A stretch of 64,000 nt of DNA from a virus: positions 115,755-179,754 of IMG/VR virus record IMGVR_UViG_3300027759_000002. One strand, given 5' to 3'. Under the pieces are notes generated by a model. The model had not been told where the DNA came from and made no database searches. It saw only the letters and a program-made list of their open reading frames with translations. A program made the position numbers and the translations under genes. Of the stretch, positions 1-64,000 are shown piece after piece. The number at the start of each line of letters is the position of its first letter. The stretch's first letter is position 1.

Positions 1-794
1 GTGTTGGTAAAACCACAATTGCAAAGGCTCTCTGTGAAGAAGTCGGTTGTGATTACATTATGATTAACGGTTCAGATGAATCAGGTATTGATGTTCTACG
101 GAACAAAATCAAGAACTATGCATCATCTATGTCCTTGTCAGGCGGCCGCAAGGTTGTCATCATTGACGAAGCAGACTATCTAAATCCAAATTCAACTCAA
201 CCTGCGCTGCGTGGTGCTATCGAGGAGTTCTCATCCAACTGTTCATTCATCTTCACATGTAACTTTAAGAACAGAATCATTGACCCGATTCATTCACGTT
301 GTACCGTTATTGACTTTAAAATCAATGGTAGTAAACAGAAGATGGCTGCAGGATTCTTTAAACGTGTTGAATGGATTTTAGAACAAGAAGGTGTTACATA
401 CGATAAGCAAGTGGTCGCTGCCGTTATCACCAAACATTTCCCTGATAACCGCCGTGTTTTGAACGAACTACAACGTTATAGTGTTAGTGGTACAATCGAC
501 AAAGGCATCTTGGCCTCGGTTTCTGATGTACAGATGAGTGAACTGGTGTCTTCTATTATGAACAAGGACTTCGCTTCTTGTCGAAAATGGACTACAAACA
601 ACCTCGACAACGATATCACCAGAATCTTTAGAAACATCTATGATTCATTGTATGAGAAGTTGAAACCCAACTCTGTACCACAAATGGTACTAATTTTGGC
701 TAAGTATCAATATCAGTCAGCCTTTGTTGCAGACCACGAAATCAATTTGATTGCTTGCCTTACAGAACTGATGGTTGAATGTGAATTCAAATGA
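1..794 (+). CDS. 44: Sliding-clamp loader large subunit, gp44-like AAA+ ATPase (5' end missing)
   Basis: ATPase subunit of the clamp loader that opens and loads the gp45 sliding clamp onto primer-template DNA. The window opens inside the Walker A loop (VGKTT in frame from base 3). A Walker B with DEAD box (VVIIDEAD) follows near base 150, then a sensor-1 stretch (FTCNFKN) and the clamp-loader SRC motif (HSRC near base 292). About 264 residues are visible; T4 gp44 has 319, so only the N-terminus is missing. The stop overlaps the next start by four bases (ATGA), typical of the coupled 44-62-regA cluster of T4-like phages. Confidence 0.95.
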   Translation, partial: VGKTTIAKALCEEVGCDYIMINGSDESGIDVLRNKIKNYASSMSLSGGRKVVIIDEADYLNPNSTQPALRGAIEEFSSNCSFIFTCNFKNRIIDPIHSRCTVIDFKINGSKQKMAAGFFKRVEWILEQEGVTYDKQVVAAVITKHFPDNRRVLNELQRYSVSGTIDKGILASVSDVQMSELVSSIMNKDFASCRKWTTNNLDNDITRIFRNIYDSLYEKLKPNSVPQMVLILAKYQYQSAFVADHEINLIACLTELMVECEFK

Positions 795-1180
795 GTCCGT
801 TCGACTATGCCGATTACATCCTGAGAAAGAAGGTGCCGGATGGTGAATTGGACTACAAAGATTATGCACCTTTCCTAATCAATAGGTCTCTCTCCAACCA
901 CTTAGATTGTGTCTTGTATGTCAATGACATGAACTTGTGGCCAGGTATTGATAAAGACATGCAATACCAGTATCTTCTAAATAGTATCAGGCCTATGAAA
1001 CGTAAATTCGTTCCGTGGCAGAAGGCCGATTCTGATAAGGATATTGAGTGTGTGAAGACCTATTTTGGTTACTCTAATGCCAAGGCCAAAGAGGCCCTAC
1101 GTATTCTTACTGATGAACAAATCGCTGATATAAAAACAAAAATAGATACAGGCGGAGTGAAGAATAATGATAGACATTAA
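791..1180 (+). CDS. 62: Clamp loader small subunit, gp62-like
   Basis: A 129-residue protein in the position of T4 gene 62, between 44 and regA, translationally coupled to the upstream gene by ATGA overlap. The middle holds the pattern YLLNSIRPMKRKFVPWQK, which resembles the gp62 family. It should form the single non-ATPase subunit of the gp44/62 complex. It is shorter than T4 gp62 (187 aa), as in many marine T4-like phages. The assignment rests mainly on position plus this weak motif. Confidence 0.85.
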   Translation: MSPFDYADYILRKKVPDGELDYKDYAPFLINRSLSNHLDCVLYVNDMNLWPGIDKDMQYQYLLNSIRPMKRKFVPWQKADSDKDIECVKTYFGYSNAKAKEALRILTDEQIADIKTKIDTGGVKNNDRH

Positions 1181-1574
1181 AGACCTAGTTGAAGTGACAT
1201 TGGATGACAAAGATGATTTTTTAAAGGTACGTGAGACACTGACCCGTATTGGTGTCGCCTCCAAGAAAGACCAAACATTATACCAATCTTGCCACATACT
1301 CCACAAACGTGGTCAATACTACGTGGTACATTTCAAAGAACTATTTGCCTTAGATGGCAAAACAACAGACATTACCGAAAACGACCTATCTCGTAGGAAT
1401 GCCATTGCAAACCTATTGGAAGATTGGGGCTTGGTAAAGTTAGTCAATAAAAAACAAACCGAGGTGCCACCACCTATTTTCTTGTCACAGATTAAAATAT
1501 TGTCACACAAGGAAAAGAGCGACTGGCAACTTACACCAAAATATAATATTGGTAAGAAACCAAATAGTGGTTGA
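1167..1574 (+). CDS. regA: RegA-like translational repressor
   Basis: RNA-binding protein of 135 aa that in T4 represses translation of early mRNAs by covering their start regions. Clear family blocks are visible: DFLKVRETLTRIGVASKKD, LYQSCHILHKRGQYYVVHFK and LLEDWGLVKLV, ending in the PKYNIG element, all matching T4 RegA in order. It overlaps gp62 by 14 bases. Its stop codon lies inside the -35 hexamer of the next promoter, so the hsp20 transcription unit begins exactly where this cluster ends. Confidence 0.95.
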   Translation: MIDIKDLVEVTLDDKDDFLKVRETLTRIGVASKKDQTLYQSCHILHKRGQYYVVHFKELFALDGKTTDITENDLSRRNAIANLLEDWGLVKLVNKKQTEVPPPIFLSQIKILSHKEKSDWQLTPKYNIGKKPNSG

Positions 1575-1599
1575 CAACTGATATAAATATTGTTATAAT
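1571..1599 (+). promoter_or_regulatory. Consensus sigma70 promoter with embedded T4-type late promoter
   Basis: TTGACA (1571-1576), 17 bp, TATAAT (1594-1599): a perfect sigma70 promoter. Inside the spacer, TATAAATA (1582-1589) matches the T4 late-promoter consensus, so hsp20 may be transcribed both early and late. Confidence 0.85.
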
Positions 1600-1601
1600 A
1601 G

Positions 1602-1796
1602 TCCCATCGGGATGGGAAAAGTCAAAGGTGGAACCTGGTCCTACCGAGACTTAATACTCCAGGAAAAAGGTGCTCCACCTACCTTAGGAGCGTTAGTAAA
1701 ACGGGCAGACGTAATTGCCGCTGGATAACGTAACCAGTACCTTAAGCGATACGCCTTCGGGGTATCAATTTTTAATCTCGCTTTCAGGAGAAACTT
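1602..1796 (+). promoter_or_regulatory. Structured 5' leader with ROSE-like RNA thermometer
   Basis: About 190 nt separate the predicted TSS (about 1606) from the hsp20 start and hold several hairpins. AGGTGGA (1626-1632) pairs with TCCACCT (1674-1680), enclosing CCTGG/CCAGG (1634-1638/1659-1663). A bulged stem with a TTCG loop lies at 1749-1767. The last hairpin (1776-1791) buries the ribosome site: TCTC pairs with GAGA, G1780 is bulged, CT pairs with AG, and the loop is TTC. This puts TCGCT opposite AGGA, matching the UYGCU/AGGA signature of ROSE thermometers that control small heat-shock genes in proteobacteria. Confidence 0.75.
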
Positions 1797-2240
1797 ATGA
1801 CTAATCTTAAAGATTATTTCGGTGTCGATTTCGGCAAAATTCAACCATTCACCGTGGGATTTGATGACACAATGTCAATCATGCGTGAAGCTGCAGCGGC
1901 TGCATCTAAAGCCGTATCTTATCCTCCATACAACATCAAACAGGTAACTGCAAACAAGTACGTCATTGAAATGGCTGTTGCTGGTTTCGCAAAGTCTGAT
2001 ATTGAGATGACTTTGGAAGGAAACAAACTTGTAATTAAAGCTGCATCTAAAGACGCAGAGGAAGAAGAATATTTGTACAAAGGCATTGCCAACCGTGCAT
2101 TTGAACGTACCTTCACTCTCGCAGACAAAGTTGAAATCAAAGATGCAGAGTTGATGAATGGTATGTTGAAGATTTGGCTAGAAAACATGGTCAAAGCACA
2201 AGATGCTATTAAGAAAATTTCAATCAAGGCCAAAGAATGA
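1797..2240 (+). CDS. Small heat-shock protein (Hsp20/alpha-crystallin family)
   Basis: Holdase chaperone of 147 aa. The alpha-crystallin domain covers roughly residues 42-135: a PPYNI start, the beta-strand pattern KYVIEMAVAGFAKSDIEM, then ELMNGMLKIWLEN, matching the family GxLxI element. An SD (AGGAG, 1786-1790) lies 6 bases before ATG but is sequestered in the leader hairpin. Hsp20 genes occur in many T4-like phages of aquatic bacteria, where a role in folding capsid or polymerase proteins is assumed but not shown. Confidence 0.93.
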   Translation: MTNLKDYFGVDFGKIQPFTVGFDDTMSIMREAAAAASKAVSYPPYNIKQVTANKYVIEMAVAGFAKSDIEMTLEGNKLVIKAASKDAEEEEYLYKGIANRAFERTFTLADKVEIKDAELMNGMLKIWLENMVKAQDAIKKISIKAKE

Positions 2241-2320
2241 AAAAATTTCTACAAAGTATACTTGAAGCCATACAGGCCATCAAAGAACACAGGTCAGACC
2301 ATACCTTAAAAGGTAGATAA
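2237..2320 (+). CDS. Small hypothetical protein, 27 aa
   Basis: ATGA overlap with the hsp20 stop, so probably translationally coupled. It is a short amphipathic peptide (MKKFLQSILEAIQAIKEH then RSDHTLKGR). It ends five bases before a strong terminator, which places it in the hsp20 operon. No family recognised. Confidence 0.5.
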   Translation: MKKFLQSILEAIQAIKEHRSDHTLKGR

Positions 2321-2324
2321 TCAT

Positions 2325-2351
2325 AAAGGGTCTTGACAGACCCTTTTTTTT
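2325..2351 (+). terminator. Rho-independent terminator of the hsp20 operon
   Basis: Stem AAAGGGTCT/AGACCCTTT (2325-2333/2338-2346) with loop TGAC, followed by an unbroken T run. The loop and 3' arm also contain the -35 of the next promoter. Confidence 0.92.
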
Positions 2352-2361
2352 GTGTTATAAT
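2333..2361 (+). promoter_or_regulatory. Sigma70 promoter overlapping a terminator
   Basis: TTGACA (2333-2338), 17 bp, TATAAT (2356-2361). The -35 is built from the terminator stem and loop, and the terminator T tract is the spacer. The predicted TSS (about 2368) is only about 3 nt upstream of the next ATG. Confidence 0.85.
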
Positions 2362-2370
2362 ATAGACATT

Positions 2371-2553
2371 ATGAAAACTGAAAAACAATACATCAAAAAA
2401 GTTCGTGTTAAAACCACGTTGGAGAATTACTACGTTTGTTCACCAGAGACTAAAGAGATTGATGGTGTTCAATTTGTTTATGTAATTAAGAACATTGGTA
2501 TTAGGGAAACACCTAAATTAATGCGAAAAGAATCATTAGAATATATCAGATAA
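2371..2553 (+). CDS. Hypothetical protein, 60 aa
   Basis: Small basic protein starting MKTEKQYIKKVRVKTTL. ATG 2371 is preferred over an in-frame ATG at 2350 because the latter lies upstream of the -10. With the TSS near 2368 the message would be essentially leaderless, and no SD is present. The stop codon abuts the first base of tRNA-Met, so the two share a transcript. Function unknown. Confidence 0.65.
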   Translation: MKTEKQYIKKVRVKTTLENYYVCSPETKEIDGVQFVYVIKNIGIRETPKLMRKESLEYIR

Positions 2554-2628
2554 GGGCTGATAGCTTAATGGTAAAGCAGTGAACTCATAATTCATTGAGT
2601 CTAGGTTCAATTCCTAGTCAGCCCACCA
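2554..2628 (+). tRNA. tRNA-CAT (Met elongator, or Ile if modified)
   Basis: Cloverleaf with acceptor GGGCTGA/TCAGCCC, CAT anticodon at 2586-2588, T loop TTCAATT and encoded CCA. It is fully paired at 1-72, so not an initiator. Begins directly after the preceding stop codon. Confidence 0.93.
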
Positions 2629-2641
2629 ATTTTAAAAAAAT

Positions 2642-3157
2642 ATGAAAACAAAATTTCGTAATGCATATATGAAAGTGGCCGAGACATTTGCACAATTGTC
2701 CTCGGCTCGCAGACTTCATGTTGGTGCTATTGTAGTCAAAGATGATAGAATCATTTCAATTGGTTACAATGGTATGCCTTCAGGTTGGGATAATGATTGT
2801 GAAGATAAAGAATACATGAGTGTTGATGCTGGCGGTTGGTTGGATTTGAATGAGATTGAAGAACGCTGGCCAAACAAAGAACAGATGCTTCCAAAGGAAG
2901 ACAATCGTTGGAGAAGATATGCACTCAAAACTAAACCAGAGGTTTTACATGCTGAAACTAATGCGATTGCAAAACTTGCTAAGTCTACCGAATCTGGTAT
3001 GGGTGCTACTATGTTTGTTACCCACGCTCCATGTTTGGACTGTGCCAAACTTATCTACCAAAGTGGTATTAGCAGTGTTCTATATCGGAACTCTTATCGG
3101 AGTGATGATGGTATCGAATTCCTACAAAAAGCATCAGTCTGGGTAGAAAAAATCTAA
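2642..3157 (+). CDS. cd: Deoxycytidylate (dCMP) deaminase
   Basis: Converts dCMP to dUMP, feeding thymidylate synthesis by the ThyX encoded further along. It is a zinc-dependent CDA-fold enzyme of 171 aa: zinc ligand and catalytic glutamate in HAE (residues 103-105), the other ligands in PCLDC (130-134). The N-terminal SARRLHVGAIVVKDDRIIS strand fits the family, and the size is close to T4 gpcd (193 aa). It follows tRNA-Met by 13 bases with only a weak SD. Confidence 0.95.
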   Translation: MKTKFRNAYMKVAETFAQLSSARRLHVGAIVVKDDRIISIGYNGMPSGWDNDCEDKEYMSVDAGGWLDLNEIEERWPNKEQMLPKEDNRWRRYALKTKPEVLHAETNAIAKLAKSTESGMGATMFVTHAPCLDCAKLIYQSGISSVLYRNSYRSDDGIEFLQKASVWVEKI

Positions 3158-3158
3158 T

Positions 3159-3196
3159 TCTCCTAAATAACTTGGGGTAATTGTGCCCTTAGGAGA
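3159..3196 (+). promoter_or_regulatory. SD-sequestering hairpin with embedded late promoter
   Basis: TCTCCTAA (3159-3166) pairs perfectly with TTAGGAGA (3189-3196), which contains the SD of the gene starting at 3202; GGG/CCC can extend the stem inside. The 5' arm overlaps CTAAATA (3163-3169), a late-promoter-like motif. A late transcript starting near 3175 would lack the 5' arm and expose the SD, the arrangement known for T4 genes e and soc. Confidence 0.65.
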
Positions 3197-3201
3197 CCAG
3201 G

Positions 3202-3708
3202 ATGATTATTCGTGTGGTTAACTGTCCAGACAAAGATTTTAAGCCCTTTGTTGAAAGAGCTGCCCAATTCTTCGCTAAAGAATTAATACCTAATACACGA
3301 ATAAGAAATAATTGTATAACAGAAATTAAATTTTGTACCAAAATAACTGAATATGGTTTTGCTAGTATTGAAGATTATAATACAAGAAAACTACCTAGAG
3401 AATTCCTAATAGAAATAAATCCAAATATCGGATCCAGAAGAATACTGGAAACCTTGGCGCATGAAATGGTTCATGTGAAACAATATATTGATGGTGAAAC
3501 GAATGATGAGTTGACCAGATGGCGAGGTAAGAAGGTTGATCCAGATAAGATTGATTATTGGATTCAGCCATGGGAGATAGATGCTTACGGCCGTGAACCT
3601 GGACTTATTACAAAGTTTGCTGTATCAGAAAATCTATGGGAAATACTTGATGATTTTGTTGATCCATCTGGTCCAATAAATTATAACCCGATTGCCTGGA
3701 AAAAATAA
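3202..3708 (+). CDS. SprT-like zinc metallopeptidase
   Basis: Protein of 168 aa with HEMVH (residues 87-91) in the context LAHEMVHVKQY, the SprT-like/zincin signature. Host SprT-family proteins act on DNA-protein crosslinks or are uncharacterised; the phage substrate is unknown. No C-terminal zinc ribbon is visible. Translation probably depends on opening the upstream hairpin, suggesting late expression. Confidence 0.75.
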   Translation: MIIRVVNCPDKDFKPFVERAAQFFAKELIPNTRIRNNCITEIKFCTKITEYGFASIEDYNTRKLPREFLIEINPNIGSRRILETLAHEMVHVKQYIDGETNDELTRWRGKKVDPDKIDYWIQPWEIDAYGREPGLITKFAVSENLWEILDDFVDPSGPINYNPIAWKK

Positions 3709-3711
3709 AAT

Positions 3712-4245
3712 ATGTCACATCCAACTCAACAAGAGTTTGTAAAAAAGTTATCATCGGATTTTCCACAAAACTTCAATAACATAAAGATGTTGGAAGTTGG
3801 TAGTTTAAATATCAACGGTACCATGAAGATACATTTTAATGAATGTGAGTATGTTGGTGTTGACGTTGATGCAGGAAAAGATGTTGACTTGGTTTGTGAA
3901 GGCCAGCTTGTCGACCATGCAGATGGCACATACGACACCACAGGTTCTTGTAATTGTTTCGAACACAATCCACATTGGATAGAAACATTTCAAAACATGT
4001 ATCGTATGACCAAAAAAGATGGATTAGTTTTTATCGTAGTACCAACAACAGGTTATCCTGAACATGGTACATCTAATAAAGCACCAAATGATAGTCCTTT
4101 AACCATTGCAAAAGGTTGGGAATATTACAGTAATCTTACAGAAGAAGATTTTTGTAAAAACTTTGATATGGATAGTATGTTTCATACTTACAAGTTTGAA
4201 ACAAATAATACTCCCGAATTATTTTTTTACGGATTTAAAAAATAA
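3712..4245 (+). CDS. Class I SAM-dependent methyltransferase-like protein
   Basis: Protein of 177 aa. Motif I reads MLEVGSLNINGT (residues 26-37), followed by a YVGVDVDAG strand with the acidic residue that binds SAM ribose, and a later DGLVFIVVPTTGY strand. This fits the Methyltransf_11 fold. The substrate is unknown; a small molecule or surface sugar is as likely as DNA because no NPPY-type catalytic motif is visible. It starts 3 bases after the SprT-like stop, so the two are co-transcribed. Confidence 0.7.
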   Translation: MSHPTQQEFVKKLSSDFPQNFNNIKMLEVGSLNINGTMKIHFNECEYVGVDVDAGKDVDLVCEGQLVDHADGTYDTTGSCNCFEHNPHWIETFQNMYRMTKKDGLVFIVVPTTGYPEHGTSNKAPNDSPLTIAKGWEYYSNLTEEDFCKNFDMDSMFHTYKFETNNTPELFFYGFKK

Positions 4246-4258
4246 TTTTAAAAACCGC

Positions 4259-4287
4259 TTGCCAAGACATAAAAGTTCCTATATAAT
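4259..4287 (+). promoter_or_regulatory. Sigma70 promoter (TTGCCA-17-TATAAT)
   Basis: TTGCCA 4259-4264, 17 bp, TATAAT 4282-4287. The predicted TSS coincides with ATG 4294, implying a leaderless message. Confidence 0.8.
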
Positions 4288-4293
4288 AACACT

Positions 4294-4404
4294 ATGAAAA
4301 ATTTTAAACATAAACCCTTTACGTTACAGTCCGAGTATCGCACAATTAATTGTGGTGATAGCTCATGGGCGCCGACTGGGTTTTGTGTAAAGAGAGAGAA
4401 CTAA
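4294..4404 (+). CDS. Hypothetical small protein, 36 aa
   Basis: Reads MKNFKHKPFTLQSEYRTI then NCGDSSWAPTGFCVKREN. It is flanked by its own promoter and terminator, with the ATG at the predicted transcription start. Two cysteines and a W-A-P-T-G-F-C stretch are the only features. The tight promoter-ORF-terminator packing argues it is expressed, but the region could also be a short non-coding RNA. Confidence 0.5.
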   Translation: MKNFKHKPFTLQSEYRTINCGDSSWAPTGFCVKREN

Positions 4405-4437
4405 TACATAAGTTCTAAAAAAGACTTCAAACACAAG

Positions 4438-4467
4438 ACCCTAGACCTAAAAAATCTAGGGTTTTTT
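4438..4467 (+). terminator. Rho-independent terminator
   Basis: ACCCTAGA (4438-4445) pairs with TCTAGGGT (4455-4462), followed by TTTTTT. Ends the 4294 unit just before the tRNA promoter. Confidence 0.9.
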
Positions 4468-4471
4468 GTTT

Positions 4472-4546
4472 GTTGTTTCAATACAACACAGTGGTTGCCA
4501 GGTCATCGAATCTGGTATACAATACACACTGTTCTTTAAAAATTTG
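4472..4546 (+). promoter_or_regulatory. tRNA operon 1 control region: palindrome, promoter, boxA leader
   Basis: A 16-bp near-palindrome GTTGTT-TCAA-TACAAC (4472-4487) precedes TTGCCA (4495-4500), 17 bp, TACAAT (4518-4523). The leader carries GTTCTTTAAAAATTTG (4531-4546), which resembles the boxA of proteobacterial rRNA operons. The same three-part module recurs before tRNA-Glu. Confidence 0.75.
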
Positions 4547-4557
4547 TCGTAGTTTAT

Positions 4558-4631
4558 TGGGGTATAGCATAGTGGTAGTGCTGCGGACTTTGAATCCGTA
4601 GGTCCTTGTTCGATTCAAGGTACCCCAGCCA
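4558..4631 (+). tRNA. tRNA-Gln(TTG)
   Basis: Acceptor TGGGGTA/TACCCCA, anticodon loop CTTTGAA, T loop TTCGATT, encoded CCA. First tRNA after the boxA leader. Confidence 0.95.
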
Positions 4632-4703
4632 TATAAAAACACATTAGAGATAAGCAGGAACTGGTTCGAAACGGGTCGCCTCGTTTAGTGTGTTTCTATA
4701 TGG
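4629..4703 (+). repeat. Hairpin-bounded spacer between tRNA-Gln and tRNA-Ser
   Basis: Arms 4629-4643 and 4689-4703 pair over 15 bp with one A-C mismatch. The left arm includes the CCA of tRNA-Gln and the right arm the first GG of tRNA-Ser. The same stem, with the same mismatch, recurs between tRNA-Lys and tRNA-Tyr although the inner 45 nt differ. Confidence 0.8.
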
Positions 4704-4793
4704 AAGATGATGCAGCGGGGTTGGTCCTGCGACTGGCCTTGAAAACCAGGTTCTCAGAAATGGGATGGGGTTCGACTCCTCCGTCTTCCGCCA
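4702..4793 (+). tRNA. tRNA-Ser(TGA)
   Basis: Class II tRNA with a long variable arm; anticodon loop CTTGAAA; acceptor GGAAGAT/GTCTTCC with one G-U pair; encoded CCA. Confidence 0.93.
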
Positions 4794-4798
4794 AACAT

Positions 4799-4886
4799 AG
4801 AAGGTTGCCCGAGCGGTTAAGGGAGCAGTTTGCTAAACTGTCGTTGCGAAAGCGGCGCATCGGTTCGAATCCGATACCTTCTGCCA
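4799..4886 (+). tRNA. tRNA-Ser(GCT)
   Basis: Acceptor AGAAGGT/ACCTTCT, anticodon loop TTGCTAA, class II variable arm, T loop TTCGAAT, encoded CCA. Confidence 0.94.
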
Positions 4887-4892
4887 AAACAT

Positions 4893-4968
4893 GTAGGTGT
4901 GACCCGAAAGGCTAGGGAGCAGATTGCAAATCTGTTACATGCAGGTTCGATTCCTGTCACCTACTCCA
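4893..4968 (+). tRNA. tRNA-Cys(GCA)
   Basis: Acceptor GTAGGTG/CACCTAC, anticodon loop TTGCAAA, T loop TTCGATT, encoded CCA. Confidence 0.94.
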
Positions 4969-4973
4969 AACAT

Positions 4974-5070
4974 GTTGTAGGAATACAACAGTCTGGTTGA
5001 CAATGATTCATGGTTGTGTTATACTTCATCTATGAATTGAGAAATCAATCAAACGTTCTTTAAAAATTTG
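4974..5070 (+). promoter_or_regulatory. tRNA operon 2 control region: palindrome, promoter, boxA leader
   Basis: Perfect palindrome GTTGTA-GGAA-TACAAC (4974-4989), then TTGACA (4997-5002), 17 bp, TATACT (5020-5025), then the boxA-like GTTCTTTAAAAATTTG (5055-5070), identical to that before tRNA-Gln. Confidence 0.8.
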
Positions 5071-5081
5071 TTGTAGTTAAT

Positions 5082-5156
5082 GCTCCGTTCGTCTATCGGT
5101 TAGGACGCTGCCCTTTCAAGGCGGAAAGACCAGTTCGATTCTGGTACGGAGTACCA
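5082..5156 (+). tRNA. tRNA-Glu(TTC)
   Basis: Acceptor GCTCCGT/ACGGAGT (first pair G-U), anticodon loop CTTTCAA, T loop TTCGATT, encoded CCA. Confidence 0.93.
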
Positions 5157-5278
5157 TTTGTTTTGCTGACGTAAGCGCTTGAGTAAACGTCAACTCTAAC
5201 TAACTATGTGTATAAACGGTAATGCTGCAGCTAAATCCGTTGAGCATAGCAAATAGTGCGTCAGCAAAACAAATGGTA
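5152..5278 (+). repeat. 20-bp perfect inverted repeat enclosing an 87-nt spacer
   Basis: TACCATTTGTTTTGCTGACG (5152-5171) is exactly complementary to 5259-5278. The left arm contains the CCA of tRNA-Glu. The inner 87 nt can fold further (AACGG with CCGTT, ATGCT with AGCAT). It contains no reading frame and sits between tRNA-Glu and tRNA-Lys. Confidence 0.85.
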
Positions 5279-5283
5279 GTTAT

Positions 5284-5358
5284 GGGGGTATAACTTAACG
5301 GCTAAAGTAGTAGGCTTTTAACCTATTAATCAGAGTTCGATTCTCTGTACCCCTACCA
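5284..5358 (+). tRNA. tRNA-Lys(TTT)
   Basis: Acceptor GGGGGTA/TACCCCT (first pair G-U), anticodon loop CTTTTAA, T loop TTCGATT, encoded CCA. Confidence 0.93.
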
Positions 5359-5429
5359 TATAAAAACACACTTCCGACAGCAGGCGGAACTCAGGATAAG
5401 TCCATTCGGGTGAGTGTGTTTCTATATGG
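5356..5429 (+). repeat. Hairpin-bounded spacer between tRNA-Lys and tRNA-Tyr
   Basis: Arms 5356-5371 and 5414-5429 pair over 16 bp with one A-C mismatch. They are the same arm sequences as at 4629-4703, again joining the CCA of one tRNA to the GG of the next. Inner sequence differs apart from short shared words (GATAAG, TTCG, GGGT). Confidence 0.8.
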
Positions 5430-5520
5430 AGGCATTGTAGATATGGCGTGTTCTGCAGCGGACTGTAAATCCGTTCCCCCGTGGTAAACAATGTTGGTTC
5501 GACTCCAACTGCCTCCACCA
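5428..5520 (+). tRNA. tRNA-Tyr(GTA)
   Basis: Class II tRNA with long variable arm; acceptor GGAGGCA/TGCCTCC; anticodon loop CTGTAAA; encoded CCA. Confidence 0.92.
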
Positions 5521-5712
5521 AATCCCGTTACTACTTCCGTTAAAGTAGCGTTTGATTAGCGATAGAGATCCGGTGGCAGAAAACCGTTAGCGAGAGAAAT
5601 CTCAGGCTCTGATAGGCAGTTCCCTCTGCACACAGACATTAGAATAAAAGGGATGGACAGAGTAACTTCTCAATTAAGGGCTTGTGTGGAAACAAGTAGC
5701 TTATCCTAATTT
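5521..5712 (+). other. Structured non-coding spacer between tRNA-Tyr and tRNA-Asp
   Basis: 190 nt without a convincing reading frame. Visible helices: CTACTT/AAGTAG near 5532-5549, GAGAT/ATCTC around an internal CGGT/ACCG hairpin, CTTGT/ACAAG near 5690, and AATTA/TAATT outside it. TCCCT-CTCTG versus AGGGA-CAGAG could form a pseudoknot or alternative fold. The ends CCAAAT/ATTTGG again pair the CCA of one tRNA with the start of the next. Confidence 0.5.
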
Positions 5713-5787
5713 GGTCTTAAAGTGTTCATGGACGCACATCAGCCTGTCACGCTGAAAGAAGGGGATCGTTACCCCTTAAGACCGCCA
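5713..5787 (+). tRNA. tRNA-Asp(GTC)
   Basis: Acceptor GGTCTTA/TAAGACC, anticodon loop CTGTCAC, encoded CCA. The T arm (GGGGATCGTTACCCC) is atypical but paired. Confidence 0.88.
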
Positions 5788-5812
5788 AATAATTGTTGTG
5801 AAGGAAAAGAAA

Positions 5813-6169
5813 ATGAATATAAACGATATGGTTGGAAAAGTATTCACATCGGTAACACAAGATGGTTATGAGATGGTATTTGCGAATGAAACTGAAAAAT
5901 TCAGATTCTTCCATTATCAAGATTGTTGCGAAACAGTTTACATTGAAAGCATTGTAGGTGAGTTATCGGATTTAGAAGGCGAAACACTTTTGATTGCTGA
6001 AGAAGTATCAGGTGAAATACCAGAACCTAAAGAAGATGAATACATTGAATCTCGCTCATGGACATTTTACAAATTTGCTACACGCAAAGGTTATGTTGAT
6101 GTTCGTTGGTTGGGAGAATCAAACGGTTACTATTCCGAATCAGTAGATTTAGAATACGAGTTAGTATAA
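5813..6169 (+). CDS. DUF7448-like conserved phage protein
   Basis: 118-residue acidic protein. ATG 5813 is chosen over GTG 5798 because an AAGGA SD sits about 8 bases upstream. The pattern FRFFHYQDCCETVYIESIVG, then LIAEEVSG, then WTFYKFATRKGYVDVRW with GESNGYYSESVD, matches a small uncharacterised family common in phages and some bacteria. No enzymatic motif is evident. It is embedded in the tRNA array and likely co-transcribed with it. Confidence 0.7.
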   Translation: MNINDMVGKVFTSVTQDGYEMVFANETEKFRFFHYQDCCETVYIESIVGELSDLEGETLLIAEEVSGEIPEPKEDEYIESRSWTFYKFATRKGYVDVRWLGESNGYYSESVDLEYELV

Positions 6170-6176
6170 AGAATAT

Positions 6177-6251
6177 TCCAGAGTAGCACAGCGGTAGTGC
6201 AGTTGACTGTTAATCAATTGGTCGTAGGTTCGATCCCTGCCTCTGGAGCCA
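6177..6251 (+). tRNA. tRNA-Asn(GTT)
   Basis: Acceptor TCCAGAG/CTCTGGA, anticodon loop CTGTTAA, T loop TTCGATC, encoded CCA. Begins 7 bases after the preceding stop. Confidence 0.93.
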
Positions 6252-6465
6252 ATACGTTCCGCTTGGTTAGCGGATACTGTGACCCGCAGGATAAGAAGTG
6301 AGGTGACTCTCAAGGGTGGTAGTCTTTTTACCGAAAGGCCGCTGGCAATGCGTTAACGATCCTGGTCGGGAAGCGGGTGGAGGTTATGGGTGTATTCCCC
6401 TTGAAAAAGGACATGTTTACAACTATGATATAATTACCGCCGCAGGATGCAGAGCACTTAATTTC
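6252..6465 (+). other. Structured gene-free spacer inside the tRNA array
   Basis: 214 nt with no credible ORF and higher GC than its surroundings. A CCGCT/AGCGG hairpin lies at 6259-6273, and further G/C-rich segments follow. Its last part holds an extended -10 promoter. No match to tmRNA or RNase P RNA signatures was found by eye. Confidence 0.4.
6426..6434 (+). promoter_or_regulatory. Extended -10 promoter before the tRNA-Thr block
   Basis: TGA-TATAAT (TATAAT 6429-6434) is an extended -10 element; no good -35 at 17 bp. It would start transcription about 25 nt before tRNA-Thr. Confidence 0.45.
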
Positions 6466-6539
6466 GCCCTATTAGTATAATGGCATTACACCTGTTTTGT
6501 AATCAGGTTACGGCAGTTCGATTCTGTCATGGGGCACCA
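6466..6539 (+). tRNA. tRNA-Thr(TGT)
   Basis: Acceptor GCCCTAT/ATGGGGC, anticodon loop TTTGTAA with a T-T mismatch at the bottom stem pair, T loop TTCGATT, encoded CCA. Confidence 0.88.
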
Positions 6540-6545
6540 GTTTTT

Positions 6546-6621
6546 CTCTCTGAAGCGTTATCAGGTTGCGTACACGGTTTGGGGCCGTGTGGTCAAGGTT
6601 CGAATCCTTGCAGGGAGACCA
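6546..6621 (+). tRNA. tRNA-Pro(TGG)
   Basis: Acceptor CTCTCTG/CAGGGAG, anticodon stem CACGG/CCGTG with loop TTTGGGG, T loop TTCGAAT, encoded CCA. Confidence 0.93.
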
Positions 6622-6629
6622 GTTTTTTT

Positions 6630-6704
6630 GGGGGCAGCAGTGGGCTGCGGCGTTCCCTTGCAAGGATCGTGACTAGAAGGATTCGATTTCCTCGGCCTCC
6701 ACCA
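6630..6704 (+). tRNA. tRNA-Ala(TGC), degenerate arms
   Basis: Anticodon loop CTTGCAA, encoded CCA, and acceptor GGGGGCA/GGCCTCC carrying a G3-U70 pair, the alanine identity element. The D loop is only 4 nt (GCAG-TGGG-CTGC), and the acceptor, anticodon and T stems each have a mismatch. It may function poorly or be decaying. Confidence 0.72.
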
Positions 6705-6708
6705 ATTA

Positions 6709-6783
6709 GGTTCAGTAGCATAGTGGCAGTGCAGCATCTTCATACGGTGCGTTGTGTGAGTTCGATTCTCACCTGAACCACCA
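6709..6783 (+). tRNA. tRNA-CAT (Met or lysidine-type Ile)
   Basis: Acceptor GGTTCAG/CTGAACC, anticodon stem GCATC/GGTGC with loop TTCATAC, encoded CCA. One of three CAT tRNAs in the window; one is probably Ile2. Confidence 0.9.
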
Positions 6784-6789
6784 AATTAT

Positions 6790-6864
6790 GGGCGATTAGT
6801 AAAATGAATATTACACAAGGCTACGAACCTTGAAGTGGGAGTTTGATTCTCTCATCGCCCTCCA
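6790..6864 (+). tRNA. tRNA-Arg(ACG)
   Basis: Acceptor GGGCGAT/ATCGCCC, anticodon stem AAGG/CCTT with loop CTACGAA, T loop TTTGATT, encoded CCA. Confidence 0.92.
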
Positions 6865-6868
6865 AAAT

Positions 6869-6943
6869 GCCGAGGTAGCTCAGTGGTAGAGCAGCGTCTT
6901 GATAAGGCGTTGGCCAAGAGTTCAATTCTCTTTCTCGGTACCA
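6869..6943 (+). tRNA. tRNA-Ile(GAT)
   Basis: Acceptor GCCGAGG/TCTCGGT, D arm GCTC/GAGC, anticodon loop TTGATAA, T loop TTCAATT, encoded CCA. Confidence 0.92.
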
Positions 6944-6946
6944 AAT

Positions 6947-7020
6947 TTCTCGCTGGTGTAATGGCAGCATAGCGGTCTCCAAAACCGTTGGTTGGGGTTC
7001 GAGTCCCTAGCGGGATGCCA
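6947..7020 (+). tRNA. tRNA-Trp(CCA)
   Basis: Anticodon loop CTCCAAA, acceptor TTCTCGC/GCGGGAT with a mismatch at the terminal pair, T loop TTCGAGT, encoded CCA. Confidence 0.88.
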
Positions 7021-7041
7021 ATTTTAAAAAAGGTGATTAAT

Positions 7042-7527
7042 ATGAAAAATTTCAATATAGAAGAAGTCAGACAATACCTTGCAAATCAAGGTCCTGATAC
7101 CAAGGTTTATCTTGGTGCCGACTCTGAAAGAATCAGGGTAAATGGTGTTTGGTATGCTGACTATGCTCTAGCAGTTGTAGTTCATATTGATGGCCGACAT
7201 GGTTGTAAGATTTTCGGATATGTTCACCGTGAATTGGATTACGACCATAAGAAAAGTAAACCTGCTATGAGGTTGATGACTGAAGTTTATAAAGTTTCAG
7301 AATTGTTCCAATCATTAGCAGAAGTGTTGGAAGATTATCATGTTGAAGTTCATCTTGATTTAAATAAAGATGATATTCATGGTAGTTCATGTGTTGTTCA
7401 GCAAGCGATTGGTTATATCAAAGGTACATGTAATATGACACCAATGGTTAAACCAGATGCACCTGCTGCAAGTTTTTGTGCTGATAGATTGAAAAGAATC
7501 TTGGCAGACCAAGAAGCACTTCAATAA
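7042..7527 (+). CDS. YkuK-like (DUF458) RNase H-fold protein
   Basis: 161-residue protein. ATG 7042 is chosen because an AGGTG SD lies about 8 bases upstream and earlier in-frame starts lie inside tRNA-Trp. Family signs are YLGADSE near residue 22 (first acidic site), an alternating strand ALAVVVHIDGRHG, then VHLDLNKDD and the C-terminal KPDAPAASFCADR. B. subtilis YkuK and relatives are predicted RNase H-like nucleases of unknown role. Lying between tRNA genes, a role in RNA processing is conceivable but is only inference. Confidence 0.7.
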   Translation: MKNFNIEEVRQYLANQGPDTKVYLGADSERIRVNGVWYADYALAVVVHIDGRHGCKIFGYVHRELDYDHKKSKPAMRLMTEVYKVSELFQSLAEVLEDYHVEVHLDLNKDDIHGSSCVVQQAIGYIKGTCNMTPMVKPDAPAASFCADRLKRILADQEALQ

Positions 7528-7530
7528 TAT

Positions 7531-7605
7531 GGAGAAATTAGTTTAGTGGTAAAACCACGGGTTGTGATTCCGTTATCACCAGTTCGATCCTGGTATTTCT
7601 CCCCA
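7531..7605 (+). tRNA. tRNA-His(GTG) with encoded G-1
   Basis: GAGAAAT/ATTTCTC acceptor, extra 5' G (7531) facing C73, anticodon loop TTGTGAT, encoded CCA. The encoded G-1 is the histidine identity element. Confidence 0.92.
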
Positions 7606-7610
7606 AATAT

Positions 7611-7685
7611 GCCCCGTTAGCTCAGTGGTAGAGCAGTGCTTTTACACGGCGAAGGTCGGCAGTTCGAAACTGTCACGGGGTACCA
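7611..7685 (+). tRNA. tRNA-Val(TAC)
   Basis: Acceptor GCCCCGT/ACGGGGT, loop TTTACAC, T loop TTCGAAA, encoded CCA. The anticodon stem has a G-A mismatch at its top. Confidence 0.88.
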
Positions 7686-7689
7686 ACAT

Positions 7690-7765
7690 GCTGCTTTAGC
7701 TGATGTGGTCATAGCGGTGGTCTGAAGAACCATTGAAAGAGGTTCGATTCCTCTAGGCAGCACCA
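7690..7765 (+). tRNA. tRNA-Phe(GAA)
   Basis: Acceptor GCTGCTT/AGGCAGC, anticodon loop CTGAAGA, T loop TTCGATT, encoded CCA. Confidence 0.93.
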
Positions 7766-7770
7766 AATAT

Positions 7771-7847
7771 GCCCAAGTGACGGAATAGGTATACGTACTT
7801 GATTCAAAATCAAGGTTATGTGGGCTCGAATCCCACCTTGGGTACCA
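7771..7847 (+). tRNA. tRNA-Leu(CAA) with short variable loop
   Basis: Acceptor GCCCAAG/CTTGGGT, anticodon stem CTTGA/TCAAG with loop TTCAAAA, T loop CTCGAAT, encoded CCA. The variable region is only about 5 nt, whereas bacterial leucine tRNAs are class II. Confidence 0.85.
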
Positions 7848-7848
7848 T

Positions 7849-7922
7849 GCTCTTATAGGTAAATGGCATACCACATCCATGGTAAGGATGTATCCTAAGT
7901 TCGATTCTTAGTAGGAGCACCA
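7849..7922 (+). tRNA. tRNA-Thr(GGT)
   Basis: Acceptor GCTCTTA/TAGGAGC, anticodon stem CATCC/GGATG with loop ATGGTAA, T loop TTCGATT, encoded CCA. Overlapped antisense by the end of the gene at 7895-8119. Confidence 0.92.
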
Positions 7923-8119
7923 ACTTGTTTTAATGTTGTTAAGATAAATTCTTTTTCTTGTGTGATATATAATTCATCATCTTCAAAAGTTTTTATCTTA
8001 GTATCATATGATGGAACAAATTCAGAATCAACACAGTAGTAACCATTAGGTTCATATGTTTGTTGTGCATACAATCCGTAAAACATTTCTACTGTAGGTC
8101 TTTTTGAAGTTGGTATCAT
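7895..8119 (-). CDS. Hypothetical protein, 74 aa, antisense within tRNA array
   Basis: Reads MIPTSKRPTVEMFYGLYA..., with phage-like composition, and fills the only gap between two tRNAs. Its last residues read antisense into the T arm of tRNA-Thr. Just upstream on the minus strand is AATAAATA (8132-8125), a late-promoter-like motif whose expected start coincides with the ATG, so it may be leaderless and late. Function unknown. Confidence 0.5.
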   Translation of the reverse strand: MIPTSKRPTVEMFYGLYAQQTYEPNGYYCVDSEFVPSYDTKIKTFEDDELYITQEKEFILTTLKQVGAPTKNRT

Positions 8120-8132
8120 ATGAGTATTTATT

Positions 8133-8209
8133 GCCCCGGTGACGGAATTGGTATACGTGTTGGTCTTAGAAGCCAAATTTTGAGAGTTCGAGTCTCTCCT
8201 GGGGCACCA
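8133..8209 (+). tRNA. tRNA-Leu(TAG) with short variable loop
   Basis: Acceptor GCCCCGG/CTGGGGC, anticodon stem TTGGT/GCCAA with loop CTTAGAA, T loop TTCGAGT, encoded CCA. Variable loop about 6 nt; shares its D-arm sequence with the Leu(CAA) tRNA. Confidence 0.87.
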
Positions 8210-8214
8210 AATTT

Positions 8215-8289
8215 CTGGCGTTAGTATAATGGATAATACAGTAGGCTTCTACCCTTCTAATGGGAGTTCGATTCTCTCACGCCGGACCA
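8215..8289 (+). tRNA. tRNA-Arg(TCT)
   Basis: Acceptor CTGGCGT/ACGCCGG, anticodon loop CTTCTAC, T loop TTCGATT, encoded CCA. Confidence 0.9.
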
Positions 8290-8306
8290 TTTTTTAGGAG
8301 TTTATT

Positions 8307-8885
8307 ATGCCAGCAGTATTTTTAGTAAGTGACACACACTTTGGTCACGCTGGTGTGTGTAGATTTCTTCGTGATGACGGAACAAAACTTCGGCCATGGG
8401 ATAATCCCGATGAAATGGATGAAGAAATGATTAAGCGTTGGAACGAAACAGTCAGACCAAACGATAAAGTTTACCATCTTGGTGATGTTGTTATTAATCG
8501 TAAAGCAATGAATACTCTATATAGACTTAACGGTGATAAGGTTCTTATTCGTGGTAACCATGATATCTTCCGTGATGAGGAATACAGACAACACTTTCGT
8601 GAACTACGTGCTTATCATGTAATGAATGGAATGATCCTGTCACATATTCCAATTCATACGGAAAGTCTTGGTCGTTTCGGTGTAAACATCCATGGCCATT
8701 TACATTCCAATCGTGTTCAGATTCGTGGGTTCAATGGTAAACCAATGGGTATTGATAACAGATACCATTGTGTTTGTGTTGAACAAACAGATTTTAGACC
8801 GATTCTTTTTGAAGATGTTATCAAACGAATTAAAGAAGAAGGTGGTGAGGTCGGTTTCAAAAGTGGAAACGACCGTGCTATGTGA
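8307..8885 (+). CDS. Calcineurin-like metallophosphoesterase
   Basis: 192-residue enzyme with the full metal-binding set in order: SDTHFGH (residues 8-14), GDVV (about 59), RGNHD (about 79), a lone SH (about 112) and GHLHS (about 130). The SD AGGAG lies 9 bases before ATG. Such phage enzymes are usually phosphodiesterases of unknown substrate, possibly nucleotides or tRNA-related. The stop is one base before tRNA-Leu, so it is part of the tRNA transcript. Confidence 0.85.
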   Translation: MPAVFLVSDTHFGHAGVCRFLRDDGTKLRPWDNPDEMDEEMIKRWNETVRPNDKVYHLGDVVINRKAMNTLYRLNGDKVLIRGNHDIFRDEEYRQHFRELRAYHVMNGMILSHIPIHTESLGRFGVNIHGHLHSNRVQIRGFNGKPMGIDNRYHCVCVEQTDFRPILFEDVIKRIKEEGGEVGFKSGNDRAM

Positions 8886-8886
8886 T

Positions 8887-8969
8887 GCGAGTATGGGGGA
8901 ATTGGTAGACCCATCAGACTTAAAATCTGCCGCCTCGGCGTACCGGTTCGACTCCGGTTACTCGTACCA
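8887..8969 (+). tRNA. tRNA-Leu(TAA)
   Basis: Normal class II leucine tRNA: acceptor GCGAGTA/TACTCGT, anticodon loop CTTAAAA, long variable arm, T loop TTCGACT, encoded CCA. Confidence 0.95.
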
Positions 8970-8979
8970 AAAATAATGC

Positions 8980-9008
8980 TTGACTTCTTAATAAGAAGCC
9001 TATATAAT
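8980..9008 (+). promoter_or_regulatory. Sigma70 promoter for the tRNA-Gly block
   Basis: TTGACT (8980-8985), 17 bp, TATAAT (9003-9008). The spacer itself contains a small inverted repeat (CTTCTTA/TAAGAAG). TSS about 5 nt before tRNA-Gly. Confidence 0.85.
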
Positions 9009-9019
9009 ACACACATGAT

Positions 9020-9094
9020 GCGGGTATGGTGCTAGTGGTAACACAAGACCTTGCCAAGGTTTAGTTGTGAGTTCGATTCTCACTACCCGCTCCA
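9020..9094 (+). tRNA. tRNA-Gly(GCC)
   Basis: Acceptor GCGGGTA/TACCCGC, anticodon loop TTGCCAA, T loop TTCGATT, encoded CCA. Confidence 0.94.
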
Positions 9095-9116
9095 AGTTAA
9101 CTACAACAGATTTTAT

Positions 9117-9190
9117 GCGGGATTAGTTTAGTGGTAAAACAGTAGATTTCCAATCTCCGGTTGAGAGTTCGATTCTCTCATCCCGCTCCA
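9117..9190 (+). tRNA. tRNA-Gly(TCC)
   Basis: Acceptor GCGGGAT/ATCCCGC, anticodon loop TTTCCAA, T loop TTCGATT, encoded CCA. Confidence 0.93.
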
Positions 9191-9196
9191 TTTAAT

Positions 9197-9263
9197 GCGG
9201 TTTGTAATAGTACGATACAAGGTACCCCCTTGTGTTAACTGAGCAAAGCAGTAGACCGCTCCA
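9197..9263 (+). ncRNA. Degenerate tRNA-like element (anticodon-position ACC)
   Basis: 67 nt with acceptor GCGGTTT/AGACCGC, discriminator T and encoded CCA. Stem ACAAG/CTTGT closes a 7-nt loop GTACCCC. ACTG/CAGT stands in the T-arm place, but its loop (AGCAAAG) lacks the TTC-A signature, and the D arm is rudimentary. It may be a decayed tRNA-Gly or a tRNA mimic. It sits in the leader of the groES-like gene. Confidence 0.5.
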
Positions 9264-9276
9264 TTTTGAGGACACT

Positions 9277-9522
9277 ATGAATATTAAACCCTTGCATGAT
9301 AAAGTATTGATTGAACGTATTGAGAATGTCAAAGAGACCGCTTCAGGCATCATCCTAAAACATTCCGAAGATCCAGATAAAGCAAGAGTACTTGCAGTTG
9401 GTCCGGATGTTACAGAAGTCCAGGTCGGTGATGTGGTTCAACCAGACTGGGGTAAGGCCGCAGCAGTGCAAGATTATTTCGTGGTGAAGATTGAAGACAT
9501 AGCTTACATCTACGGAGAGTAA
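9277..9522 (+). CDS. GroES-like co-chaperonin (Cpn10 / gp31 counterpart)
   Basis: 81-residue Cpn10 domain. It starts MNIKPLHDKVLIERIE as in bacterial GroES, carries a mobile-loop region near residues 17-30 (KETASGIIL, family hydrophobic tripeptide IIL) and ends IEDIAYIYGE. T4 uses gp31 in place of GroES so that GroEL can fold the major capsid protein; this protein is closer to host GroES. ATG 9277 is chosen because GAGGA lies 7 bases upstream. It is in the same transcript as the glycine tRNAs. Confidence 0.9.
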   Translation: MNIKPLHDKVLIERIENVKETASGIILKHSEDPDKARVLAVGPDVTEVQVGDVVQPDWGKAAAVQDYFVVKIEDIAYIYGE

Positions 9523-9524
9523 AC

Positions 9525-9752
9525 ATGTCTGATGGTGGTAAAGGTTCTAGTCCAAGGCCGTTTAGTGTTTCACAGAAAACATTTGGTAATAACTACGACA
9601 ATATTTTTAGAAAAAAATCACCAAAAGAAATACAAGAAGACAAATACGAACAAGAAGAATTTGATAGAATTTTAGAAGAAAATCGTATGCGCCAAAAGGC
9701 TTTAGATGCCATGGTGGCAGAAAATCAAAGATTAGGTTTATACGACAACTAA
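9525..9752 (+). CDS. Conserved small phage protein (GGKGSSPRPF type)
   Basis: 75-residue charged protein beginning MSDGGKGSSPRPFSVSQ and continuing FGNNYDNIFRKK. This N-terminal motif recurs in small hypothetical proteins of many phages. The second half is predicted coiled coil. It follows groES by 2 bases, so it is in the same operon. Function unknown. Confidence 0.65.
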   Translation: MSDGGKGSSPRPFSVSQKTFGNNYDNIFRKKSPKEIQEDKYEQEEFDRILEENRMRQKALDAMVAENQRLGLYDN

Positions 9753-9755
9753 TAT

Positions 9756-9828
9756 AGCGGGTTGGTGAAATGGTATCACAGTGGGCTCATAATCCTCAGT
9801 TCCGGTTCGACTCCGTGACCCGCAACCA
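9756..9828 (+). tRNA. tRNA-Met(CAT), initiator-like
   Basis: Aligning from the T loop (TTCGACT) puts A1 opposite A72, an unpaired end as in bacterial initiator tRNAs (normally C1-A72). The anticodon stem has GGG at 29-31 opposite TCC, near the initiator GGG/CCC signature. Loop CTCATAA; encoded CCA. Probably a phage tRNA-fMet. Confidence 0.75.
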
Positions 9829-9842
9829 TTAATCTTTATACA

Positions 9843-10130
9843 TCACGGCGATTCAATTTTATCTTTGCAAGAACGTGAATTGTTTACTGAAGTTGTATGT
9901 ATCAATGTAGAACCATTTCGTTTTACATTTGAACATTTATATTCACAGACTTGTAAATCTTTCGGTCCACTTTTTTCAGTAAAACTTCTTGTCAATTTAC
10001 AATAATCATTATTGTTAGTCGCTTTGGTGTATATGACAGCATCCGGCATCAAGTTTATATTGATGGTTGGATGAGTGACCATCAGTGTTACACTTGTGGT
10101 CAACAACGTAAATAAGAGTTTTTTATTCAT
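9843..10130 (-). CDS. Exported hypothetical protein, 95 aa
   Basis: Starts MNKKLLFTLLTTSVTLMVTH, a signal-peptide-like basic and hydrophobic N-terminus. Four cysteines in the remainder suggest a disulfide-bonded periplasmic protein. The start overlaps the stop of the upstream minus-strand gene (ATGA), so the two form an operon. It converges on the tRNA-Met. No family recognised. Confidence 0.65.
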   Translation of the reverse strand: MNKKLLFTLLTTSVTLMVTHPTININLMPDAVIYTKATNNNDYCKLTRSFTEKSGPKDLQVCEYKCSNVKRNGSTLIHTTSVNNSRSCKDKIESP

Positions 10131-10903
10131 CTTCCTACGTAAACTTTAGGCATTGATTCTTCCCTTCTTTTTTCTTCTGATTTAGGAAATAACCCATCAC
10201 CATATTGTGGATATTTCTGTTGTCTATCATATGCTACCCACATAAACACACCAGCCATAACAAAAATTATAATCACAATAGCAACGCCTGTAGCAAATTC
10301 ATCTCTGAGTTTTCTCATTCGTGCTAAACGGCGTTTATCTAATATCGCTTGTTGTTGCATTTGTTTGATAAGAAGAACCTTTTGTTCTTTACCCATCTCT
10401 TTCATCATTTCTTCGACTTCGGTATATAAAGCACCGAGCTCTGGAGGACTTTGATAAATCATCAACTCACGTAAATCAACTGACATTTGTTCAAGTTGTT
10501 TACGCATGAGTACACGTTGTAAGGCACGTTTACCTAATGATGCATCTCCGGTATAAACTTGTGTCTTAGCAATTTTTTCTTCTTCTTCAAAAACAGCCAT
10601 ACATTTATAAAAGTTATCATAGTATGTGCCTAGGTGTTCACCAATCTCTTGGTAGATGTTGGTAGTTTCTCCACCCTTTTTGTTTAGTTCAATTACACGA
10701 TTTTTTTCCGTAATGAAGGCATTTCTTTGTGCTACACTTGCAGGTTTTTCTGGTGGATGGAGCTTTTTGAACTGGTCGTCAAGATCCTTGAGGACGTCCT
10801 TGACTTCCCCAGCTGCACCTTTAATATCTTTGTATAGTTTACATCCGGCTTTGACTGCCGAAACCGCACCATTTGCGAGGGCAAAGAGTGTGAATGGATC
10901 CAT
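10127..10903 (-). CDS. Membrane-anchored coiled-coil protein, 258 aa
   Basis: Starts MDPFTLFALANGAVSAVKAG, has long charged helices through residue ~200, one transmembrane segment (about 207-227, GVAIVIIIFVMAGVFMWV) and a short charged tail. Similar proteins occur in T4-like phages of aquatic bacteria without assigned role. A minus-strand -10 (TTATAAT near 10939-10933) lies within the divergent promoter of the next gene. Possible roles in virion assembly at the membrane are speculation. Confidence 0.75.
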   Translation of the reverse strand: MDPFTLFALANGAVSAVKAGCKLYKDIKGAAGEVKDVLKDLDDQFKKLHPPEKPASVAQRNAFITEKNRVIELNKKGGETTNIYQEIGEHLGTYYDNFYKCMAVFEEEEKIAKTQVYTGDASLGKRALQRVLMRKQLEQMSVDLRELMIYQSPPELGALYTEVEEMMKEMGKEQKVLLIKQMQQQAILDKRRLARMRKLRDEFATGVAIVIIIFVMAGVFMWVAYDRQQKYPQYGDGLFPKSEEKRREESMPKVYVGR

Positions 10904-10927
10904 TTCTTTTTATACCATTTTTTTTAC

Positions 10928-10956
10928 TTGACATTATAACAAAAAAATGATATAAT
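10928..10956 (+). promoter_or_regulatory. Sigma70 promoter, overlapping a minus-strand -10
   Basis: TTGACA (10928-10933), 17 bp, TATAAT (10951-10956) directs the polymerase operon. Read on the minus strand, 10939-10933 is TTATAAT, so divergent promoters share this spot. Confidence 0.85.
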
Positions 10957-11000
10957 CTACGTTCAGGTCACACTATATAATTATTTAGGATAGGATTAAC

Positions 11001-11330
11001 ATGAAAATATATGCAATGAAATTAGTAACTGGTGAAGAACTTATTGGTGAAGTTGAAACGGAGAATGAAAATATTTTCATTAATGAAAATGAAATGGTGA
11101 TTAAGAATCCATTAGGAATTGCCATTGTACGTGGTAAAGATGGTCAACCTAACGTAGGTTTTGCGCCATTTCCAATCCATGCAGAACAAAAATCAGACTC
11201 TACTATTGCCTTAAAACGTGAACATATTGTATACTACTACGTTCCAGCAGAAGATTTTGTCAAAAACTATGACCAAATTTTCGGCACAGGCATTATTCTT
11301 CCAGGTCAACAACAAATCATTACAGGTTAA
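11001..11330 (+). CDS. Sm/LSm-like small protein
   Basis: 109 residues starting MKIYAMKLVTGEELIGEV, an Sm1-like beta-strand pattern with the TGEELIGE turn, then a second block KREHIVYYYVPAEDFVKNY. T4-like cyanophages carry related Sm-like proteins beside DNA polymerase. A role in RNA or nucleoprotein binding is inferred from fold only. The gene overlaps the polymerase start (TAATG), implying coupled translation. Confidence 0.65.
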   Translation: MKIYAMKLVTGEELIGEVETENENIFINENEMVIKNPLGIAIVRGKDGQPNVGFAPFPIHAEQKSDSTIALKREHIVYYYVPAEDFVKNYDQIFGTGIILPGQQQIITG

Positions 11331-13885
11331 TGACAACTTTTTATACAAACGTACAGGCACTTGGCGGCCAGATTCTTTATCGTGGCGTCAAAGATGGTAA
11401 AAGAATCAAACTGAAGATTGATTATGAACCACAATTGTATCTTCCAGCCCGTAACGGTAAAGGTACCCATAAATCACTTGATGGCCTAGACCTTGTGCCA
11501 AAACGATTTGATGGCATTCGTGAAGCCAGAGAATATGTGAAACAATATGATGGTCTTCCAGGTGCTCCAAAAATCTATGGTAACACAGGATATCAATACG
11601 CTTTCATTGCAGAACAACATTCTGAAATGGTTGATTGGGAACAAGATAAAGTAAGTGTTGCAATTATCGACATTGAGGTCGGTTCGGAAAATGGTTTTCC
11701 TGATCCATACCTTGCAAACGAACCTATCACCGCAATTGCAACGACCTTTCTGAATGGTCACACTTATGTGTTTGGTTGTGGTGATTTTCGTAATGATGAT
11801 CCCGACAATATAACCTATCTGAAGTGTAAAGATGAATACACTCTTTGCAGTAAATTCATTGAGTTTTGGTCCAGAATGTATCCAGATGTTATCACTGGCT
11901 GGAACACCAAGTTCTTTGATATACCATATCTTGTCAATCGTTTTCGTAAGATTCTTGGTGAAGATAAAGCTAAGATGTTATCTCCATGGAATTATATCAG
12001 TGAACGTAAAACAAATATCAATGGTCGTTTGTTGATAGCATACAGTTTTGTTGGTATCGAATCACTTGATTATATTGAGTTATACAAATGGTATGCGCCA
12101 GGTGGTAAGTCACAAGAATCCTATCGACTAGATAATATCGCACAAGTGGAACTTGGTGAAGGCAAGATTTCATATGATGAATATGAGAACTTACACCAAC
12201 TGTATAGACTGAACTATCAAAAGTTTATCGAATACAACATTAAAGACGTTGCATTGATTATTAAACTAGAAGACAAGTTGAAGTTGATTGAGTTGGCCTT
12301 AACTCTTGCGTATGATACCAAGTGTAACTATGAAGATGTATTTGCACAGACACGTATGTGGGATTCACTGACGTATTCATATTTGTTAGGCAAAGGCATC
12401 ATTGTTCCACCAAAAGAAACACAAGAGAAAGATTCTGCGTTTGAAGGTGCATATGTTAAAGAACCACAAATTGGATTACACAATTGGGTTGCATCGTTTG
12501 ACTTGAACAGTTTGTATCCACACTTGATGATGCAGTACAACATTTCACCTGAAACGTTAATTGAACCAGAAAACTATACTGATGAAATGCGTGGTGTTCT
12601 TTCACAAGGTGTTACTGTTGATAAAATGTTAATGAAACAAATTGACACTTCGGAACTGGTTGATGTTACAATCACGCCAAACGGTCAATTCTTCCGTACC
12701 GACATTCAAGGTTTCTTACCTAAGATGATGGTCGAAATGTATGATGACCGCAAGAAATTTAAAAAGATGATGTTGCAAGCGCAACAGGAGTATGAGAATG
12801 AAAAAGATGAACGAAAAAAATATGAAATCGACAAACGAGTTGCCAGATACAACAACCTCCAGCTCGCAAAGAAAGTATCCCTTAACTCTGCCTACGGTGC
12901 TTTGGGAAGTCAGTATTTTAGGTTTTATGACCTACGCATGGCTTTGGGAGTCACTACGGCAGGCCAGCTTTCCATCAAATGGATTGAAGCGAAAATAAAC
13001 CAATACATGAATAAACTTCTTGGTACAGATAACGATTATGTAATCGCTTCTGATACTGATTCTATTTACCTGCGCCTCGGTGATTTGGTAAATAAAGTTT
13101 ATGGTGTTGATGGTGTGGTTAAAATGCCTGCACAAAAGATTATTGAATTTATGGATCGTGTTTGTGAAGATAAACTACAACCACATATTGATAAATCTTA
13201 CCAAGAGTTGGCTGATTATGTTCATGCATATGCACAAAAGATGCAGATGAAGCGTGAGGGTCTTTGTGACAAAGGTGTATGGACTGCCAAGAAACGTTAT
13301 ATTCTAAATGTATATAACAATGAAGGTGTACAGTATGCTGAACCACACATGAAAGTGATGGGTTTGGAAATGATTAAATCATCCACACCATCTGCTATTC
13401 GTGAGAAGATGAAGGCTGCCATTAAGTTGATGATGACTGGCACTGAACAACAAGTACAAGACTTTATTGCCGAGTTTAAGAAAGAGTTTAAAACATTACC
13501 AGCGGAAGAAATATCTTTTCCTCGGGGTTTGAATGGGCTAAATACTTATTCCGATCCAGTAATGTTGTTCAAAAAAGGCACACCCATTCATGTTCGTGGT
13601 GCAATCGTATATAACCACCATCTAAAACAATTGGGATTGACTAAGAAGTACCCACTCATACAAGAAGGTGAAAAACTCAAATTTACCTATTTGAGAATGC
13701 CAAATCATTTTAAGAATGATGTGATTTCTTTTCCAGGTAGAATACCTAAAGAGTTTGAGCTTGACAACTACATTGATTATGATGTACAATTCGACAAAGC
13801 ATTTCTGGAACCAATCAGTGTCATTTTAAAATGCATGAAGTGGTCTGCGGAAAAAACTAACTCTTTAGAGGACTTTTTCGGATGA
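11330..13885 (+). CDS. 43: Family B DNA polymerase (gp43)
   Basis: Replicative polymerase of 851 aa (T4 gp43 has 898). The proofreading exonuclease has DIE at residues 114-116. Polymerase motif A is DLNSLYPH (about 390), motif B KKVSLNSAYGALG (about 513) and motif C SDTDSIY (about 573). All catalytic aspartates are present. No intein or intron interrupts it. It overlaps both neighbours. It works with the clamp loader, primase, helicase and UvsX encoded in this window. Confidence 0.98.
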   Translation: MTTFYTNVQALGGQILYRGVKDGKRIKLKIDYEPQLYLPARNGKGTHKSLDGLDLVPKRFDGIREAREYVKQYDGLPGAPKIYGNTGYQYAFIAEQHSEMVDWEQDKVSVAIIDIEVGSENGFPDPYLANEPITAIATTFLNGHTYVFGCGDFRNDDPDNITYLKCKDEYTLCSKFIEFWSRMYPDVITGWNTKFFDIPYLVNRFRKILGEDKAKMLSPWNYISERKTNINGRLLIAYSFVGIESLDYIELYKWYAPGGKSQESYRLDNIAQVELGEGKISYDEYENLHQLYRLNYQKFIEYNIKDVALIIKLEDKLKLIELALTLAYDTKCNYEDVFAQTRMWDSLTYSYLLGKGIIVPPKETQEKDSAFEGAYVKEPQIGLHNWVASFDLNSLYPHLMMQYNISPETLIEPENYTDEMRGVLSQGVTVDKMLMKQIDTSELVDVTITPNGQFFRTDIQGFLPKMMVEMYDDRKKFKKMMLQAQQEYENEKDERKKYEIDKRVARYNNLQLAKKVSLNSAYGALGSQYFRFYDLRMALGVTTAGQLSIKWIEAKINQYMNKLLGTDNDYVIASDTDSIYLRLGDLVNKVYGVDGVVKMPAQKIIEFMDRVCEDKLQPHIDKSYQELADYVHAYAQKMQMKREGLCDKGVWTAKKRYILNVYNNEGVQYAEPHMKVMGLEMIKSSTPSAIREKMKAAIKLMMTGTEQQVQDFIAEFKKEFKTLPAEEISFPRGLNGLNTYSDPVMLFKKGTPIHVRGAIVYNHHLKQLGLTKKYPLIQEGEKLKFTYLRMPNHFKNDVISFPGRIPKEFELDNYIDYDVQFDKAFLEPISVILKCMKWSAEKTNSLEDFFG

Positions 13886-15060
13886 TATTTTTAACGTTAC
13901 TTACAGCACTAGGTTTATCTGGTGTTTCTGCCTACTATTCAGTTATTGGTTTAGCACAAATTTTTCCTGGTTCATTTTGGCCAATTATTTTTATGGGTTC
14001 GGTTCTTGAAGCTTCGAAACTAGTAACAGTATCGTGGTTGTATAATAATTGGAAACAATGTCCTTTTCTTATTAAATCATATTTGTCGATAGCAGTTATC
14101 ATTTTAATGTTGATTACTTCAATGGGTATATTTGGTTTCTTATCAAAGGCACACTTAGAACATTCAGCAGATAGTGGTCCGTATGTTGATAAGATTTCTA
14201 TCATTGACGAAAAAATCAGAACATCAAAAGAAAATATTGATGCGAACCGGAAGGCGCTTAGACAAATGGATGAGGCTGTGGACCAAGTTATGGGCCGCAG
14301 TACTGATGAAAAAGGTGCGGATAAAGCTGTTGCAGTCCGAAAAACACAGCAGAAAGAACGCATCCGCCTTCAATCTGAGATTTCGACCGAACAGAAAACT
14401 ATTGCAACCCTCAATGAAGAAAGAGCACCGATATCAACGGAACTCCGTAAGGTTGAAGCGGATGTAGGACCAATCAAATACATTGCTGCACTGGCATATG
14501 GTGAAGCAACAACTGACATTATGGACAAAGCAGTACGCCTTGTTATTCTATTGATTATTGTTGTATTTGATCCATTAGCAATTCTATTGTTAATCGCATA
14601 TAACATGTCAATCAAACAAAAAGAAGATGTTGAAGACTTCTTCGAACGAGTTAAAGTAAATGCAAGAAAATTGGATGAAGATGCCAAGCATGCTGAGCAA
14701 GAGGTTGTTAATGTAGTACCTGAAACTGTACATGTTGAAGAACCAGTTGATCCTTATGCATACCTGAAACAGCCATTCAAACACTTTGAGAATTTGAAAC
14801 CAATGGTTGCACCAAAAGAAGATACTTTGCAAATTAAAAAAGATAATATGATTGTGATTGATGATATAACTGGTGAAACCATACCGCCAATCACACATGA
14901 AAAGGTAACAATTGAAACCCACAATGCACGAAATTCTGTTATGTATGAAGAACATCATGTACCAATAGAAGAACCTGTGAAAAAATTGGAACCTAAGTAT
15001 GATTATGATGAACCGTATTCTTTTAAAGAGAAAGAAATTCGTGATGCTGGTAAATTTTAA
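13882..15060 (+). CDS. Polytopic membrane protein with coiled coil, 392 aa
   Basis: Begins with hydrophobic segments at about residues 1-23, 33-55 and 66-90, then a long charged coiled coil (about 100-205), a further membrane span (about 218-245) and a Pro/Glu-rich hydrophilic tail. It overlaps the polymerase stop by 4 bases and is followed by uvsX, a placement typical of related marine phages. Function unknown; membrane anchoring of replication is possible but unproven. Confidence 0.8.
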   Translation: MIFLTLLTALGLSGVSAYYSVIGLAQIFPGSFWPIIFMGSVLEASKLVTVSWLYNNWKQCPFLIKSYLSIAVIILMLITSMGIFGFLSKAHLEHSADSGPYVDKISIIDEKIRTSKENIDANRKALRQMDEAVDQVMGRSTDEKGADKAVAVRKTQQKERIRLQSEISTEQKTIATLNEERAPISTELRKVEADVGPIKYIAALAYGEATTDIMDKAVRLVILLIIVVFDPLAILLLIAYNMSIKQKEDVEDFFERVKVNARKLDEDAKHAEQEVVNVVPETVHVEEPVDPYAYLKQPFKHFENLKPMVAPKEDTLQIKKDNMIVIDDITGETIPPITHEKVTIETHNARNSVMYEEHHVPIEEPVKKLEPKYDYDEPYSFKEKEIRDAGKF

Positions 15061-15071
15061 AGGATGAAACA

Positions 15072-16139
15072 ATGAGTATATTAGACAAAATTAAAAAAAA
15101 TAGTAGTATTAAAGATTCTGCTATCTTAGCTAAATCAAAATTCTTCAATGCGAAGGATATGATTCCAACAGCGGTGCCAATTATTAACGTGGCACTTTCT
15201 GGTAAGTTAGATGGTGGTCTGACACCAGGTCTTACAATGTGGGCAGGTCCGTCCAAACACTTTAAGACTGCATTTAGTTTGTTGATGGCCAAATCTTACT
15301 TGGACAAATATCCCGATGCAGCACTACTATTCTATGATTCAGAGTTTGGTACTCCGCAGTCTTATTTTGACAGCTTTGGTATTGACACAGAGCGGGTGCT
15401 CCATACTCCTCTTACAGATATTGAACAACTCAAATTCGACATAATGGCACAGTTGACACAATTGGAACGTGGTGATAAGTTGATTATTGTCATTGATTCA
15501 ATTGGTAACTTAGCATCTAAGAAAGAGGTTGAAGATGCCTTAGCGGAGAAATCAGTTGCTGATATGTCCCGAGCCAAACAAGTTAAGAGTTTGTTCCGTA
15601 TGGTGACACCTCACTTATCATTGAAAGACATTCCAATGGTTGTTGTAAATCACACATACATGGAAATTGGTATGTTCCCTAAAGCTATTGTCGGTGGTGG
15701 TACAGGTTCATATTATTCAGCTGACAATATTTTTATTATCGGCCGTCAACAAGAAAAAGATGGTACAGAAGTTACCGGTTACAATTTTATTATTAACGTG
15801 GAAAAATCTAGATATGTCAAAGAAAAATCTAAAATACCTGTCAGTGTATCTTTTGATGGTGGTATTAGCACTTGGTCTGGTTTACTTGACCTTGCTATTG
15901 AGTCCAAACATGTGGTTAAACCAAAGAATGGTTGGTATCAACGTGTTGACACAGATGGTGTGATTGAAGAAAAGAATTACCGTGAGAAGGACACCGACAC
16001 CAAAGACTTTTGGATGCCTATTCTGAAACAGAAATCTTTCCGTGATTTCATTGAGAACAAATACCGTGTGGCATCCGGAGAAATTATGACAAGCAATATT
16101 GATGAAACATTTGATGTTGCAACCATGAATGGTGTATAA
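15072..16139 (+). CDS. uvsX: UvsX, RecA-like recombinase
   Basis: Strand-exchange protein for recombination-dependent replication and repair. Walker A GPSKHFKT at about residues 58-65 lacks the usual second glycine, as in T4 UvsX. A following FYDSEFG (about 87) and Walker B LIIVIDSIG (about 138) complete the ATPase site. At 355 aa it is close to T4 UvsX (391). ATG has a weak AGGA SD. Confidence 0.95.
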   Translation: MSILDKIKKNSSIKDSAILAKSKFFNAKDMIPTAVPIINVALSGKLDGGLTPGLTMWAGPSKHFKTAFSLLMAKSYLDKYPDAALLFYDSEFGTPQSYFDSFGIDTERVLHTPLTDIEQLKFDIMAQLTQLERGDKLIIVIDSIGNLASKKEVEDALAEKSVADMSRAKQVKSLFRMVTPHLSLKDIPMVVVNHTYMEIGMFPKAIVGGGTGSYYSADNIFIIGRQQEKDGTEVTGYNFIINVEKSRYVKEKSKIPVSVSFDGGISTWSGLLDLAIESKHVVKPKNGWYQRVDTDGVIEEKNYREKDTDTKDFWMPILKQKSFRDFIENKYRVASGEIMTSNIDETFDVATMNGV

Positions 16140-16459
16140 TGATTGAGGGAATAGATTACTGCTACATCTATCCAAAGGATGACAAAACAGCAGTCAACAT
16201 TAAATTTTTGGAAGGTCCTTATAAAGATACCATATTCAAATATGGTAAGGTAAAGTTTAAGGAAGAAAACGAACAGGCCTATTTACTTTTTGCTTACGAT
16301 GTGTTAGAATCACCTGTAAAGAAGCCAGCCAAACTGGAAAAAGATGATGACTTTAAAAACTACATTGGTGACTTATTGGTGGAAATAATGTCATCTAACA
16401 TGGAACAGGAAGTAATTGATGAAACTGGAACAGACGATTCTAAAAAATCTAATTTATAA
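16139..16459 (+). CDS. Conserved hypothetical protein of the replication cluster
   Basis: 106 residues. It starts on the last base of the uvsX stop and overlaps the helicase gene by 41 bases, so expression is tightly coupled. The N-terminal half looks like a small beta domain (YCYIYPKDD, then VNIKFLEGPYKDTIFKYGKVKF); the C-terminal half is acidic. A helicase- or recombinase-associated role is suggested only by position. Confidence 0.7.
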   Translation: MIEGIDYCYIYPKDDKTAVNIKFLEGPYKDTIFKYGKVKFKEENEQAYLLFAYDVLESPVKKPAKLEKDDDFKNYIGDLLVEIMSSNMEQEVIDETGTDDSKKSNL

Positions 16460-17810
16460 TGAAGAATATTTACGCAAGGTTTTACCATTTCTAAAATCAG
16501 AATATTTTACAGACAGAAGCGACAAAACATTATATGATGAGATTGCATCATTCACAGAAACTTACAATTCTACACCAACGGTTGAAGCACTTGTACTGGC
16601 CGTCAAAGAAAGGCGAAATCTCTCAGATGAGGAAGTGGAGAAGTGTGAATCTTATCTAAAAGAGATTGAGAAAACTAAAGGTGAAGAATCCAAGGTTCAA
16701 TGGCTTGTTGACAAGACCGAACAGTTTTGCCAAGAGAAGGCCATTTATAACGCTGTATTGGGGTCTATTTCAATCCTCGATGGCAAGGACAAAACCAATG
16801 ACAAAGGTTCGATTCCCAAAATACTATCAGATGCCTTAGCGATAAGTTTTGACAATTCTGTTGGCCACGATTATCTTGAAAACTCGGATGAACGATATGA
16901 TTTCTACCATCGTAAAGAAGAACGAATCCCTTTTGACTTAGAGTTCTTTAACAAAATCACAAAAGGTGGCTTGCCTAATAAGACGCTTAATATAGCTCTT
17001 GCCGGAACTGGTGTTGGAAAAAGTTTGTTCATGTGTCATGTGGCTGCAGGCTGTATGGTACAAGGCAAGAATGTTCTTTACATCACAATGGAAATGAGTG
17101 AAGAAAAGATTGCAGAACGTATTGATGCCAACTTATTGAATGTCACGATTGATGACCTTGTAAGTTTACCAAAAGATTTGTATGATAAAAAGATTAATAA
17201 ACTCCGTGAAAAGACTGTGGGTAAACTTATCATTAAAGAGTATCCAACAGCGTCTGCAAGCAGCATACATTTTCGTACCTTACTCAACGAGCTTAATCTT
17301 AAAAAGTCTTTTGTTCCTGATATTATTTTCATTGACTACCTCAATATTTGTTGTTCTTCTCGCATCAAAGCAGGAGCAAATGTCAACTCATATTCCTACG
17401 TTAAATCCATCGCCGAGGAGTTGCGAGGTCTTGCCGTTGAGTTCGGAGTACCTATTGTTTCTGCGACACAAACAACTAGAAGTGGATTTACTTCTTCCGA
17501 TCCCGGACTTGAGGACACAAGTGAGTCTTTTGGTTTGCCGGCAACCGCAGACTTGATGTTTGCATTGATTTCTTCCGAAGAACTAGAAGAAATGGGACAG
17601 ATTATGGTAAAACAATTGAAGAATCGTTATAATGATCCAACGCATTTCAAACGATTCACTCTAGGTATTGATAGGTCGAAAATGAGATTATATGATATTG
17701 AACAGTCTAGCCAAGATGGCATCACAGATTCTGGTCAAGATAAACCACTCAACACATTTGGTAACAGAGAGAAAACACAGAAGAAATCATTCGATGGATT
17801 TAAAGTATGA
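16419..17810 (+). CDS. 41: DnaB-type replicative helicase (gp41)
   Basis: Hexameric 5'-3' helicase of 463 aa that drives the fork and binds the primase. Walker A GTGVGKS at about residue 196, ITMEMSEEKIAERIDANLL after it, Walker B IIFIDYLNI, then SATQTTRSG near residue 350 (H4-like). ATG 16419 is used although TTG 16416 precedes it in frame. Most of its first 40 bases lie within the preceding gene. Confidence 0.96.
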   Translation: MKLEQTILKNLIYNEEYLRKVLPFLKSEYFTDRSDKTLYDEIASFTETYNSTPTVEALVLAVKERRNLSDEEVEKCESYLKEIEKTKGEESKVQWLVDKTEQFCQEKAIYNAVLGSISILDGKDKTNDKGSIPKILSDALAISFDNSVGHDYLENSDERYDFYHRKEERIPFDLEFFNKITKGGLPNKTLNIALAGTGVGKSLFMCHVAAGCMVQGKNVLYITMEMSEEKIAERIDANLLNVTIDDLVSLPKDLYDKKINKLREKTVGKLIIKEYPTASASSIHFRTLLNELNLKKSFVPDIIFIDYLNICCSSRIKAGANVNSYSYVKSIAEELRGLAVEFGVPIVSATQTTRSGFTSSDPGLEDTSESFGLPATADLMFALISSEELEEMGQIMVKQLKNRYNDPTHFKRFTLGIDRSKMRLYDIEQSSQDGITDSGQDKPLNTFGNREKTQKKSFDGFKV

Positions 17811-18913
17811 AATTAGAATTTAATGATGCAGTTCATTGCGCCAAAGTATTTGAAGATTACTTTGGTAGTTTTGACCGTATTGATGAGTATATGCGTGACC
17901 AAAAGTTGAATTCTTTGGCCGAATTGCCATCCAATCCTTTGTTTCCGATTGAAGATGAGTTGTTTCAAGACTTCACAATGAATCCAAAAAATATGAATTT
18001 TGAGGTTGTCGAGATTGATAATGAAACTTGGACCAATCTATTGAACATCACTTCATCTCATGTAAACATTCCGCCAGTTGGCCGCAATGTTAAACTGGCA
18101 GTGCGTGAAACCAATACAGGAAAGTACGTAGGATTCATCCGTCTTGGTTCACCTGTAATCAACTGTAAGCCACGTAATGATATGCTTGGTCAAGTGTTTA
18201 CACAAAAACCTGAGTGGGGTAAACGATTCAATAATTCTGCAATGATGGGTTTTGTTATTGTACCTGCACAACCATTTGGTTATAATTACCTTGGTGGTAA
18301 ACTGTTGGCTGCAATCTGCACTTCACATGAAGTACGTGAGATTGTAAATGTAAAGTATGGAATGAACCTGTGTCTCTTTGAAACAACTTCTTTGTATGGT
18401 AGTTCAAAGACTGTATCGCAATATGATGGTATGAAACCATATATCAGATATAAAGGCCTGACAGATTCTGATTTTCTTCCTATGATGCACGGCAAACCTT
18501 ATTCTGACCTACGTGATTTCGTACAAGATAAAGTCGGACCTTTGGTTGAAGATGTTGCTTCTAGTAAGAAACTGAAAATCTCTATGAAGATTATTTCCCT
18601 CACTAAAGCTGCACTTAAAGGTACACCTGAAGGGGATACATTCATAGCAACGATTGGGAAAGCAAAAGGGTTGACAGAGCAAAAAAGATATTACACCAGT
18701 GACTATGGCTTTAAAAACATGGTTGACTATGTAAACTGTAAGACGGACGTGCTTATTCCTGGTGAAAACTATGAAAAACACAATCTGGTAAACTTGATTG
18801 AATGGTGGCGAAATAAGGCTTGTAATCGGTATGAAACTCTGTACAATGAGAAACGGTTAAAAACCGAACTAGAAATTTGGACTTCTGGAAAGGAGATCCA
18901 AATTATAAGATAA
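17807..18913 (+). CDS. DUF4338/DruA-like protein
   Basis: 368 residues, overlapping the helicase stop by 4 bases. The core from about residue 105 reads GKYVGFIRLGSPVINCKPR, then FNNSAMMGFVIVPAQ, LGGKLLAA, a KYG and LFETTSLYGSSK. This follows the DUF4338 order (RPRDxxIGW, NNxRFLIxP, LASHLLG, YG, ETF), the fold of DruA from Druantia anti-phage systems. Function in phages is unknown. The match is by motif order, not alignment, so confidence is moderate. Confidence 0.55.
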   Translation: MKLEFNDAVHCAKVFEDYFGSFDRIDEYMRDQKLNSLAELPSNPLFPIEDELFQDFTMNPKNMNFEVVEIDNETWTNLLNITSSHVNIPPVGRNVKLAVRETNTGKYVGFIRLGSPVINCKPRNDMLGQVFTQKPEWGKRFNNSAMMGFVIVPAQPFGYNYLGGKLLAAICTSHEVREIVNVKYGMNLCLFETTSLYGSSKTVSQYDGMKPYIRYKGLTDSDFLPMMHGKPYSDLRDFVQDKVGPLVEDVASSKKLKISMKIISLTKAALKGTPEGDTFIATIGKAKGLTEQKRYYTSDYGFKNMVDYVNCKTDVLIPGENYEKHNLVNLIEWWRNKACNRYETLYNEKRLKTELEIWTSGKEIQIIR

Positions 18914-18917
18914 ATAC
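18909..18917 (+). promoter_or_regulatory. T4-type late promoter (GATAAATAC)
   Basis: GATAAATAC at 18909-18917, about 19 bases before ATG 18936, fits the late-promoter pattern and straddles the end of the DUF4338-like gene. Confidence 0.6.
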
Positions 18918-18935
18918 TTTTTTTGAAGGTGTTAA

Positions 18936-20012
18936 ATGGCTTATACTTTTTTCCCAAAGACTGCAACGGAAATCAAGCAAACTCTAAAGGGTGATAAAGC
19001 AAAGATAGAAGATATAATCAATATCTTTGCTTATCTAAAATCAAAATTTCCAAAAGTTGAAACTCCAATCAATGTTGATCCTGCATCAATTGCTAAGATT
19101 AATGTTACAAGAGATTTACAAACGGATATTGACCTTGCTAAAATAAAAAGAGAAGCAAAGGTAACTAAAATTACCATGAAATTTGGTTCTGGATCATCTG
19201 GCGGCCGAGGTGTACAGAATAAAGGTAATGCATATGAGGGAGAACTTGCTGATGCATTGAGACAATGGTGGAAAGGTGAAAAGATAACCGACACAAAATT
19301 ACTTCAAGCAGTTGACGATATAGTTAAGCTTCATAAACTGAATAAATGTAAAAGTGTAGAAGTTAAAGAGGTTGGTGAATTAAACAACAAAAGACCTTTT
19401 ATATTCTCACCACAAGTTTTAATTTCATCTAAAATTCCTGTACGTGATAACAATCTGGGGCCCGTTGTTACCGACATTACATTAATTTGTGATAAGAAAG
19501 AAATCTTCCTAAGTTTGAAAACTGGCGGCACTGTTACCTTTTTCAACTCAGGCATCCGTACAGTTCTTTCACCAGCAGAAATCAAATCTGGTAAAATTAC
19601 AAATAAAGATGGTTTAAAAATTCTTAATATGTTTAATATCAACGATGCATTGTTTTGTGATATCTACAATGGTAAATTAAAAAAAGGTTATGTTGAAGAT
19701 GTTTGGAAAACAATGTCATCAAAACAGAAGAATGAATTGAAAAACTTTTTGATTTCTGGTGTTGGCCATGGTTATACTATCGTACATAAACTGACGGGTA
19801 AAACCGAAGTGTATGAAATTGATAAAGATTATATGACTTCAGCCGCTACACCAAACTCATGTAATGTATACTATGGTGGTAAATCTGGTACAGGTAAGCG
19901 TATTGACATGGAAATAGAAACGGGTCATTACATTCTTAAACTAAACATACGTGATACACAAGGTGGTGATGGTTATCCTACCCGTATGATGTGTGACTAC
20001 TCTTACAAATAA
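18936..20012 (+). CDS. Hypothetical protein, possible PD-(D/E)XK nuclease fold
   Basis: 358 residues with an apparent late promoter. An EGELADALRQW helix (about 100) precedes VVTDITLICDKKEIFLSLKTGG (about 176-197), whose D and S-L-K spacing recalls the D-(D/E)-X-K core, with Ser or Leu in the usual acidic place. It also carries Gly-rich stretches (GSGSSGGRG). Similar proteins in related phages are annotated as unknown or structural. Late expression favours a virion or packaging role. Confidence 0.55.
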   Translation: MAYTFFPKTATEIKQTLKGDKAKIEDIINIFAYLKSKFPKVETPINVDPASIAKINVTRDLQTDIDLAKIKREAKVTKITMKFGSGSSGGRGVQNKGNAYEGELADALRQWWKGEKITDTKLLQAVDDIVKLHKLNKCKSVEVKEVGELNNKRPFIFSPQVLISSKIPVRDNNLGPVVTDITLICDKKEIFLSLKTGGTVTFFNSGIRTVLSPAEIKSGKITNKDGLKILNMFNINDALFCDIYNGKLKKGYVEDVWKTMSSKQKNELKNFLISGVGHGYTIVHKLTGKTEVYEIDKDYMTSAATPNSCNVYYGGKSGTGKRIDMEIETGHYILKLNIRDTQGGDGYPTRMMCDYSYK

Positions 20013-20314
20013 TGGCACTAACAGATTTTGATAAAATACTAAAACAGTATGAGGACACCGAAAATGATTTCGGGTTCTCTGCTATTTCAGAACAGGAATA
20101 TAATTCCACAATTAAAGAGAGTGTACAGACCGTTGAGAATTACAAAGTTAATTTGACAGAAACGGAAAGACGCTTGGCTGAACTTGAGAAGATGATTATC
20201 CCTTTCCTAAAGAAACTACATAGTACAGGAGATAAAGAATATATCTACTGGCCTAATCGTAAACCAGCAATTGAAAAACAAATTGAGGCAATTTTAAAAT
20301 TAACTAGAGGATGA
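20012..20314 (+). CDS. Conserved hypothetical coiled-coil protein, 100 aa
   Basis: Starts on the last base of the preceding stop, so translationally coupled. Charged, with helices at about 45-70 (TVENYKVNLTETERRLAELE) and a C-terminal YIYWPNRKPAIEKQIEAILK element that recurs in T4-like phage hypotheticals. It may be a partner of the preceding late protein. Function unknown. Confidence 0.65.
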   Translation: MALTDFDKILKQYEDTENDFGFSAISEQEYNSTIKESVQTVENYKVNLTETERRLAELEKMIIPFLKKLHSTGDKEYIYWPNRKPAIEKQIEAILKLTRG

Positions 20315-20320
20315 TAAATT

Positions 20321-21043
20321 ATGAAACCGTTAGTGACTGTGATTACGCCTACCACAGGTGCACCGTGTGTACGTCAAGCGTTAGACTCGGTTAAAAACCA
20401 AACCTATGATAACATACAACACTTAGTTGTTGTTGATGGCCAACCAAAAGGTCGTGTGATAGCCAAAGAGTATCCACATATTGACCTAATCGACCTCCCA
20501 TACCCAACAGGAAAAGACCAATACAACGGACATAGAATATATGGTGCAATGACCTATATTGCAAACGGTGAGTTCCTATGTTTCTTAGATGAAGATAATT
20601 GGTACGAACCAAATCATATTGAAACCTTGGTTGATGTTATATCAAAGGGAAACAAATGGGCATACTCACTACGTAAAATCGTCAGCCAAGAAGGCGAATA
20701 TATATGTAACGATGATTGTGAATCACTAGGTAAATGGACCTCCGTGATTAATGATAAATTCATTGATGTAAATTGTTTTATGATACCTAAGGCCGCAGCA
20801 TTAGGTTTTTCACCTTACTGGTACCGCAGAGCAAGACATCCACAAGAACAGCCGGAAGTTGATAGAATATTGTCACCGTTTATGATGCAAAATTTACCAG
20901 AATTTGACACGAATGGCCAATATACAATAAACTATAGAGTTGCAAGCAGAGGAGATTCTGTTCAGGCGGAATTCTTTTTGAAAGGAAATGAGATGATGAG
21001 TAAACAATATAATGGAGATTTACCATGGACAAAAAAGACCTGA
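20321..21043 (+). CDS. Family 2 glycosyltransferase
   Basis: GT-A fold enzyme of 240 aa. N-terminal TVITPTTGAPCVRQALDS, then NIQHLVVVDG for the first nucleotide-sugar strand, and LDEDNWYEPNHIE near residue 89 as the DXD-type metal site. Family members transfer sugars to glycans or proteins. First of a block of five surface-sugar-type genes, which may modify virion proteins or host glycans. Overlaps the next gene by 19 bases. Confidence 0.85.
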   Translation: MKPLVTVITPTTGAPCVRQALDSVKNQTYDNIQHLVVVDGQPKGRVIAKEYPHIDLIDLPYPTGKDQYNGHRIYGAMTYIANGEFLCFLDEDNWYEPNHIETLVDVISKGNKWAYSLRKIVSQEGEYICNDDCESLGKWTSVINDKFIDVNCFMIPKAAALGFSPYWYRRARHPQEQPEVDRILSPFMMQNLPEFDTNGQYTINYRVASRGDSVQAEFFLKGNEMMSKQYNGDLPWTKKT

Positions 21044-21885
21044 TTATAGGTGCATTTAAAAACTATAACTACGAACAAGTCAAACCTTGGATCGAATCAA
21101 TTAACGAATGTGGTTTTACCGGCGACAAAGTTCTAATTGCAATTGATGCGTCAGAGGAAACAATCAACAAGATTAGACAAGCCGGATTCACTGCAATATC
21201 TGCAAAATCCATGTCAGGCGCAATGTTTCACATGGAACGATTTATTCATATCTATGATTATCTGAAAAAACATAGTGGTCAATATCGTTATGTTGTAAGT
21301 ACAGATGTACGTGATGTAATCTTTCAAAACGATCCAATGGAATATTTGTCTCATATACTGACAGCAAATTCTGGTTATGATTTGATTGGTGTGTCTGAAT
21401 GTATACTAGTTAAAAATGAACACTGGAATCGTGACAACATTTTAAAATGTTTTGGTACATATTTCTATGAAGAAGTTAAAGACTATGAGGTTTTAAATGT
21501 TGGTACGTTAGCTGGCAAGGCACATGTTATTTCTGATTTGTGTGGTATGTTATACCAACTATCTTTGAATAGAGCCGATTGGGTTGCCGACCAAGCTGCA
21601 TATAATGTTTTAATGGGTTGGTATCCATATGTTGATATAACATACATCAGTGGTTTAAATGATGGATTCTGTTGTAACTTACATGTAACAAATAAACCAA
21701 TTGAGAAAGACCAATTTGCACCATTCATTACAGAAAAACATCCAATCTTTGAAGATGGTGTAATGAAAACTGGTGATGGTCAACCATACTACATTGTACA
21801 CCAATATGACCGAGATCCAGAATTGAAGAAATTTTATCATGATAAGTATAAGGTTGAAGAATTAATTACTTTTAGGACAACATAA
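21025..21885 (+). CDS. Glycosyltransferase-like protein (GT-A type)
   Basis: 286 residues with an N-terminal KDLIIGAFKNYNYEQVKPW strand and a STDVRDVIFQNDP element (about 93) containing the D-x-x-D metal site, followed by ADWVADQAAYNVL with the acidic and glutamine residues common in sugar transferases. Substrate unknown. Ends one base before the next ATG (TAATG), so coupled in the glycan block. Confidence 0.75.
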   Translation: MDKKDLIIGAFKNYNYEQVKPWIESINECGFTGDKVLIAIDASEETINKIRQAGFTAISAKSMSGAMFHMERFIHIYDYLKKHSGQYRYVVSTDVRDVIFQNDPMEYLSHILTANSGYDLIGVSECILVKNEHWNRDNILKCFGTYFYEEVKDYEVLNVGTLAGKAHVISDLCGMLYQLSLNRADWVADQAAYNVLMGWYPYVDITYISGLNDGFCCNLHVTNKPIEKDQFAPFITEKHPIFEDGVMKTGDGQPYYIVHQYDRDPELKKFYHDKYKVEELITFRTT

Positions 21886-22688
21886 TGATTACTATTGTTA
21901 CTGCTTTTTATGACATTGGTCGTGGAGAATGGACACCAGACAAAGGCCTGCCACATTATCTACAAAGAACTACTGATACATACATTGAACGTTTTTCACA
22001 CATGGCTCAAATGGAAAATGAGATGGTCGTATTCTCTACGCCAGATATTATTGAGAAACTGAAACCTTTGCGTGGAGACAGACCAACAAAATTTGTTTCG
22101 TTTGATATTTTTAGTAAGTATGCAGATTTGATTAGAGATGTTAACAACATCCAGAAAACTGATGCATTTCAAAATTTAATTATTCCAGAACAGCGAGCAA
22201 ATCCGGAATATTGGAATGCACATTATGTGGTTGTTAACTTTCTCAAGTCGGTGTTTGTCAATCTAGCAATCAAACACAACATGATTAGTAATGAATTAGT
22301 TTCTTGGTTGGATTTTGGTTATTGCCGCACGGCAGAGAAAGTACCTACAAGCAAGAAATGGTCTTATAATTTTGATGTTAATAAGATGCATCTTTTCAAT
22401 TATAAAGAATATGATGATAAACCTATACATGAAATCATTGCAACAAACGATGTTTACATTCTTGGTGCAAAGATTGTTGGTGGTGTAACAGCATGGCCTA
22501 AGTTTGAATCTGCAATGAAAGAGTGTTTGATTGAATTGGGTACGAATGGTTTGATTGATGATGACCAAACACTTATGTTAATGTCATCAATCAAATATCC
22601 GGAATTATTTGAACTACATAAGATTCCAGACCACCAACTCGGACTTGATCCGTTTGTTATTTTTAGTGACTTTAATAAAGAGGTATGA
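21885..22688 (+). CDS. HtrL/YibB-family glycosyltransferase-like protein
   Basis: 267 residues starting ITIVTAFYDIGRGEWTPD, the HtrL/YibB opening, followed by YIERFSHMAQMENEMVVFS and the LVSWLDFGYCR metal-site region (about 140). The bacterial family lies in LPS-core or capsule loci and is thought to transfer sugars. In the phage it follows two other transferases without gaps. Confidence 0.75.
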   Translation: MITIVTAFYDIGRGEWTPDKGLPHYLQRTTDTYIERFSHMAQMENEMVVFSTPDIIEKLKPLRGDRPTKFVSFDIFSKYADLIRDVNNIQKTDAFQNLIIPEQRANPEYWNAHYVVVNFLKSVFVNLAIKHNMISNELVSWLDFGYCRTAEKVPTSKKWSYNFDVNKMHLFNYKEYDDKPIHEIIATNDVYILGAKIVGGVTAWPKFESAMKECLIELGTNGLIDDDQTLMLMSSIKYPELFELHKIPDHQLGLDPFVIFSDFNKEV

Positions 22689-22689
22689 T

Positions 22690-23253
22690 ATGAGTGATAT
22701 AATTAAATTTAATACTGCAACACAAGCATTTGGTGTTGAACGTGGAGTAACCAAGTGTTCAGGTTATGGACTTGGTGAATTGACCAAAGGCATGAAAAAA
22801 GGTTTAGAGATTGGTTGTTCTGAGGCACACACCTCAAAGTTTCTATTGGACACCAATCCAGAATTGACCTTATATTCAATTGATCCTTATGTTGCATACA
22901 CGGACTGGAACGGTAATGTATTGAATGACCGAGAAGAATTCTTTGGCCGTGTCACAAAAGAGATGGCTGTTTATGGTGATAGATTTGTTTTGATTAGAGA
23001 CTTCTCAGACAATGTTGTTGACCAGTTCAATGATGAAGAATTTGATTTTATCTTTATTGATGGATTACACACCTACGAACAATTAACAAAAGACTGTCAC
23101 AACTATTACTCTAAGGTTAAAACTGGTGGTATCTTCTCTGGCCATGATTATCAAACAATTCCTGGTGTGAATAAAGCCGTTGGTGAATTCGCACCAACTA
23201 AAACCGACAAAGTTCTTACAACTGAATGTGATGTTTGGTACTGGTACAAATGA
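22690..23253 (+). CDS. Class I methyltransferase (Methyltransf_24 type)
   Basis: 187 residues. Motif I KGLEIGCSEAHTSKFLL (about 37-53), LYSIDPY with the SAM-ribose acid, FDFIFIDGLHTYEQLTKD (about 118) and a GHDYQTIPGV element, matching SAM enzymes that act on sugars and other small substrates. ATG 22690 is one base after the preceding stop. It probably completes a modified sugar made by the neighbouring transferases; this is inference. Confidence 0.78.
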   Translation: MSDIIKFNTATQAFGVERGVTKCSGYGLGELTKGMKKGLEIGCSEAHTSKFLLDTNPELTLYSIDPYVAYTDWNGNVLNDREEFFGRVTKEMAVYGDRFVLIRDFSDNVVDQFNDEEFDFIFIDGLHTYEQLTKDCHNYYSKVKTGGIFSGHDYQTIPGVNKAVGEFAPTKTDKVLTTECDVWYWYK

Positions 23254-23924
23254 AATCAATTTTTATCATAACATCTTGTTTGATACCTGCAATTGGTGTC
23301 TTTAGTCCAGAAGAACGTCTGAAACAAACACTAGAGACTGTTGATTCTATTAGAAATAAATCTCCAGATTCATTCATCGTACTTTCCGATGTATCAATAC
23401 AATCATTGACAGACCAGTATTCAGAACTTGTTTCTAAGGTTGACTTATTCTTAAATTTGAATCAAGTTGATTTTTTACTACACTTTACCAAAAACGGAAT
23501 GAAAAGCCAAGGTGAATGTGCGATGATGCATGTTGTATTGGACTATCTAAAACAGAATTCAGAATTATTAGAAGGTGTTGACCGCATATTTAAAATAACT
23601 GGTCGTCTACAACTTGATGATGGTTTTGATATTAATCACTATGATGGGTTGAATGGTAAATATGTATTCAAGGAACGCATACCAACATGGATGAGTGAAC
23701 CTATTCACGGAGCAACTCATGTTTTTGATACTCGCCTTTGGTCTATGTGTACGTCTTTGATTGATACTCATAAACAAGCCTTAGAAAAAGTGTTCCCTCT
23801 ATTAGGTCCAATAGACTTGGAACACGCATATTTTGCCGTTTTAGATAAAGAAAAAGTAGTAGAATTTGATAGAGTGTATTGCAGGGGCCAAGTGGCCTCA
23901 ACGGGTGAGTGGAAATTTGATTGA
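23250..23924 (+). CDS. Putative glycosyltransferase-like protein, 224 aa
   Basis: Starts at ATG 23250, overlapping the preceding stop (ATGA). It has a Rossmann-like N-terminus (KSIFIITSCLIPAIG) and FKITGRLQLDDGFDI near residue 113, a pattern seen in uncharacterised polysaccharide transferases where it forms the DxD region. Last gene of the glycan block, followed by a gap and a strong promoter. Confidence 0.55.
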   Translation: MKSIFIITSCLIPAIGVFSPEERLKQTLETVDSIRNKSPDSFIVLSDVSIQSLTDQYSELVSKVDLFLNLNQVDFLLHFTKNGMKSQGECAMMHVVLDYLKQNSELLEGVDRIFKITGRLQLDDGFDINHYDGLNGKYVFKERIPTWMSEPIHGATHVFDTRLWSMCTSLIDTHKQALEKVFPLLGPIDLEHAYFAVLDKEKVVEFDRVYCRGQVASTGEWKFD

Positions 23925-23953
23925 TATAGAGTACTATATATCTAAGCCAAGAT

Positions 23954-23994
23954 TTGACAGATTTGTGAATCTGTGGTATAATCCATTATAAATA
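23954..23994 (+). promoter_or_regulatory. Tandem sigma70 and T4-type late promoters
   Basis: TTGACA (23954-23959), 17 bp, TATAAT (23977-23982), followed at once by TATAAATA (23987-23994), the T4 late consensus. Both would drive the 24039 operon. Confidence 0.85.
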
Positions 23995-24038
23995 ACCCTA
24001 CAGACAACCAAAGTGTGTTGTAATTCAATAGGTAGACA

Positions 24039-25241
24039 ATGTTATCATTCAAAACTTTTTTAACCGAGCAAGAGGATCCTGAAGAAGGCGCCAGCCGTCA
24101 GATTAAACATTTGACGCATGTGGAAGACCGTCCTCTACAAAATGGTGAAAAAGGTGCGGCACATGCCATCAAATCATTGTCAGCTGCAGCAGAACACATT
24201 AAGGCTGGTAATAAATCATCCGAACTAACCACAAAATATGATGGTTCACCAGCACTTGTTTATGGTCATCATCCAAAGACTGGTAAATTCTTTGTTGCAT
24301 CAAAGTCCGCTTTCAATAAGACACCAAAGATTAACTACACACCAAAAGATGTAGATATGAATCATGGCCACGCACCTGGTCTGGCCGCAAAGTTAAAAGA
24401 TGCACTAACGCATTTACCTAAGATTGCACCTAAGAGTGGTGTGTATCAAGGTGATATGATGTTTGGTACAGACAAAGAAGATAAGAAAACTGAAAAGGGT
24501 GGTGGCACATCGTTTCATCCTAATCCTTCTGGCCTGACATATACTGCACACGGAACACACGAAGGCGGAGTTAAGAAGGCAAAAATTGGTGTTGTAACAC
24601 ACTTATCATATCAAGGTAAAGATGCTGCAAGTCTAAATGCATCACATGAAGTAGACCACGAAAACTTCAATAAACACTCTGATGTATTCTCTGTTGATCC
24701 AAGAATGGACACATCAAAGGTGCATTTCAGTCCAGAAGAACAAAAGAAATTTACTAAACACATTACTGCAGCTCAAGCAGTACATGATACACATGGCGGT
24801 GACATGTATGCTGGTACTAGTGAACACCATGGTGTTGGTGGTTCATTAGAAACTTATATTAACCACACTGTGCGTACAGGTGAAGAATCTAACCATAAAA
24901 ACTTTAAGTCTTGGTTAGAAACAAACAAAAATAAAGCAATTGACAAACTTAAAGTCGAAAAGAACAAGAAGGTCAAACAATCAGCTTTAAAAGATGAATT
25001 GGGTAAAGTTGAACGTAATAAAAAACACTACAATAATCTTTTCAAAATGCATGGTGAGTTGCAGAAGGCTAAAGATACACTTATTGGTGTTATGAATCAA
25101 CACCAAGAGTTTCAACACACACACGGCGGAGAATCTGCGAATCCTGAGGGATATGTTTTTCATCACGGTAAAGAATCGGATAAATTAGTTAATCGTGCGG
25201 AATTCTCTCGTAGAAATTTTGCTGGAATAAGAAACATATGA
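24039..25241 (+). CDS. DUF6267-like protein with nucleotidyltransferase (ligase-like) motifs
   Basis: 400 residues. LTTKYDGSPALVYG (about 63-76) has the K-x-D-G motif I of ATP-dependent RNA/DNA ligases; near the C-terminus NPEGYVFHHG and KLVNRAEFSRR match motifs IV and V. The N-terminus MLSFKTFLTEQE looks like a T4 capsid-targeting peptide ending in a gp21-type cleavage site (L-x-E). Prediction: a covalent nucleotidyltransferase packaged in the head. Its product overlaps the next gene. Confidence 0.65.
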   Translation: MLSFKTFLTEQEDPEEGASRQIKHLTHVEDRPLQNGEKGAAHAIKSLSAAAEHIKAGNKSSELTTKYDGSPALVYGHHPKTGKFFVASKSAFNKTPKINYTPKDVDMNHGHAPGLAAKLKDALTHLPKIAPKSGVYQGDMMFGTDKEDKKTEKGGGTSFHPNPSGLTYTAHGTHEGGVKKAKIGVVTHLSYQGKDAASLNASHEVDHENFNKHSDVFSVDPRMDTSKVHFSPEEQKKFTKHITAAQAVHDTHGGDMYAGTSEHHGVGGSLETYINHTVRTGEESNHKNFKSWLETNKNKAIDKLKVEKNKKVKQSALKDELGKVERNKKHYNNLFKMHGELQKAKDTLIGVMNQHQEFQHTHGGESANPEGYVFHHGKESDKLVNRAEFSRRNFAGIRNI

Positions 25242-26992
25242 AAAAGTTTTTAGAAAAACTACACGAAGATGCTCAAACTCACACACCAGTTGTGATGGCA
25301 TTTGGTCGCATGAATCCACCAACCATTGGCCACGCCAAAGTGATTGATAGAGTGAAACAACTTGCAAAAGACTACAAGGCACCACACCACATTATTGTGT
25401 CACATTCTATGGACACAAAGAAGAATCCATTAGACCTTGCGAGTAAAATCAAACACGCAAAGAGATTTTTCCCTGACACAAACATTACCGGTTCAAGTAA
25501 AGAGAAACCAACATTTTTACAACATGCAGCTGCACTACATCAAGCAGGCCATGACCACTTGATAATGGTTGCAGGCTCAGACCGTATTCCAGAATACGAA
25601 CAAAAATTGAATCAGTATAATGGAGAAGGTCCAGGAAAGTTATTCAATTTCAAAAAGATAGAAGTTAAATCTGCTGGTCAACGTGACCCCGATGCAGAAG
25701 GTGCAGAAGGTATGTCTGCTTCCAAGATGCGTGACCATGCAAAGAGTGGTGATTTCAATTCGTTCAGACAAGGTGTTCCTGCACATGTTCCAGACAATCA
25801 TGCTAGAGCATTGTTTCGTGATGTTCGTAAAGGTATGGGATTGAATGAAGAATTCAATCGTGGACTATTTAAAGCAATCTTTGTGACTGGTGGACCAGGT
25901 TCAGGTAAAGACATTATCATACGTGAAGCAATTGCTGAGAGTAAATCAGTAGAATTGAATTCAGTACAAGCATTTGACTTATTGATGGACAAACAAAAAC
26001 TGTCCGAAAAAACAACCGACTATCGTAGAGAAGCTATTCGTAATCGTGGTCCACTAATTATTAATGGACCTGCTGATGACCATACTAGAATAATTACCAT
26101 TAGAGAAGAACTAGAAGAATTTGGTTATGAAACTGTTATGGTATTTGTTGATACAACCAATGAAGCCAGTAAAGAACGTAATGAGAAGTTGACCAAGTCA
26201 ATTTCAGAATCAGTTAGATATGATAAGTGGCAATTAGCACAAACTTCAAAAGAAGCATATCGTCAGAATTTTTCCAATTTTATAGATTTCAATAATAGTT
26301 CAACCTTCGAAGAAATTCAAGAAGACATTACTGACACTTACGGAAAAATAAATAGGTTCATTGAGGACAAAAATTACAATGAAATTGCGTTCTCTTGGTT
26401 GGAAAGTCGTGGTAAAATTAGTATCACATCATTATTTAAGGAAAATGAAAATGTTAAGAAAAATTCTAGATTTTTTGAAAGTTACAAAACCAAACGCACC
26501 AGTGGAAGTCCAACTCTCAACACCGGTACCGGTCCAAGAGCCGAAGGTCCAGGAAGTGAACTCCCAGATAATCGTGCCAGCGACTCCAATGCCGACAACA
26601 TCAAGTGGGACGGAAACAAAAAGCGAGGAAGTTACACCTTCAAAACCTACAGTGAAGAAAGCCCCAGCCTCAAAGTCAGTCCAATCCCCAAAGAAGACAA
26701 CTTCTCCAAGGACAAGGAAAAAGTAAAACGTAATCGTTTCAGAGATTCACCAACTGTTAATCAACGTATGAGAAACATAACAACAGTTGGTCCAGAATTT
26801 GATACACGCCAACAGGGTACAGTATACCCTATGTCTGGTCTAGGCGATGTAACATACAGAGAATCGTTTAATGATCCTTCCGATTCTGAAATGGGTGTGG
26901 TTGGTGTTTTAGGTGGTGCAACAAATAAAGAACCAATGGAAAATCCAAGAGATAAATTTGGTTCAAGTTCAATAAAGAAGAAAAAGAAATGA
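25238..26992 (+). CDS. HxGH nucleotidyltransferase fused to a P-loop kinase-like domain
   Basis: 584 residues. The N-terminal domain has MAFGRMNPPTIGHAKVIDR (about 19-37, HxGH-type site) and GMSASKMRDHAKSGD (about 160), matching cytidylyl/adenylyltransferases such as NadM. The second domain starts IFVTGGPGSGKDIIIREA (Walker A, about 214), then a helical region and a disordered Pro/Gly/Ser-rich tail. It resembles the NadR-like order of NMN adenylyltransferase plus kinase, though NAD chemistry is only a guess. The N-terminus MKKFLEKLHED is capsid-targeting-like. A second frame is open over 26451-26726. Confidence 0.75.
   Translation: MKKFLEKLHEDAQTHTPVVMAFGRMNPPTIGHAKVIDRVKQLAKDYKAPHHIIVSHSMDTKKNPLDLASKIKHAKRFFPDTNITGSSKEKPTFLQHAAALHQAGHDHLIMVAGSDRIPEYEQKLNQYNGEGPGKLFNFKKIEVKSAGQRDPDAEGAEGMSASKMRDHAKSGDFNSFRQGVPAHVPDNHARALFRDVRKGMGLNEEFNRGLFKAIFVTGGPGSGKDIIIREAIAESKSVELNSVQAFDLLMDKQKLSEKTTDYRREAIRNRGPLIINGPADDHTRIITIREELEEFGYETVMVFVDTTNEASKERNEKLTKSISESVRYDKWQLAQTSKEAYRQNFSNFIDFNNSSTFEEIQEDITDTYGKINRFIEDKNYNEIAFSWLESRGKISITSLFKENENVKKNSRFFESYKTKRTSGSPTLNTGTGPRAEGPGSELPDNRASDSNADNIKWDGNKKRGSYTFKTYSEESPSLKVSPIPKEDNFSKDKEKVKRNRFRDSPTVNQRMRNITTVGPEFDTRQQGTVYPMSGLGDVTYRESFNDPSDSEMGVVGVLGGATNKEPMENPRDKFGSSSIKKKKK
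26451..26726 (+). CDS. Candidate overprinted gene, 91 aa, within the nucleotidyltransferase-kinase gene
   Basis: A second frame inside 25238-26992 reads MLRKILDFLKVTKPNAPVEV and then a Pro/Val/Thr/Lys-rich tail ending SPRTRKK. AAGGA (26438-26442) lies 8 bases before ATG 26451, a good RBS. The stretch is more C-rich than its surroundings, as expected if two frames constrain it. It could equally be chance openness in a low-complexity region. Confidence 0.4.
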   Translation: MLRKILDFLKVTKPNAPVEVQLSTPVPVQEPKVQEVNSQIIVPATPMPTTSSGTETKSEEVTPSKPTVKKAPASKSVQSPKKTTSPRTRKK

Positions 26993-27201
26993 AAAAATTC
27001 ACAGAGTTTGTGAGAGAATCTACACCAGAAACATCACACCATGATGCTCAAGAAATCAAACGTCAAAAGACACACTTGATGGACAAAGCAAAAGAGTATG
27101 GTGACCAAGCACAAAAAGAAAAACATTTCGGCCACGGTGGAGCAGCAGAAGCTAAAGGTGAGACCATGGTTGCAGCTGCAAAAAATATTAAAGGAGATTA
27201 A
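26989..27201 (+). CDS. Small capsid-internal-type protein, 70 aa
   Basis: Starts MKKFTEFVRES, a T4-like capsid-targeting peptide with V-R-E cleavage site, followed by a highly charged helical body (KRQKTHLMDKAKEYGDQAQK) and GHGGAAEAKGETMVAAAK. ATGA overlap with the upstream gene. Probably packaged in the head; molecular function unknown. Confidence 0.65.
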   Translation: MKKFTEFVRESTPETSHHDAQEIKRQKTHLMDKAKEYGDQAQKEKHFGHGGAAEAKGETMVAAAKNIKGD

Positions 27202-27202
27202 C

Positions 27203-27682
27203 ATGATAAACTTAAAAAAGAACGATGCACTTGCTGATGCGGTAAAAGAAATTTTACAACAAGAGGCACTAAAAGGCAATCAACATTTAATTGATAAAAA
27301 TAAGAACAATGAAGTTGATGCACACGATTTCAAAATTCTTCGTGGCGAAAAGAAAACCGTCAAAGAAGAAGAAACCGTTGAAGAAGGTCTTAAAGATATT
27401 GCCAAGAAAGCTTTCAAAGCTTTGACTGGTGGTTCAGATGAAGACCAACGTAAAAATCTACAAAAGAAAATGGGCGTTCCACAAACTGGTAAAAAACCAG
27501 TAAAAGAAGAAGTTCAAGGTAAAACTTTGAAACAATTCAAAGAAGGTTGGGATGAAATGATGGCTGACGTTAAGAAACGTGGCGAACCACAACCAAACGG
27601 TGGATCAGGTAAAAAACAAGGTTCTGCATATGGTGGTTCTAAACAAAAAGACAAGCCAGAACAGGACACAGAAAAAAAGTAA
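27203..27682 (+). CDS. Virion-operon protein, 159 aa, with likely -1 frameshift extension
   Basis: Starts at ATG 27203 behind AAAGGAG. Mostly Lys/Glu-rich helices; DKNKNNEVDAHDFKIL resembles a calcium-loop or dockerin-like element (about 30-45). The zero frame ends E-K-K-stop at A AAA AAG TAA (27673-27682). That heptamer is the classic bacterial -1 slip site, in phase, and a -1 shift adds 49 residues. Part of the head or virion operon; role unknown. Confidence 0.75.
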   Translation: MINLKKNDALADAVKEILQQEALKGNQHLIDKNKNNEVDAHDFKILRGEKKTVKEEETVEEGLKDIAKKAFKALTGGSDEDQRKNLQKKMGVPQTGKKPVKEEVQGKTLKQFKEGWDEMMADVKKRGEPQPNGGSGKKQGSAYGGSKQKDKPEQDTEKK

Positions 27683-27828
27683 CTGAGGCAAAGGGACCAA
27701 CCAGTCAGGAAGACGGACCTTTTGTCTCTAGTATTAATGATACACACGATTTAAAACCACTGAACCATGCAAGGTACTTGGCCAAAAAATCTTTAAATAG
27801 AGTTCAAAAAGAAATGATGAACAAATAA
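27679..27828 (+). CDS. -1 frame extension of the 27203 gene (49 codons)
   Basis: Open in frame -1 relative to the gene before it, with no usable start codon: the frame is open from 27640 but has no ATG or GTG until just before its stop. It reads VTEAKGPTSQEDGPF and ends NHARYLAKKSLNRVQKEMM. Entry by slippage on A AAA AAG at 27673-27679 is the simplest explanation; a one-base homopolymer assembly error is the alternative. An SD-like AGGA at 27663-27666 may stimulate slippage as in dnaX. Confidence 0.6.
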   Translation, partial: VTEAKGPTSQEDGPFVSSINDTHDLKPLNHARYLAKKSLNRVQKEMMNK

Positions 27829-27837
27829 GGCACAATA

Positions 27838-29286
27838 ATGAGCAAAGCACAAACATTAAAATCTATAGTTAAAAGGGGGGGTGCAGAAAAGCCTTCTTTC
27901 GGAACTAATCCTTGGGATCCATGGTCCGCAAAAGCTAATATTGCGGAAGATGCTGCTTTGGATCAATATTTGACTTCTAGAGGTATCAATCCAAAACATG
28001 TTTCTAAAGACCAAAAGGTTGCACATTCCAAGATGGGACAATTCATCAAATGGAAAAGAGACCATATGTCAGAAGCAGTTGACAGAAAAGATACTATTAC
28101 TTTTGACATTCCTTTATTGATTCGTGTTTTGGAATTTACTAGAGAAGATTTGAAGACTGATATCAACTTACACAAGATGGTTGAGAGACTATTGAACATT
28201 CGTGGTAAAGGCACATTGACCATGAATGAATATGGTAAAATTGTCAAAGAAGAATATGCAGAAGAAGAAGTGGAACAGATTGTTGAAATAACAACTACTG
28301 GTTATCACAAAGCTGCAATTAAGAGTAGACAAGATGCTGCTGTTAAAGTCATGTCCAGTATGGGTAAAGACAAAACAGCAAAAACAAAACTTGATGCTCG
28401 TAATCGTGGATTAAAACGACTTGGTGATAGAACATCAGCCGAAATGAAGAAGGCCAATTCTGGTCCACAAAAACCAGTACACCATCCAGCCAGCAGTATG
28501 AGTTCACCACAAGCATACTATGCATCTAAGAAACCAGGTGAATACACTGGTGATTCTGTTCAATATTCAGCTGATACTAATGTCATTTCTGAAATCAGTA
28601 GTGCAACTTTGGATAGTTACAAAGAAAAGGCTAAGAAGTCTGCTGACGAACTATCATCAAAAGGTGAATATAGAAAATCTACAAATCGCTGGTCTAATGT
28701 TATGAAAGCCACCGGTAAACAGATTGACAAGACAACTGCTGATATTAAGAAGTCTTTGAATAAAGAAGAAACTGAGCAAGTGCAAGAAGTTGCACCTCCA
28801 GGTTTCGAAGGTACTGTCAAAGCAATGAAAAAGTACAAAGGTATTGATAATCCTTGGGCTCTTGCATGGTCCATGAAGAACAAAGGTTATAAGTCACATA
28901 AGAAGGCTGACGGTACACCTAAGAATGAAAACTATCAGGATCCGCAAGCCGCTTCATCAATGCCTGGTGATTGTGCAAATAGTCCCGATGATGTTGAACA
29001 ACCAAAGAATAAAAAGTTGATTCAAATGTCTAAGTCTGCTCGAATCATTAAAAACCTTTACAAAAAGAAAGGTATGAAAGAGGAAACTTACGACCATGAA
29101 AAGGAAGACAAATCTGTTGCAACATATGGTAAAAAACCAAAGATGCAACAAGTTAGTGCTGATTTGGAAGAACCGCAAGCCGCAGCCGTATTAACAGGCG
29201 GTACTACCTTGACTGGTGAAAAAAGAGATACCATCGAAATCGACCCTATGATGAAGATGCGTAAACCAATTTCTGGAAAAAGATAA
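27838..29286 (+). CDS. Probable virion-associated protein, 482 aa
   Basis: Hydrophilic and helical, with no signal peptide or known enzyme motif. N-terminal FGTNPWDPWSAKANI, a middle region rich in Lys, Ser and Gln, and APPGFEGTVKAMKKYKGI followed by NPWALAWSMKNKGYKSH (about 320-357), a motif common in phage internal or structural proteins. Placed between head-type genes and a structural-type gene with a late promoter. Function unknown. Confidence 0.6.
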   Translation: MSKAQTLKSIVKRGGAEKPSFGTNPWDPWSAKANIAEDAALDQYLTSRGINPKHVSKDQKVAHSKMGQFIKWKRDHMSEAVDRKDTITFDIPLLIRVLEFTREDLKTDINLHKMVERLLNIRGKGTLTMNEYGKIVKEEYAEEEVEQIVEITTTGYHKAAIKSRQDAAVKVMSSMGKDKTAKTKLDARNRGLKRLGDRTSAEMKKANSGPQKPVHHPASSMSSPQAYYASKKPGEYTGDSVQYSADTNVISEISSATLDSYKEKAKKSADELSSKGEYRKSTNRWSNVMKATGKQIDKTTADIKKSLNKEETEQVQEVAPPGFEGTVKAMKKYKGIDNPWALAWSMKNKGYKSHKKADGTPKNENYQDPQAASSMPGDCANSPDDVEQPKNKKLIQMSKSARIIKNLYKKKGMKEETYDHEKEDKSVATYGKKPKMQQVSADLEEPQAAAVLTGGTTLTGEKRDTIEIDPMMKMRKPISGKR

Positions 29287-29290
29287 ATAG
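29282..29290 (+). promoter_or_regulatory. T4-type late promoter (GATAAATAG)
   Basis: GATAAATAG at 29282-29290, 33 bases before ATG 29323, overlapping the end of the upstream gene; no sigma70 promoter is present here. Confidence 0.6.
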
Positions 29291-29322
29291 TAAATATAAC
29301 CCACGGTTAAAAGGAGAATAAC

Positions 29323-30189
29323 ATGTCATCTTGGGGAAATAACGATAACGCAGCTAATGCACCATATTGGGCTGTTGAGACAGTACAAACAACAAATGCG
29401 CCAGTTGCATCCGCACCAACAGCAGCAAACGTTGCACTGTTGTATGGTAATACACAATTCCAGGCATATACACAAGGTATGACTGTTGGATTATTCATGG
29501 TAGATGCTACAGAAACCACTGCTGGTGGTGATAATGTAGTGGATATCTCATTGTCGAATCAAGGATCCGGATATGTTGCAGTGCCTGGTATTACATTATC
29601 AGGCGGCGGCGGTACATCTGCTGCAGCAACTGCTTCTATTGCTGGGGGTAAAATTTCCAATATCACTGTAACAAACGTTGGTTCTGGATATACATCCGAT
29701 CCTGTAGTTACAATTGGCCAACCTAATTTAGTTATTCCAATAGCTCAAGTTATTGTTGCAAACAACGTAATAATGTATACTGCACACGGCCAAGCAAATA
29801 GTGCTGCTCTAGTTTATAACTGGAATGGTTCCGCAAATATTGGTGGTATTACAAATGCAAACACATATTATGTTGTGCCTGTTGATGCCAATCGTTTCTC
29901 ATTAGCAGCAACTGCCGCTGATGCAGCTAACAACGTTGTTATTGACCTTACAACACAAGGTGCTGCAACTCAATACTTTGATATTGTTGGTGGTGTACGT
30001 GCTACTGCTGTTGCAAGCCGTGGTTTAAGTCAAGGTGCAAGCGGTGCAGAACATGCAACACACATTGGTTGGAATATAAAAACAGTTGGTTCAGGTGGCC
30101 GTGCTGGTCGTGTTCAATACGAAACGTTAGTTGCCATCTCTGAAGTTAAAGGTGATGGTTCAGACGATATTACTTTACCTGACGCTTAA
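29323..30189 (+). CDS. Structural (virion surface or fiber-type) protein, 288 aa
   Basis: Ala/Gly/Thr/Val-rich, low-charge, beta-type composition typical of virion proteins. GSGYVAVPGITLSGGGG and GSGYTSDPVVTIG (about 82-125) are two copies of the GSGYxxxPxVTI repeat found in phage fibers and decoration proteins. Strong SD (AAGGAG) and a late promoter imply abundant late expression. Followed by a GC hairpin. Precise location in the particle unknown. Confidence 0.75.
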   Translation: MSSWGNNDNAANAPYWAVETVQTTNAPVASAPTAANVALLYGNTQFQAYTQGMTVGLFMVDATETTAGGDNVVDISLSNQGSGYVAVPGITLSGGGGTSAAATASIAGGKISNITVTNVGSGYTSDPVVTIGQPNLVIPIAQVIVANNVIMYTAHGQANSAALVYNWNGSANIGGITNANTYYVVPVDANRFSLAATAADAANNVVIDLTTQGAATQYFDIVGGVRATAVASRGLSQGASGAEHATHIGWNIKTVGSGGRAGRVQYETLVAISEVKGDGSDDITLPDA

Positions 30190-30194
30190 CAAAA

Positions 30195-30208
30195 GGGGCT
30201 TCGGCCCC
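30195..30208 (+). terminator. UUCG hairpin after the structural gene
   Basis: GGGGC-TTCG-GCCCC, very stable, but followed by a poor T tract (CATTTAAT). It could terminate partially or protect the 3' end of the structural mRNA. Confidence 0.45.
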
Positions 30209-30216
30209 CATTTAAT

Positions 30217-30603
30217 ATGTTCGATGAATTGAATGAAGATAATTTTATGATGTATGCTGCAAAATGCTATACATCACCACATTGCATTATGTCGGAATTT
30301 GAGGGAGATATTAAAAGAACAAAATACCTGAAAAGGTTATTTCGTAGATATAAGGTCACAAAATCCCTCAAAGAACGATTAATTATAAACCATATCATTT
30401 TATTGAATAATGTTTTTGGTCCAGAAGCAACGGCAAGAATATTGTTCTATAAGACTGATGAACGTGATTATGATATTCTAAAAACATTTTTAGATTACCT
30501 TGACATTATGCCTGACTTTGTTTATGGAATTAATGGAAAAACTATATCATCATCCGATTTACCACTAGATATGAATGTCGCAGAGATATTAAGAAACATA
30601 TGA
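30217..30603 (+). CDS. DUF7207-like conserved phage protein
   Basis: 128 residues: ENFMMYAAKCYTSPHC, then IKRTKYLKRLFRRYKVT, KERLIINHIILLNNVFGPEA and PDFVYGINGKTI. This order matches a small family in T4-like phages, usually near head genes, with unknown role. It ends in a 4-base overlap with the next gene. Confidence 0.65.
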   Translation: MFDELNEDNFMMYAAKCYTSPHCIMSEFEGDIKRTKYLKRLFRRYKVTKSLKERLIINHIILLNNVFGPEATARILFYKTDERDYDILKTFLDYLDIMPDFVYGINGKTISSSDLPLDMNVAEILRNI

Positions 30604-31253
30604 AAAAATTCAACGAATACATCAACGAAGTTAAAGAACCAACTGGTGACCTAAAGAAGGCTTGTTGGACTGGATACACTGCTGTCGGAACAAAAAAGAA
30701 AAACGGTAGAACCGTTCCTAATTGTGTTCCAGAAGAAGTTGAAATAGACGAAAACCATATTGCCATCGCCATGGGTAAAGAGATGGATGATGAAGGCAGT
30801 ATGATTATGAATCAACTGGATCAAATAGAACGTTCCATTAACATGATGCGTGAAGTTGTCAAGGATCCAAATATGCAGGTACCTGCTTGGGTGCAATCTA
30901 AAGTAACATTAGCCGCAGACTATATTGAAACTGCTGCTGGTTATATGTCTAGTAAAAATGAAGAAGTTGACTTAGAAGAAACTGCTGCATGGCAACGCAA
31001 AGAAGGCAAAAGTGAATCTGGTGGTTTGAATCAAAAGGGTGTTGATTCTTATCGTAGAGAAAATCCTGGTTCAAAACTAAAGACAGCTGTCACAACCAAA
31101 CCATCAAAATTAAAAGCAGGTTCAGCTGCAGCAAATCGCCGTAAGTCATTCTGTGCTAGAATGTCTGGTATGAAGAAAAGATTAACATCAGCAAAAACTG
31201 CTAATGATCCGGATTCTCGTATTAATAAATCTTTACGTAAGTGGAATTGCTGA
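30600..31253 (+). CDS. Capsid-targeted protein with DUF6321-like C-terminal domain
   Basis: 217 residues. N-terminus MKKFNEYINEV is capsid-targeting-like with an I-N-E cleavage site. A CWTGYTAVGTKKKNGRTVPNC element follows. The C-terminal third (GLNQKGVDSYRRENPGSKLK to the end, SFCARMSGMKKRLTSAKT, SLRKWNC) is the strongly conserved basic domain known as DUF6321, found in T4-like phages. It is suited to nucleic acid binding in the head; this is inference. Confidence 0.75.
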   Translation: MKKFNEYINEVKEPTGDLKKACWTGYTAVGTKKKNGRTVPNCVPEEVEIDENHIAIAMGKEMDDEGSMIMNQLDQIERSINMMREVVKDPNMQVPAWVQSKVTLAADYIETAAGYMSSKNEEVDLEETAAWQRKEGKSESGGLNQKGVDSYRRENPGSKLKTAVTTKPSKLKAGSAAANRRKSFCARMSGMKKRLTSAKTANDPDSRINKSLRKWNC

Positions 31254-31498
31254 TGAAAACATTTCAAGAATATATCACAGAAAAGGGTAGATGTTGGACT
31301 GGTTACAAACCTGTTCCAGGTAAAAAAGCATACTCCGATAACAGCTGTGTAAAAGAAGATGGTATGGCAGCTGCACCAGCAAACAGTGTCAGCGGTGGAA
31401 ACATTGCTGGTTCAGGTGGCGCTGGTGGAGAACCAGGTGTTTCTAAGAAAAGAAATCCAGTAATGTCATTTACTAAACGCAGTCAACCGAAGATGTAA
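31253..31498 (+). CDS. Small capsid-targeted protein, 81 aa
   Basis: N-terminus MKTFQEYITEKG is nearly the T4 internal-protein targeting peptide (MKTYQEFIAE). It shares the CWTGYKPVPGKKAYSDNSC motif with the preceding protein. The remainder is Gly/Ala-rich, ending basic. ATGA overlap with the upstream stop. Likely a head internal protein. Confidence 0.65.
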   Translation: MKTFQEYITEKGRCWTGYKPVPGKKAYSDNSCVKEDGMAAAPANSVSGGNIAGSGGAGGEPGVSKKRNPVMSFTKRSQPKM

Positions 31499-31499
31499 T

Positions 31500-31955
31500 A
31501 TGTGGATACTGCAATGGTTACCTAATTGGATTTTCTACGCCGTCTTATTAGCCGGCGTTTTTGGTGTGGCCGCATCATATTTCATTAGATTCCTTAGTTT
31601 CATTCCTTTTCTTTACATTTACAAAACACCTATACAACTTGGTTCAATTGCATCGATTGCCATTGGAACTTTTATGTCAGGTGCGATATATGATAATGAC
31701 GTATGGGAAACAAGAGTAAAAGAAATGGAAGCCAAAGTTGCTGTTGCTGAAACACAATCAAAAGAAGAAAATATTAAGATTGTTGAAAGAGTGGTAAACA
31801 AGGTACAGATAGTCAGAACCAGAGGTGAAGACATTGTTAAATATGTAGATAGAGAAGTGGTCAAGTATGACACAAAATTTGCACCAGGTGGTATCTGTGA
31901 AATTCCAAAAGAGTTTATCAAGGCACATAATGATGCAGTTGAGGCACCTAAATGA
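31500..31955 (+). CDS. Membrane protein with periplasmic coiled coil, possible i-spanin
   Basis: 151 residues with two hydrophobic segments (about 8-28 and 34-62) then a charged coiled coil from about 68 and a C-terminal VKYDTKFAPGGICEIPKEF. Proteins of this build (Rz type) pair with a small outer-membrane lipoprotein to disrupt the envelope. Such a lipoprotein is two genes downstream, next to the endolysin. Two membrane spans rather than one is unusual for Rz, so the call is tentative. Confidence 0.5.
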   Translation: MWILQWLPNWIFYAVLLAGVFGVAASYFIRFLSFIPFLYIYKTPIQLGSIASIAIGTFMSGAIYDNDVWETRVKEMEAKVAVAETQSKEENIKIVERVVNKVQIVRTRGEDIVKYVDREVVKYDTKFAPGGICEIPKEFIKAHNDAVEAPK

Positions 31956-32263
31956 AAACCTTCAAACAGTTCATTTCACATAAATCACCAGAAGAAAAAA
32001 AGAAGCCACTTGACTATGCTGCTATTCGTGCAGCATCAGCACAATCAACTCCAACACAGAAGACTGGTAGTACTAAATTTGTTATGCACCGAGAAGGTTA
32101 CGGTCCTTGGGGTAAAATATCACAAGTTAATTTAGATAAAATTGCAAAAGCCAAAAAACGTGAAGAAAAAGAAAAAGGTTTAATGAGAAAACCCGGATCA
32201 ACGGCATCAAAAGATACAATTAATTATGTTACTAAAGTAAATAAACTTTCTGAAGAAAAATGA
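31952..32263 (+). CDS. Small protein with capsid-targeting-like N-terminus, 103 aa
   Basis: Starts MKTFKQFISHKSPEE, resembling the capsid-targeting peptide but without Glu at the cleavage position. Basic, with YAAIRAASAQSTPTQ and EGYGPWGKISQ. Overlaps both neighbours (ATGA type). Function unknown; a packaged basic protein is plausible. Confidence 0.6.
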   Translation: MKTFKQFISHKSPEEKKKPLDYAAIRAASAQSTPTQKTGSTKFVMHREGYGPWGKISQVNLDKIAKAKKREEKEKGLMRKPGSTASKDTINYVTKVNKLSEEK

Positions 32264-32544
32264 ATCCAATTAAATTATTCATACTAGTAATTTTCATACT
32301 ACTTGCTTTTTTAGCAACTGGTTGTTCAACTACTGTTCCTGTTACAATGAAGTTTCCTGAAGTGCCAGATAAATTATTACAAAAATGTCCCCAGTTACAA
32401 AAATTGGGTGAAGATGTAAAATTGAGTGATGTAAGCAAAACTGTTACAATTAATTATACTACTTATTATGAGTGTGCTGTGAAAAATGATGCATGGATTG
32501 AATGGTATCAAATACAAAAACACATTTATGAAAGTGTAAAATAA
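32260..32544 (+). CDS. Lipoprotein, possible o-spanin
   Basis: 94 residues with a lipoprotein signal: hydrophobic FILVIFILLAFLATGC, lipobox L-A-T-G-C with Cys22. The mature part CSTTVPVTMKFPEVPDKLL then CPQLQKL is short and proline-containing like Rz1-type outer-membrane spanins. The stop overlaps the endolysin start (TAATG). With 31500 it would form a two-component spanin pair. Other exported lipoproteins cannot be excluded. Confidence 0.6.
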   Translation: MNPIKLFILVIFILLAFLATGCSTTVPVTMKFPEVPDKLLQKCPQLQKLGEDVKLSDVSKTVTINYTTYYECAVKNDAWIEWYQIQKHIYESVK

Positions 32545-33167
32545 TGGAACTGACCAAAGAACAACTAAAACAATTACTTCCTAAAAACCCATATGTTGAC
32601 CATTGGCATCACGCATTGTCAATTTTATTGCCTGATTATGAAATCAATACACCTCAGAGAATGGCTGCTTTTATAGCACAGTGTTCACATGAGTCTGGTG
32701 GATTTACTGCACTAAAAGAGAACCTAAATTACAAACCTGCAACCTTGCGTAAAATCTTTCCAAAGTATTTTCCGAATGATGAAATTGCTAATGATTACTG
32801 TTCACGACCAAACAAGCAAGCAGCCATTGCAAACAAAGTCTATGCATCACGCATGGGCAACGGTGATGAATCATCAGGTGACGGATACAAGTTCTGTGGT
32901 CGTGGATTGATTCAATTGACCGGCCGAGACAACTATACATTCTTTGCAGGTTCATTAAACATCACAGTTGAAGATGCATCAGAATATCTTGCAACATTTG
33001 AAGGTGCTGCACAGTCAGCCTGTTGGTTCTGGGAAACAAATGATTTAAATAAATGGTCAGACAAAGGTGATATACTAACATTAACGAAAAAGATTAATGG
33101 TGGAACAATTGGCCTAGATGACCGAATCAAACATTACGAACATGCACTACATGTTTTTGGAGTATAA
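32544..33167 (+). CDS. GH19-type endolysin (chitinase-like lysozyme)
   Basis: 207-residue muramidase-type enzyme that cuts peptidoglycan at lysis. FIAQCSHESGGF (about 44-55) holds the catalytic Glu of the GH19 fold, followed by LKENLNYKP, then GRGLIQLTGRDNY (about 116-128) and KKINGGTIGLDDRI near the end. No signal peptide or wall-binding domain, so it needs a holin; candidates with two membrane spans lie just downstream. Confidence 0.92.
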   Translation: MELTKEQLKQLLPKNPYVDHWHHALSILLPDYEINTPQRMAAFIAQCSHESGGFTALKENLNYKPATLRKIFPKYFPNDEIANDYCSRPNKQAAIANKVYASRMGNGDESSGDGYKFCGRGLIQLTGRDNYTFFAGSLNITVEDASEYLATFEGAAQSACWFWETNDLNKWSDKGDILTLTKKINGGTIGLDDRIKHYEHALHVFGV

Positions 33168-33168
33168 T

Positions 33169-33603
33169 ATGAAAAAATTACTAATTATTTTATTATTGAT
33201 ACCTTGTTTAACATTTGCACAAAAACAAAAAGATGGTGTTACATATGATGCGGTGATTACCCGTGTTATTGACGGTGATACTGTTGCATTTCATGCGCCA
33301 TTTTTACCTGCGCCACTCAAACCAGAACTTTCAATTAGAGTTTTTGGAGTTGATACACCAGAAAAAGGATTCAGAGCAGGTTGTCCAAGTGAAGATGCAA
33401 GAGGCCAAGCAGCTAGCGCCTTCACTAAGGCTCAAATTAATGCAGCAACCAAACGACAAATCATACTCATGGATTGGGACAAATATGGTGGTCGAGTCTT
33501 GGGTGATGTAATATTGGATGGCAAAAGTCTCCGTATGATGTTGATACAACAAGGTTATGCTCGTGAATATTACGGTGAAGCTAAAACTTCTTGGTGTAAT
33601 TAA
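33169..33603 (+). CDS. Secreted thermonuclease-like (SNase) nuclease
   Basis: 144 residues. ATG 33169 starts a clear signal peptide (MKKLLIILLLIPCLTFA). The SNase core shows VITRVIDGDTVAF, IRVFGVDTPEKG with catalytic Arg and Glu, and DKYGGRVLGDV with the second Arg, then a YAREYYGEAK end. Expected to degrade DNA or RNA in the periplasm, perhaps against incoming or released DNA. Sits beside the lysis genes. Confidence 0.88.
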   Translation: MKKLLIILLLIPCLTFAQKQKDGVTYDAVITRVIDGDTVAFHAPFLPAPLKPELSIRVFGVDTPEKGFRAGCPSEDARGQAASAFTKAQINAATKRQIILMDWDKYGGRVLGDVILDGKSLRMMLIQQGYAREYYGEAKTSWCN

Positions 33604-33612
33604 GGAAAAAAA

Positions 33613-33906
33613 ATGAATGATAGAAAACTATTATATGTAGCTATAGGAATGATTCTTTTGCCATTATCATTAGCATTTTGTGGTGGCGATAGATTTCGTT
33701 ATCCATGTCAAGACCCTGATAATTGGGACAAAGATATGTGCAAGATGCCAAGATGTGATGTGACAAGAACATGTCCAGAACATATATTCAAAGGACAACG
33801 TGACCCAAGATTGGGACCACCAACAACAAGAGTTGAACCTATCGGACAAACTCCTGTACCAACACAATGTACTACACCAACACAAGGAGCTAACTGTGGA
33901 AAATAA
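33613..33906 (+). CDS. Exported Cys-rich protein, 97 aa
   Basis: Hydrophobic N-terminus (LLYVAIGMILLPLSLAFC) ends in a possible lipobox L-A-F-C. The mature part is Cys- and Pro-rich (CDVTRTCPEHIF, PTQCTTPTQGANC). Probably a periplasmic or outer-membrane lipoprotein of the lysis-region cluster. No family recognised. Confidence 0.6.
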   Translation: MNDRKLLYVAIGMILLPLSLAFCGGDRFRYPCQDPDNWDKDMCKMPRCDVTRTCPEHIFKGQRDPRLGPPTTRVEPIGQTPVPTQCTTPTQGANCGK

Positions 33907-33913
33907 TAATCTC

Positions 33914-34351
33914 ATGTATACAGAAGAACAGCTAATGGCTCGACTGAAATTCTTCATCGGTATTTGTTTAGCATTAACATTGACAGGTATTGTCTTTGTT
34001 GTTCTCTATTCAATTATCTTTGTAACACAACCATTAAATGCAATTAGTCCTATCGACCAAAAATTCTTTGAGTTGATTATTCCTATTGCAACATTCTTAA
34101 CTGGTACTTTATCAGGCATCATGCTTGCAGGTAATGATAAAGACCTTAGAGCAAAGGCACTAGATGCAGCAAATAAACCACCAGTCGTTTCAGGACCACC
34201 ACCAAGTACACCTTCAACTAATGCACCAAGCAACAATGCAACATTTGGCGCACCAACGTCAAGTGCAGCAACCTTTGCACCAGCACCACAAGTTGTCACA
34301 GGATTTGGCGGCAAACCTGCACCAGCACCAGCCTTCCAACCAGAAATCTAA
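33914..34351 (+). CDS. Two-span membrane protein with Pro/Ala-rich tail, 145 aa
   Basis: Spans at about residues 11-34 and 50-72, then a low-complexity tail of Pro, Ala, Thr and Ser. ATG 33914 is the likely start; an in-frame GTG at 33896 would overlap the preceding stop. Holin-like topology, but the long tail is not typical. Function unknown. Confidence 0.55.
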   Translation: MYTEEQLMARLKFFIGICLALTLTGIVFVVLYSIIFVTQPLNAISPIDQKFFELIIPIATFLTGTLSGIMLAGNDKDLRAKALDAANKPPVVSGPPPSTPSTNAPSNNATFGAPTSSAATFAPAPQVVTGFGGKPAPAPAFQPEI

Positions 34352-34355
34352 ATAG

Positions 34356-34577
34356 ATGTACTACTTAAAAAGTATGTTATCGGATGGTGTCAATGGCACC
34401 ATCTCTAGCAAAAGAGTTGTCACACTGTTAGCATTTGTAATGTGTGCATCAGGTTTTATTACTATGTTATATGGTCATCCTATAGATTCTAAAATTTACG
34501 ATTCAATGATGTACATTGTAATTGCAGGTTTAGGTTTCACAGCATCAGAAAAGTTTACTAAAAAGGACGAAAAATGA
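34356..34577 (+). CDS. Holin-like small membrane protein, 73 aa
   Basis: NGTISSKRVVTLLAFVMCASGFITMLYG and a second span ending AGLGFTASEKFTKK: a two-span architecture and GLGxTASEKF ending that recur in small phage membrane proteins near endolysins. Plausible holin, not proven. ATG overlap with the next gene. Confidence 0.6.
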   Translation: MYYLKSMLSDGVNGTISSKRVVTLLAFVMCASGFITMLYGHPIDSKIYDSMMYIVIAGLGFTASEKFTKKDEK

Positions 34578-34780
34578 AAAATTATATATTTGTAGCAGGA
34601 CTATGTTTAGCCATATCTTCAACAGCTTTTGCTGCAGCAGAAACAAAAAAAGTTTGTGTTGATGTAAAAGATAAACAAGGTCAAGTTGTTAAAGACAAAG
34701 CTGGCAAACCAAAACAAAATTGTAAAGAAATGAAAGTTCACAAGAAACTTGAAGGCACAGAAGTTCCTGTGAAAAAATAA
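34574..34780 (+). CDS. Periplasmic hypothetical protein, 68 aa
   Basis: Signal peptide MKNYIFVAGLCLAISSTAFA, then a Lys-rich mature part with KVCVDVKDKQGQVVKDKAG and one further Cys. The stop shares a base with the iscU ATG. Function unknown. Confidence 0.6.
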   Translation: MKNYIFVAGLCLAISSTAFAAAETKKVCVDVKDKQGQVVKDKAGKPKQNCKEMKVHKKLEGTEVPVKK

Positions 34781-35175
34781 TGGCATATTCTGATAAGGTA
34801 ATTGACCATTACGAAAATCCCCGCAACGTAGGTAAATTTCAGGAAGATGACACTATAGGTACCGGCATGGTCGGTGCGCCTGCTTGCGGCGATGTAATGA
34901 GACTTCAAATTAAAGTTGAAGAAGGAATTATTACTGATGCAAAATTTAAAACATATGGATGTGGAAGCGCAATTGCCAGTTCAAGTCTCGTTACTGAATG
35001 GGTCAAAGGAAAAACGCTTAACGAAGCGGGAACGATTAGTAATTCAATCATTGCTGAAGAACTTGCCCTCCCACCGGTTAAAATACATTGTAGCATACTT
35101 GCAGAAGATGCTGTGAAAGCGGCCATTAACAATTATAAAGGTAAACATGTTGACAGTAACTGCGAATGCCATTGA
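34780..35175 (+). CDS. iscU: IscU-like Fe-S cluster scaffold
   Basis: 131 residues, close to proteobacterial IscU throughout: [18 protein letters not shown], cluster ligands C36 (APACGDV, with D38), C61 ([10 protein letters not shown]) and C104 ([11 protein letters not shown]), plus the LPPVK chaperone-binding motif. All functional residues are kept, so it should assemble [2Fe-2S] clusters using host IscS and HscA/B. A short C-terminal tail adds CECH. Clear lateral acquisition from a bacterium. Overlaps the A-type carrier gene by 29 bases. Confidence 0.95.
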
Positions 35176-35461
35176 ACAGATAAAAGAAATTTTATTGGAA
35201 GAAGAAAGTTCAAAATACGTCAGAGCCTTTATCGAAGGTGGTGGATGCTCTGGTTTTAATTATGGTTTCATGATAGAGGATGCTAAGAATGAGGATGATT
35301 TTGAAGTGACTGAAAAATTACTTGTTGATTCCGCCAGTATGCAGTATTTCTCTGGTGCAACAATAGATTATAAAAAAGATAGACTAACAGGATCACAATT
35401 TGTGATTACCAACCCAAATGCCAAATCAACATGCGGTTGCGGCAGCAGCTTTAGTGTATAA
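35147..35461 (+). CDS. erpA: A-type Fe-S carrier (ErpA/IscA-like)
   Basis: 104 residues with the three conserved cysteines: C34 in [11 protein letters not shown] and C96/C98 in TCGCGSSF. These proteins receive clusters from IscU and deliver them to apo-enzymes. The 29-base overlap with iscU implies coupled synthesis. Likely phage clients in this window are not obvious. Confidence 0.93.
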
Positions 35462-35472
35462 GAAAGAACCAA

Positions 35473-35778
35473 ATGGCCACTACAGTAGAAAGAATTGGTA
35501 TTGTTGAAACTAAGGTAGAAAACCTTAATGAAAAAATGGATGACCTAAAAATTGATGTTAAAGATATGCATGACTGTCTTGATAAAACTCGGGACACCTT
35601 AGTTGAGAAACTGGAAGAAATGTATGGTGCATCCTGTGCTCAACATGCCGAACTAGCAAAGAAGATTGGTGACCTAGAAAAGGTTAGACAAAAGGTAATG
35701 TGGATGTTTGCCGGTGCCATAGCATTTGCTGGAATACTTTCCGGCCACTTAGAAAAAATACTTGCATTTTTACATTAA
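35473..35778 (+). CDS. Coiled-coil protein with C-terminal membrane anchor (XhlA-like)
   Basis: 101 residues: heptad-like VERIGIVETKVENLNEKMDDL, a long helix to about 70, then one span (MWMFAGAIAFAGILSGHL). The layout resembles XhlA/hemolysin-type phage proteins that act in lysis or membrane attachment. Function not established. Confidence 0.6.
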   Translation: MATTVERIGIVETKVENLNEKMDDLKIDVKDMHDCLDKTRDTLVEKLEEMYGASCAQHAELAKKIGDLEKVRQKVMWMFAGAIAFAGILSGHLEKILAFLH

Positions 35779-35790
35779 TTGGTGTATAAT
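35762..35790 (+). promoter_or_regulatory. Sigma70 promoter before primase
   Basis: TTGCAT (35762-35767), 17 bp, TATAAT (35785-35790), overlapping the end of the preceding gene. Confidence 0.75.
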
Positions 35791-35822
35791 CTAGTTTCTT
35801 GTAAACTTCACACCATTTTGTT

Positions 35823-36836
35823 ATGTCCGTTTTTATTGATAGAACCTTTCTGCTAAGGGTATCCCCGAAGCTTCAAAAATTCACACAGAAAAAGGACAAC
35901 CTGTATAACTTCAGGTGTCCTCTCTGTGGCGACTCAAGTAAGAACAAAACCAAAGCCCGTGGTTATGTTTACGAAAAAAAGAACAATTACTTTTATATGT
36001 GCCACAATTGTGGTGCATCCACTTCCTTTTATAATTTCCTGGAGAAGGTTGATCCAAACCTAGTTAAAGAATATGCACTTGAGCGGTACAAAAATGGTGA
36101 ACAGGGACGTGACAATTACGTTAAACCAACTTTCGATGAATTCAAACCTGAAACCCCGAAGTTTCGTGTTAAATTCGATATTCCATCGGTCGAATCGTTA
36201 CCAGAAGAACATTTTGCGAAGGTGTATGTCAAATCCCGCAAAATACCAGAGTCGTTCCATGCACACCTATATTTTGCACAAGACTTTAAAGGCTTTGTCG
36301 ATAGCCTGCAAATAGAGAAAGATGGTCTCAAAGAAGAAGACCCTAGATTGGTAATACCATTCTATGATGAAGATAAAAATCTTGTGGCATTTCAAGGTCG
36401 TGCATTAGGTGAATCTAAACTAAGATATATCACCGTAAAGACAGACAAAGATAACCACAAGTTATTCGGGACTGACCGGATCAACACGGAAGACATGATA
36501 TATGTTGTGGAAGGTCCTATTGACTCTATGTTTCTGGAGAATGCCGTTGCAACTGCGGATTCAAATCTGATGGCTGCTTCCAAGCACTTTGACAAGTCTA
36601 AGATTGTTTTGGTGTATGATAATGAACCAAGAAACAAAGAACTACATAATCAGATGGACAAGGCTATCGAGGAACACTACAATGTGGTAATCTGGCCTGA
36701 AATGATTGAAGAAAAAGATGTAAATGATATGGTTTTGAATGGCTTCTCACCAGACGAAATTCAAGATATCATAAGTAAACATACCTTTGTAAATCTGAGA
36801 GCAAAGATGGAATTTATTAACTGGAAAAAGACTTGA
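35823..36836 (+). CDS. 61: DNA primase (gp61)
   Basis: 337 residues. N-terminal zinc ribbon: CPLCGDS (about 34) and CHNCG (about 61). Toprim core: MIYVVEGPIDSMFLENAV with the catalytic Glu (about 222) and LVYDNEPRNK (about 264). Makes RNA primers for lagging-strand synthesis with the gp41 helicase. Size matches T4 gp61 (342). Confidence 0.95.
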   Translation: MSVFIDRTFLLRVSPKLQKFTQKKDNLYNFRCPLCGDSSKNKTKARGYVYEKKNNYFYMCHNCGASTSFYNFLEKVDPNLVKEYALERYKNGEQGRDNYVKPTFDEFKPETPKFRVKFDIPSVESLPEEHFAKVYVKSRKIPESFHAHLYFAQDFKGFVDSLQIEKDGLKEEDPRLVIPFYDEDKNLVAFQGRALGESKLRYITVKTDKDNHKLFGTDRINTEDMIYVVEGPIDSMFLENAVATADSNLMAASKHFDKSKIVLVYDNEPRNKELHNQMDKAIEEHYNVVIWPEMIEEKDVNDMVLNGFSPDEIQDIISKHTFVNLRAKMEFINWKKT

Positions 36837-36849
36837 ACGGAGATTTGTT

Positions 36850-37500
36850 ATGCAGGTGAAATTGATATCATACACACAGGGAGCAGACGGTAAGAATTTG
36901 TTAGAACAGGTTGCTTTTGCAGCCAGAGTATCAAATCCTGCCAATCAAAATAATACCGAAACATCTGAAAAGTTGGTTCGGTATCTTATCAAAAACCAAC
37001 ATTGGTCACCACTAGAAATGGTGAGTATTTGTTTGGAGATAGACACCACACGGGATATAGCACGCCAGATTTTAAGGCATCGTTCCTTTTCCTTTCAGGA
37101 ATTTAGTCAACGATATGCTGATGCGTCCCAGTTAGGATTTGAATTAAGGGACTGTCGGTTACAGGATACAAAGAATCGTCAGAATAGTATTGAAACTGAT
37201 AATGAAGTGTTGCAAGGGAAATGGGCAATGATTCAAACTGTAGTACTTTCTCATGTAACAGAAGCTTATGAATGGGCATTAAAAAACGGTATTGCAAAAG
37301 AACAAGCGAGAGCAGTACTGCCAGAGGGTATGACTGGTTCACGTTTGTATATGAATGGAACACTTCGTTCTTGGGTTCACTATATACAACTCCGAAGCGC
37401 AAACGGGACACAGAAAGAACATCAAGATGTTGCATTGGCTTGTGCTGATGTTATTGAGCCAATTTTTCCTATGATTAAGGAGTACACTAATGGACAGTAA
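36850..37500 (+). CDS. thyX: ThyX, flavin-dependent thymidylate synthase
   Basis: 216 residues. Signature RHRSFSFQEFSQRY (about 77-90) matches RHRxxSxxxxSxRY, with the catalytic Ser and dUMP-binding Arg present. Converts dUMP to dTMP using FAD, methylene-THF and NADPH. Substrate comes from dCMP deaminase. T4 uses the unrelated ThyA-type enzyme; ThyX is usual in marine T4-like phages. Overlaps the next gene by 11 bases. Confidence 0.96.
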   Translation: MQVKLISYTQGADGKNLLEQVAFAARVSNPANQNNTETSEKLVRYLIKNQHWSPLEMVSICLEIDTTRDIARQILRHRSFSFQEFSQRYADASQLGFELRDCRLQDTKNRQNSIETDNEVLQGKWAMIQTVVLSHVTEAYEWALKNGIAKEQARAVLPEGMTGSRLYMNGTLRSWVHYIQLRSANGTQKEHQDVALACADVIEPIFPMIKEYTNGQ

Positions 37501-37849
37501 GAATGATGTAAGAATTTTTATGGATGCATGTGACCAAAAGGCAAGAGATTTTGGACCACAATCTGAACTGTATGTAGACCTGATAATGGAAGAATTTAGG
37601 GAACTTATTACAGCATATGGCAACAGAGACCCCGTAGAGATTGCTGATGCTTGTGCTGATTTGAAATGGGTAATTGAGGGTTTAGAACACACACTCAATA
37701 TACCACAACAAGAAGTTTGGAACGAAGTTGCACGTAGCAATTTGGCCAAAATTTCTGAAGGTGGTAAAGTATTAAAAAGAGAAGATGGTAAGGTACTAAA
37801 ACCAGAAGGTTGGACACCACCTGATATTAAAACAATTATAAGAAAGTAA
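37490..37849 (+). CDS. MazG/PRA-PH-like NTP pyrophosphohydrolase
   Basis: 119 residues. Helices with LIMEEFRELITAYGNRD (E-E-F-x-E, about 31) and EIADACADLKWVIEG (E-x-x-D, about 51) form the metal site of all-alpha NTP pyrophosphatases. The C-terminal EVARSNLAKISEGGKVLKRE is typical. It probably hydrolyses non-canonical or regulatory nucleotides. Placed in the dNTP operon between thyX and nrdA. Confidence 0.85.
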   Translation: MDSKNDVRIFMDACDQKARDFGPQSELYVDLIMEEFRELITAYGNRDPVEIADACADLKWVIEGLEHTLNIPQQEVWNEVARSNLAKISEGGKVLKREDGKVLKPEGWTPPDIKTIIRK

Positions 37850-37854
37850 ACAAT

Positions 37855-39645
37855 ATGGAATACATGGGTGTCAAAATAGACTTAGAAAAAGATAAACTAT
37901 TTGATGAATTAGGAATTAAAAGATTACAAGAATCTTACATGCGTGATGATGAAACATCACCACAACAGAGGTTTGCATATGTATCATCGTCATTCGGAAG
38001 TAATACTGAACACGCTCAGCGCCTTTACGATTACGCCAGTAATCATTGGCTCAGTTATAGTACTCCAATTCTTAGCTATGGGCGTTCTAAGCGTGGTATG
38101 CCTATATCGTGCTTTCTTAACTATATTGAAGATACTGCGGAGGGTCTAGTTGATAATCTTAGCGAAACTAATTGGCTTTCTATGCTTGGCGGTGGTGTTG
38201 GTATTGGCTTCGGTATACGTAGTGCAGACGACAAGAGTACTGGTGTTATGCCGCACCTCAAAATTTACGATGCTTCATCTCTTGCTTATCGTCAGGGTCG
38301 TACTCGCCGTGGAAGTTATGCTGCTTATCTTGATATCAGTCATCCCGACATTATATCATTTTTAGAAATGCGTAAACCTACTGGTGATCCTAATGTACGA
38401 TGTATGAATCTACATCATGGTGTTAATATCACTGATGATTTTATGAAACTGATTGAAAACTGTATGTTGGATTCAGAAGCAGATGATTCATGGCCTTTGA
38501 TTGATCCAAAATCCGGAGTAGTACGTGAAACAGTTTCCGCCAAAGCTTTGTGGCAACAAATCTTAGAATTACGTATGCACACTGGTGAGCCTTACATTCA
38601 TTACATTGATACTAGTAATAAAATGTTACCTCAATTCCTAAAAGATAGGGGATTGAAAGTACATCAATCAAACCTATGTTCTGAAATTATTTTACCAACA
38701 AATGAAGAAAGAACTGCTGTATGTTGTTTATCATCTTTAAATTTGGAGCATTATGATGAATGGAAGAATGATCCCTTGTTCCTTAAGGATGTTGCTGAAA
38801 TGCTCGATAACGTTCTGGAGTTTTTTATTGTTAATGCACCTGATACCATTTCCAGGGCTATATACTCTGCTAGCCGTGAGCGCTCTATTGGCATTGGTGC
38901 CTTAGGTTTTCACGCTTATTTGCAAAAGAATAGTATTGCGTTTGAAGGTGTTATGGCCAAAGTTGCAAACAATCAAATATTCAAACATATAAGGAGCAAA
39001 CTAGATGAGGCTAATCAAATTCTTGGAAAAGAACGGGGCGAAGCTCCTGATGCTGTCGGCACTGGCCAGCGTTTCAGTCATCTTATGGCTATTGCTCCAA
39101 ATGCTTCTTCGTCTATCATTATGGGAAATACTAGCCCTAGCGTTGAGCCTTATCGTGCTAATGCTTACCGTCAAGACACTTTATCAGGCGCATTTCTAAA
39201 CAAGAATAAACACCTGGATAAAATCATCCAAAAACACGCTGAGATTCATTCAGAAGGATGGTCTGGTGAAGTCTGGAGTAGTATCATGGCGAATGATGGT
39301 TCTGTACAACATTTAGAATGGTTGGATGAAAATGAGAGAGCAGTATTCAAAACATCCATGGAAATTGACCAACGTTGGGTTATCGAATTGGCTGCTGACC
39401 GGCAACAATACATTGACCAAGCACAATCATTAAACTTGTTCTTCCGTCCAGATGCACATATCAAATACATTCACGCCATTCATTTTATGGCATGGAAAAA
39501 AGGATTGAAAACTCTATACTACTGCCGTTCTGAAAAGATTGGTAAGGCGGATAAAGTTTCTAAGAAGATTGAACGACAAGTCATTAAAGAATTGGATATG
39601 GTTCAAGTAGCACAAGGAAATGATTGCATTGCTTGTGAGGGATAA
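37855..39645 (+). CDS. nrdA: Ribonucleotide reductase large subunit (NrdA), no ATP-cone
   Basis: 596 residues, versus about 750 in T4 or E. coli: the N-terminal ATP-cone (activity-site domain) is absent, so dATP inhibition through it is unlikely. Catalytic residues are seen: Cys in ISCFLNY (about 84), radical Cys in SNLCSEI (about 272), Cys in VCCLSSLN (about 289), the Tyr pair in TLYYCR, and the C-terminal CIAC. Segments near 38035-38340 and 39040-39190 use NNT codons unlike the flanks. Works with NrdB at 40525. Confidence 0.95.
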   Translation: MEYMGVKIDLEKDKLFDELGIKRLQESYMRDDETSPQQRFAYVSSSFGSNTEHAQRLYDYASNHWLSYSTPILSYGRSKRGMPISCFLNYIEDTAEGLVDNLSETNWLSMLGGGVGIGFGIRSADDKSTGVMPHLKIYDASSLAYRQGRTRRGSYAAYLDISHPDIISFLEMRKPTGDPNVRCMNLHHGVNITDDFMKLIENCMLDSEADDSWPLIDPKSGVVRETVSAKALWQQILELRMHTGEPYIHYIDTSNKMLPQFLKDRGLKVHQSNLCSEIILPTNEERTAVCCLSSLNLEHYDEWKNDPLFLKDVAEMLDNVLEFFIVNAPDTISRAIYSASRERSIGIGALGFHAYLQKNSIAFEGVMAKVANNQIFKHIRSKLDEANQILGKERGEAPDAVGTGQRFSHLMAIAPNASSSIIMGNTSPSVEPYRANAYRQDTLSGAFLNKNKHLDKIIQKHAEIHSEGWSGEVWSSIMANDGSVQHLEWLDENERAVFKTSMEIDQRWVIELAADRQQYIDQAQSLNLFFRPDAHIKYIHAIHFMAWKKGLKTLYYCRSEKIGKADKVSKKIERQVIKELDMVQVAQGNDCIACEG

Positions 39646-40284
39646 ATGAAACCCACTATCGCTATATTCTTACACCAACCAAAATGTTCGGTACAATCTG
39701 GTAATGGCATCATCAAAGCACTTGAAAGCCATTACCATTTTAAAATATTTACCAGACATGAATTAGAGGATGACTTTTTTGATGGTGTAGATATTGTTGC
39801 CTTTCCTGGTGGTTTGGGTGATAGTGATAGTTTCGATTACTTGTTTAAAGATAATCGTAAACGCATTTCTGATTTTGTTCATAATGGCGGCCGTTACTTA
39901 GGAATTTGCATGGGTGCTTATTGGGCTGGTAATAGTTATTTCAATTTTCTTGATAATGTAGAAGTTGAACAATATATAACACGACCAAATACCGACACAC
40001 GTAGGCCTCATGCAAAGAACTTAAAAATTGAATGGTTGGGTAAACAGGAGAAGATGTTCTTTTATGATGGTTGTGCCTTTGGACCAGGACAGTATGAAAT
40101 TATTGCAAAGTATATGAATGATGATCCGATGGCCATTATTCAGAATAGAATGGGTTTAATTGGTTGTCATCCTGAAAGTCAACCACATTGGTATAAATCA
40201 TATAGTTGGATGAGAGGACTCTATCACAATGGAGAACATCATAAACTATTATTAGAATTCACAAATAAATTAATGGAGAGATAA
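39646..40284 (+). CDS. Class I glutamine amidotransferase-like (BPL_N-type) protein
   Basis: 212 residues. DIVAFPGGLGDSDSF (about 50) and the nucleophile elbow YLGICMGAYWAG (about 85-96) with Cys, plus GCHPESQPHW with a His and Glu later, match the biotin-ligase N-terminal-like amidotransferase fold. Substrate unknown. Inserted between nrdA and thioredoxin. Confidence 0.7.
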   Translation: MKPTIAIFLHQPKCSVQSGNGIIKALESHYHFKIFTRHELEDDFFDGVDIVAFPGGLGDSDSFDYLFKDNRKRISDFVHNGGRYLGICMGAYWAGNSYFNFLDNVEVEQYITRPNTDTRRPHAKNLKIEWLGKQEKMFFYDGCAFGPGQYEIIAKYMNDDPMAIIQNRMGLIGCHPESQPHWYKSYSWMRGLYHNGEHHKLLLEFTNKLMER

Positions 40285-40285
40285 G

Positions 40286-40528
40286 ATGAAGATATTAAGA
40301 TTTACAGCATCATGGTGTGGGCCATGCAAATCATTAGCAATGAATTTAGAACAAGCAAATTTACAAATGCCAATTGAAGTTATTGATATTGATGTTCAAT
40401 CTGATATTGCAGTTGAATATGGAATTCGTGGTGTACCAACATTGGTGATGTTGGATGAGAACATTGAAGTTAAACGATTGGTTGGTTCTAAAACCATCAC
40501 AGAACTAAAAGAGTGGGCTACAGTATGA
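40286..40528 (+). CDS. Thioredoxin/glutaredoxin-like protein
   Basis: 80 residues with the redox site WCGPC (10-14) and the cis-Pro motif GVPTLV. Presumed electron donor to the NrdA C-terminal CxxC. Lies between nrdA and nrdB, with ATGA overlap onto nrdB. Short for a thioredoxin, lacking the last helix. Confidence 0.92.
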   Translation: MKILRFTASWCGPCKSLAMNLEQANLQMPIEVIDIDVQSDIAVEYGIRGVPTLVMLDENIEVKRLVGSKTITELKEWATV

Positions 40529-41511
40529 TTAAAAAAGTTGATTCAAGACTTACAGATGAAAGAAACAGTTTTAAACCTTTCAATTATCCATGGGCATATG
40601 ATGCTTGGTTGAAACATGAACAATCACATTGGCTTCACACAGAAGTTCCAATGATGGAAGACGTTAAAGATTGGAAAAAGAAACTAAGCAAAGAAGAAAA
40701 ACAATTTCTTACACACATCTTTAGATTCTTTACACAAGGTGACATTGACGTTGCTGGTGGTTATGTGAAGAACTATTTACCATATTTTCCTCAACCAGAA
40801 GTTCGTATGATGTTGTTAGGTTTTGCGGCAAGAGAAGCATTACACGTTGCTGCATATAGTCATCTAATCGAAACACTCGGTTTACCTGAAGCCACTTATA
40901 ACCAGTTCTTAGACTACCAAGAAATGAAAGATAAACACGATTATGTGTTAGACCTTTCTTCTAAGAATGGTGATGCCGCTTCAACTGCAACCCACATCGC
41001 CGTGTTCAGTGCTTTCACTGAAGGGATGCAGTTGTTCTCCTCTTTCATCATGTTATTGAACTTTCCACGCACAGGTAAGATGAAAGGTATGGGACAGATT
41101 GTTACTTGGTCAATTGTTGATGAAACACAACATGCTGAGTCAATGATTAAATTATTCCGTACCTACATAGAAGAAAACAAAGAGATATGGAATGATGAAC
41201 TTAAAGGCCGTATTTACAGCATTGCAGAAAAGATGGTTGAACTGGAAGATAAATTTATTGACCTCGCCTTTTCTATGGGCGCTATGGACGGTCTATCTAG
41301 TGAAGATGTCAAAAAGTACATTCGTTATATTGCTGATAGGCGCCTTATATCTCTTGGTCTTAAAGGCATTTTTAAAGTGAAGAAGAATCCATTACCTTGG
41401 GTTGAAGAAATGATTAACGCACCAACACACACAAACTTCTTTGAGAACCGTGCAACTGATTATGCTAAAGGTGCCTTGTCTGGAGATTGGAGTGATGTGT
41501 GGGCAAACTAA
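40525..41511 (+). CDS. nrdB: Ribonucleotide reductase small subunit (NrdB)
   Basis: 328 residues. Diiron ligands: EALH in REALHVAAYSHLIETLG, with the radical Tyr positioned four after His, and DETQHAES. Forms the class Ia enzyme with NrdA to make dNTPs. ATG 40525 overlaps the thioredoxin stop. A patch near 41205-41370 shows the same odd codon choice as parts of nrdA. Confidence 0.95.
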   Translation: MIKKVDSRLTDERNSFKPFNYPWAYDAWLKHEQSHWLHTEVPMMEDVKDWKKKLSKEEKQFLTHIFRFFTQGDIDVAGGYVKNYLPYFPQPEVRMMLLGFAAREALHVAAYSHLIETLGLPEATYNQFLDYQEMKDKHDYVLDLSSKNGDAASTATHIAVFSAFTEGMQLFSSFIMLLNFPRTGKMKGMGQIVTWSIVDETQHAESMIKLFRTYIEENKEIWNDELKGRIYSIAEKMVELEDKFIDLAFSMGAMDGLSSEDVKKYIRYIADRRLISLGLKGIFKVKKNPLPWVEEMINAPTHTNFFENRATDYAKGALSGDWSDVWAN

Positions 41512-42276
41512 ATGAAGACTTATAAAAGTATATTCATTAGTGATGTACATTTAGGCACCCGTGATTGCCAAGCGAGTAAGTTAAATAATTTTTTGAAACA
41601 TAACACCTGCGAGACTTTATATCTTGTGGGTGATATAATTGATGCATGGAAGATACAACAAAATAAATGGCGATGGAAACAAAGCCACACTAACGTGGTG
41701 CGTAGAATTCTTGGCCACGCTAAACGAGAAACAAGAGTTATTTTCATAGCAGGCAATCACGATGAATTTTTAAGACCAATGATACCTTACGGGTTTTCTT
41801 TTGGTTCAATTGAGATACATAATCAAATAGAACACATAGGTGTTGATGGCAAGAAATATCTTGTAGTTCATGGTGACTTGTTTGATGGTATCACCAGACT
41901 GGCACCATGGATATCATTTTTAGGAGATAAATCATATGACGTTATTTTATCACTCAATAGTAAGTTCAATTGGATACGCCATCGTATGGGTTTTGGGTAT
42001 TTTAGTCTTAGCCAATATCTCAAGCACAGAGTAAAAAAAGCAGTAGACTTTATATTCAAGTTTGAAGAAAACTTGGCCAACTACTGTAAAAAACGTGGGT
42101 TTGATGGTGTTATATGTGGCCACATACACCATGCAGAGATAAAAGAAATTAACGGTGTTATATACATGAATGATGGTGATTGGGTTGAAAGTTGTACAGC
42201 ACTTGTCGAGCACCATGATGGTCGTTGGGAAATTATAACATGGACACAGGAGAGCGATGATGTTGTTGCAGAATAA
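41512..42276 (+). CDS. LpxH-like UDP-2,3-diacylglucosamine hydrolase family phosphoesterase
   Basis: 254 residues. SDVHLGTRDC (about 9-18), GDIIDAWK (about 40), GNHDEF (about 81), VVHGDLFDG (about 117) and GHIHHAEI (about 202) give the complete metal site and the LpxH-family context. Host LpxH makes lipid X in lipid A synthesis. A phage copy may alter lipid A or act on another UDP-sugar lipid. It follows nrdB directly and overlaps a glycosyltransferase gene by about 20 bases. Confidence 0.8.
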   Translation: MKTYKSIFISDVHLGTRDCQASKLNNFLKHNTCETLYLVGDIIDAWKIQQNKWRWKQSHTNVVRRILGHAKRETRVIFIAGNHDEFLRPMIPYGFSFGSIEIHNQIEHIGVDGKKYLVVHGDLFDGITRLAPWISFLGDKSYDVILSLNSKFNWIRHRMGFGYFSLSQYLKHRVKKAVDFIFKFEENLANYCKKRGFDGVICGHIHHAEIKEINGVIYMNDGDWVESCTALVEHHDGRWEIITWTQESDDVVAE

Positions 42277-42970
42277 AATTACTATAGTGGTACCTTGTAG
42301 AAATGAAGAAGAATACATTTCTCATTTATTGGAACATCTGAAAAAACAAAATATAGGTAGTACCAGAATAATAATTGCTGATTCTTCTACTGATAATACG
42401 AGAAAAGTTATCGCAAGTAACAAAGGTGATTTGAATGTTGAGATTATTGATGGTGGTACAGTTTCTGTTGCAAAAAATAATGGAGCTAAACTTGTTACAA
42501 CGCCATATATACTTTTTATAGATAGTGATGTGAGATTTTTCTCAGATACAGTTATATTTGATTCTGTAAATGAAATACAAAAACTGGATTTAGATTTAAT
42601 TGGTTTATATGTTAAATGTTATGACGGCGACAAAAGAGCACAAATTGGATTTATGATATTCAATGCAATTAATAATATTATGAAATATTGGTCACCGTTT
42701 GCAATTGGTGCTTTCATGTTAACTCGCACAGATAAATTTTGGGAATTTGGGGGATTTGCTGAGAAGTATGGAACAAGTGAAGACTTTTTCTTATCTCAGA
42801 AATATGATATTAAAAAGTTCAAACTAATGAATCATTATTTTGGCCAAGATAATAGGAGATTTGAAAAAATGGGATACTTTGGTATGGCATGGTATCTTAT
42901 TAGAAATTTTTGGAATAGAAACAATGAAAAATATTGGAACAATATAGATTATTCAAAATATTGGAAATAA
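42257..42970 (+). CDS. Family 2 glycosyltransferase
   Basis: 237 residues. ITIVVPCRNEEEYISHLLE (about 8-26), IIIADSSTDNT and YILFIDSDVRFF (metal site DSD, about 94) place it in GT2. Followed by SEDFFLSQK and a basic amphipathic C-terminus. The starts at 42257 (ATG) and 42260 (ATG) are both possible. Pairs by position with the LpxH-like gene, suggesting envelope glycolipid modification; inference. Confidence 0.82.
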   Translation: MMLLQNKITIVVPCRNEEEYISHLLEHLKKQNIGSTRIIIADSSTDNTRKVIASNKGDLNVEIIDGGTVSVAKNNGAKLVTTPYILFIDSDVRFFSDTVIFDSVNEIQKLDLDLIGLYVKCYDGDKRAQIGFMIFNAINNIMKYWSPFAIGAFMLTRTDKFWEFGGFAEKYGTSEDFFLSQKYDIKKFKLMNHYFGQDNRRFEKMGYFGMAWYLIRNFWNRNNEKYWNNIDYSKYWK

Positions 42971-42980
42971 AGGAAATCAA

Positions 42981-43169
42981 ATGACAACAAGAACAATAAC
43001 AGCGGAGTGTAGTAGCTGCGAATCCAGTTACGATGTAATTTTTATGGAAGAACTAGTATCAGAAGAATTACCTGAGTTTTGCCCGTTTTGCGGCGAAACG
43101 ATTGATTCATTATCCGAAGACGAATATATAGAGGATGATGAACTCAATGATGATGAAAAATGGGACTGA
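42981..43169 (+). CDS. Small zinc-ribbon protein, 62 aa
   Basis: Two CxxC pairs (CSSC at 10-13, CPFC at 36-39) frame a single zinc ribbon, followed by a very acidic tail (EDEYIEDDELNDDE). Overlaps the next gene by 10 bases. Possibly a transcription or replication accessory protein, but no family match. Confidence 0.65.
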   Translation: MTTRTITAECSSCESSYDVIFMEELVSEELPEFCPFCGETIDSLSEDEYIEDDELNDDEKWD

Positions 43170-43573
43170 ACTGGACATATAAAGACAAAGAATTTATAGA
43201 AGAATTGATTGGTGACAATTATGGTTTTGTGTATCTTATAACCAACAATGCAACAAATAAAAAATACATTGGTAAGAAGTTTTTCTATTCCTCAAAGACT
43301 AGGCAAGTAAAAGGTAAGAAGAAACGATTCAAAGTTTCCTCTGACTGGCAAACTTATTACGGTAGTAACGAGGAATTGAAAAAAGATGTTATAATACACG
43401 GACTAGATTCGTTTAGCCGAGAAATTATACATCTATGCAAAAGCAAAGGTGAGTGTGGTTATCTTGAAGCAAAAGAACAGTTTGTAAATGGTGCTCTGGA
43501 GACAGATGATTATTACAATTCTTGGATTATGGTTAGAGTAAGAAAATCACACATTAAAGGATTACAATGTTAG
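43160..43573 (+). CDS. GIY-YIG endonuclease (Seg-like)
   Basis: 137 residues with the GIY-YIG core as GFVYLITNNATNKKYIGKK (about 21-39), then a SSDWQTYYGSN element, a HGLDSFSREII strand with Arg and Glu, and a metal-binding Glu in LEAKEQF. Related to T4 SegE-type freestanding homing endonucleases. Whether it spreads itself or is domesticated cannot be read here. Confidence 0.78.
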   Translation: MGLNWTYKDKEFIEELIGDNYGFVYLITNNATNKKYIGKKFFYSSKTRQVKGKKKRFKVSSDWQTYYGSNEELKKDVIIHGLDSFSREIIHLCKSKGECGYLEAKEQFVNGALETDDYYNSWIMVRVRKSHIKGLQC

Positions 43574-43911
43574 ATTATTTGAAGGAAGTTGGTGGGGAAT
43601 TTGATGCTTTATTTTTCTTGCCAATGGAAGAAGAAGATAGTATCAACATTATGACTAACAAATATAAAAATCCAGGACAACCAATAAAAGGAAACATAAT
43701 TGGCGATTGGTGGCACATTTTGTTGTTTAAATGCAACGAAGAAAATGGCCAAGTCGAGGACCTTGATATCTTTGATGCCATATTTGCCGATCCTAGGGAA
43801 TACATATCCGGACTGATTCCGCAAGGTTGGTATGGTTTAATTGCAAAGAAAACCACAACCTCCCACAATTTTTTAGATGATGCTATTGACAAGTTCAAGT
43901 CAATGATGTAA
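43567..43911 (+). CDS. Hypothetical protein, 114 aa
   Basis: Overlaps the preceding gene by 7 bases. Mixed alpha/beta composition (GDWWHILLFKCNEENG, QGWYGLIAKK). No motif recognised. Lies just upstream of rnh in the same orientation. Confidence 0.6.
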   Translation: MLDYLKEVGGEFDALFFLPMEEEDSINIMTNKYKNPGQPIKGNIIGDWWHILLFKCNEENGQVEDLDIFDAIFADPREYISGLIPQGWYGLIAKKTTTSHNFLDDAIDKFKSMM

Positions 43912-43939
43912 AATACAAACATCTAAACTGAAAGTTATT

Positions 43940-44821
43940 ATGATTCTTGTTGACTTAAACCAAGTCTTACTATCTGGCCTAATGGCACAAATATCTAATG
44001 GAAAAAAGTCCATGTATGGAAAAACATTCACATTAGACGAATCTCTCATTAGACACATGGTCCTGATGATACTTAAAACTCACCTAAAGAACTTCCGAGA
44101 AGAATATGGTGAAGTAGTACTCTGTTGTGACAACCGCAAGTATTGGCGCAAGGATTTCTTTCCATTCTACAAGGCAAACCGTAAAAAGACACGGGAAAAG
44201 TCTGACCTTGATTGGCACATGATTTTCGACATGCTTTCCAAGTTTAAGCAAGAGCTCAGAGATAATTTCCCTTACAAAGTCATTGATGTTGAGAGTGCAG
44301 AAGCTGATGATATCATCGGTACACTTGTACCACGGCATATCATGCATGAAAACATCCTAATCATTTCAAGTGATGGTGATTTCTTGCAATTACAGATGTA
44401 TAACGGCCGAAGTGAGTATACCGTTAAACAATATAATCCTGCACAGAAGAAATTTCTCATTTCTAAGAATCCACTTGATGAATTGAAAGAGAAAATCATT
44501 CATGGTGATAAAGGTGATGGTATTCCAAACATTATTTCACCGAGTGACACATTTGTACGTGAGATTCGTCAGAAGGTTATGACAGAAGCCAAACTTACAA
44601 AATTCATGGGTCAAGACTATAGTGAATATGATGATGAAAATGCACGTATCGGTTTTTCACGTAACCAGACGTTGATTGACCTAAGAAATATACCAGGTGA
44701 TATACAGACTAAAATTATAAATACTTATGAAGAAACCAAACCAGCACCTAAAGGTAAGATACTGGATTATTTAATTACAAACAAACTGAAAAGTTTAATA
44801 GATGTTATTGGGGAATTTTAA
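43940..44821 (+). CDS. rnh: T4-type RNase H (5'-3' exonuclease, FEN family)
   Basis: 293 residues. Removes RNA primers from lagging strands. Acidic site: ILVDLNQVLLSG (D4), CCDNRKYWRKDFFPFYKANR (about 55-74), ESAEADDIIGTL (about 118) and IISSDGDFLQL (about 136), then GDKGDGIPNI (about 192). Matches T4 RNase H in order and length (305). A late-type TATAAATA lies at 44716-44723 inside its end. Confidence 0.94.
   Translation: MILVDLNQVLLSGLMAQISNGKKSMYGKTFTLDESLIRHMVLMILKTHLKNFREEYGEVVLCCDNRKYWRKDFFPFYKANRKKTREKSDLDWHMIFDMLSKFKQELRDNFPYKVIDVESAEADDIIGTLVPRHIMHENILIISSDGDFLQLQMYNGRSEYTVKQYNPAQKKFLISKNPLDELKEKIIHGDKGDGIPNIISPSDTFVREIRQKVMTEAKLTKFMGQDYSEYDDENARIGFSRNQTLIDLRNIPGDIQTKIINTYEETKPAPKGKILDYLITNKLKSLIDVIGEF
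44716..44723 (+). promoter_or_regulatory. Possible intragenic late promoter (TATAAATA)
   Basis: An exact TATAAATA inside the 3' end of rnh, 98 bases before ATG 44821. It could give late expression of the following genes. Confidence 0.4.
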
Positions 44822-45246
44822 TGAAATCGCTATATGAAGTTTTTGATGAATTTGAACTGGCTAAGAATAAAAAAGAAAGAATGGATGTAATTTCTAAAAA
44901 TCTTTCACAGTCATTGGTTGATGTATTGAAATTGGCTTATCATCCAGACATTCAATGGAAAATTAAAGAACTGCCAGAAAATTATCGTATACCAACAGAT
45001 ATGTTACCTGGTATTACACATGATAATATTAATGGACAAATACGTAGAATGTATATGTTCAGAGTTGGTGATCCAACCGCAGAAAAGTTAAATGAACACC
45101 GTAGAAATGAATTACTAATTCAAATGTTAGAATCAATTGAACCACGGGAAGCAGAAGTTATATTGGGTATCTTCCAAAAAGATTTGGGAGTAAAAGGGTT
45201 AGACTATAAATTTGTAAAAGAGGCATTTCCAGACATGTTGCCATGA
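44821..45246 (+). CDS. DUF6433-like conserved phage protein
   Basis: 141 residues, helical. YEVFDEFELAKNKKERMDVI, then HPDIQWKIKELPENY and a C-terminal FQKDLGVKGLDYKFVKEAF. This order is typical of a T4-like-phage family without known function. TAATG junction with rnh and ATGA overlap with the next gene. Confidence 0.65.
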   Translation: MKSLYEVFDEFELAKNKKERMDVISKNLSQSLVDVLKLAYHPDIQWKIKELPENYRIPTDMLPGITHDNINGQIRRMYMFRVGDPTAEKLNEHRRNELLIQMLESIEPREAEVILGIFQKDLGVKGLDYKFVKEAFPDMLP

Positions 45247-45632
45247 CGAAAAAAGAAAACATCATTGTCTTATCAGGTGAATTCGATTACATAACTTATA
45301 ATGATTTTAAATTATTAAAAACATGCAAATCTAAATGTGATTGGCTTGTTGTAGGAGTTCATTCTGACTCCTATATGGAGTTATGTCGAAATAGGACCAA
45401 AAGTACATTAGAACAAAGAAAAGAATTTGTAGAAAGTATTTCTTATGTTGATGAGGTGTTTGCTTTTAATGATTTTGATGGAACCTGCTGTAATTTACTA
45501 AAACTTATAAAACTATGTTATCCCGCATCCAATATAATCTATGTTTCAGAAACAAACGTAGAGGATATGCCAGAAGCTCGTATTCGTGGCATCACATTCA
45601 CAACATTTGAAATTATTAATCAAGGAGTTTAA
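45243..45632 (+). CDS. Cytidylyltransferase-like protein with degenerate active site
   Basis: 129 residues with the TagD/HxGH nucleotidyltransferase order: SGEFDYITYNDFKLLKTCK stands where the family has GxFDxxHxGHxxxL, so the HxGH is lost. WLVVGVHSDSYM and RTKSTLEQRKEFVESI follow (family GVSTDxxN and ERxxxV). Likely an inactive or repurposed fold. ATG overlap with the upstream gene. Confidence 0.65.
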   Translation: MTKKENIIVLSGEFDYITYNDFKLLKTCKSKCDWLVVGVHSDSYMELCRNRTKSTLEQRKEFVESISYVDEVFAFNDFDGTCCNLLKLIKLCYPASNIIYVSETNVEDMPEARIRGITFTTFEIINQGV

Positions 45633-45637
45633 TTAAA

Positions 45638-45817
45638 GTGTCTAAATTTTCTGGAAAGTTTCGCAACCAGCGAGACTATGATGATGAGAAGTATTTCCAA
45701 GAGGAAAACAGAAACAAAAAACGTCAGAAGCAACAACGAAAACAAAAGTACTACGATGAGTATGAGTCTTTTGAATCCAATCAAAGATATAACAAATCCC
45801 AAAAAATTAATTACTGA
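45638..45817 (+). CDS. Small basic protein, 59 aa, GTG start
   Basis: Starts at GTG 45638 with AGGAG about 10 bases upstream: VSKFSGKFRNQRDYDDEKYF, then a Lys/Arg/Gln-rich stretch and an acidic-aromatic end. Small, charged, unstructured; similar K-F-x-G-K-F-R-N-x-R-D-Y starts occur in phage hypotheticals. Confidence 0.6.
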   Translation: MSKFSGKFRNQRDYDDEKYFQEENRNKKRQKQQRKQKYYDEYESFESNQRYNKSQKINY

Positions 45818-45818
45818 T

Positions 45819-45870
45819 GTTGTAAATTAACAACACTACTATTGACACTCTTTGATGGATGGTGTATAAT
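45819..45870 (+). promoter_or_regulatory. Palindrome plus sigma70 promoter
   Basis: GTTGTA-AATT-AACAAC (45819-45834) precedes TTGACA (45842-45847), 17 bp, TATAAT (45865-45870). Same palindrome type as before the tRNA operons and rIIA. Confidence 0.8.
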
Positions 45871-45894
45871 ACAACCATTGTTTAGGAGATTTTT

Positions 45895-46224
45895 ATGATG
45901 ATATATGTTCGAATCGCAAAGTCCAAGAAAAAACTAGGACCAAAAGCTGTGCGTGAACAATACGATGCGTGGTTGAAATCACACCAAACATCAAAACCTA
46001 TCAAATCCACAAGCAATCAACTAATATATAAGTTGTCGGCACCTGCCGGCCGTGAAACTGTGCATTATCCGTCATTAAATACAGGTAATGGTGTCGCTAC
46101 TAAAGCAGCACCGAAGGTTTACACTGGCACAAAAGTGATGGGAATTGCAACAATGCACAAATCAAACGCTGTTCCTGTGTTTAACAGTGAAGAAGCTGTA
46201 GAAATTTCAAAAATGAGGCGCTAA
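45895..46224 (+). CDS. Conserved hypothetical protein, 109 aa
   Basis: Very basic (KSKKKLGPKAVREQYDAWLK), then LNTGNGVATKAAPKVYTG and a C-terminal HKSNAVPVFNSEEAVEISKM. The final motif recurs in marine T4-like phage hypotheticals. ATG 45895 or 45898. First gene after a strong promoter with AGGAG SD. Confidence 0.7.
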   Translation: MMIYVRIAKSKKKLGPKAVREQYDAWLKSHQTSKPIKSTSNQLIYKLSAPAGRETVHYPSLNTGNGVATKAAPKVYTGTKVMGIATMHKSNAVPVFNSEEAVEISKMRR

Positions 46225-46225
46225 A

Positions 46226-46378
46226 ATGAGTAAGAAAATGAGTTTTGTTGTAAAATTACAACGTCCTGTGTGTCGTACACCAATCAAGCCTGTACAAGCA
46301 CATAAGAATGTCGTAAAATACAGTCGTAAAGATGAGAAAAAGACAATTTTGTCGCAAATTGCTGTTGTAGGAGACTAA
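46226..46378 (+). CDS. Small basic protein, 50 aa
   Basis: Reads MSKKMSFVVKLQRPVCRTPI, then Lys-rich. One base after the previous stop. The coding sequence contains a perfect GTTGTA-AAAT-TACAAC palindrome at 46247-46262. Function unknown. Confidence 0.55.
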   Translation: MSKKMSFVVKLQRPVCRTPIKPVQAHKNVVKYSRKDEKKTILSQIAVVGD

Positions 46379-46379
46379 A

Positions 46380-46526
46380 ATGTCGCAAAACACTGAGCTA
46401 AAACAAGAACCGCAAGAACCTATTGACTGGAAATTGCTAGATGAAGTTGTCCGTAAGTGGGCAGTACTATCAGGACATGAAGATGACCAAGATTGGTACA
46501 GAAAAATGAAGGAATATTATGAGTAA
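46380..46526 (+). CDS. Small protein, 48 aa
   Basis: Reads MSQNTELKQEPQEPIDWKLL then DEVVRKWAVLSGHEDDQDWY. Two bases after the previous stop, with GTAGGAG SD, and overlapping the next gene by 8 bases. Function unknown. Confidence 0.55.
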   Translation: MSQNTELKQEPQEPIDWKLLDEVVRKWAVLSGHEDDQDWYRKMKEYYE

Positions 46527-46695
46527 GAGCTATATCATTGATTTGCAAGAAGCGAATGACGGCACCGGCGATGCAATCTTACAATTTCCTGATGAATTGC
46601 TTGCTGAAACAGGCTGGAAAGAAGGCACTGTGTTAAATATGAGAGTCGAAGAAACTCCAAGAGGCAATGTTATTATTATGACTGAGAAAAAATAA
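46519..46695 (+). CDS. AbrB/SpoVT-like antitoxin-type protein, 58 aa
   Basis: Contains GDAILQFPDELLAETGWKEG followed by TVLNMRVEETPRGN, the AbrB/MazE-like swapped-hairpin pattern (PDELLxxxGWKEGD). Such stand-alone proteins are common in phages and may be DNA-binding regulators or antitoxins; no toxin partner is adjacent. Confidence 0.6.
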   Translation: MSKSYIIDLQEANDGTGDAILQFPDELLAETGWKEGTVLNMRVEETPRGNVIIMTEKK

Positions 46696-48785
46696 TGGAA
46701 TTACTTGAATCAAAATCACTTTTAGCCAAATTGATGGCAACCGAGAACCTTGTTGTTGAACAACGTCCGGTACCAACAGCATCTTTTGACGTTAAGAATC
46801 GGATTTTGACACTTCCGGTACTGGACAAAAATATCTCTAGTGCTCTTTATGACCTTTTTACAGGACATGAAGTTGGCCATGCTCTCTATACGCCTATGGA
46901 TGGTATGTTGAAAGCTAGAGATGAAAAGGTTATCAGAGATGTGGCCAACGTGGTCGAAGATTCCCGCATTGAACGCAAAATCAAATACAAATATCCAGGC
47001 CTTAAAAATTCATTCGTCAAAGCTTATGGTGAGCTTATGGAAAAAGATTTCTTTGGTATCAAAGGAACAGATATCAACAAGATGAATTTTCTTGACCGTA
47101 TCAATCTGCACTGCAAAGGCGGCGCAGCATTACGTATTCAATTCAATGATGAAGAACGTGGTTTGCTTAATGAAGTTGAAACCACCGAAACCTATGATGA
47201 TGTTATTGATGTTTCGAAGAAAATTATCAAATACATGAAACGCAGATTAGAAGAAGAAGAACAAAAACGTGCTAAAGCTAAAGCTGAAAACAATGATGAT
47301 GGTGAAGATGAAGACGAATCGGAATATGAAGAAGTTGATTTTGATGACCAAGGCAATTCAAAAGAACAAACTTTTGAAGATGGTGAAGATGTAGGAGAAC
47401 AAGAGGTTGAATCTAACAAACAATCTGATAGTGATGAGTTTGATTCTGTAGAAGAAGATAAGAAAGTAAGTCTAGAAGACCAGATTCGTTCCTTTACTGA
47501 TGCGGCTTATAAAGAAAATGAAAAACAACTATTTGATAATAGACTGAGTAATATTATATACGCAAATATTCCACATCTTAATCCAAAAGATGTTGTTGAC
47601 CACAAATATATCTGGACAAGATATAAAGAAGAAAACTATATTTCTTCAACAGAAACATTCCTTAGAATTCGAAATGAAAGTAATAGAGTAGTTTCATACC
47701 TTGTTAAAGAATTTGAAATGCGTAAGAATGCTGACCAGCTGAAACGCACAACAACTGCCAAAACTGGTGAGTTGAATATGAATAAGATTTACTCTTATGG
47801 TTTCAGTGAAGATATCTTTAAGAAAATCTCGGTTGTTCCTGGTGGTAAATCACACGGACTTGTTATGTTCCTCGATTGGTCTGGTTCTATGATTGACCAC
47901 ATCGGTAACACAATGAAACAACTAATCAATTTGGTATTGTTCTGCAAGAAAATGAACATACCCTATGAAGTGTTTGCTTTTGTTGAAGAAACGGATCCGG
48001 AAAAATTAACTAAACAACTGCCAAAAGAAAATGACATATTTTTCAGACCTTATGGTTTGATGAACTTGTTGTCATCCAGAATGTCTAGTTCTGAATTCAC
48101 TTATGCCTGTTCATCATTGGTTTGTATGGCTGGTCTAAGTGGCACCCGTGGTTATTTCCCTTATTGGTTGTCCATGCAAGGAACGCCTTTGAACGCAGCA
48201 ATCGTTCATGCAATGACTATCGTTCCTGAATTTCAAAAGAAAAACAAATTACAGATTGTCAATACAATTTTTCTAACAGATGGTGAAAGTAATAATGCAA
48301 ATCGTTATTTGCAGAAAGACCCTTACTATGGACTAACTGATGTACATATGAAATATGAGAGATTAGTTATTCGTGATCCTGTTACCAAACATGAAGAAAA
48401 GATTGATGGTAAATATGGTAATGAAGCACAGACAAGAGCTTTCATTCGTTTGCTAAAAGCAAGAACTGGTTCGAATGTTATTGGTTTCTATGTTATCAGT
48501 GGTAGAGATTTTAACCGCAAAGTACATGAGTGGTATCCAAAACAAATGAACCACGAAGAAATGAAGGACAACTTTAGAAAATCTAAGTTTGCCATTCTGG
48601 AGAATACTGGATATGATGAGTACTATATATTGCGGTCAAACGGCCTAGATACCGATGAGGATTCTACTTTCGAAGTTAAAGAAAACTCAACCTTCAGAGG
48701 TATTGCCTCTGCATTTACAAAGTACAATAATGGCAAACATAACAGTCGTGTTGTACTAAATCGTTTTATTGGACTAATTGCATAA
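46695..48785 (+). CDS. Zincin peptidase-like and VWA-domain protein (CobT-like)
   Basis: 696 residues. N-terminal FTGHEVGHALYTP (about 55-67) contains HExxH, with EDSRIERKI downstream supplying a third ligand. An acidic low-complexity linker follows (about 190-260), then a VWA domain with MIDAS FLDWSGSM (about 393) and a second FLTDGESNN. VWA proteins of this type work with MoxR/CobS AAA+ ATPases, and one is encoded at 58732. Possibly a metal-chelatase-like or proteolytic remodelling complex; its target is unknown. Confidence 0.85.
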   Translation: MELLESKSLLAKLMATENLVVEQRPVPTASFDVKNRILTLPVLDKNISSALYDLFTGHEVGHALYTPMDGMLKARDEKVIRDVANVVEDSRIERKIKYKYPGLKNSFVKAYGELMEKDFFGIKGTDINKMNFLDRINLHCKGGAALRIQFNDEERGLLNEVETTETYDDVIDVSKKIIKYMKRRLEEEEQKRAKAKAENNDDGEDEDESEYEEVDFDDQGNSKEQTFEDGEDVGEQEVESNKQSDSDEFDSVEEDKKVSLEDQIRSFTDAAYKENEKQLFDNRLSNIIYANIPHLNPKDVVDHKYIWTRYKEENYISSTETFLRIRNESNRVVSYLVKEFEMRKNADQLKRTTTAKTGELNMNKIYSYGFSEDIFKKISVVPGGKSHGLVMFLDWSGSMIDHIGNTMKQLINLVLFCKKMNIPYEVFAFVEETDPEKLTKQLPKENDIFFRPYGLMNLLSSRMSSSEFTYACSSLVCMAGLSGTRGYFPYWLSMQGTPLNAAIVHAMTIVPEFQKKNKLQIVNTIFLTDGESNNANRYLQKDPYYGLTDVHMKYERLVIRDPVTKHEEKIDGKYGNEAQTRAFIRLLKARTGSNVIGFYVISGRDFNRKVHEWYPKQMNHEEMKDNFRKSKFAILENTGYDEYYILRSNGLDTDEDSTFEVKENSTFRGIASAFTKYNNGKHNSRVVLNRFIGLIA

Positions 48786-48794
48786 GGAGTTATT

Positions 48795-49025
48795 ATGGAG
48801 ATTTATTCAGAATATCATGGCGCAGGTAGAAAGGCTACCGTGACCAGACTTAATAGAGGCCTCGACCGTCAATTTGATGTATGGGAAGTTGCCTTGTATG
48901 TTGAGAACCGAGTAATACAAAGAACTACAATTCGCACTGAAAGTGAAGCAGAAGATTTTGCCGAAAATTGGTGTCAAGGTAGTGATGGTAACCAAGTTTT
49001 GTTGAATGAGGTTATTAATGGATAA
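48795..49025 (+). CDS. Conserved hypothetical protein, 76 aa
   Basis: EIYSEYHGAGRKATVTRLN then DRQFDVWEVALYVENR, followed by SEAEDFAENWCQG: a small beta-sheet-rich protein resembling short hypotheticals of T4-like phages. Overlaps the next gene by 8 bases. Confidence 0.65.
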   Translation: MEIYSEYHGAGRKATVTRLNRGLDRQFDVWEVALYVENRVIQRTTIRTESEAEDFAENWCQGSDGNQVLLNEVING

Positions 49026-49296
49026 AAAGACCAAAGAGATTTTCTGTATCACACAGGAAGAATGTGCTGAGGTGACGCAGGCAATCTCAAAGATTTTCCG
49101 TTTCGGTTTTGACTCTGTACATCCTGTTACAAACAAAAGTAACATGCAAAGTTTGGAAGAAGAAGTTGGTGACCTTCTGGCTATGATTGATATTATGGTA
49201 GAGAAATGTATAATTTCTGACAGTAATATTAACGCAGCCAGACAGGCCAAAAAAGAGAAACTGAAAATCTGGTCTAATATTTACAAAGAGGTATAA
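49018..49296 (+). CDS. MazG-like nucleotide pyrophosphohydrolase
   Basis: 92 residues. ITQEECAEVTQAISKIFRFG (E-E-x-x-E) and MQSLEEEVGDLLAMIDIM (E-E-E-x-x-D) form the all-alpha NTP-pyrophosphatase metal site. A second such enzyme besides that at 37490. ATG 49018 overlaps the previous gene. Confidence 0.8.
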   Translation: MDKKTKEIFCITQEECAEVTQAISKIFRFGFDSVHPVTNKSNMQSLEEEVGDLLAMIDIMVEKCIISDSNINAARQAKKEKLKIWSNIYKEV

Positions 49297-49770
49297 ATGG
49301 AATACGATTACAATAAATTCGAAGAATATTTAATTAAACTATTAGAAAATAGGACTGAGGTTCTAGAACCAGAAATTGGTGATAACATTTCTCCTATTTC
49401 TGAAATCAAAGTTGCATTTGATGGTTATGGTGATTTGGAAACCGAAGATGCCAATGGTGAGTATCAATATATTGAACATGGCAATACAAACCTAGAATCA
49501 TATGCAATCTATATTCATAAAAATTCTGCAAAACGTGGTTTTGTTTTTCCTGAACATGATACATATTCTTTCACCTTTGGTAATATGGTGCAACACCGTC
49601 CAGATGAAGAAGTTTGTTTGTTCGCTTGGCATGAATTCATTGATGATGATACTGGTTGGACTTGGCATGTCATTCCTTTAGAAGATAGACTGGCAGAGGA
49701 CAATTCACTGACAGCAGAACAAGTTATGGAAATCTTAGAAGTAGTTGTTAACAGATACTTTTCAGAATGA
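49297..49770 (+). CDS. Hypothetical protein, 157 aa
   Basis: Acidic, with tryptophan-rich FAWHEFIDDDTGWTWHVIPL and LTAEQVMEILEVVVNRYF at the end. No family recognised. Directly follows the MazG-like gene and overlaps the next (ATGA). Confidence 0.6.
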   Translation: MEYDYNKFEEYLIKLLENRTEVLEPEIGDNISPISEIKVAFDGYGDLETEDANGEYQYIEHGNTNLESYAIYIHKNSAKRGFVFPEHDTYSFTFGNMVQHRPDEEVCLFAWHEFIDDDTGWTWHVIPLEDRLAEDNSLTAEQVMEILEVVVNRYFSE

Positions 49771-49916
49771 CGGATGAACAGGCCTTGGCCATTTATGAGA
49801 AACTGAAACAGAAACACGGTGATAACTTACCGGATCCTGACCATGAGCCTATACAATTTGCACATTGCATAAAGATGATGAAACATTATGAACCAGAAAT
49901 ATTCAGAACAGTATGA
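49767..49916 (+). CDS. Small protein, 49 aa
   Basis: Reads MTDEQALAIYEKLKQKHGDN then LPDPDHEPIQFAHCIKMMKH. ATGA overlap with the previous gene. Helical, no known domain. Confidence 0.55.
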   Translation: MTDEQALAIYEKLKQKHGDNLPDPDHEPIQFAHCIKMMKHYEPEIFRTV

Positions 49917-50004
49917 TGCATATTTTCTCAGATAGCACCTATGTTTTCAAGCGCCTCCGGACTTTCCAACGTCCGCCTTCCGAAAGAATTCTTGGAGGTT
50001 CTCA

Positions 50005-50136
50005 ATGACTGACTTACTGGTAATTCTGATTTTATTCTTCCTTTTCTGGGGAGAACCAGACGTATGGGATAAACTTCACGAACGAGCCATGCAACACATA
50101 GAGGAACCACAATGCGTAAAACAATCATCACCTTAG
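50005..50136 (+). CDS. Small membrane protein, 43 aa
   Basis: N-terminal span MTDLLVILILFFLFWG followed by a short cytoplasmic tail. SD TTGGAGG about 7 bases upstream is the best in this area. Overlaps the next gene by 25 bases in another frame. Confidence 0.5.
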   Translation: MTDLLVILILFFLFWGEPDVWDKLHERAMQHIEEPQCVKQSSP

Positions 50137-50405
50137 CACTCCTGTTCAGCACTACAACATTCGCACAAGAAGTTATCACTCTGTCGAAATCGATAAAATG
50201 TTCAAATGCTGAGTCCGTAATGCGATACTTTGCAGAAGAATACAAAGAGATGCCAGTTTGGGTCGGCAAAACAACTAATGGTACGCATGTAACACTATTG
50301 GTTAACAAAGAGAAACGAAGCTGGACACTCATCGAATATGACAGTAAACTGGCTTGCATATTGGGTGCAGGCGATTCCACTAGCAATACGGAGATATCAC
50401 TATGA
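50112..50405 (+). CDS. Periplasmic hypothetical protein, 97 aa
   Basis: Signal peptide MRKTIITLALLFSTTTFA, then a mature domain with two Cys (KCSNAESVMRYFAEEY and KLACILGAGDS). RYFAEEYKEMPVWVGKT recurs in phage exported proteins of unknown role. Confidence 0.65.
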   Translation: MRKTIITLALLFSTTTFAQEVITLSKSIKCSNAESVMRYFAEEYKEMPVWVGKTTNGTHVTLLVNKEKRSWTLIEYDSKLACILGAGDSTSNTEISL

Positions 50406-50602
50406 GTAAACTATCATTACACCAAGAAGACCTAATAGCTATCAAAACATTCTGTGACAAGTATCCGGAATCTGACTACGTAACCGTAACCGTTGATTCG
50501 TCATCTGGTATCGGTTCGATTGTCAAAGTGTCGTTGCCCACGGTCATCAACGGCGATATGGTAATAATAGAAAAAACAATCGTAGATGAAAGTAGTTGGT
50601 AA
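50402..50602 (+). CDS. Hypothetical protein, 66 aa
   Basis: LSLHQEDLIAIKTFCDKYPE followed by a small beta-sheet region (YVTVTVDSSSGIGSIVKVSL). Overlaps both neighbours. Function unknown. Confidence 0.6.
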   Translation: MSKLSLHQEDLIAIKTFCDKYPESDYVTVTVDSSSGIGSIVKVSLPTVINGDMVIIEKTIVDESSW

Positions 50603-50859
50603 TGAACGAACGAATTAAACAACTTATGTTAGAGGCAGGATATGCAGCACCAGAGATTGCTCTACGTGCTCAGAAGTTTGCTGAGTTGATTGTGCGAGAA
50701 TGTGCAACATTGGTTGATGCCGCATTTGACATAGACGAACATAGCGGCGAAGTTGTTTCTTATGCAGATGGCGGTCAGTTGAAAGAACATTTCGGTGTTG
50801 AACCTGATGTAAATGAAAATCTACGGAATCGTAGCACTTATTTTGGAAATGATATATGA
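50602..50859 (+). CDS. Paralogue 1 of a small phage family (EKFAxLIVxEC), 85 aa
   Basis: MNERIKQLMLEAGY, AQKFAELIVRECATLVD and LKEHFGVE match the proteins at 56012 and 60242. The family is widespread in phages (start MNxRIxEL, end EHFGVE) with no known function. Coupled to the preceding gene (TAATG). Confidence 0.7.
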   Translation: MNERIKQLMLEAGYAAPEIALRAQKFAELIVRECATLVDAAFDIDEHSGEVVSYADGGQLKEHFGVEPDVNENLRNRSTYFGNDI

Positions 50860-51032
50860 AACTAAGTGGTATCAATGCCGCCATGGCACACAAAATTGAA
50901 CTACAGAAACTTGTACACCAAGAAACAATCAAACAACAACAGATTAAAGTAATCAAAGACCGTCAAAAAGAGATAGAACGTATGAGGCCTCAAGACCTTA
51001 ACAAAGGCCAAAACATTGATGAAATGGTATGA
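50856..51032 (+). CDS. Small coiled-coil protein, 58 aa
   Basis: MKLSGINAAMAHKIELQKL followed by a Gln/Lys-rich helix. ATGA overlap with the upstream gene and ATG overlap with the next. Function unknown. Confidence 0.55.
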   Translation: MKLSGINAAMAHKIELQKLVHQETIKQQQIKVIKDRQKEIERMRPQDLNKGQNIDEMV

Positions 51033-51220
51033 ATATGAGAGACAGTGACGTACAGAGAACGATAGAGAACCTTGAGAATGCTTTACGTGTGCATCCAGAT
51101 AAAGGCTATGAGATTGGTACTATAGAAGAATCACAGAAATTTGCAGAGGAACGAAAGCTGGACCTGGAAAAATTCCCGGTATCAAGAAGTACCTCCGAGA
51201 AAAATTTTTCGAACCCTTAA
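51029..51220 (+). CDS. Hypothetical protein, 63 aa
   Basis: MRDSDVQRTIENLENALRV, then GYEIGTIEESQKFAEERKLD. Charged and helical; ATG 51029, or 51035 two codons in. Last plus-strand gene before the minus-strand island; nothing convincing lies in 51221-51340. Confidence 0.5.
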   Translation: MNMRDSDVQRTIENLENALRVHPDKGYEIGTIEESQKFAEERKLDLEKFPVSRSTSEKNFSNP

Positions 51221-51340
51221 CAGGGGCCCCAGAAAATAAAAAATGAGAAAAAAGAGTTTGACCAGGTGGCACTTTTTTAGCTAATCACTTACCTACCGCA
51301 CCCCCATCCCTCACCGCTACTGCTCATCCAGCAGAGCCAA

Positions 51341-51375
51341 AAAAAGAGGCAGCACCATTACAGCACTGCCTCTAA
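51341..51375 (-). terminator. Rho-independent terminator of the minus-strand DUF7227-like gene
   Basis: On the minus strand AGAGGCAG (51375-51368) pairs with CTGCCTCT (51354-51347), followed by a T run (51347-51341). Confidence 0.9.
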
Positions 51376-51418
51376 ACCCCACCATCCAGCCTAGCCTCAA
51401 GTGGGGAGAGCGAAAACC

Positions 51419-52066
51419 TTAAGCAGCCACTGCCAAGCGAATAACCTTTGCCATTTTGCGACCGTGAGCAATATATCCCACAACCGCTACATCCTTAGAA
51501 TAACAAGCACGGCAACCAGAGCACTTGCCATTTGTAGTTGGTGCCGTGCAAACCTTAACACCAGCAGGCACTGGCATACCTTCTGGCAGAATTGTAGAAC
51601 CATGCACACCAGCAGTAAAAGTGCCATTTACAGCATCACTACTAGGGCGCACCATCACGTTAGGCAGAGCAGCCATTTTGGTGAGCACCTGCTGGTACTT
51701 AGCGAATTTGTGCATACGTGTTGGCAACCAGTGCTTCACGTGGGGGGTACGTACCATCACAGCATACATTTTGAGCGCTAACTGTAGGGAGTACATATCG
51801 CCAGAATCAAACCAGCGGAAGTAGCTTTGCTTTTTGAGAGCAGCAACCATAGTGTCCACCCAAGCGTCATCCTGCCATGCTTGCTTATTATCGAAGCGCA
51901 CTTTTTTGGTACCAGGGAAATTGTACGTTCCCTGCGTGGCGTAGCAACCAGCACAAGCGGGAACGAGCTCACCATCCGCACCAATAGAACCTTGACAAGT
52001 CTCCAGAGCCTGGAGAGACCAGCTCATGATATTGTCGAGCTTGGAGGTTTTTGAGAGTTTATTCAT
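51419..52066 (-). CDS. DUF7227/GP88-like Cys-rich protein, 215 aa
   Basis: Starts at ATG 52066 after a leader shared with two other minus genes. Conserved blocks: NIMSWSLQALETCQG, CAGCYATQGTYNFP, FRWFDSGDMYS, TPHVKHWLPTRMHK, HGSTILPEGMPVP and GKCSGCRACYSKDVAVVGY. The paired C-x-x-C groups suggest a metal or Fe-S site. This resembles the phage GP88/DUF7227 family, whose function is unknown. Base composition is GC-richer than the surrounding plus-strand genes. Confidence 0.7.
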   Translation of the reverse strand: MNKLSKTSKLDNIMSWSLQALETCQGSIGADGELVPACAGCYATQGTYNFPGTKKVRFDNKQAWQDDAWVDTMVAALKKQSYFRWFDSGDMYSLQLALKMYAVMVRTPHVKHWLPTRMHKFAKYQQVLTKMAALPNVMVRPSSDAVNGTFTAGVHGSTILPEGMPVPAGVKVCTAPTTNGKCSGCRACYSKDVAVVGYIAHGRKMAKVIRLAVAA

Positions 52067-52096
52067 TTCGCTTTGCTTTCTTGATTTGATGGAGTA

Positions 52097-52134
52097 ATTA
52101 TACCACAACCAGTGAAAATGGCAACCTGAGTACT
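52097..52134 (-). promoter_or_regulatory. Minus-strand promoter with AGTACT element
   Basis: Read on the minus strand: AGTACT (52134-52129), CAGG, TTGCCA (52124-52119), 16 bp, TATAAT (52102-52097). Confidence 0.8.
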
Positions 52135-52200
52135 TTTTAACTCAAGCCACCAACTGGAGTATTAACTCGGCACCTCTAGTGCAAGCACCAGCACAAGCGC

Positions 52201-52390
52201 TTGCCACCGAGAGCACAGCTGTGTTATAATACGCACCGACTAAAGAACCAGTCACAAAAACGAATACATTCATACTAACTCCAATTATGTTAACTTTTGT
52301 TTTCAATTTGCCAGTAATTTTCCAACTGGCGGCCTCTGGGATCCGATCCCTTTGCCTTACATCCGAGCGCCGGTGTTGGCACCGGCTTTT
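52201..52390 (+). ncRNA. Candidate small RNA between promoter and terminator
   Basis: TTGCCA (52201-52206), 18 bp, TATAAT (52225-52230); about 130-150 nt downstream a strong hairpin GCCGGTG-TTGG-CACCGGC (52369-52386) is followed by TTTT. Within lies GGGAT-CCG-ATCCC. The plus-strand reading frame here overlaps a better minus-strand gene and is unlikely to be coding, so a short RNA is proposed. Confidence 0.4.
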
Positions 52391-52423
52391 GGTGTTGCTG
52401 TGTTCCTCACAGCACCCGAATGG

Positions 52424-52753
52424 TTACGCAATTGCTTTGCGTGCCATGATGGCAGCAGCAATTGCATTGTCCTCAGCGCCGAAAACCACGCCTTTGCTTG
52501 GGCGCTTGTTGGCTTTTATTGCCTTAGCGCCTACAGCACCAACTTGCTTTGCAAGCAGTTTAGCAAGGCGTGCTTCTGCTTTCACAATAGCGATAGCACG
52601 CTTCTGCTCAGCATCGGCAATTTTAGAAGCATTAGCTGCTTCCTTTTCAGCCTTGACCTTGACGGCAAGAAAAGCAACCTCTGATTTGAAAAACTTCAAA
52701 GAAGCACGAGCAGAGGCCAATTCAGTGGCGAGGGGGGAGAGAGCTTTTGACAT
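52424..52753 (-). CDS. Ala/Lys-rich helical protein, 109 aa
   Basis: Starts at ATG 52753: MSKALSPLATELASARASLK, then long Ala/Lys/Glu helices (VKAEKEAANASKIADAEQKR) and KQVGAVGAKAIKANKRPSKG. Composition is reminiscent of histone H1-like or coiled-coil proteins, but no family is certain. Own promoter and SD (AAAGGA). Confidence 0.6.
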   Translation of the reverse strand: MSKALSPLATELASARASLKFFKSEVAFLAVKVKAEKEAANASKIADAEQKRAIAIVKAEARLAKLLAKQVGAVGAKAIKANKRPSKGVVFGAEDNAIAAAIMARKAIA

Positions 52754-52781
52754 TTTGTTTCCTTTTTGATTTGATGGATGA

Positions 52782-52820
52782 ATTATAACCGATTTTAGCC
52801 GTTTAGGCAACCTGAGTACT
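52782..52820 (-). promoter_or_regulatory. Minus-strand promoter with AGTACT element
   Basis: Minus strand: AGTACT (52820-52815), CAGG, TTGCCT (52810-52805), 17 bp, TATAAT (52787-52782). The upstream half lies inside the end of the next minus gene. Confidence 0.8.
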
Positions 52821-53045
52821 TTTTTCTTCAAGCATTTCACTCAAGATATATTTTGCAATATTCATGAGCTTGCGGGACTGGTCAAGCGCTTGAGCATGGT
52901 TAAAGGACTGGAGCTCTTGAGCGTCCGACAATATGCTCATGCACACCATTTCCAGACCAGAGAACCTGGCGGTGATGCTTTGCATATACTGCTCACGGAT
53001 ATCTGCTGTGGTCATACCGTAGCACTGCTTTTCGAATTCTGTCAT
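52803..53045 (-). CDS. Hypothetical protein, 80 aa
   Basis: ATG 53045: MTEFEKQCYGMTTADIREQY, then helical MVCMSILSDAQELQSFNHAQ and AKYILSEMLEE. The C-terminal codons overlap the promoter of the next minus gene. No family recognised. Confidence 0.6.
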   Translation of the reverse strand: MTEFEKQCYGMTTADIREQYMQSITARFSGLEMVCMSILSDAQELQSFNHAQALDQSRKLMNIAKYILSEMLEEKSTQVA

Positions 53046-53075
53046 ATTTTCTCGCTTTCTTGATTTGATGGACAA

Positions 53076-53121
53076 AGTATAACCGATCCTGCTGATTTTG
53101 GCAATGGTACACTATAGTACT
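53076..53121 (-). promoter_or_regulatory. Minus-strand promoter with AGTACT at 11-bp distance
   Basis: Minus strand: AGTACT (53121-53116), 11 bp, TTGCCA (53104-53099), 17 bp, TATACT (53081-53076). The same AGTACT lies upstream of the divergent plus promoter at 53154. Confidence 0.75.
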
Positions 53122-53153
53122 CCATCGGGAAAACTGAGAACCTTTGCGCTATA

Positions 53154-53181
53154 TTGCCAACCTGTCTGGTTCCTGTATAAT
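53154..53181 (+). promoter_or_regulatory. Sigma70-type promoter
   Basis: TTGCCA (53154-53159), 16 bp, TATAAT (53176-53181); AGTACT at 53116-53121. No gene begins before the next promoter, so it either adds to expression of 53332 or makes a short RNA. Confidence 0.65.
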
Positions 53182-53258
53182 AGCACCTATTCGAAAGCAG
53201 ACTGGGGTGGACGCTGGGGCTGGGCGTTGAAAACGGAAGTACTCTAGCTCGGCAATGG

Positions 53259-53304
53259 AGTACTTTTTCAGTATATTGCCAAACTCTCGGTTTTATTGTA
53301 TAAT
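53259..53304 (+). promoter_or_regulatory. AGTACT element and promoter of the 53332 gene
   Basis: AGTACT (53259-53264), 11 bp, TTGCCA (53276-53281), 17 bp, TATAAT (53299-53304). A further AGTACT lies at 53238-53243. Confidence 0.8.
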
Positions 53305-53331
53305 ACCCACATATTAACACAGGAGTATTAC

Positions 53332-53523
53332 ATGGGCAAAATGTCAGAAATTAGTATTCAATTACAAGAGTTGGAAGAAATGCTGTATACTTTTGGTTTA
53401 GGCCATGAAGAATTCATACAGGAATGTAAACTTTTGTGTGAGTTGGGGTTTGCTGATGAAGTAAATTGTATTATCCATGAGTTTGAAACAAAAGTATTCA
53501 ACGGCGACCTAGAGCGCTTCTGA
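53332..53523 (+). CDS. Hypothetical protein, 63 aa
   Basis: ATG 53332 follows CAGGAG at good spacing; an in-frame ATG at 53296 is inside the promoter. MGKMSEISIQLQELEEMLYT then EEFIQECKLLCELGFADEVN: helical and acidic. Function unknown. Confidence 0.6.
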   Translation: MGKMSEISIQLQELEEMLYTFGLGHEEFIQECKLLCELGFADEVNCIIHEFETKVFNGDLERF

Positions 53524-53917
53524 GAGTAACACTTTGGTTTGCGGTAGAAAAACCATTGTAATGCTTTGAGGTGCCATCGCAGGCACAGACTAAGACTTTC
53601 TTGTTACTTCATAATGCGAAATATGGTGCGCTGGTAACACTAAAGCACACAAAATTGCACTTTTTAACACTTTTGCAGTATATTATGCGGAACATGATAA
53701 CTTTCTCAGTACACCTGGATGCAGGTTACAACGGAAGTACTCATTAACTAGTCAGGTAAAGTTATCCACAGCATATCCACAGCATCTGCGACTTATACAC
53801 ATTTTATACACAGACTTATCCACAGCATATAATATGAATACTATAGTACTCCATGGCCATAATGTAAGACTTTTCTCTTATATTGCCATTTCATATAAAA
53901 CCTGTATAATGTAACAC
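53524..53917 (+). other. Gene-free region with DnaA-box cluster (candidate origin)
   Basis: No credible ORF in nearly 400 bases. Five same-strand DnaA-type boxes lie at 53762-53770 (TTATCCACA), 53773-53781 (ATATCCACA), 53793-53801 (TTATACACA), 53804-53812 (TTATACACA) and 53816-53824 (TTATCCACA). Four match the TTATNCACA consensus exactly. AT-rich stretches flank them, and AGTACT elements lie at 53736 and 53845. Proposed replication origin or DnaA-controlled site. Confidence 0.65.
53845..53910 (+). promoter_or_regulatory. AGTACT element and promoter of the 53918 gene
   Basis: AGTACT (53845-53850); TTGCCA (53883-53888), 16 bp, TATAAT (53905-53910). The predicted TSS (about 53917) touches the first in-frame ATG. 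Confidence 0.75.
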
Positions 53918-54325
53918 ATGACAACAAACAATGATGAAAGAACGAAAATGAGTACTTTTGATAACAATTTTGACTTGGGTATTTTTGCAGATACAATTTA
54001 CAATGCATCGGAAAGTATTATTGCTGAAACTGAAAATGTAGAAGAAGGTTTTACTGGTGATATGTTAGATGTAATACATTTTTCTGACATACGTGATTCT
54101 GCTGAGGAATTACAACTTTTGATTGAACGTTATGAGTCAATCGAAAGTATTAAGAACGAAAGTATTAATTTGTACCAGAATGTTAAGTATATCTTAGAAC
54201 ATTGTGAAAATGAAATCTTTAGTACTACTGACACAGAGATAATGAATTCTTTTGATAACATTAGAACTTATGTTGACGTTATACGTGATGCAGTTAATAC
54301 TTTAGTATCAGAGCAGTCGGCTTGA
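53918..54325 (+). CDS. Acidic hypothetical protein, 135 aa
   Basis: If translation begins at ATG 53918 the message is leaderless; ATG 53948 (MSTFDNNFDLGIF) gives a 125-aa product with a 30-nt leader and is an equal alternative. Acidic and helical (DSAEELQLLIERYESIESIK). No family recognised. Confidence 0.6.
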   Translation: MTTNNDERTKMSTFDNNFDLGIFADTIYNASESIIAETENVEEGFTGDMLDVIHFSDIRDSAEELQLLIERYESIESIKNESINLYQNVKYILEHCENEIFSTTDTEIMNSFDNIRTYVDVIRDAVNTLVSEQSA

Positions 54326-54332
54326 GAACTAT

Positions 54333-54371
54333 AGTACTCAGGTTGACAAGTGCAGGATTCTATGATATAAT
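54333..54371 (+). promoter_or_regulatory. AGTACT element and promoter of the 54394 gene
   Basis: AGTACT (54333-54338), CAGG, TTGACA (54343-54348), 17 bp, TATAAT (54366-54371). Same AGTACTCAGGTTG arrangement as the minus-strand promoters at 52.1 and 52.8 kb. Confidence 0.85.
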
Positions 54372-54393
54372 GGTATTTTTAAACGGTTAGGAA

Positions 54394-54573
54394 ATGACAA
54401 TGACAAAAAACGAAACTATAGCACTCATTATTGAGTCTATTGTAAGTACTGGGTATTCAGATGCGGATCAATTTATAGAATATATTACTATGATTCTGCC
54501 GCAAATGAGTACGGAAGACTTACAAGAAGAATTAGAATTGTTGGAAGATAATACTATTGGTCTCAGTCAGTAA
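54394..54573 (+). CDS. Small acidic protein, 59 aa
   Basis: MTMTKNETIALIIESIVSTG, then ADQFIEYITMILPQMSTEDL. SD TTAGGAA precedes ATG 54394; ATG 54400 is a second option. Two-helix acidic protein of unknown function. Confidence 0.6.
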   Translation: MTMTKNETIALIIESIVSTGYSDADQFIEYITMILPQMSTEDLQEELELLEDNTIGLSQ

Positions 54574-54587
54574 AAGGTACTAAGAAA

Positions 54588-54821
54588 ATGAAATTAATTG
54601 AATACTTTGGTTTCTATCGTTCAGTCGGTAGACGTTCCGCATTACACGGCGTGCCTATCGGTGAACTGGATAATGTAAGACTTTTGTTTGCAAAGGCCGG
54701 TAAGAAGGTAAAGTTTCGTTTTCGGGGTCCACGTGCTCATAACACTTTCCGTTCACCGAACACCAAACAATCGACCTGTTTAAAGCAGGATGCTACTACT
54801 TTTGCAGTATACCCACGTTAG
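54588..54821 (+). CDS. Basic hypothetical protein, 77 aa
   Basis: MKLIEYFGFYRSVGRRSALH, then KAGKKVKFRFRGPRAHNTFR: Arg/Lys-rich and possibly nucleic-acid binding. Its last bases contain one AGTCAGGTAA repeat. No family recognised. Confidence 0.55.
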   Translation: MKLIEYFGFYRSVGRRSALHGVPIGELDNVRLLFAKAGKKVKFRFRGPRAHNTFRSPNTKQSTCLKQDATTFAVYPR

Positions 54822-54902
54822 TCAGGTAATACTGTAGTACTCCAGTCAGGTAATGGAGTACTATGGTATTAGGTTGCCAAGTCAGGTAAAATCTGGTATA
54901 AT
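54820..54902 (+). promoter_or_regulatory. Dense control region: AGTCAGGTAA and AGTACT repeats with promoter
   Basis: AGTCAGGTAA occurs at 54820, 54844 and 54880 (and at 53750); AGTACT at 54836 and 54857 as inverted TGGAGTACT/AGTACTCCA halves. Promoter TTGCCA (54874-54879), 17 bp, TATAAT (54897-54902). Confidence 0.75.
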
Positions 54903-54930
54903 TGTGTTTTAAATCAGTGAGGTAAAATAA

Positions 54931-55185
54931 ATGCGTGATATGATAGAAGAAATGGTGGACGAATTGCTCGATATGGAAGGAACTGTAGAAGTTGCAGGTT
55001 CTGTATTTTCTCGCTCGGCCATTTTGCGTGAGTTAGACCCTACTGCTTATCGTATGCTTTGCAATGATACTGCTGATGCACTTATCGAAGATTTGAAAAG
55101 TGAGTTAGATTATCTCGGCGAAGATGGCGATTTTGATGAGGTAGAAGATTTGAAGGATCGTATTAATCAATTGGAGAATATTTAA
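54931..55185 (+). CDS. Acidic hypothetical protein, 84 aa
   Basis: MRDMIEEMVDELLDMEGTVE, SRSAILRELDPTAYRMLCND, then acidic coiled coil. The RBS is GAGGTAAAATAA rather than a canonical SD, a pattern shared by the next genes (AAGGTAAAA). Function unknown. Confidence 0.65.
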   Translation: MRDMIEEMVDELLDMEGTVEVAGSVFSRSAILRELDPTAYRMLCNDTADALIEDLKSELDYLGEDGDFDEVEDLKDRINQLENI

Positions 55186-55343
55186 TGGGTAATAATGTAT
55201 TGTTTTTTGAGACCCGTTCACGGGCAATGGTTTTAGTTGCTGAATTGGTTAATTTGGTACAAAACACTGAATTGTCACAAGCAGATATGGATGAGATATT
55301 CATGGATGCTGTTGAGATGATTCACGAATCACAACCAAACTAA
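55185..55343 (+). CDS. Small protein, 52 aa
   Basis: MGNNVLFFETRSRAMVLVAE, then ELSQADMDEIFMDAVEMIHE. Starts on the last base of the previous stop. Function unknown. Confidence 0.55.
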   Translation: MGNNVLFFETRSRAMVLVAELVNLVQNTELSQADMDEIFMDAVEMIHESQPN

Positions 55344-55352
55344 GGTAAAATT

Positions 55353-55574
55353 ATGAATGTGCAGTTAGTTCACTTGGCGATTGACCAAATCCGTGACGAT
55401 ATGGATTCTGGTGATTATACAGCAGTTGAAGAATTGCTGAAAAAACTCAGTAATGACGTATTGTATTCCTTCTTAGGTGAAGATAGACAAGAAATTGCGG
55501 ATTCTTATGAATCTCAATATGATGGCCAGCCTGATGAAGCACAGGAATGGCATGATTTTGACCCTGATTGTTAA
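55353..55574 (+). CDS. Acidic hypothetical protein, 73 aa
   Basis: MNVQLVHLAIDQIRDDMDSG, then YTAVEELLKKLSNDVLYSFL and an Asp/Glu-rich end (EAQEWHDFDPDC). RBS AAGGTAAAA. Function unknown. Confidence 0.6.
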   Translation: MNVQLVHLAIDQIRDDMDSGDYTAVEELLKKLSNDVLYSFLGEDRQEIADSYESQYDGQPDEAQEWHDFDPDC

Positions 55575-55585
55575 TAGGAGATAGT

Positions 55586-55807
55586 ATGAAGGTAAAATTG
55601 CCGTTTGATTGTATGATTCTCGACAAGGAATCTGTCGAGGTAAAAAACCGGTTCTCTGGTGAAGGTGTAATGTTGACGCCCGAAGCGGTAGCAGTATATG
55701 ACACCATAATGGGTTGTGAGATGACAGGCGACTATAAAATGGTTCGCAAAGGACTGGATTGGTTTCGCAAACATTATCCAGCAGAATATATGGTTCTATT
55801 AGATTAA
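55586..55807 (+). CDS. Hypothetical protein, 73 aa
   Basis: MKVKLPFDCMILDKESVEVK, then VYDTIMGCEMTGDYKMVRKG and DWFRKHYPAEYMVLLD. The last motif (W-F-R-x-x-Y-P-x-E-Y) recurs in phage hypotheticals. ATG 55586 follows TAGGAG. Confidence 0.6.
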   Translation: MKVKLPFDCMILDKESVEVKNRFSGEGVMLTPEAVAVYDTIMGCEMTGDYKMVRKGLDWFRKHYPAEYMVLLD

Positions 55808-55817
55808 GGTAAAAGTA

Positions 55818-56015
55818 ATGACTAACTCAGAATTGATTGATAGACTACAGCAGGCACAGGCGTTGCTTGCTGATGTATATCATTGGGCAGATACGCCTAT
55901 GACTAATGGTTTGCAGATTTCGCCATTAAAGACTAATGCTGAAATTGCCTCGCTGTTGAGCACGGCTGATTCCTGCATTTGGGCTGCATTGGATGAATTG
56001 GATTATAATTCATGA
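55818..56015 (+). CDS. Hypothetical protein, 65 aa
   Basis: MTNSELIDRLQQAQALLADV, then LKTNAEIASLLSTADSCIWA. RBS AAGGTAAAAGTA. Overlaps the next gene by 4 bases. Helical; function unknown. Confidence 0.6.
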   Translation: MTNSELIDRLQQAQALLADVYHWADTPMTNGLQISPLKTNAEIASLLSTADSCIWAALDELDYNS

Positions 56016-56260
56016 ATAAGGTTATCAATGAACTATTCAACCGTGCAGGCGGTTGGACGGAAGTGTGTGATGTATCAGGCGAAGAAATTCTAACCTATAA
56101 CGAGCACTTGGATCCTGAGAAATTCGCTAAATTGATTGTGTTGGAGTGTATGCATGAATGCCTGCGTATGCAGTTAGGCAATCAATATACACCAGAAGAA
56201 CTGTTGTTTCAAACTAAGTATCGTAAGATTATCAAAGAACATTTTGGAGTAGAAGAATGA
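56012..56260 (+). CDS. Paralogue 2 of the EKFAxLIVxEC family, 82 aa
   Basis: MNKVINELFNRAGGW, PEKFAKLIVLECMHECL and IIKEHFGVEE align with the proteins at 50602 and 60242. Overlaps both neighbours. Unknown function. Confidence 0.7.
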   Translation: MNKVINELFNRAGGWTEVCDVSGEEILTYNEHLDPEKFAKLIVLECMHECLRMQLGNQYTPEELLFQTKYRKIIKEHFGVEE

Positions 56261-56436
56261 AAGATTTAAACTGGTTGTATATGTTGGACGTATTGTCTGG
56301 CGCTAAATTCAGTAATTATGGTTTGCAGTGTTTGGCAGAATTGAATATTGGTGAAATCAAATCACGGAAAGAATATCCGTTATTGACCCAGCGCCTGTAC
56401 ACACCAACACGAATGGAAAAATTCGCAATGCAATAA
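56257..56436 (+). CDS. Small protein, 59 aa
   Basis: MKDLNWLYMLDVLSGAKFSN, then IGEIKSRKEYPLLTQRLYTP. ATGA overlap with the previous gene. Function unknown. Confidence 0.55.
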   Translation: MKDLNWLYMLDVLSGAKFSNYGLQCLAELNIGEIKSRKEYPLLTQRLYTPTRMEKFAMQ

Positions 56437-56455
56437 TACTTGACCTAGGAGATGG

Positions 56456-56501
56456 AGTACTTTAGTATTAAGGTTGCCATTACCTAGGATTCATGTATAA
56501 T
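56456..56501 (+). promoter_or_regulatory. AGTACT element and promoter of the 56524 gene
   Basis: AGTACT (56456-56461) and AGTATT (56464-56469), AAGG, TTGCCA (56474-56479), 16 bp, TATAAT (56496-56501). Confidence 0.82.
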
Positions 56502-56523
56502 GACACATTCAATAGGAGATATT

Positions 56524-57051
56524 ATGGAATTTCAAACTGGTAAACCCCCACAAACTGCCATGTATTTGGTCGACCGTGGGATGCAAGGCAAGTATTATCG
56601 TTGGTATGATGCAGAAACCGATACCTGGTCAATGTGCGGTTCTGATATGACCGAAGCATTGTCATTTGTTGGTCGTCCATCGCCTGTTGGTTTCTTCCCA
56701 TGGGTAGGTCCTATGACTGGTCCCCGATTCAACCCTGCTACAGGTGTTGCTGATCCTGAAGTTAAGACACCAAAAGTTGCCAAAGTAAAACCTGCATCAC
56801 GTAAGATGGCACGCCAACGTACAGTGACACCAACCAAACTGGTTATTTCCAAAGTTGGCAATACCACTGTTGGTTCTATTGTAAAAGGCACTAAAACAAC
56901 GCATCCTGATGGTACTGTATTCTTCCGTGCGGATCGTCAAAAATGGGTTGCTATGATGAATGGCAAACAAGAAGCAGCACGACCAACACCTGAAGCGTGT
57001 TTGTCGTTTTTGAAGAAAAAGTATAATGTGGAAGGCATTGTGTTAAAATGA
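56524..57051 (+). CDS. Hypothetical protein, 175 aa, basic C-terminal half
   Basis: ATG 56524 follows AATAGGAG. N-terminal part FQTGKPPQTAMYLVDRGMQG and WYDAETDTWSMCG; the middle is Lys/Pro-rich (KTPKVAKVKPASRKMARQRT); the C-terminal HPDGTVFFRADRQKWVAMMN with KQEAARPTPEACLSFLKKKY resembles the AP2/integrase-like DNA-binding sheet common in phage proteins. DNA-binding is inferred. Confidence 0.6.
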   Translation: MEFQTGKPPQTAMYLVDRGMQGKYYRWYDAETDTWSMCGSDMTEALSFVGRPSPVGFFPWVGPMTGPRFNPATGVADPEVKTPKVAKVKPASRKMARQRTVTPTKLVISKVGNTTVGSIVKGTKTTHPDGTVFFRADRQKWVAMMNGKQEAARPTPEACLSFLKKKYNVEGIVLK

Positions 57052-57509
57052 TTAAGACTAAAAAAATTGCAGGTTGGGAAGATTATTCGGTCAGCACCGA
57101 TGGTCGTGTGTTTTCAAAAAAACGTGGTGAATTGGTTGAATTGACTCAAACCAAAGGCACAACTGGTTATTATAATGTTGGATTTTCTAATAAAAAGGAA
57201 AAGAAAACATTTCAAGTCCACCGATTGATTGCAATATCATTTATAACCAATCGTAAAAATTTAGAAATTGTTAATCATTTAGATGGCAACAAATTGAATA
57301 ATGATGTATCAAATTTAGAATGGACAACCCGTGGTGGCAATGGTGACCACGCCGGCAAGGTTTTAGGACCAAAGCAACGTGCTGAACGTAAAGCCAAAAA
57401 AGATAATGAAATGAAATCAAAACTTTCTATTATAGATTTTTCACACTCTGCTTGCACTGCCAATCCTGAGTTGTTTCATTCAATTTATAAAACTGTTATG
57501 GGAGTTTAA
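57048..57509 (+). CDS. NUMOD4/HNH homing-type endonuclease
   Basis: 153 residues. NUMOD4 start GWEDYSVSTDGRVFSKKRG (about 9-27), then HNH core FQVHRLIAISFI and IVNHLDGNKLNNDVSNLEW (about 82-100) with the H-N-H residues. Free-standing homing endonucleases of this type are mobile within phage genomes. ATGA overlap with the preceding gene shows it is embedded in an operon. Confidence 0.88.
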   Translation: MIKTKKIAGWEDYSVSTDGRVFSKKRGELVELTQTKGTTGYYNVGFSNKKEKKTFQVHRLIAISFITNRKNLEIVNHLDGNKLNNDVSNLEWTTRGGNGDHAGKVLGPKQRAERKAKKDNEMKSKLSIIDFSHSACTANPELFHSIYKTVMGV

Positions 57510-57510
57510 A

Positions 57511-57903
57511 ATGGGTTTAGATATGTACGCATTCCGTGTAAAAGCGGAATATGTGATTGACGATTTTAATATACGTGGTCAGGACGCTGGTCGTGAAGAT
57601 GATTTAGAAGAATTGGCCTATTGGCGTAAGCATCACGACCTCCATGGTTGGATGGAACGCCTGTATCGTTCAAAAGGCGGCGACCAAGAATCGTTTAATT
57701 GTGTGCCTGTACGATTGACAATGCAAGACCTCCAACTGTTGGAACATGATGTATTGAACGGCAGACTACCTGAAACGCAGGGGTTTTTCTTTGGCACCAA
57801 TCCGCCTGATGAATGGACAATGGAACAGGACATGAAATTCATTGTTTCTGCCAAAATGGCCATTACTCAAGGTGATGCCGTTTATTATGATTCATGGTGG
57901 TAA
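57511..57903 (+). CDS. Conserved phage/bacterial protein (MGLDMY family), 130 aa
   Basis: MGLDMYAFRVKAEYV, LAYWRKHHDLHGWMERLYR, GFFFGTNPPDEW and the ending VYYDSWW. This family occurs in many phages and bacteria without known function. The conserved Trp/His/Tyr pattern suggests a small-molecule or metal site. Confidence 0.7.
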   Translation: MGLDMYAFRVKAEYVIDDFNIRGQDAGREDDLEELAYWRKHHDLHGWMERLYRSKGGDQESFNCVPVRLTMQDLQLLEHDVLNGRLPETQGFFFGTNPPDEWTMEQDMKFIVSAKMAITQGDAVYYDSWW

Positions 57904-58066
57904 TATTAAACTGATAATTGTACTGATATTAATTGGTTCAATTATTGGTTGTGCCCAAACTGGCCAAAATGATGATATGACCAATGCCAAAATCAAACAA
58001 ATGAGCACAATGAGAAATCCCATATGTCGTGAGGTTGGTTCGTATTTGTATTGTAATGAAAGATGA
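57887..58066 (+). CDS. Small lipoprotein, 59 aa
   Basis: Starts inside the end of the previous gene. Hydrophobic KLIIVLILIGSIIGC ends in lipobox I-I-G-C; the mature part is short and polar with two more Cys. Function unknown; could be an envelope or exclusion factor. Confidence 0.55.
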   Translation: MIHGGNIKLIIVLILIGSIIGCAQTGQNDDMTNAKIKQMSTMRNPICREVGSYLYCNER

Positions 58067-58250
58067 TATGAAAGAAATTATTAAGGCAGGCATTTGGATT
58101 TTACTTACTGTAGTGGTAATCAGTGCATATCAGGATTTGAGTGAAACAAGTGACCGCAATATTATCCGTAAAATGGTATATAAATGTGAAAAAGACTTGC
58201 CAAGAAATCAACAATGTTATATAATTGCGGTGCCCCCCAGTAAGGATTAA
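58056..58250 (+). CDS. Small membrane protein, 64 aa
   Basis: One span, IIKAGIWILLTVVVISAYQ, then a charged region with CEKDLPRNQQCYIIAVPP. ATG 58056 or 58068; both near the lipoprotein stop. Function unknown. Confidence 0.55.
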   Translation: MKDDMKEIIKAGIWILLTVVVISAYQDLSETSDRNIIRKMVYKCEKDLPRNQQCYIIAVPPSKD

Positions 58251-58259
58251 GGATTAATT

Positions 58260-58478
58260 ATGAAAGAAGTAACTATTAAATTAGGTTGGGATACTGTTGA
58301 TAGTATCATACAAACGGAATTGCAAAGTACCTATGAGTCATTAAAACAAGATATGGTAAATCGGTCTGAAGGACGTGGTTTTGCTATATTTGATGTTGAT
58401 GAAGCAAAGGACATTGGTGAGATTGCCGAACACCTTTATTGCCTTAAAAAGGTAATGACATATTGGGGAGTTAAATGA
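58260..58478 (+). CDS. Conserved phage hypothetical, 72 aa
   Basis: TIKLGWDTVDSIIQTELQST, then GFAIFDVDEAKDIGEIAEHL and CLKKVMTYWGV. This order (Y-E-x-L-K-x-D, DxxxDxxxI, L-x-A-x-xxVLxYY) is typical of a small phage family of unknown function. Confidence 0.65.
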   Translation: MKEVTIKLGWDTVDSIIQTELQSTYESLKQDMVNRSEGRGFAIFDVDEAKDIGEIAEHLYCLKKVMTYWGVK

Positions 58479-58481
58479 TAT

Positions 58482-58646
58482 ATGGATTTGGAAACATTTA
58501 CTCACCGCTGGAATGATGCCGTTGTCACATATGATGAGTACAAAAAACTGATTGCAGCGCACCAGGAATGGGTGGACGCACAGGAAAAGCAGGCAGCAAT
58601 GGTTGCTGAAGCAGAGAAACCGAAGCGTTCCAAGAAGAATACTTGA
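58482..58646 (+). CDS. Small helical protein, 54 aa
   Basis: MDLETFTHRWNDAVVTYDEY, then an Ala/Glu/Lys helix ending KPKRSKKNT. No SD apparent. Function unknown. Confidence 0.5.
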   Translation: MDLETFTHRWNDAVVTYDEYKKLIAAHQEWVDAQEKQAAMVAEAEKPKRSKKNT

Positions 58647-58658
58647 CCGGACTGCTTG

Positions 58659-58703
58659 AGTACTAAAGTACTAGGTTGCCATTAGTACCAAAACCTGTAT
58701 AAT
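58659..58703 (+). promoter_or_regulatory. Tandem AGTACT elements and promoter of the AAA+ gene
   Basis: AGTACT at 58659-58664 and 58667-58672, AGG, TTGCCA (58676-58681), 16 bp, TATAAT (58698-58703). Confidence 0.85.
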
Positions 58704-58731
58704 ACGTAGTATTGATTGATTAGGAGTAACG

Positions 58732-59610
58732 ATGATTGATGTGAAATTTGTTGGTGGTAAGTATGTTGCTGTTATCAACGGCAAGACTGTAAAGCGTTCA
58801 AACAAGGCGCATATGGATTATGTCATCCGTAAGGCACAATCAGAATCCAATTCTATTGCACCTGTGCTTGAGTCCCGTTTCAGTATCAACCAACGCTTTG
58901 GTTTTGTGTCTGATATGGTTACTATGCTTGCTAACGGCGCACAAGCATCCGTTGTTGTGACTGGTCCTGGTGGTCTTGGCAAGTCTTTCACTGTGTCACA
59001 AACACTGACAGCACTTGGCTTCAAAGATATATCAGTGCTAGAAGATTTCGCTGTTGGCACGATCCTAAAGACTACCAAGACTTTCCGTGTCATCAAAGGT
59101 TATTCAACACCTAAAGGCCTGTACCGTACACTTTATGAAAATAAAGACGGCGTTATTGTGTTTGATGATTGTGATTCCGTCCTTAAGGATCCTACATCAT
59201 TGAACCTGCTCAAAGGTGCGCTTGATTCATATTCACGCCGTATCATTTCATGGCGTGCTGATATCAAAGATGAAGATTTACCTACATCCTTTGAATTCAA
59301 AGGTCGTGTTGTGTTTATCTCCAACTTGTCCGCATCCAATATTGACCAGGCTATCCTGACCCGTTCATTGGCTGTTGACTTGTCTATGACCACAAAGCAA
59401 AAGGTCGAACGTATGCGCCACCTGTTGTCTACAGGTGAGTTTATGCCTGAGTTTGACAAAGCAGTCAAGGTAGATGCCATGAATTTGATTGAGAAACACC
59501 AAGATTCAGTTAAAGAGTTATCGCTCCGTACACTGATTCAGGTAACAAAGATTCGTCAAGGCGCAGGTAAAAACTGGTCTGATTTGGCTGAGTATGCAAT
59601 TTGTGGTTAA
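58732..59610 (+). CDS. AAA+ ATPase (MoxR/CobS-like)
   Basis: 292 residues. Walker A VTGPGGLGKSFTV (about 74-86), Walker B GVIVFDDCDSVL (about 140), sensor-1 VVFISNLSASN (about 197) and an Arg finger in LTRSLAVDL. Single AAA+ module, as in the ATPases that partner VWA proteins. The VWA/HExxH protein at 46695 is the obvious candidate partner, though not adjacent. SD TTAGGAG. Confidence 0.85.
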   Translation: MIDVKFVGGKYVAVINGKTVKRSNKAHMDYVIRKAQSESNSIAPVLESRFSINQRFGFVSDMVTMLANGAQASVVVTGPGGLGKSFTVSQTLTALGFKDISVLEDFAVGTILKTTKTFRVIKGYSTPKGLYRTLYENKDGVIVFDDCDSVLKDPTSLNLLKGALDSYSRRIISWRADIKDEDLPTSFEFKGRVVFISNLSASNIDQAILTRSLAVDLSMTTKQKVERMRHLLSTGEFMPEFDKAVKVDAMNLIEKHQDSVKELSLRTLIQVTKIRQGAGKNWSDLAEYAICG

Positions 59611-59614
59611 TCAG

Positions 59615-59728
59615 GTGACACATTTTGAAAAGATTATAGATAACACATTCACCTTTTTAGGTATTCTAATTTGGTGTTGTGTTATGGCTTTTGGTTTAGG
59701 TTTATTGATTGGATTTTTATTATGGTAA
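59615..59728 (+). CDS. Tiny membrane peptide, 37 aa, GTG start
   Basis: GTG start, then THFEKIIDNTFTFLGILIWC and a hydrophobic segment ending GLLIGFLLW. It fills the gap after the AAA+ gene and overlaps the next start by 7 bases. Weak RBS, so uncertain. Confidence 0.4.
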   Translation: MTHFEKIIDNTFTFLGILIWCCVMAFGLGLLIGFLLW

Positions 59729-60006
59729 AAGTTGTTATTAATCGTTGTTTTGGTGGATTTGGTTTATCTGAAGCTGCACTGGATGAATATAAAAGACGTA
59801 GAGGTATTACTGATGAAAACTTTTGGTATTATGATATACCAAGAGATTGTCCAGACCTTGTGGCAATGATTGAAGAATATGGTACCGATGCGGGTGGTGA
59901 TTTCTCAGATTTAAAAATCGTAGAAGTTCCCGATGCTGTAAATTGGTACATTGAAGAATATGATGGTATGGAACATGTGGCAGAACGCCACAGAACATGG
60001 AATTAA
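59722..60006 (+). CDS. Conserved phage hypothetical (CFGGFGLS family), 94 aa
   Basis: MVKVVINRCFGGFGLSEAAL, then DCPDLVAMIEEYGTDAGGDF and the end IEEYDGMEHVAERHRTW. A widespread small family in phages infecting diverse bacteria. Function unknown. Confidence 0.75.
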   Translation: MVKVVINRCFGGFGLSEAALDEYKRRRGITDENFWYYDIPRDCPDLVAMIEEYGTDAGGDFSDLKIVEVPDAVNWYIEEYDGMEHVAERHRTWN

Positions 60007-60007
60007 T

Positions 60008-60241
60008 ATGTGGCGTAAAAGAGAAATTGATAATAAGATTAAATCTACTTTGCAAAAGGCCGATTGTGATAATATGCTGATGGCATTGCTTGGTCGCCAA
60101 GAATTGGTAGATAGATGGTGGGATAGTCCAAATATGCATTTTGATTTTAAACATCCAATTGATGTATTTAATTTGAGTGATGATGGTCGCCAAGCAGTTG
60201 TCAGTTATGTTACGGAACATTGCTATGGTGGATATCATTGA
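60008..60241 (+). CDS. Hypothetical protein with MbcA/DUF2384-like end, 77 aa
   Basis: MWRKREIDNKIKSTLQKA, then LVDRWWDSPNMHFDF, HPIDVFNLSDDGRQAVVSYV. The W-W-x-x-P-N/P-x-F-x-x-x-x-P-x-x-V-F arrangement resembles the antitoxin toxin-binding domain DUF2384. No toxin is adjacent, so this may be a related fold with another role. Confidence 0.55.
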   Translation: MWRKREIDNKIKSTLQKADCDNMLMALLGRQELVDRWWDSPNMHFDFKHPIDVFNLSDDGRQAVVSYVTEHCYGGYH

Positions 60242-60493
60242 ATGAATGACCGAATTAAAGAATTGGCTCTACAATGTGGTGCATGGCACCAAGTGTATGG
60301 TGAGCAAAGACTTATGAATAATGAGAATTTTAATTATGAGAAATTCGCCACGTTGGTTGTTCAGGATTGTATTGATATTGTGGAAAACCTATCGCCAGGT
60401 TATAAAGACTATCGTGACCAGATTGAAGATGCATTCCGTAGGGATTGTGTGTTAGAGATTAAACATAAATTTGAAATCAAAGATGAAAAGTAA
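60242..60493 (+). CDS. Paralogue 3 of the EKFAxLIVxEC family, 83 aa
   Basis: MNDRIKELALQCGAWHQVYG, NYEKFATLVVQDCIDIVE and LEIKHKFEIKD align with 50602 and 56012. Immediately follows the previous stop. Confidence 0.7.
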   Translation: MNDRIKELALQCGAWHQVYGEQRLMNNENFNYEKFATLVVQDCIDIVENLSPGYKDYRDQIEDAFRRDCVLEIKHKFEIKDEK

Positions 60494-60587
60494 TGTGCTT
60501 GAGCGTGAACGCAAGAAAACAAACACAATAACCTATATTGTGTGTATAATGATGTTGTTAGCATTAATATTCCACCTCATGAACTGA
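60483..60587 (+). CDS. Tiny membrane protein, 34 aa
   Basis: MKSNVLERERKKTNTITYIV followed by a single hydrophobic span. Overlaps the preceding gene by 11 bases. Possible T4-like small early membrane protein; uncertain. Confidence 0.4.
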   Translation: MKSNVLERERKKTNTITYIVCIMMLLALIFHLMN

Positions 60588-60589
60588 CT

Positions 60590-60649
60590 GTTGTATTTGT
60601 ACAACAACTGCCAATTTTTGTTGCCAACCACTGGCACCTGTGATATAAT
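60590..60649 (+). promoter_or_regulatory. Palindrome and promoter of rIIA
   Basis: Perfect GTTGTA-TTTG-TACAAC (60590-60605), then TTGCCA (60621-60626), 17 bp, TATAAT (60644-60649). Confidence 0.85.
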
Positions 60650-60681
60650 ACTTGTATTGATTGATTGAAAAAGGTTTTGTA

Positions 60682-62844
60682 ATGATTCTCAATAGCGCAC
60701 CTCAAGCAGAGGCCATTCTTTCCAATGTTGGTGAAATCGGTGAGTTCCGTATCCGTAATTCAGCAAAAGCATTTAACATTCTTTCCAGCGGTTTGTACGC
60801 CAATAAGATTAAGGCGATAATTCGTGAGCTGTCATGTAATGCCATTGATAGTCACACCGCAGCAGGCACCACACAACCTTTCGAGGTGCACCTGCCAACC
60901 ACACTAGAACCGTGGTTTTCTATTCGTGACTTTGGCACTGGTTTGTCACATGACCAAGTAACCAAGATTTACACCACATATTTTGAATCAACCAAAACCG
61001 AATCTAATGAGTTTATCGGTGCTCTTGGTCTTGGTTCAAAATCTCCATTCTCTTATACTGATAACTTCACTGTCACCGCTATTCAAAATGGCCGCAAAGG
61101 CATTTACTCTGCCTTTATCAATGACGTTGGTGTGCCATCTATTGCTCTGATGGGTGAAGAAGCGGTAGCAGAATCTAATGGCGTTGAGGTAAAATTCTCC
61201 GTCAATGACAGGTATGACTTTAGTAAATTTACTGATGAAGCAGTAAAAGTATATCGTTGGTTTCCTGTATTGCCTACAATTACAGGTAACACAATCATAA
61301 TTGAACCTGCTGAATATGAAACCAAAAATATTATTCCTGGTGTTCATTCACTTAAAAATGATTTTCATGGTCGCAATTCATCCACAGCTGTGATGGGTAA
61401 CATCGCATATCCAATTGATGTACCACAAGCAGAACAATCACTTGAAGGCGTACACCAATTATTGAAATGTGGCCTTGTAATTGAATTTGGTATTGGTGAG
61501 TTAGACTTTCAAGCAAGTCGTGAAGGTTTGTCTTACATTCCATTGACCATTGATTCTATTCGCAAAAAATTGGTTGCAGTTAATTCTGCATTGGCCAAGG
61601 TTCTCGCTGTTGAGGCTGATGCAATTGAAGGTCAATGGGAACGTTCAATGTTTCTGTATAACAAGAAACGCCTTACATTGTGGTCATCGGCTGTGAATGA
61701 ATATGTGACCACTACAGATTTTCCTTTGTTTGATGTAAAAAATAATTATAAACACTCATTTGATATCAAGGCTGATTTGCTTGATTTGGAGGTTATGAAC
61801 ATTCATATCAAACAATTTGAATCTGAACGTGGTAATAGTCGTTGTAAGAATCATAATCCTTCTATATCTTACGACAAAGGCCAAAAACGTATTGAGTATT
61901 GGGATATCGAAGTTGACAACAGCACAATGTTTGTTGAGAATGATTGTAAAAAAGGTTCATTTGAACGTGCTAAGTTTCATTTCCGTAATAAAGAAAAGAA
62001 TACTTACCGTGAATATGTGTATGTGTTAGATAGACTTGACAAAACCAAACCAATGAACTTGGTTGCTTTCTATACAATGTTGCACAATCCACCTGCTGCA
62101 CAACGTATGACTGCATCAACGTTGAATGAAAAACCACGTAAGAATGGTGCTGGTAATGGTTTTGGTAAGAACGTAACTATTCTCCAACTTGACCGCCGTG
62201 GTGGACATTCAAATCGTTCAGCATCACAAGATTTTGTGTGGCGTGCTGCTGATACATTGGACAAATTTGATAAGACAGAAAAGTTTTATTATATTCCATT
62301 GTCTGGTTTTGTTCCACAGTTTACCAAATTGTGTAATAGTGTTGACCAGTTGAAACACTTGTTGAATAGAACCGAGATTGCAGAATTGAGGGTTGATGTA
62401 TATGGTGTCCGTAAAGGTGATATTGAATCTATCAAAAAGATGCCAAACTGGATTAACCTTGAAGACCATATTTCTACCACTTTGAGTGCCTTAAATACCA
62501 AAATTTGTATGGCATCCGTGATGGAAAAGCTTGACAAGCACGACATTTTCAATTATAATTACCAAACAGTAGTTGATGGTGTTGATGTAAAAAGTCCTGC
62601 AAAGTCATTCTTAGATGCCTTTGTTGGTCTACCAAAGTTGAAAGGCATCACTTGGTTGCAACAACTAATGCGAGCAATGCAAGTTGAAAACAACATGAAT
62701 GTTGATGATTTGGTGTTGGAAAACAAGCAAAAGTTGGCTGATTTTTCTAAGCGATACCCTCTGCTTGATAAACTGAGTTCGTATGCAAATGAGGGTGATG
62801 TGTGTGAGTATATTAATTTGATTGACACAGTGAAAGGTGTTTAA
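60682..62844 (+). CDS. rIIA: rIIA-like protein (GHKL ATPase fold)
   Basis: 720 residues (T4 rIIA 725). The N-terminal GHKL domain has IRELSCNAIDSHTAAG (N box, about 42), IRDFGTGLSHDQV (G1, about 73) and GALGLGSKSPFSY (G2, about 105). ATG 60682 is chosen because AAAGG lies upstream. In T4 rIIA and rIIB are membrane-associated lysis-timing and anti-exclusion proteins whose biochemistry is still unclear. Starts the rIIA-rIIB-ATPase operon. Confidence 0.93.
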   Translation: MILNSAPQAEAILSNVGEIGEFRIRNSAKAFNILSSGLYANKIKAIIRELSCNAIDSHTAAGTTQPFEVHLPTTLEPWFSIRDFGTGLSHDQVTKIYTTYFESTKTESNEFIGALGLGSKSPFSYTDNFTVTAIQNGRKGIYSAFINDVGVPSIALMGEEAVAESNGVEVKFSVNDRYDFSKFTDEAVKVYRWFPVLPTITGNTIIIEPAEYETKNIIPGVHSLKNDFHGRNSSTAVMGNIAYPIDVPQAEQSLEGVHQLLKCGLVIEFGIGELDFQASREGLSYIPLTIDSIRKKLVAVNSALAKVLAVEADAIEGQWERSMFLYNKKRLTLWSSAVNEYVTTTDFPLFDVKNNYKHSFDIKADLLDLEVMNIHIKQFESERGNSRCKNHNPSISYDKGQKRIEYWDIEVDNSTMFVENDCKKGSFERAKFHFRNKEKNTYREYVYVLDRLDKTKPMNLVAFYTMLHNPPAAQRMTASTLNEKPRKNGAGNGFGKNVTILQLDRRGGHSNRSASQDFVWRAADTLDKFDKTEKFYYIPLSGFVPQFTKLCNSVDQLKHLLNRTEIAELRVDVYGVRKGDIESIKKMPNWINLEDHISTTLSALNTKICMASVMEKLDKHDIFNYNYQTVVDGVDVKSPAKSFLDAFVGLPKLKGITWLQQLMRAMQVENNMNVDDLVLENKQKLADFSKRYPLLDKLSSYANEGDVCEYINLIDTVKGV

Positions 62845-62845
62845 G

Positions 62846-63601
62846 ATGTTTCCGTATTTGATTCAAGGTTCTAATGTTGTGGTTGTTATTGATAATACAC
62901 CACACACAATTTCTAAAACCCATATCACCTATCAAAAGGTAGTTGATGCCATCAAGGCAAGTGATTGGGAAGCTGTGCGTGATACAATCAATCCTAAAAA
63001 GGTTGTGTTGAATTATGGTGCAGGTAATATTGAAGTACAAGGCGAGAAATTGTTTTGGAAAGGCACAGAGATGCATGGTGCCATTGTTAACCGCATGGTT
63101 GAGATGTTGCAATCAGGTTTTCCAATTGAACCATTGGCCAACTTCATGCAGAACATGATGGAAAACCCATCGTTCCGTGCTGTGAATGAGTTGTATGGTT
63201 TCTTGGAAAAGAATCGTTTGCCAATTACAGGCGATGGTCATTTCTTGGCATACAAAAAAGTCCGTAATGATTACAAAGATTGTCATACAGGCACAATGGA
63301 TAATTCTGTTGGTATGTTTGTGGAGATGGAACGCAACCAAGTTAATGATGACAAGAATCAAACCTGCTCTGCTGGTTTGCATTTCTGCTCTGAGTCCTAT
63401 TTGGCTCACTTTGGTGGCGAACGCACGGTGATTGTTAAAATCAATCCCCGTGATGTTGTATCTATTCCAACAGATTACGACAATGCGAAAGGTCGTGCCT
63501 GCCGTTATGAGGTGATTGGTGAAGTTGGTGTGATGCCAGATGATGAAGAAGAATTCACTGCACCTGTGCAAGAAAATGCAAATAGCTGGATTGAACCTTA
63601 A
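62846..63601 (+). CDS. rIIB: rIIB-like protein
   Basis: 251 residues (T4 rIIB 312). The family core is visible as GDGHFLAYKKVRNDYKDCHT (about 132-151) and TCSAGLHFCSESYL (about 174), preceded by an N-terminal small beta domain. One base after the rIIA stop; its stop overlaps the next ATG. Confidence 0.92.
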   Translation: MFPYLIQGSNVVVVIDNTPHTISKTHITYQKVVDAIKASDWEAVRDTINPKKVVLNYGAGNIEVQGEKLFWKGTEMHGAIVNRMVEMLQSGFPIEPLANFMQNMMENPSFRAVNELYGFLEKNRLPITGDGHFLAYKKVRNDYKDCHTGTMDNSVGMFVEMERNQVNDDKNQTCSAGLHFCSESYLAHFGGERTVIVKINPRDVVSIPTDYDNAKGRACRYEVIGEVGVMPDDEEEFTAPVQENANSWIEP

Positions 63602-64000
63602 TGAGTTATTACATGAAGTCAGGCAATACATTCCGTATTGCAACAAAAGAATCTATGGACTTGCACGAACAGTTGCCAGCGGGTAACTATGTCGTGAAGC
63701 AGGATCCGTTTGAGAATTTTTATATCGAACAGATTGAAAATTTTGATGTACCCACCAAATTGTATGGTGATACAATCCGCAATACAGACCGGATTATCAA
63801 TAGTTTTTGGGACCGTGAAAAGTCAACAGGTGTAATGCTTGTTGGTGAAAAGGGTTCTGGTAAAACTTTGCTAAGTAAAAATATCTGTGTTGAATTGGCC
63901 AAACAAGGTGTGCCAACTATCGTTATCAATCATGCTTGGATTGGTGACAAATTCAATACGCTGATTCAATCCATTCAACAACCATGTATTGTGATGTTTG
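63601..64000 (+). CDS. P-loop ATPase, 3' end beyond window
   Basis: At least 133 residues visible. After an N-terminal FRIATKESMDLHEQLPAGNY the Walker A LVGEKGSGKTLLSKNI appears near residue 82, followed by a VPTIVINHAW strand and the beginning of Walker B (PCIVMF) at the window edge. An AAA-type ATPase directly downstream of rIIB, coupled by TAATG overlap; role unknown. Confidence 0.8.
   Translation, partial: MSYYMKSGNTFRIATKESMDLHEQLPAGNYVVKQDPFENFYIEQIENFDVPTKLYGDTIRNTDRIINSFWDREKSTGVMLVGEKGSGKTLLSKNICVELAKQGVPTIVINHAWIGDKFNTLIQSIQQPCIVMF

Follow-up and report, generated by a model that had tools for sequence, protein, structure and literature searches.

Introduction

Replication that does without the host initiator is exemplified in textbooks by the T4-like phages. 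DnaA boxes are familiar elements of phage and plasmid origins, and bacterial oriC, like DnaA-assisted plasmid and P1-type origins, carries tandem DnaA boxes with helical spacing beside AT-rich DNA. In T4, the origins oriE, oriF and oriG lie at junctions of divergent transcription, and oriE is characterized by direct repeats, dependence on an early promoter and little effect of a gene 59 mutation (PMC3016281). In phage lambda, two DnaA-box-like sites near pO are footprinted by DnaA, which also stimulates the transcriptional activation of ori-lambda (PMC3985674).

The T5 injection stop signal is marked by repeats, palindromes and DnaA boxes (PMC13250531). In E. coli, much of the capacity for DnaA titration resides in the loci datA, DARS1 and DARS2 (PMC12371093), and a review describes DnaA as a transcription factor in bacteria (PMC8203912). 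For T4-like phages, a search of the open-access literature, which excludes most subscription papers, gave no account of DnaA-box arrays.

Results

The window considered here is a stretch of 64,000 nucleotides, the final 64 kb of an IMG/VR record whose two ends share 127 identical bases, and the genome is therefore circular in the assembly (179.8 kb). It carries the T4-type core genes for the polymerase (phrog_262), UvsX, a gp41-type helicase, a gp61-type primase, rIIA/rIIB and gp59, together with further T4-type genes for SSB, an SbcC/D-like gp46/47 nuclease, terminase, portal and major head protein. The designation as a T4-like phage, made in an earlier sequence-only reading, is thus correct at the level of the T4 superfamily but does not extend to T4 itself, as the polymerase is nearest to those of cyanophage-type T4-like phages (ca 50% identity to the closest cultured ones). 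BLASTN gave no homologue of the array locus among cultured phages, and a scan of bacterial genomes for the host returned two distant matches only. Elsewhere in the window, 26 tRNA genes lie on a single strand at 2554-9828, and phrog_19197, a family of unassigned function, has two matching proteins (window 17807-18913 and L219:10738-12003), of which one is encoded next to the gp41-type helicase.

Direct reading of the sequence gives five DnaA boxes, all on the + strand, at 53762-53824, that is, within 63 bp. The start-to-start spacings are 11, 20, 11 and 12, and four of the five boxes are exact TTATNCACA sites, the remaining one having a single mismatch. This agrees with the sequence-only reading in every respect except the limits: it had placed the array at 53736-53850, of which the part outside 53762-53824 is flanking sequence. 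Box 1 (53762-53770) is an exact TTATCCACA, replaced by TTGTCCACA in L012 and unchanged in the other close relatives that were aligned, while box 2 (53773-53781), ATATCCACA, is the one with the mismatch and is an exact box, TTATACACA, in L012. Box 3 (53793-53801) is an exact TTATACACA and reads TTATGCACA in L009-L013, differing only at the free N position. The exact box 4 (53804-53812), also TTATACACA, is TTATCCACA in L012 and L172 and TTATGCACA in L225, and the exact box 5 (53816-53824), TTATCCACA, is the same in all close relatives aligned.

The whole 179,754-bp genome holds 14 exact TTATNCACA sites, four of which are inside the array. Clusters were scored by counting 2 for an exact site and 1 for a one-mismatch site on the same strand within 72 bp. 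The top score genome-wide is 9, compared to at most 4 in 200 dinucleotide-preserving shuffles of the whole genome; the several TTWTNCACA matches are thus more crowded than expected by chance.

The array lies in a gene-free stretch of 394 bp (53524-53917), which by a simple ORF rule applied window-wide is the largest outside the tRNA region, as had been claimed. The claimed strand switch is present as well, with minus-strand genes on the left, encoding a GP88-family protein (PF17338; 51419-52063) and proteins of 110 aa (52424-52756) and 79 aa (52803-53042), and a plus-strand operon on the right. Immediately upstream of the array is a plus-strand gene for a 63-aa protein without family match (53332-53523). 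The downstream plus-strand gene (135 aa, 53918-54325), for which an ATG near 53950 may be the true start, has other genes in its place in some relatives. Many related IMG/VR contigs end at 49-53.3 kb of the window, often within the leftward GP88-family gene, which suggests a strain-variable or repeat-rich segment. These ends bunch only loosely upstream of the array and share no base, and there is therefore no physical terminus there.

A sigma70-type promoter of the early type (53883-53910, + strand, TTGCCA-16-TATAAT) is located 59 bp past the array. Strict matches of this TTGCCA/TATAAT type number 14 genome-wide, and boxes are found only at this one. An AGTACT palindrome (53845-53850) precedes its −35 hexamer by 38 bp and is also found at box-less promoters of the same region. 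Between 52.1 and 58.7 kb of the window there is a family of such early-type promoters (TTGCCA, ca 16-17 bp, TATAAT; for example at 53154, 53276, 53883, 54874, 56474 and 58676), in which AGTACT stands 38 and/or 17-18 bp ahead of the −35 hexamer, with about two helical turns between the two positions. The palindrome is concentrated in this region (16 of 48 sites are within 165-176 kb of the record) and looks like a binding site for some regulator.

Within 53500-54000, the 50-bp duplex with the lowest nearest-neighbour stability is 53801-53850, at the 98th percentile genome-wide. It overlaps the end of the array, adjoins the promoter and is a possible unwinding segment, although a weak candidate because its sequence is poorly conserved in detail, 12 bp of it being missing from L010 and L011. 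There is no clear DnaA-trio series after the boxes.

We now consider the conservation of the array in uncultured relatives. The contigs L009-L013 were found via the downstream protein and constitute an unbiased set; the unbiased test is limited to them because the box pattern itself had served to find L225. Two contigs also found by this pattern (L223 and L227) were set aside, the match apparently being inside a coding gene. The array is present at the same place in all of L009-L013, with one helical turn of extra DNA between boxes 2 and 3 in L009 (11 bp) and in L012 (10 bp). In eight relatives, the changes compared to the window are 8/318 (2.5%) at the fixed box positions, 13/40 (32%) at the free N position, 29/225 (13%) in the spacers and 211/1194 in the flanks, which differ in 17-19% of comparisons. 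For L009-L013 only, the fixed positions (4/200) differ from the N position (8/25, Fisher p 3e-6) and from the flanks (84/743, p 8e-6), and more weakly from the spacers (p 0.08). Since the compared sequences share ancestry, these p values are only a guide; two of the most divergent pairs, each considered singly, still give p values of 4e-4 (L012) and 1e-4 (L172) for fixed positions versus flanks. Across the relatives, the fixed positions are constrained and N is free, a substitution pattern that demonstrates selection on DnaA-box identity. Genuine DnaA boxes under selection, located at a strand switch in a T4-superfamily phage, are well supported, and to this extent the earlier interpretation is upheld.

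In more distant relatives (L150, L162, L172, L220, L226, L228 and L230), two to five same-strand boxes with changed spacing are found at the place of the array, and the contigs G001 (176,024 bp) and G002 (176,978 bp) have one such cluster apiece, with the orientation retained. The array end is 42-62 bp from the TTGCCA −35 hexamer in 13 of 14 loci. A divergent-transcription junction is seen at the array in G000 and G002, and G001 also has leftward genes. The gene behind the promoter varies among the relatives, so that the module is not tied to a single gene. Nine other contigs carry the upstream 63-aa gene. In eight of them boxes follow at a distance of 160-320 bp downstream; L284, the exception, has no box there but retains a related promoter and a related downstream gene.

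A BLAST search of cultured phages with the array as query pointed to T4-like vibriophages. In ValKK3 and XZ1 (Schizotequatrovirus), a single intergenic region holds eight same-strand boxes, and VS1, VS2, QD01 and nt-1 have diverged versions of this array, the number of boxes being 7-8 across ValKK3, XZ1, nt-1 and QD01. KVP40, V09 and phi-pp2 have no box at this place, and alignment of KVP40 and V09 reveals unrelated DNA of similar length in place of the array, with conserved flanks. Beside the ValKK3 array (L237, ca 3040-3100), a conserved inverted repeat, GGCATGGT...ACCATGCT, surrounds an AT-rich stretch, and it is retained in the box-less KVP40. No DnaA-box cluster was found in T4, four cyanophages and the pelagiphage HTVC008M. 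Arrays of at least four boxes are also present in other tailed-phage contigs, some of them adjoining terminase genes, and DnaA-box arrays occur near the ends of T5-like genomes. About seven same-strand boxes lie in an unannotated stretch beside the tail fibre gene of the Klebsiella phage VLCpiA2a (Autographiviridae; L242, record 14982-15141).

Discussion

The DnaA domains PF00308 and PF08299 were not found in G000, G001, G002 or ValKK3, by searches that were positive in most control genomes. With no match to either domain, a phage-encoded DnaA was rejected as the reader of the boxes, and host DnaA is therefore the likely one. The sites were kept while the surrounding DNA changed, so the phages probably borrow host DnaA here and the boxes probably serve it.

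The sequence-only reading had offered origin firing, titration of host DnaA and DnaA-controlled transcription. Sequence alone does not separate these, and the origin is favoured rather than demonstrated. Our main reading, to which we assign a probability of roughly 0.45, is that the array may be a host-DnaA module that assists the initiation of phage replication at the early-gene strand switch. Host DnaA-ATP would form a head-to-tail filament on the boxes, and this filament, aided by early transcription that starts at the promoter 42-62 bp away, would open the AT-rich segment adjoining box 5; alternatively, an R-loop on the early transcript would be stabilised. The phage replisome would then take over, with the gp59-type loader, gp41-type helicase, gp61-type primase and gp43-type polymerase, all of which are encoded. 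As one of several origins, the array would be auxiliary and, in some relatives, dispensable, which is our proposed reason why L284 lacks it and KVP40 has other DNA in its place.

In favour of an origin are a cluster far beyond chance and selection that can be resolved to single positions of the DnaA motif. To these are added the helical-phase insertions, the turnover with orientation kept, the independence of the module from any one gene, the divergent junction as at T4 oriE, oriF and oriG, the lack of a DnaA domain in the phage and the separate vibriophage arrays. It is from the sequence and its conserved boxes that we infer origin firing. Against it, DnaA is not obviously needed, as the phage has genes for a replisome and a helicase loader of its own; L284 and the KVP40-type phages are without the array; the AT-rich segment is poorly conserved in detail; and the constant promoter distance suits transcription control equally well. 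The GC-skew check proposed earlier went against the origin, with no switch at the array over the full genome in the raw skew and a fourfold-site skew of the same sign all round, although one-strand coding and multiple origins could mask a switch. The ValKK3 array (33 kb) is likewise not at a GC-skew extreme.

If the module acted on transcription instead, host DnaA bound upstream would activate or time the early promoter at 53883-53910 with replication uninvolved, and early gene expression would track the growth state of the host. Such control would account for the promoter distance in 13/14 loci and for boxes that point towards the promoter, and DnaA is known as a bacterial transcription factor (PMC8203912). 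Yet the gene behind the promoter varies, L284 has a promoter of the same kind and a related gene without boxes, only 1 of the 14 strict promoter matches has boxes, and in ValKK3 the adjacent annotated genes are on the strand opposite the boxes, so that this geometry is not common to both lineages. We consider transcription control rather doubtful. Also unlikely, and somewhat more so, is titration or inactivation, in which copies of the array would act as a datA-like decoy that soaks up host DnaA and blocks new rounds of host replication. One dense cluster of near-perfect boxes per genome, untied to one gene and with tolerated loss, would fit a decoy, and datA, DARS1 and DARS2 provide the precedent in E. 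coli (PMC12371093). However, some five sites per genome would suffice only after replication has yielded many copies, and a decoy needs neither strict orientation, helical phasing nor a fixed distance to a promoter.

The AT-rich character of the intergenic DNA here raises the question of chance or low-complexity sequence, or of sites for another protein that resemble DnaA boxes. This is very improbable in view of the shuffle control, the fixed positions that stay constant while N is free, and the recurrence of the motif in T4-like vibriophages, in an intergenic region unrelated to this one; for another binder, the variable spacing speaks against longer Rep-type iterons. Least credible of all is a DNA-entry stop or attachment signal of the kind proposed for the T5 injection stop signal. 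DnaA boxes are part of that signal (PMC13250531), and in the T5-like phage bombadil such boxes occur close to the left end, in an annotated-repeat region, but the 127-bp identical ends of the present genome are as for a circularly permuted one, with no fixed distance from an entering end, and the scattered contig ends of the relatives mark no terminus.

Were a conserved and swappable module for host DnaA established in two distinct T4-like lineages, of which one is cultured, these phages would be directly linked to the host cell-cycle initiator. Tentatively, and with less confidence than for the main reading, some T4-superfamily phages may carry a host-DnaA-dependent origin as an exchangeable cassette, with KVP40 having other sequence in the same place. 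If so, the choice of origin would evolve by module swapping, with phage replication tied to host DnaA. QD01, nt-1 or ValKK3 versus KVP40 are natural pairs with and without the array for studying its function, and the existence of cultured array-bearing phages allows a direct test. The array is relevant, too, to the question of what the T4 oriE repeats do.

Comparison with Known Systems

The vibriophage arrays share with the window array the T4-superfamily setting, tandem same-strand boxes with spacings mostly of 11-12 or 20-23 bp, a single cluster per genome and turnover at the N position. They differ in their genes, genomic place and geometry relative to the adjacent genes, and the two probably arose separately. 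Like the array, T4 oriE combines short direct repeats with an early promoter and a strand switch (PMC3016281), whereas its repeats, which lie within gene 5, are GTTGAAGGTAATG-like with a 24-bp period and do not represent DnaA boxes. An iteron origin of the oriE type was rejected, the T4 repeats being unrelated to the array and within gene 5.

Compared to oriC and the plasmid or P1-type origins, no Rep gene, clear unwinding element, DnaA-trio series or skew switch was found at the array. The T5 injection stop signal is likewise a DnaA-box cluster in a lytic phage, but it is near a fixed genome end, and its boxes are interrupted, with a second set of opposite orientation ca 2 kb away. An element of this type was discarded, since the contig is circular and no fixed terminus is seen. 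Like the array, datA and DARS are dense DnaA-box loci; they are marked by dependence on IHF and by the hydrolysis or reactivation of DnaA-ATP.

Lambda encodes an initiator, O, and has just two DnaA-box-like sites at pO, compared to five ordered boxes and no initiator found in the window phage. What its origin region (pR, pO) has in common with the array is host DnaA sites beside a promoter, with transcription aiding origin firing (PMC3985674). This precedent for host DnaA acting with transcription, together with the divergent junction, the early-type promoter and the weakly paired segment, leads us to favour a DnaA-assisted auxiliary origin over transcription control and titration.
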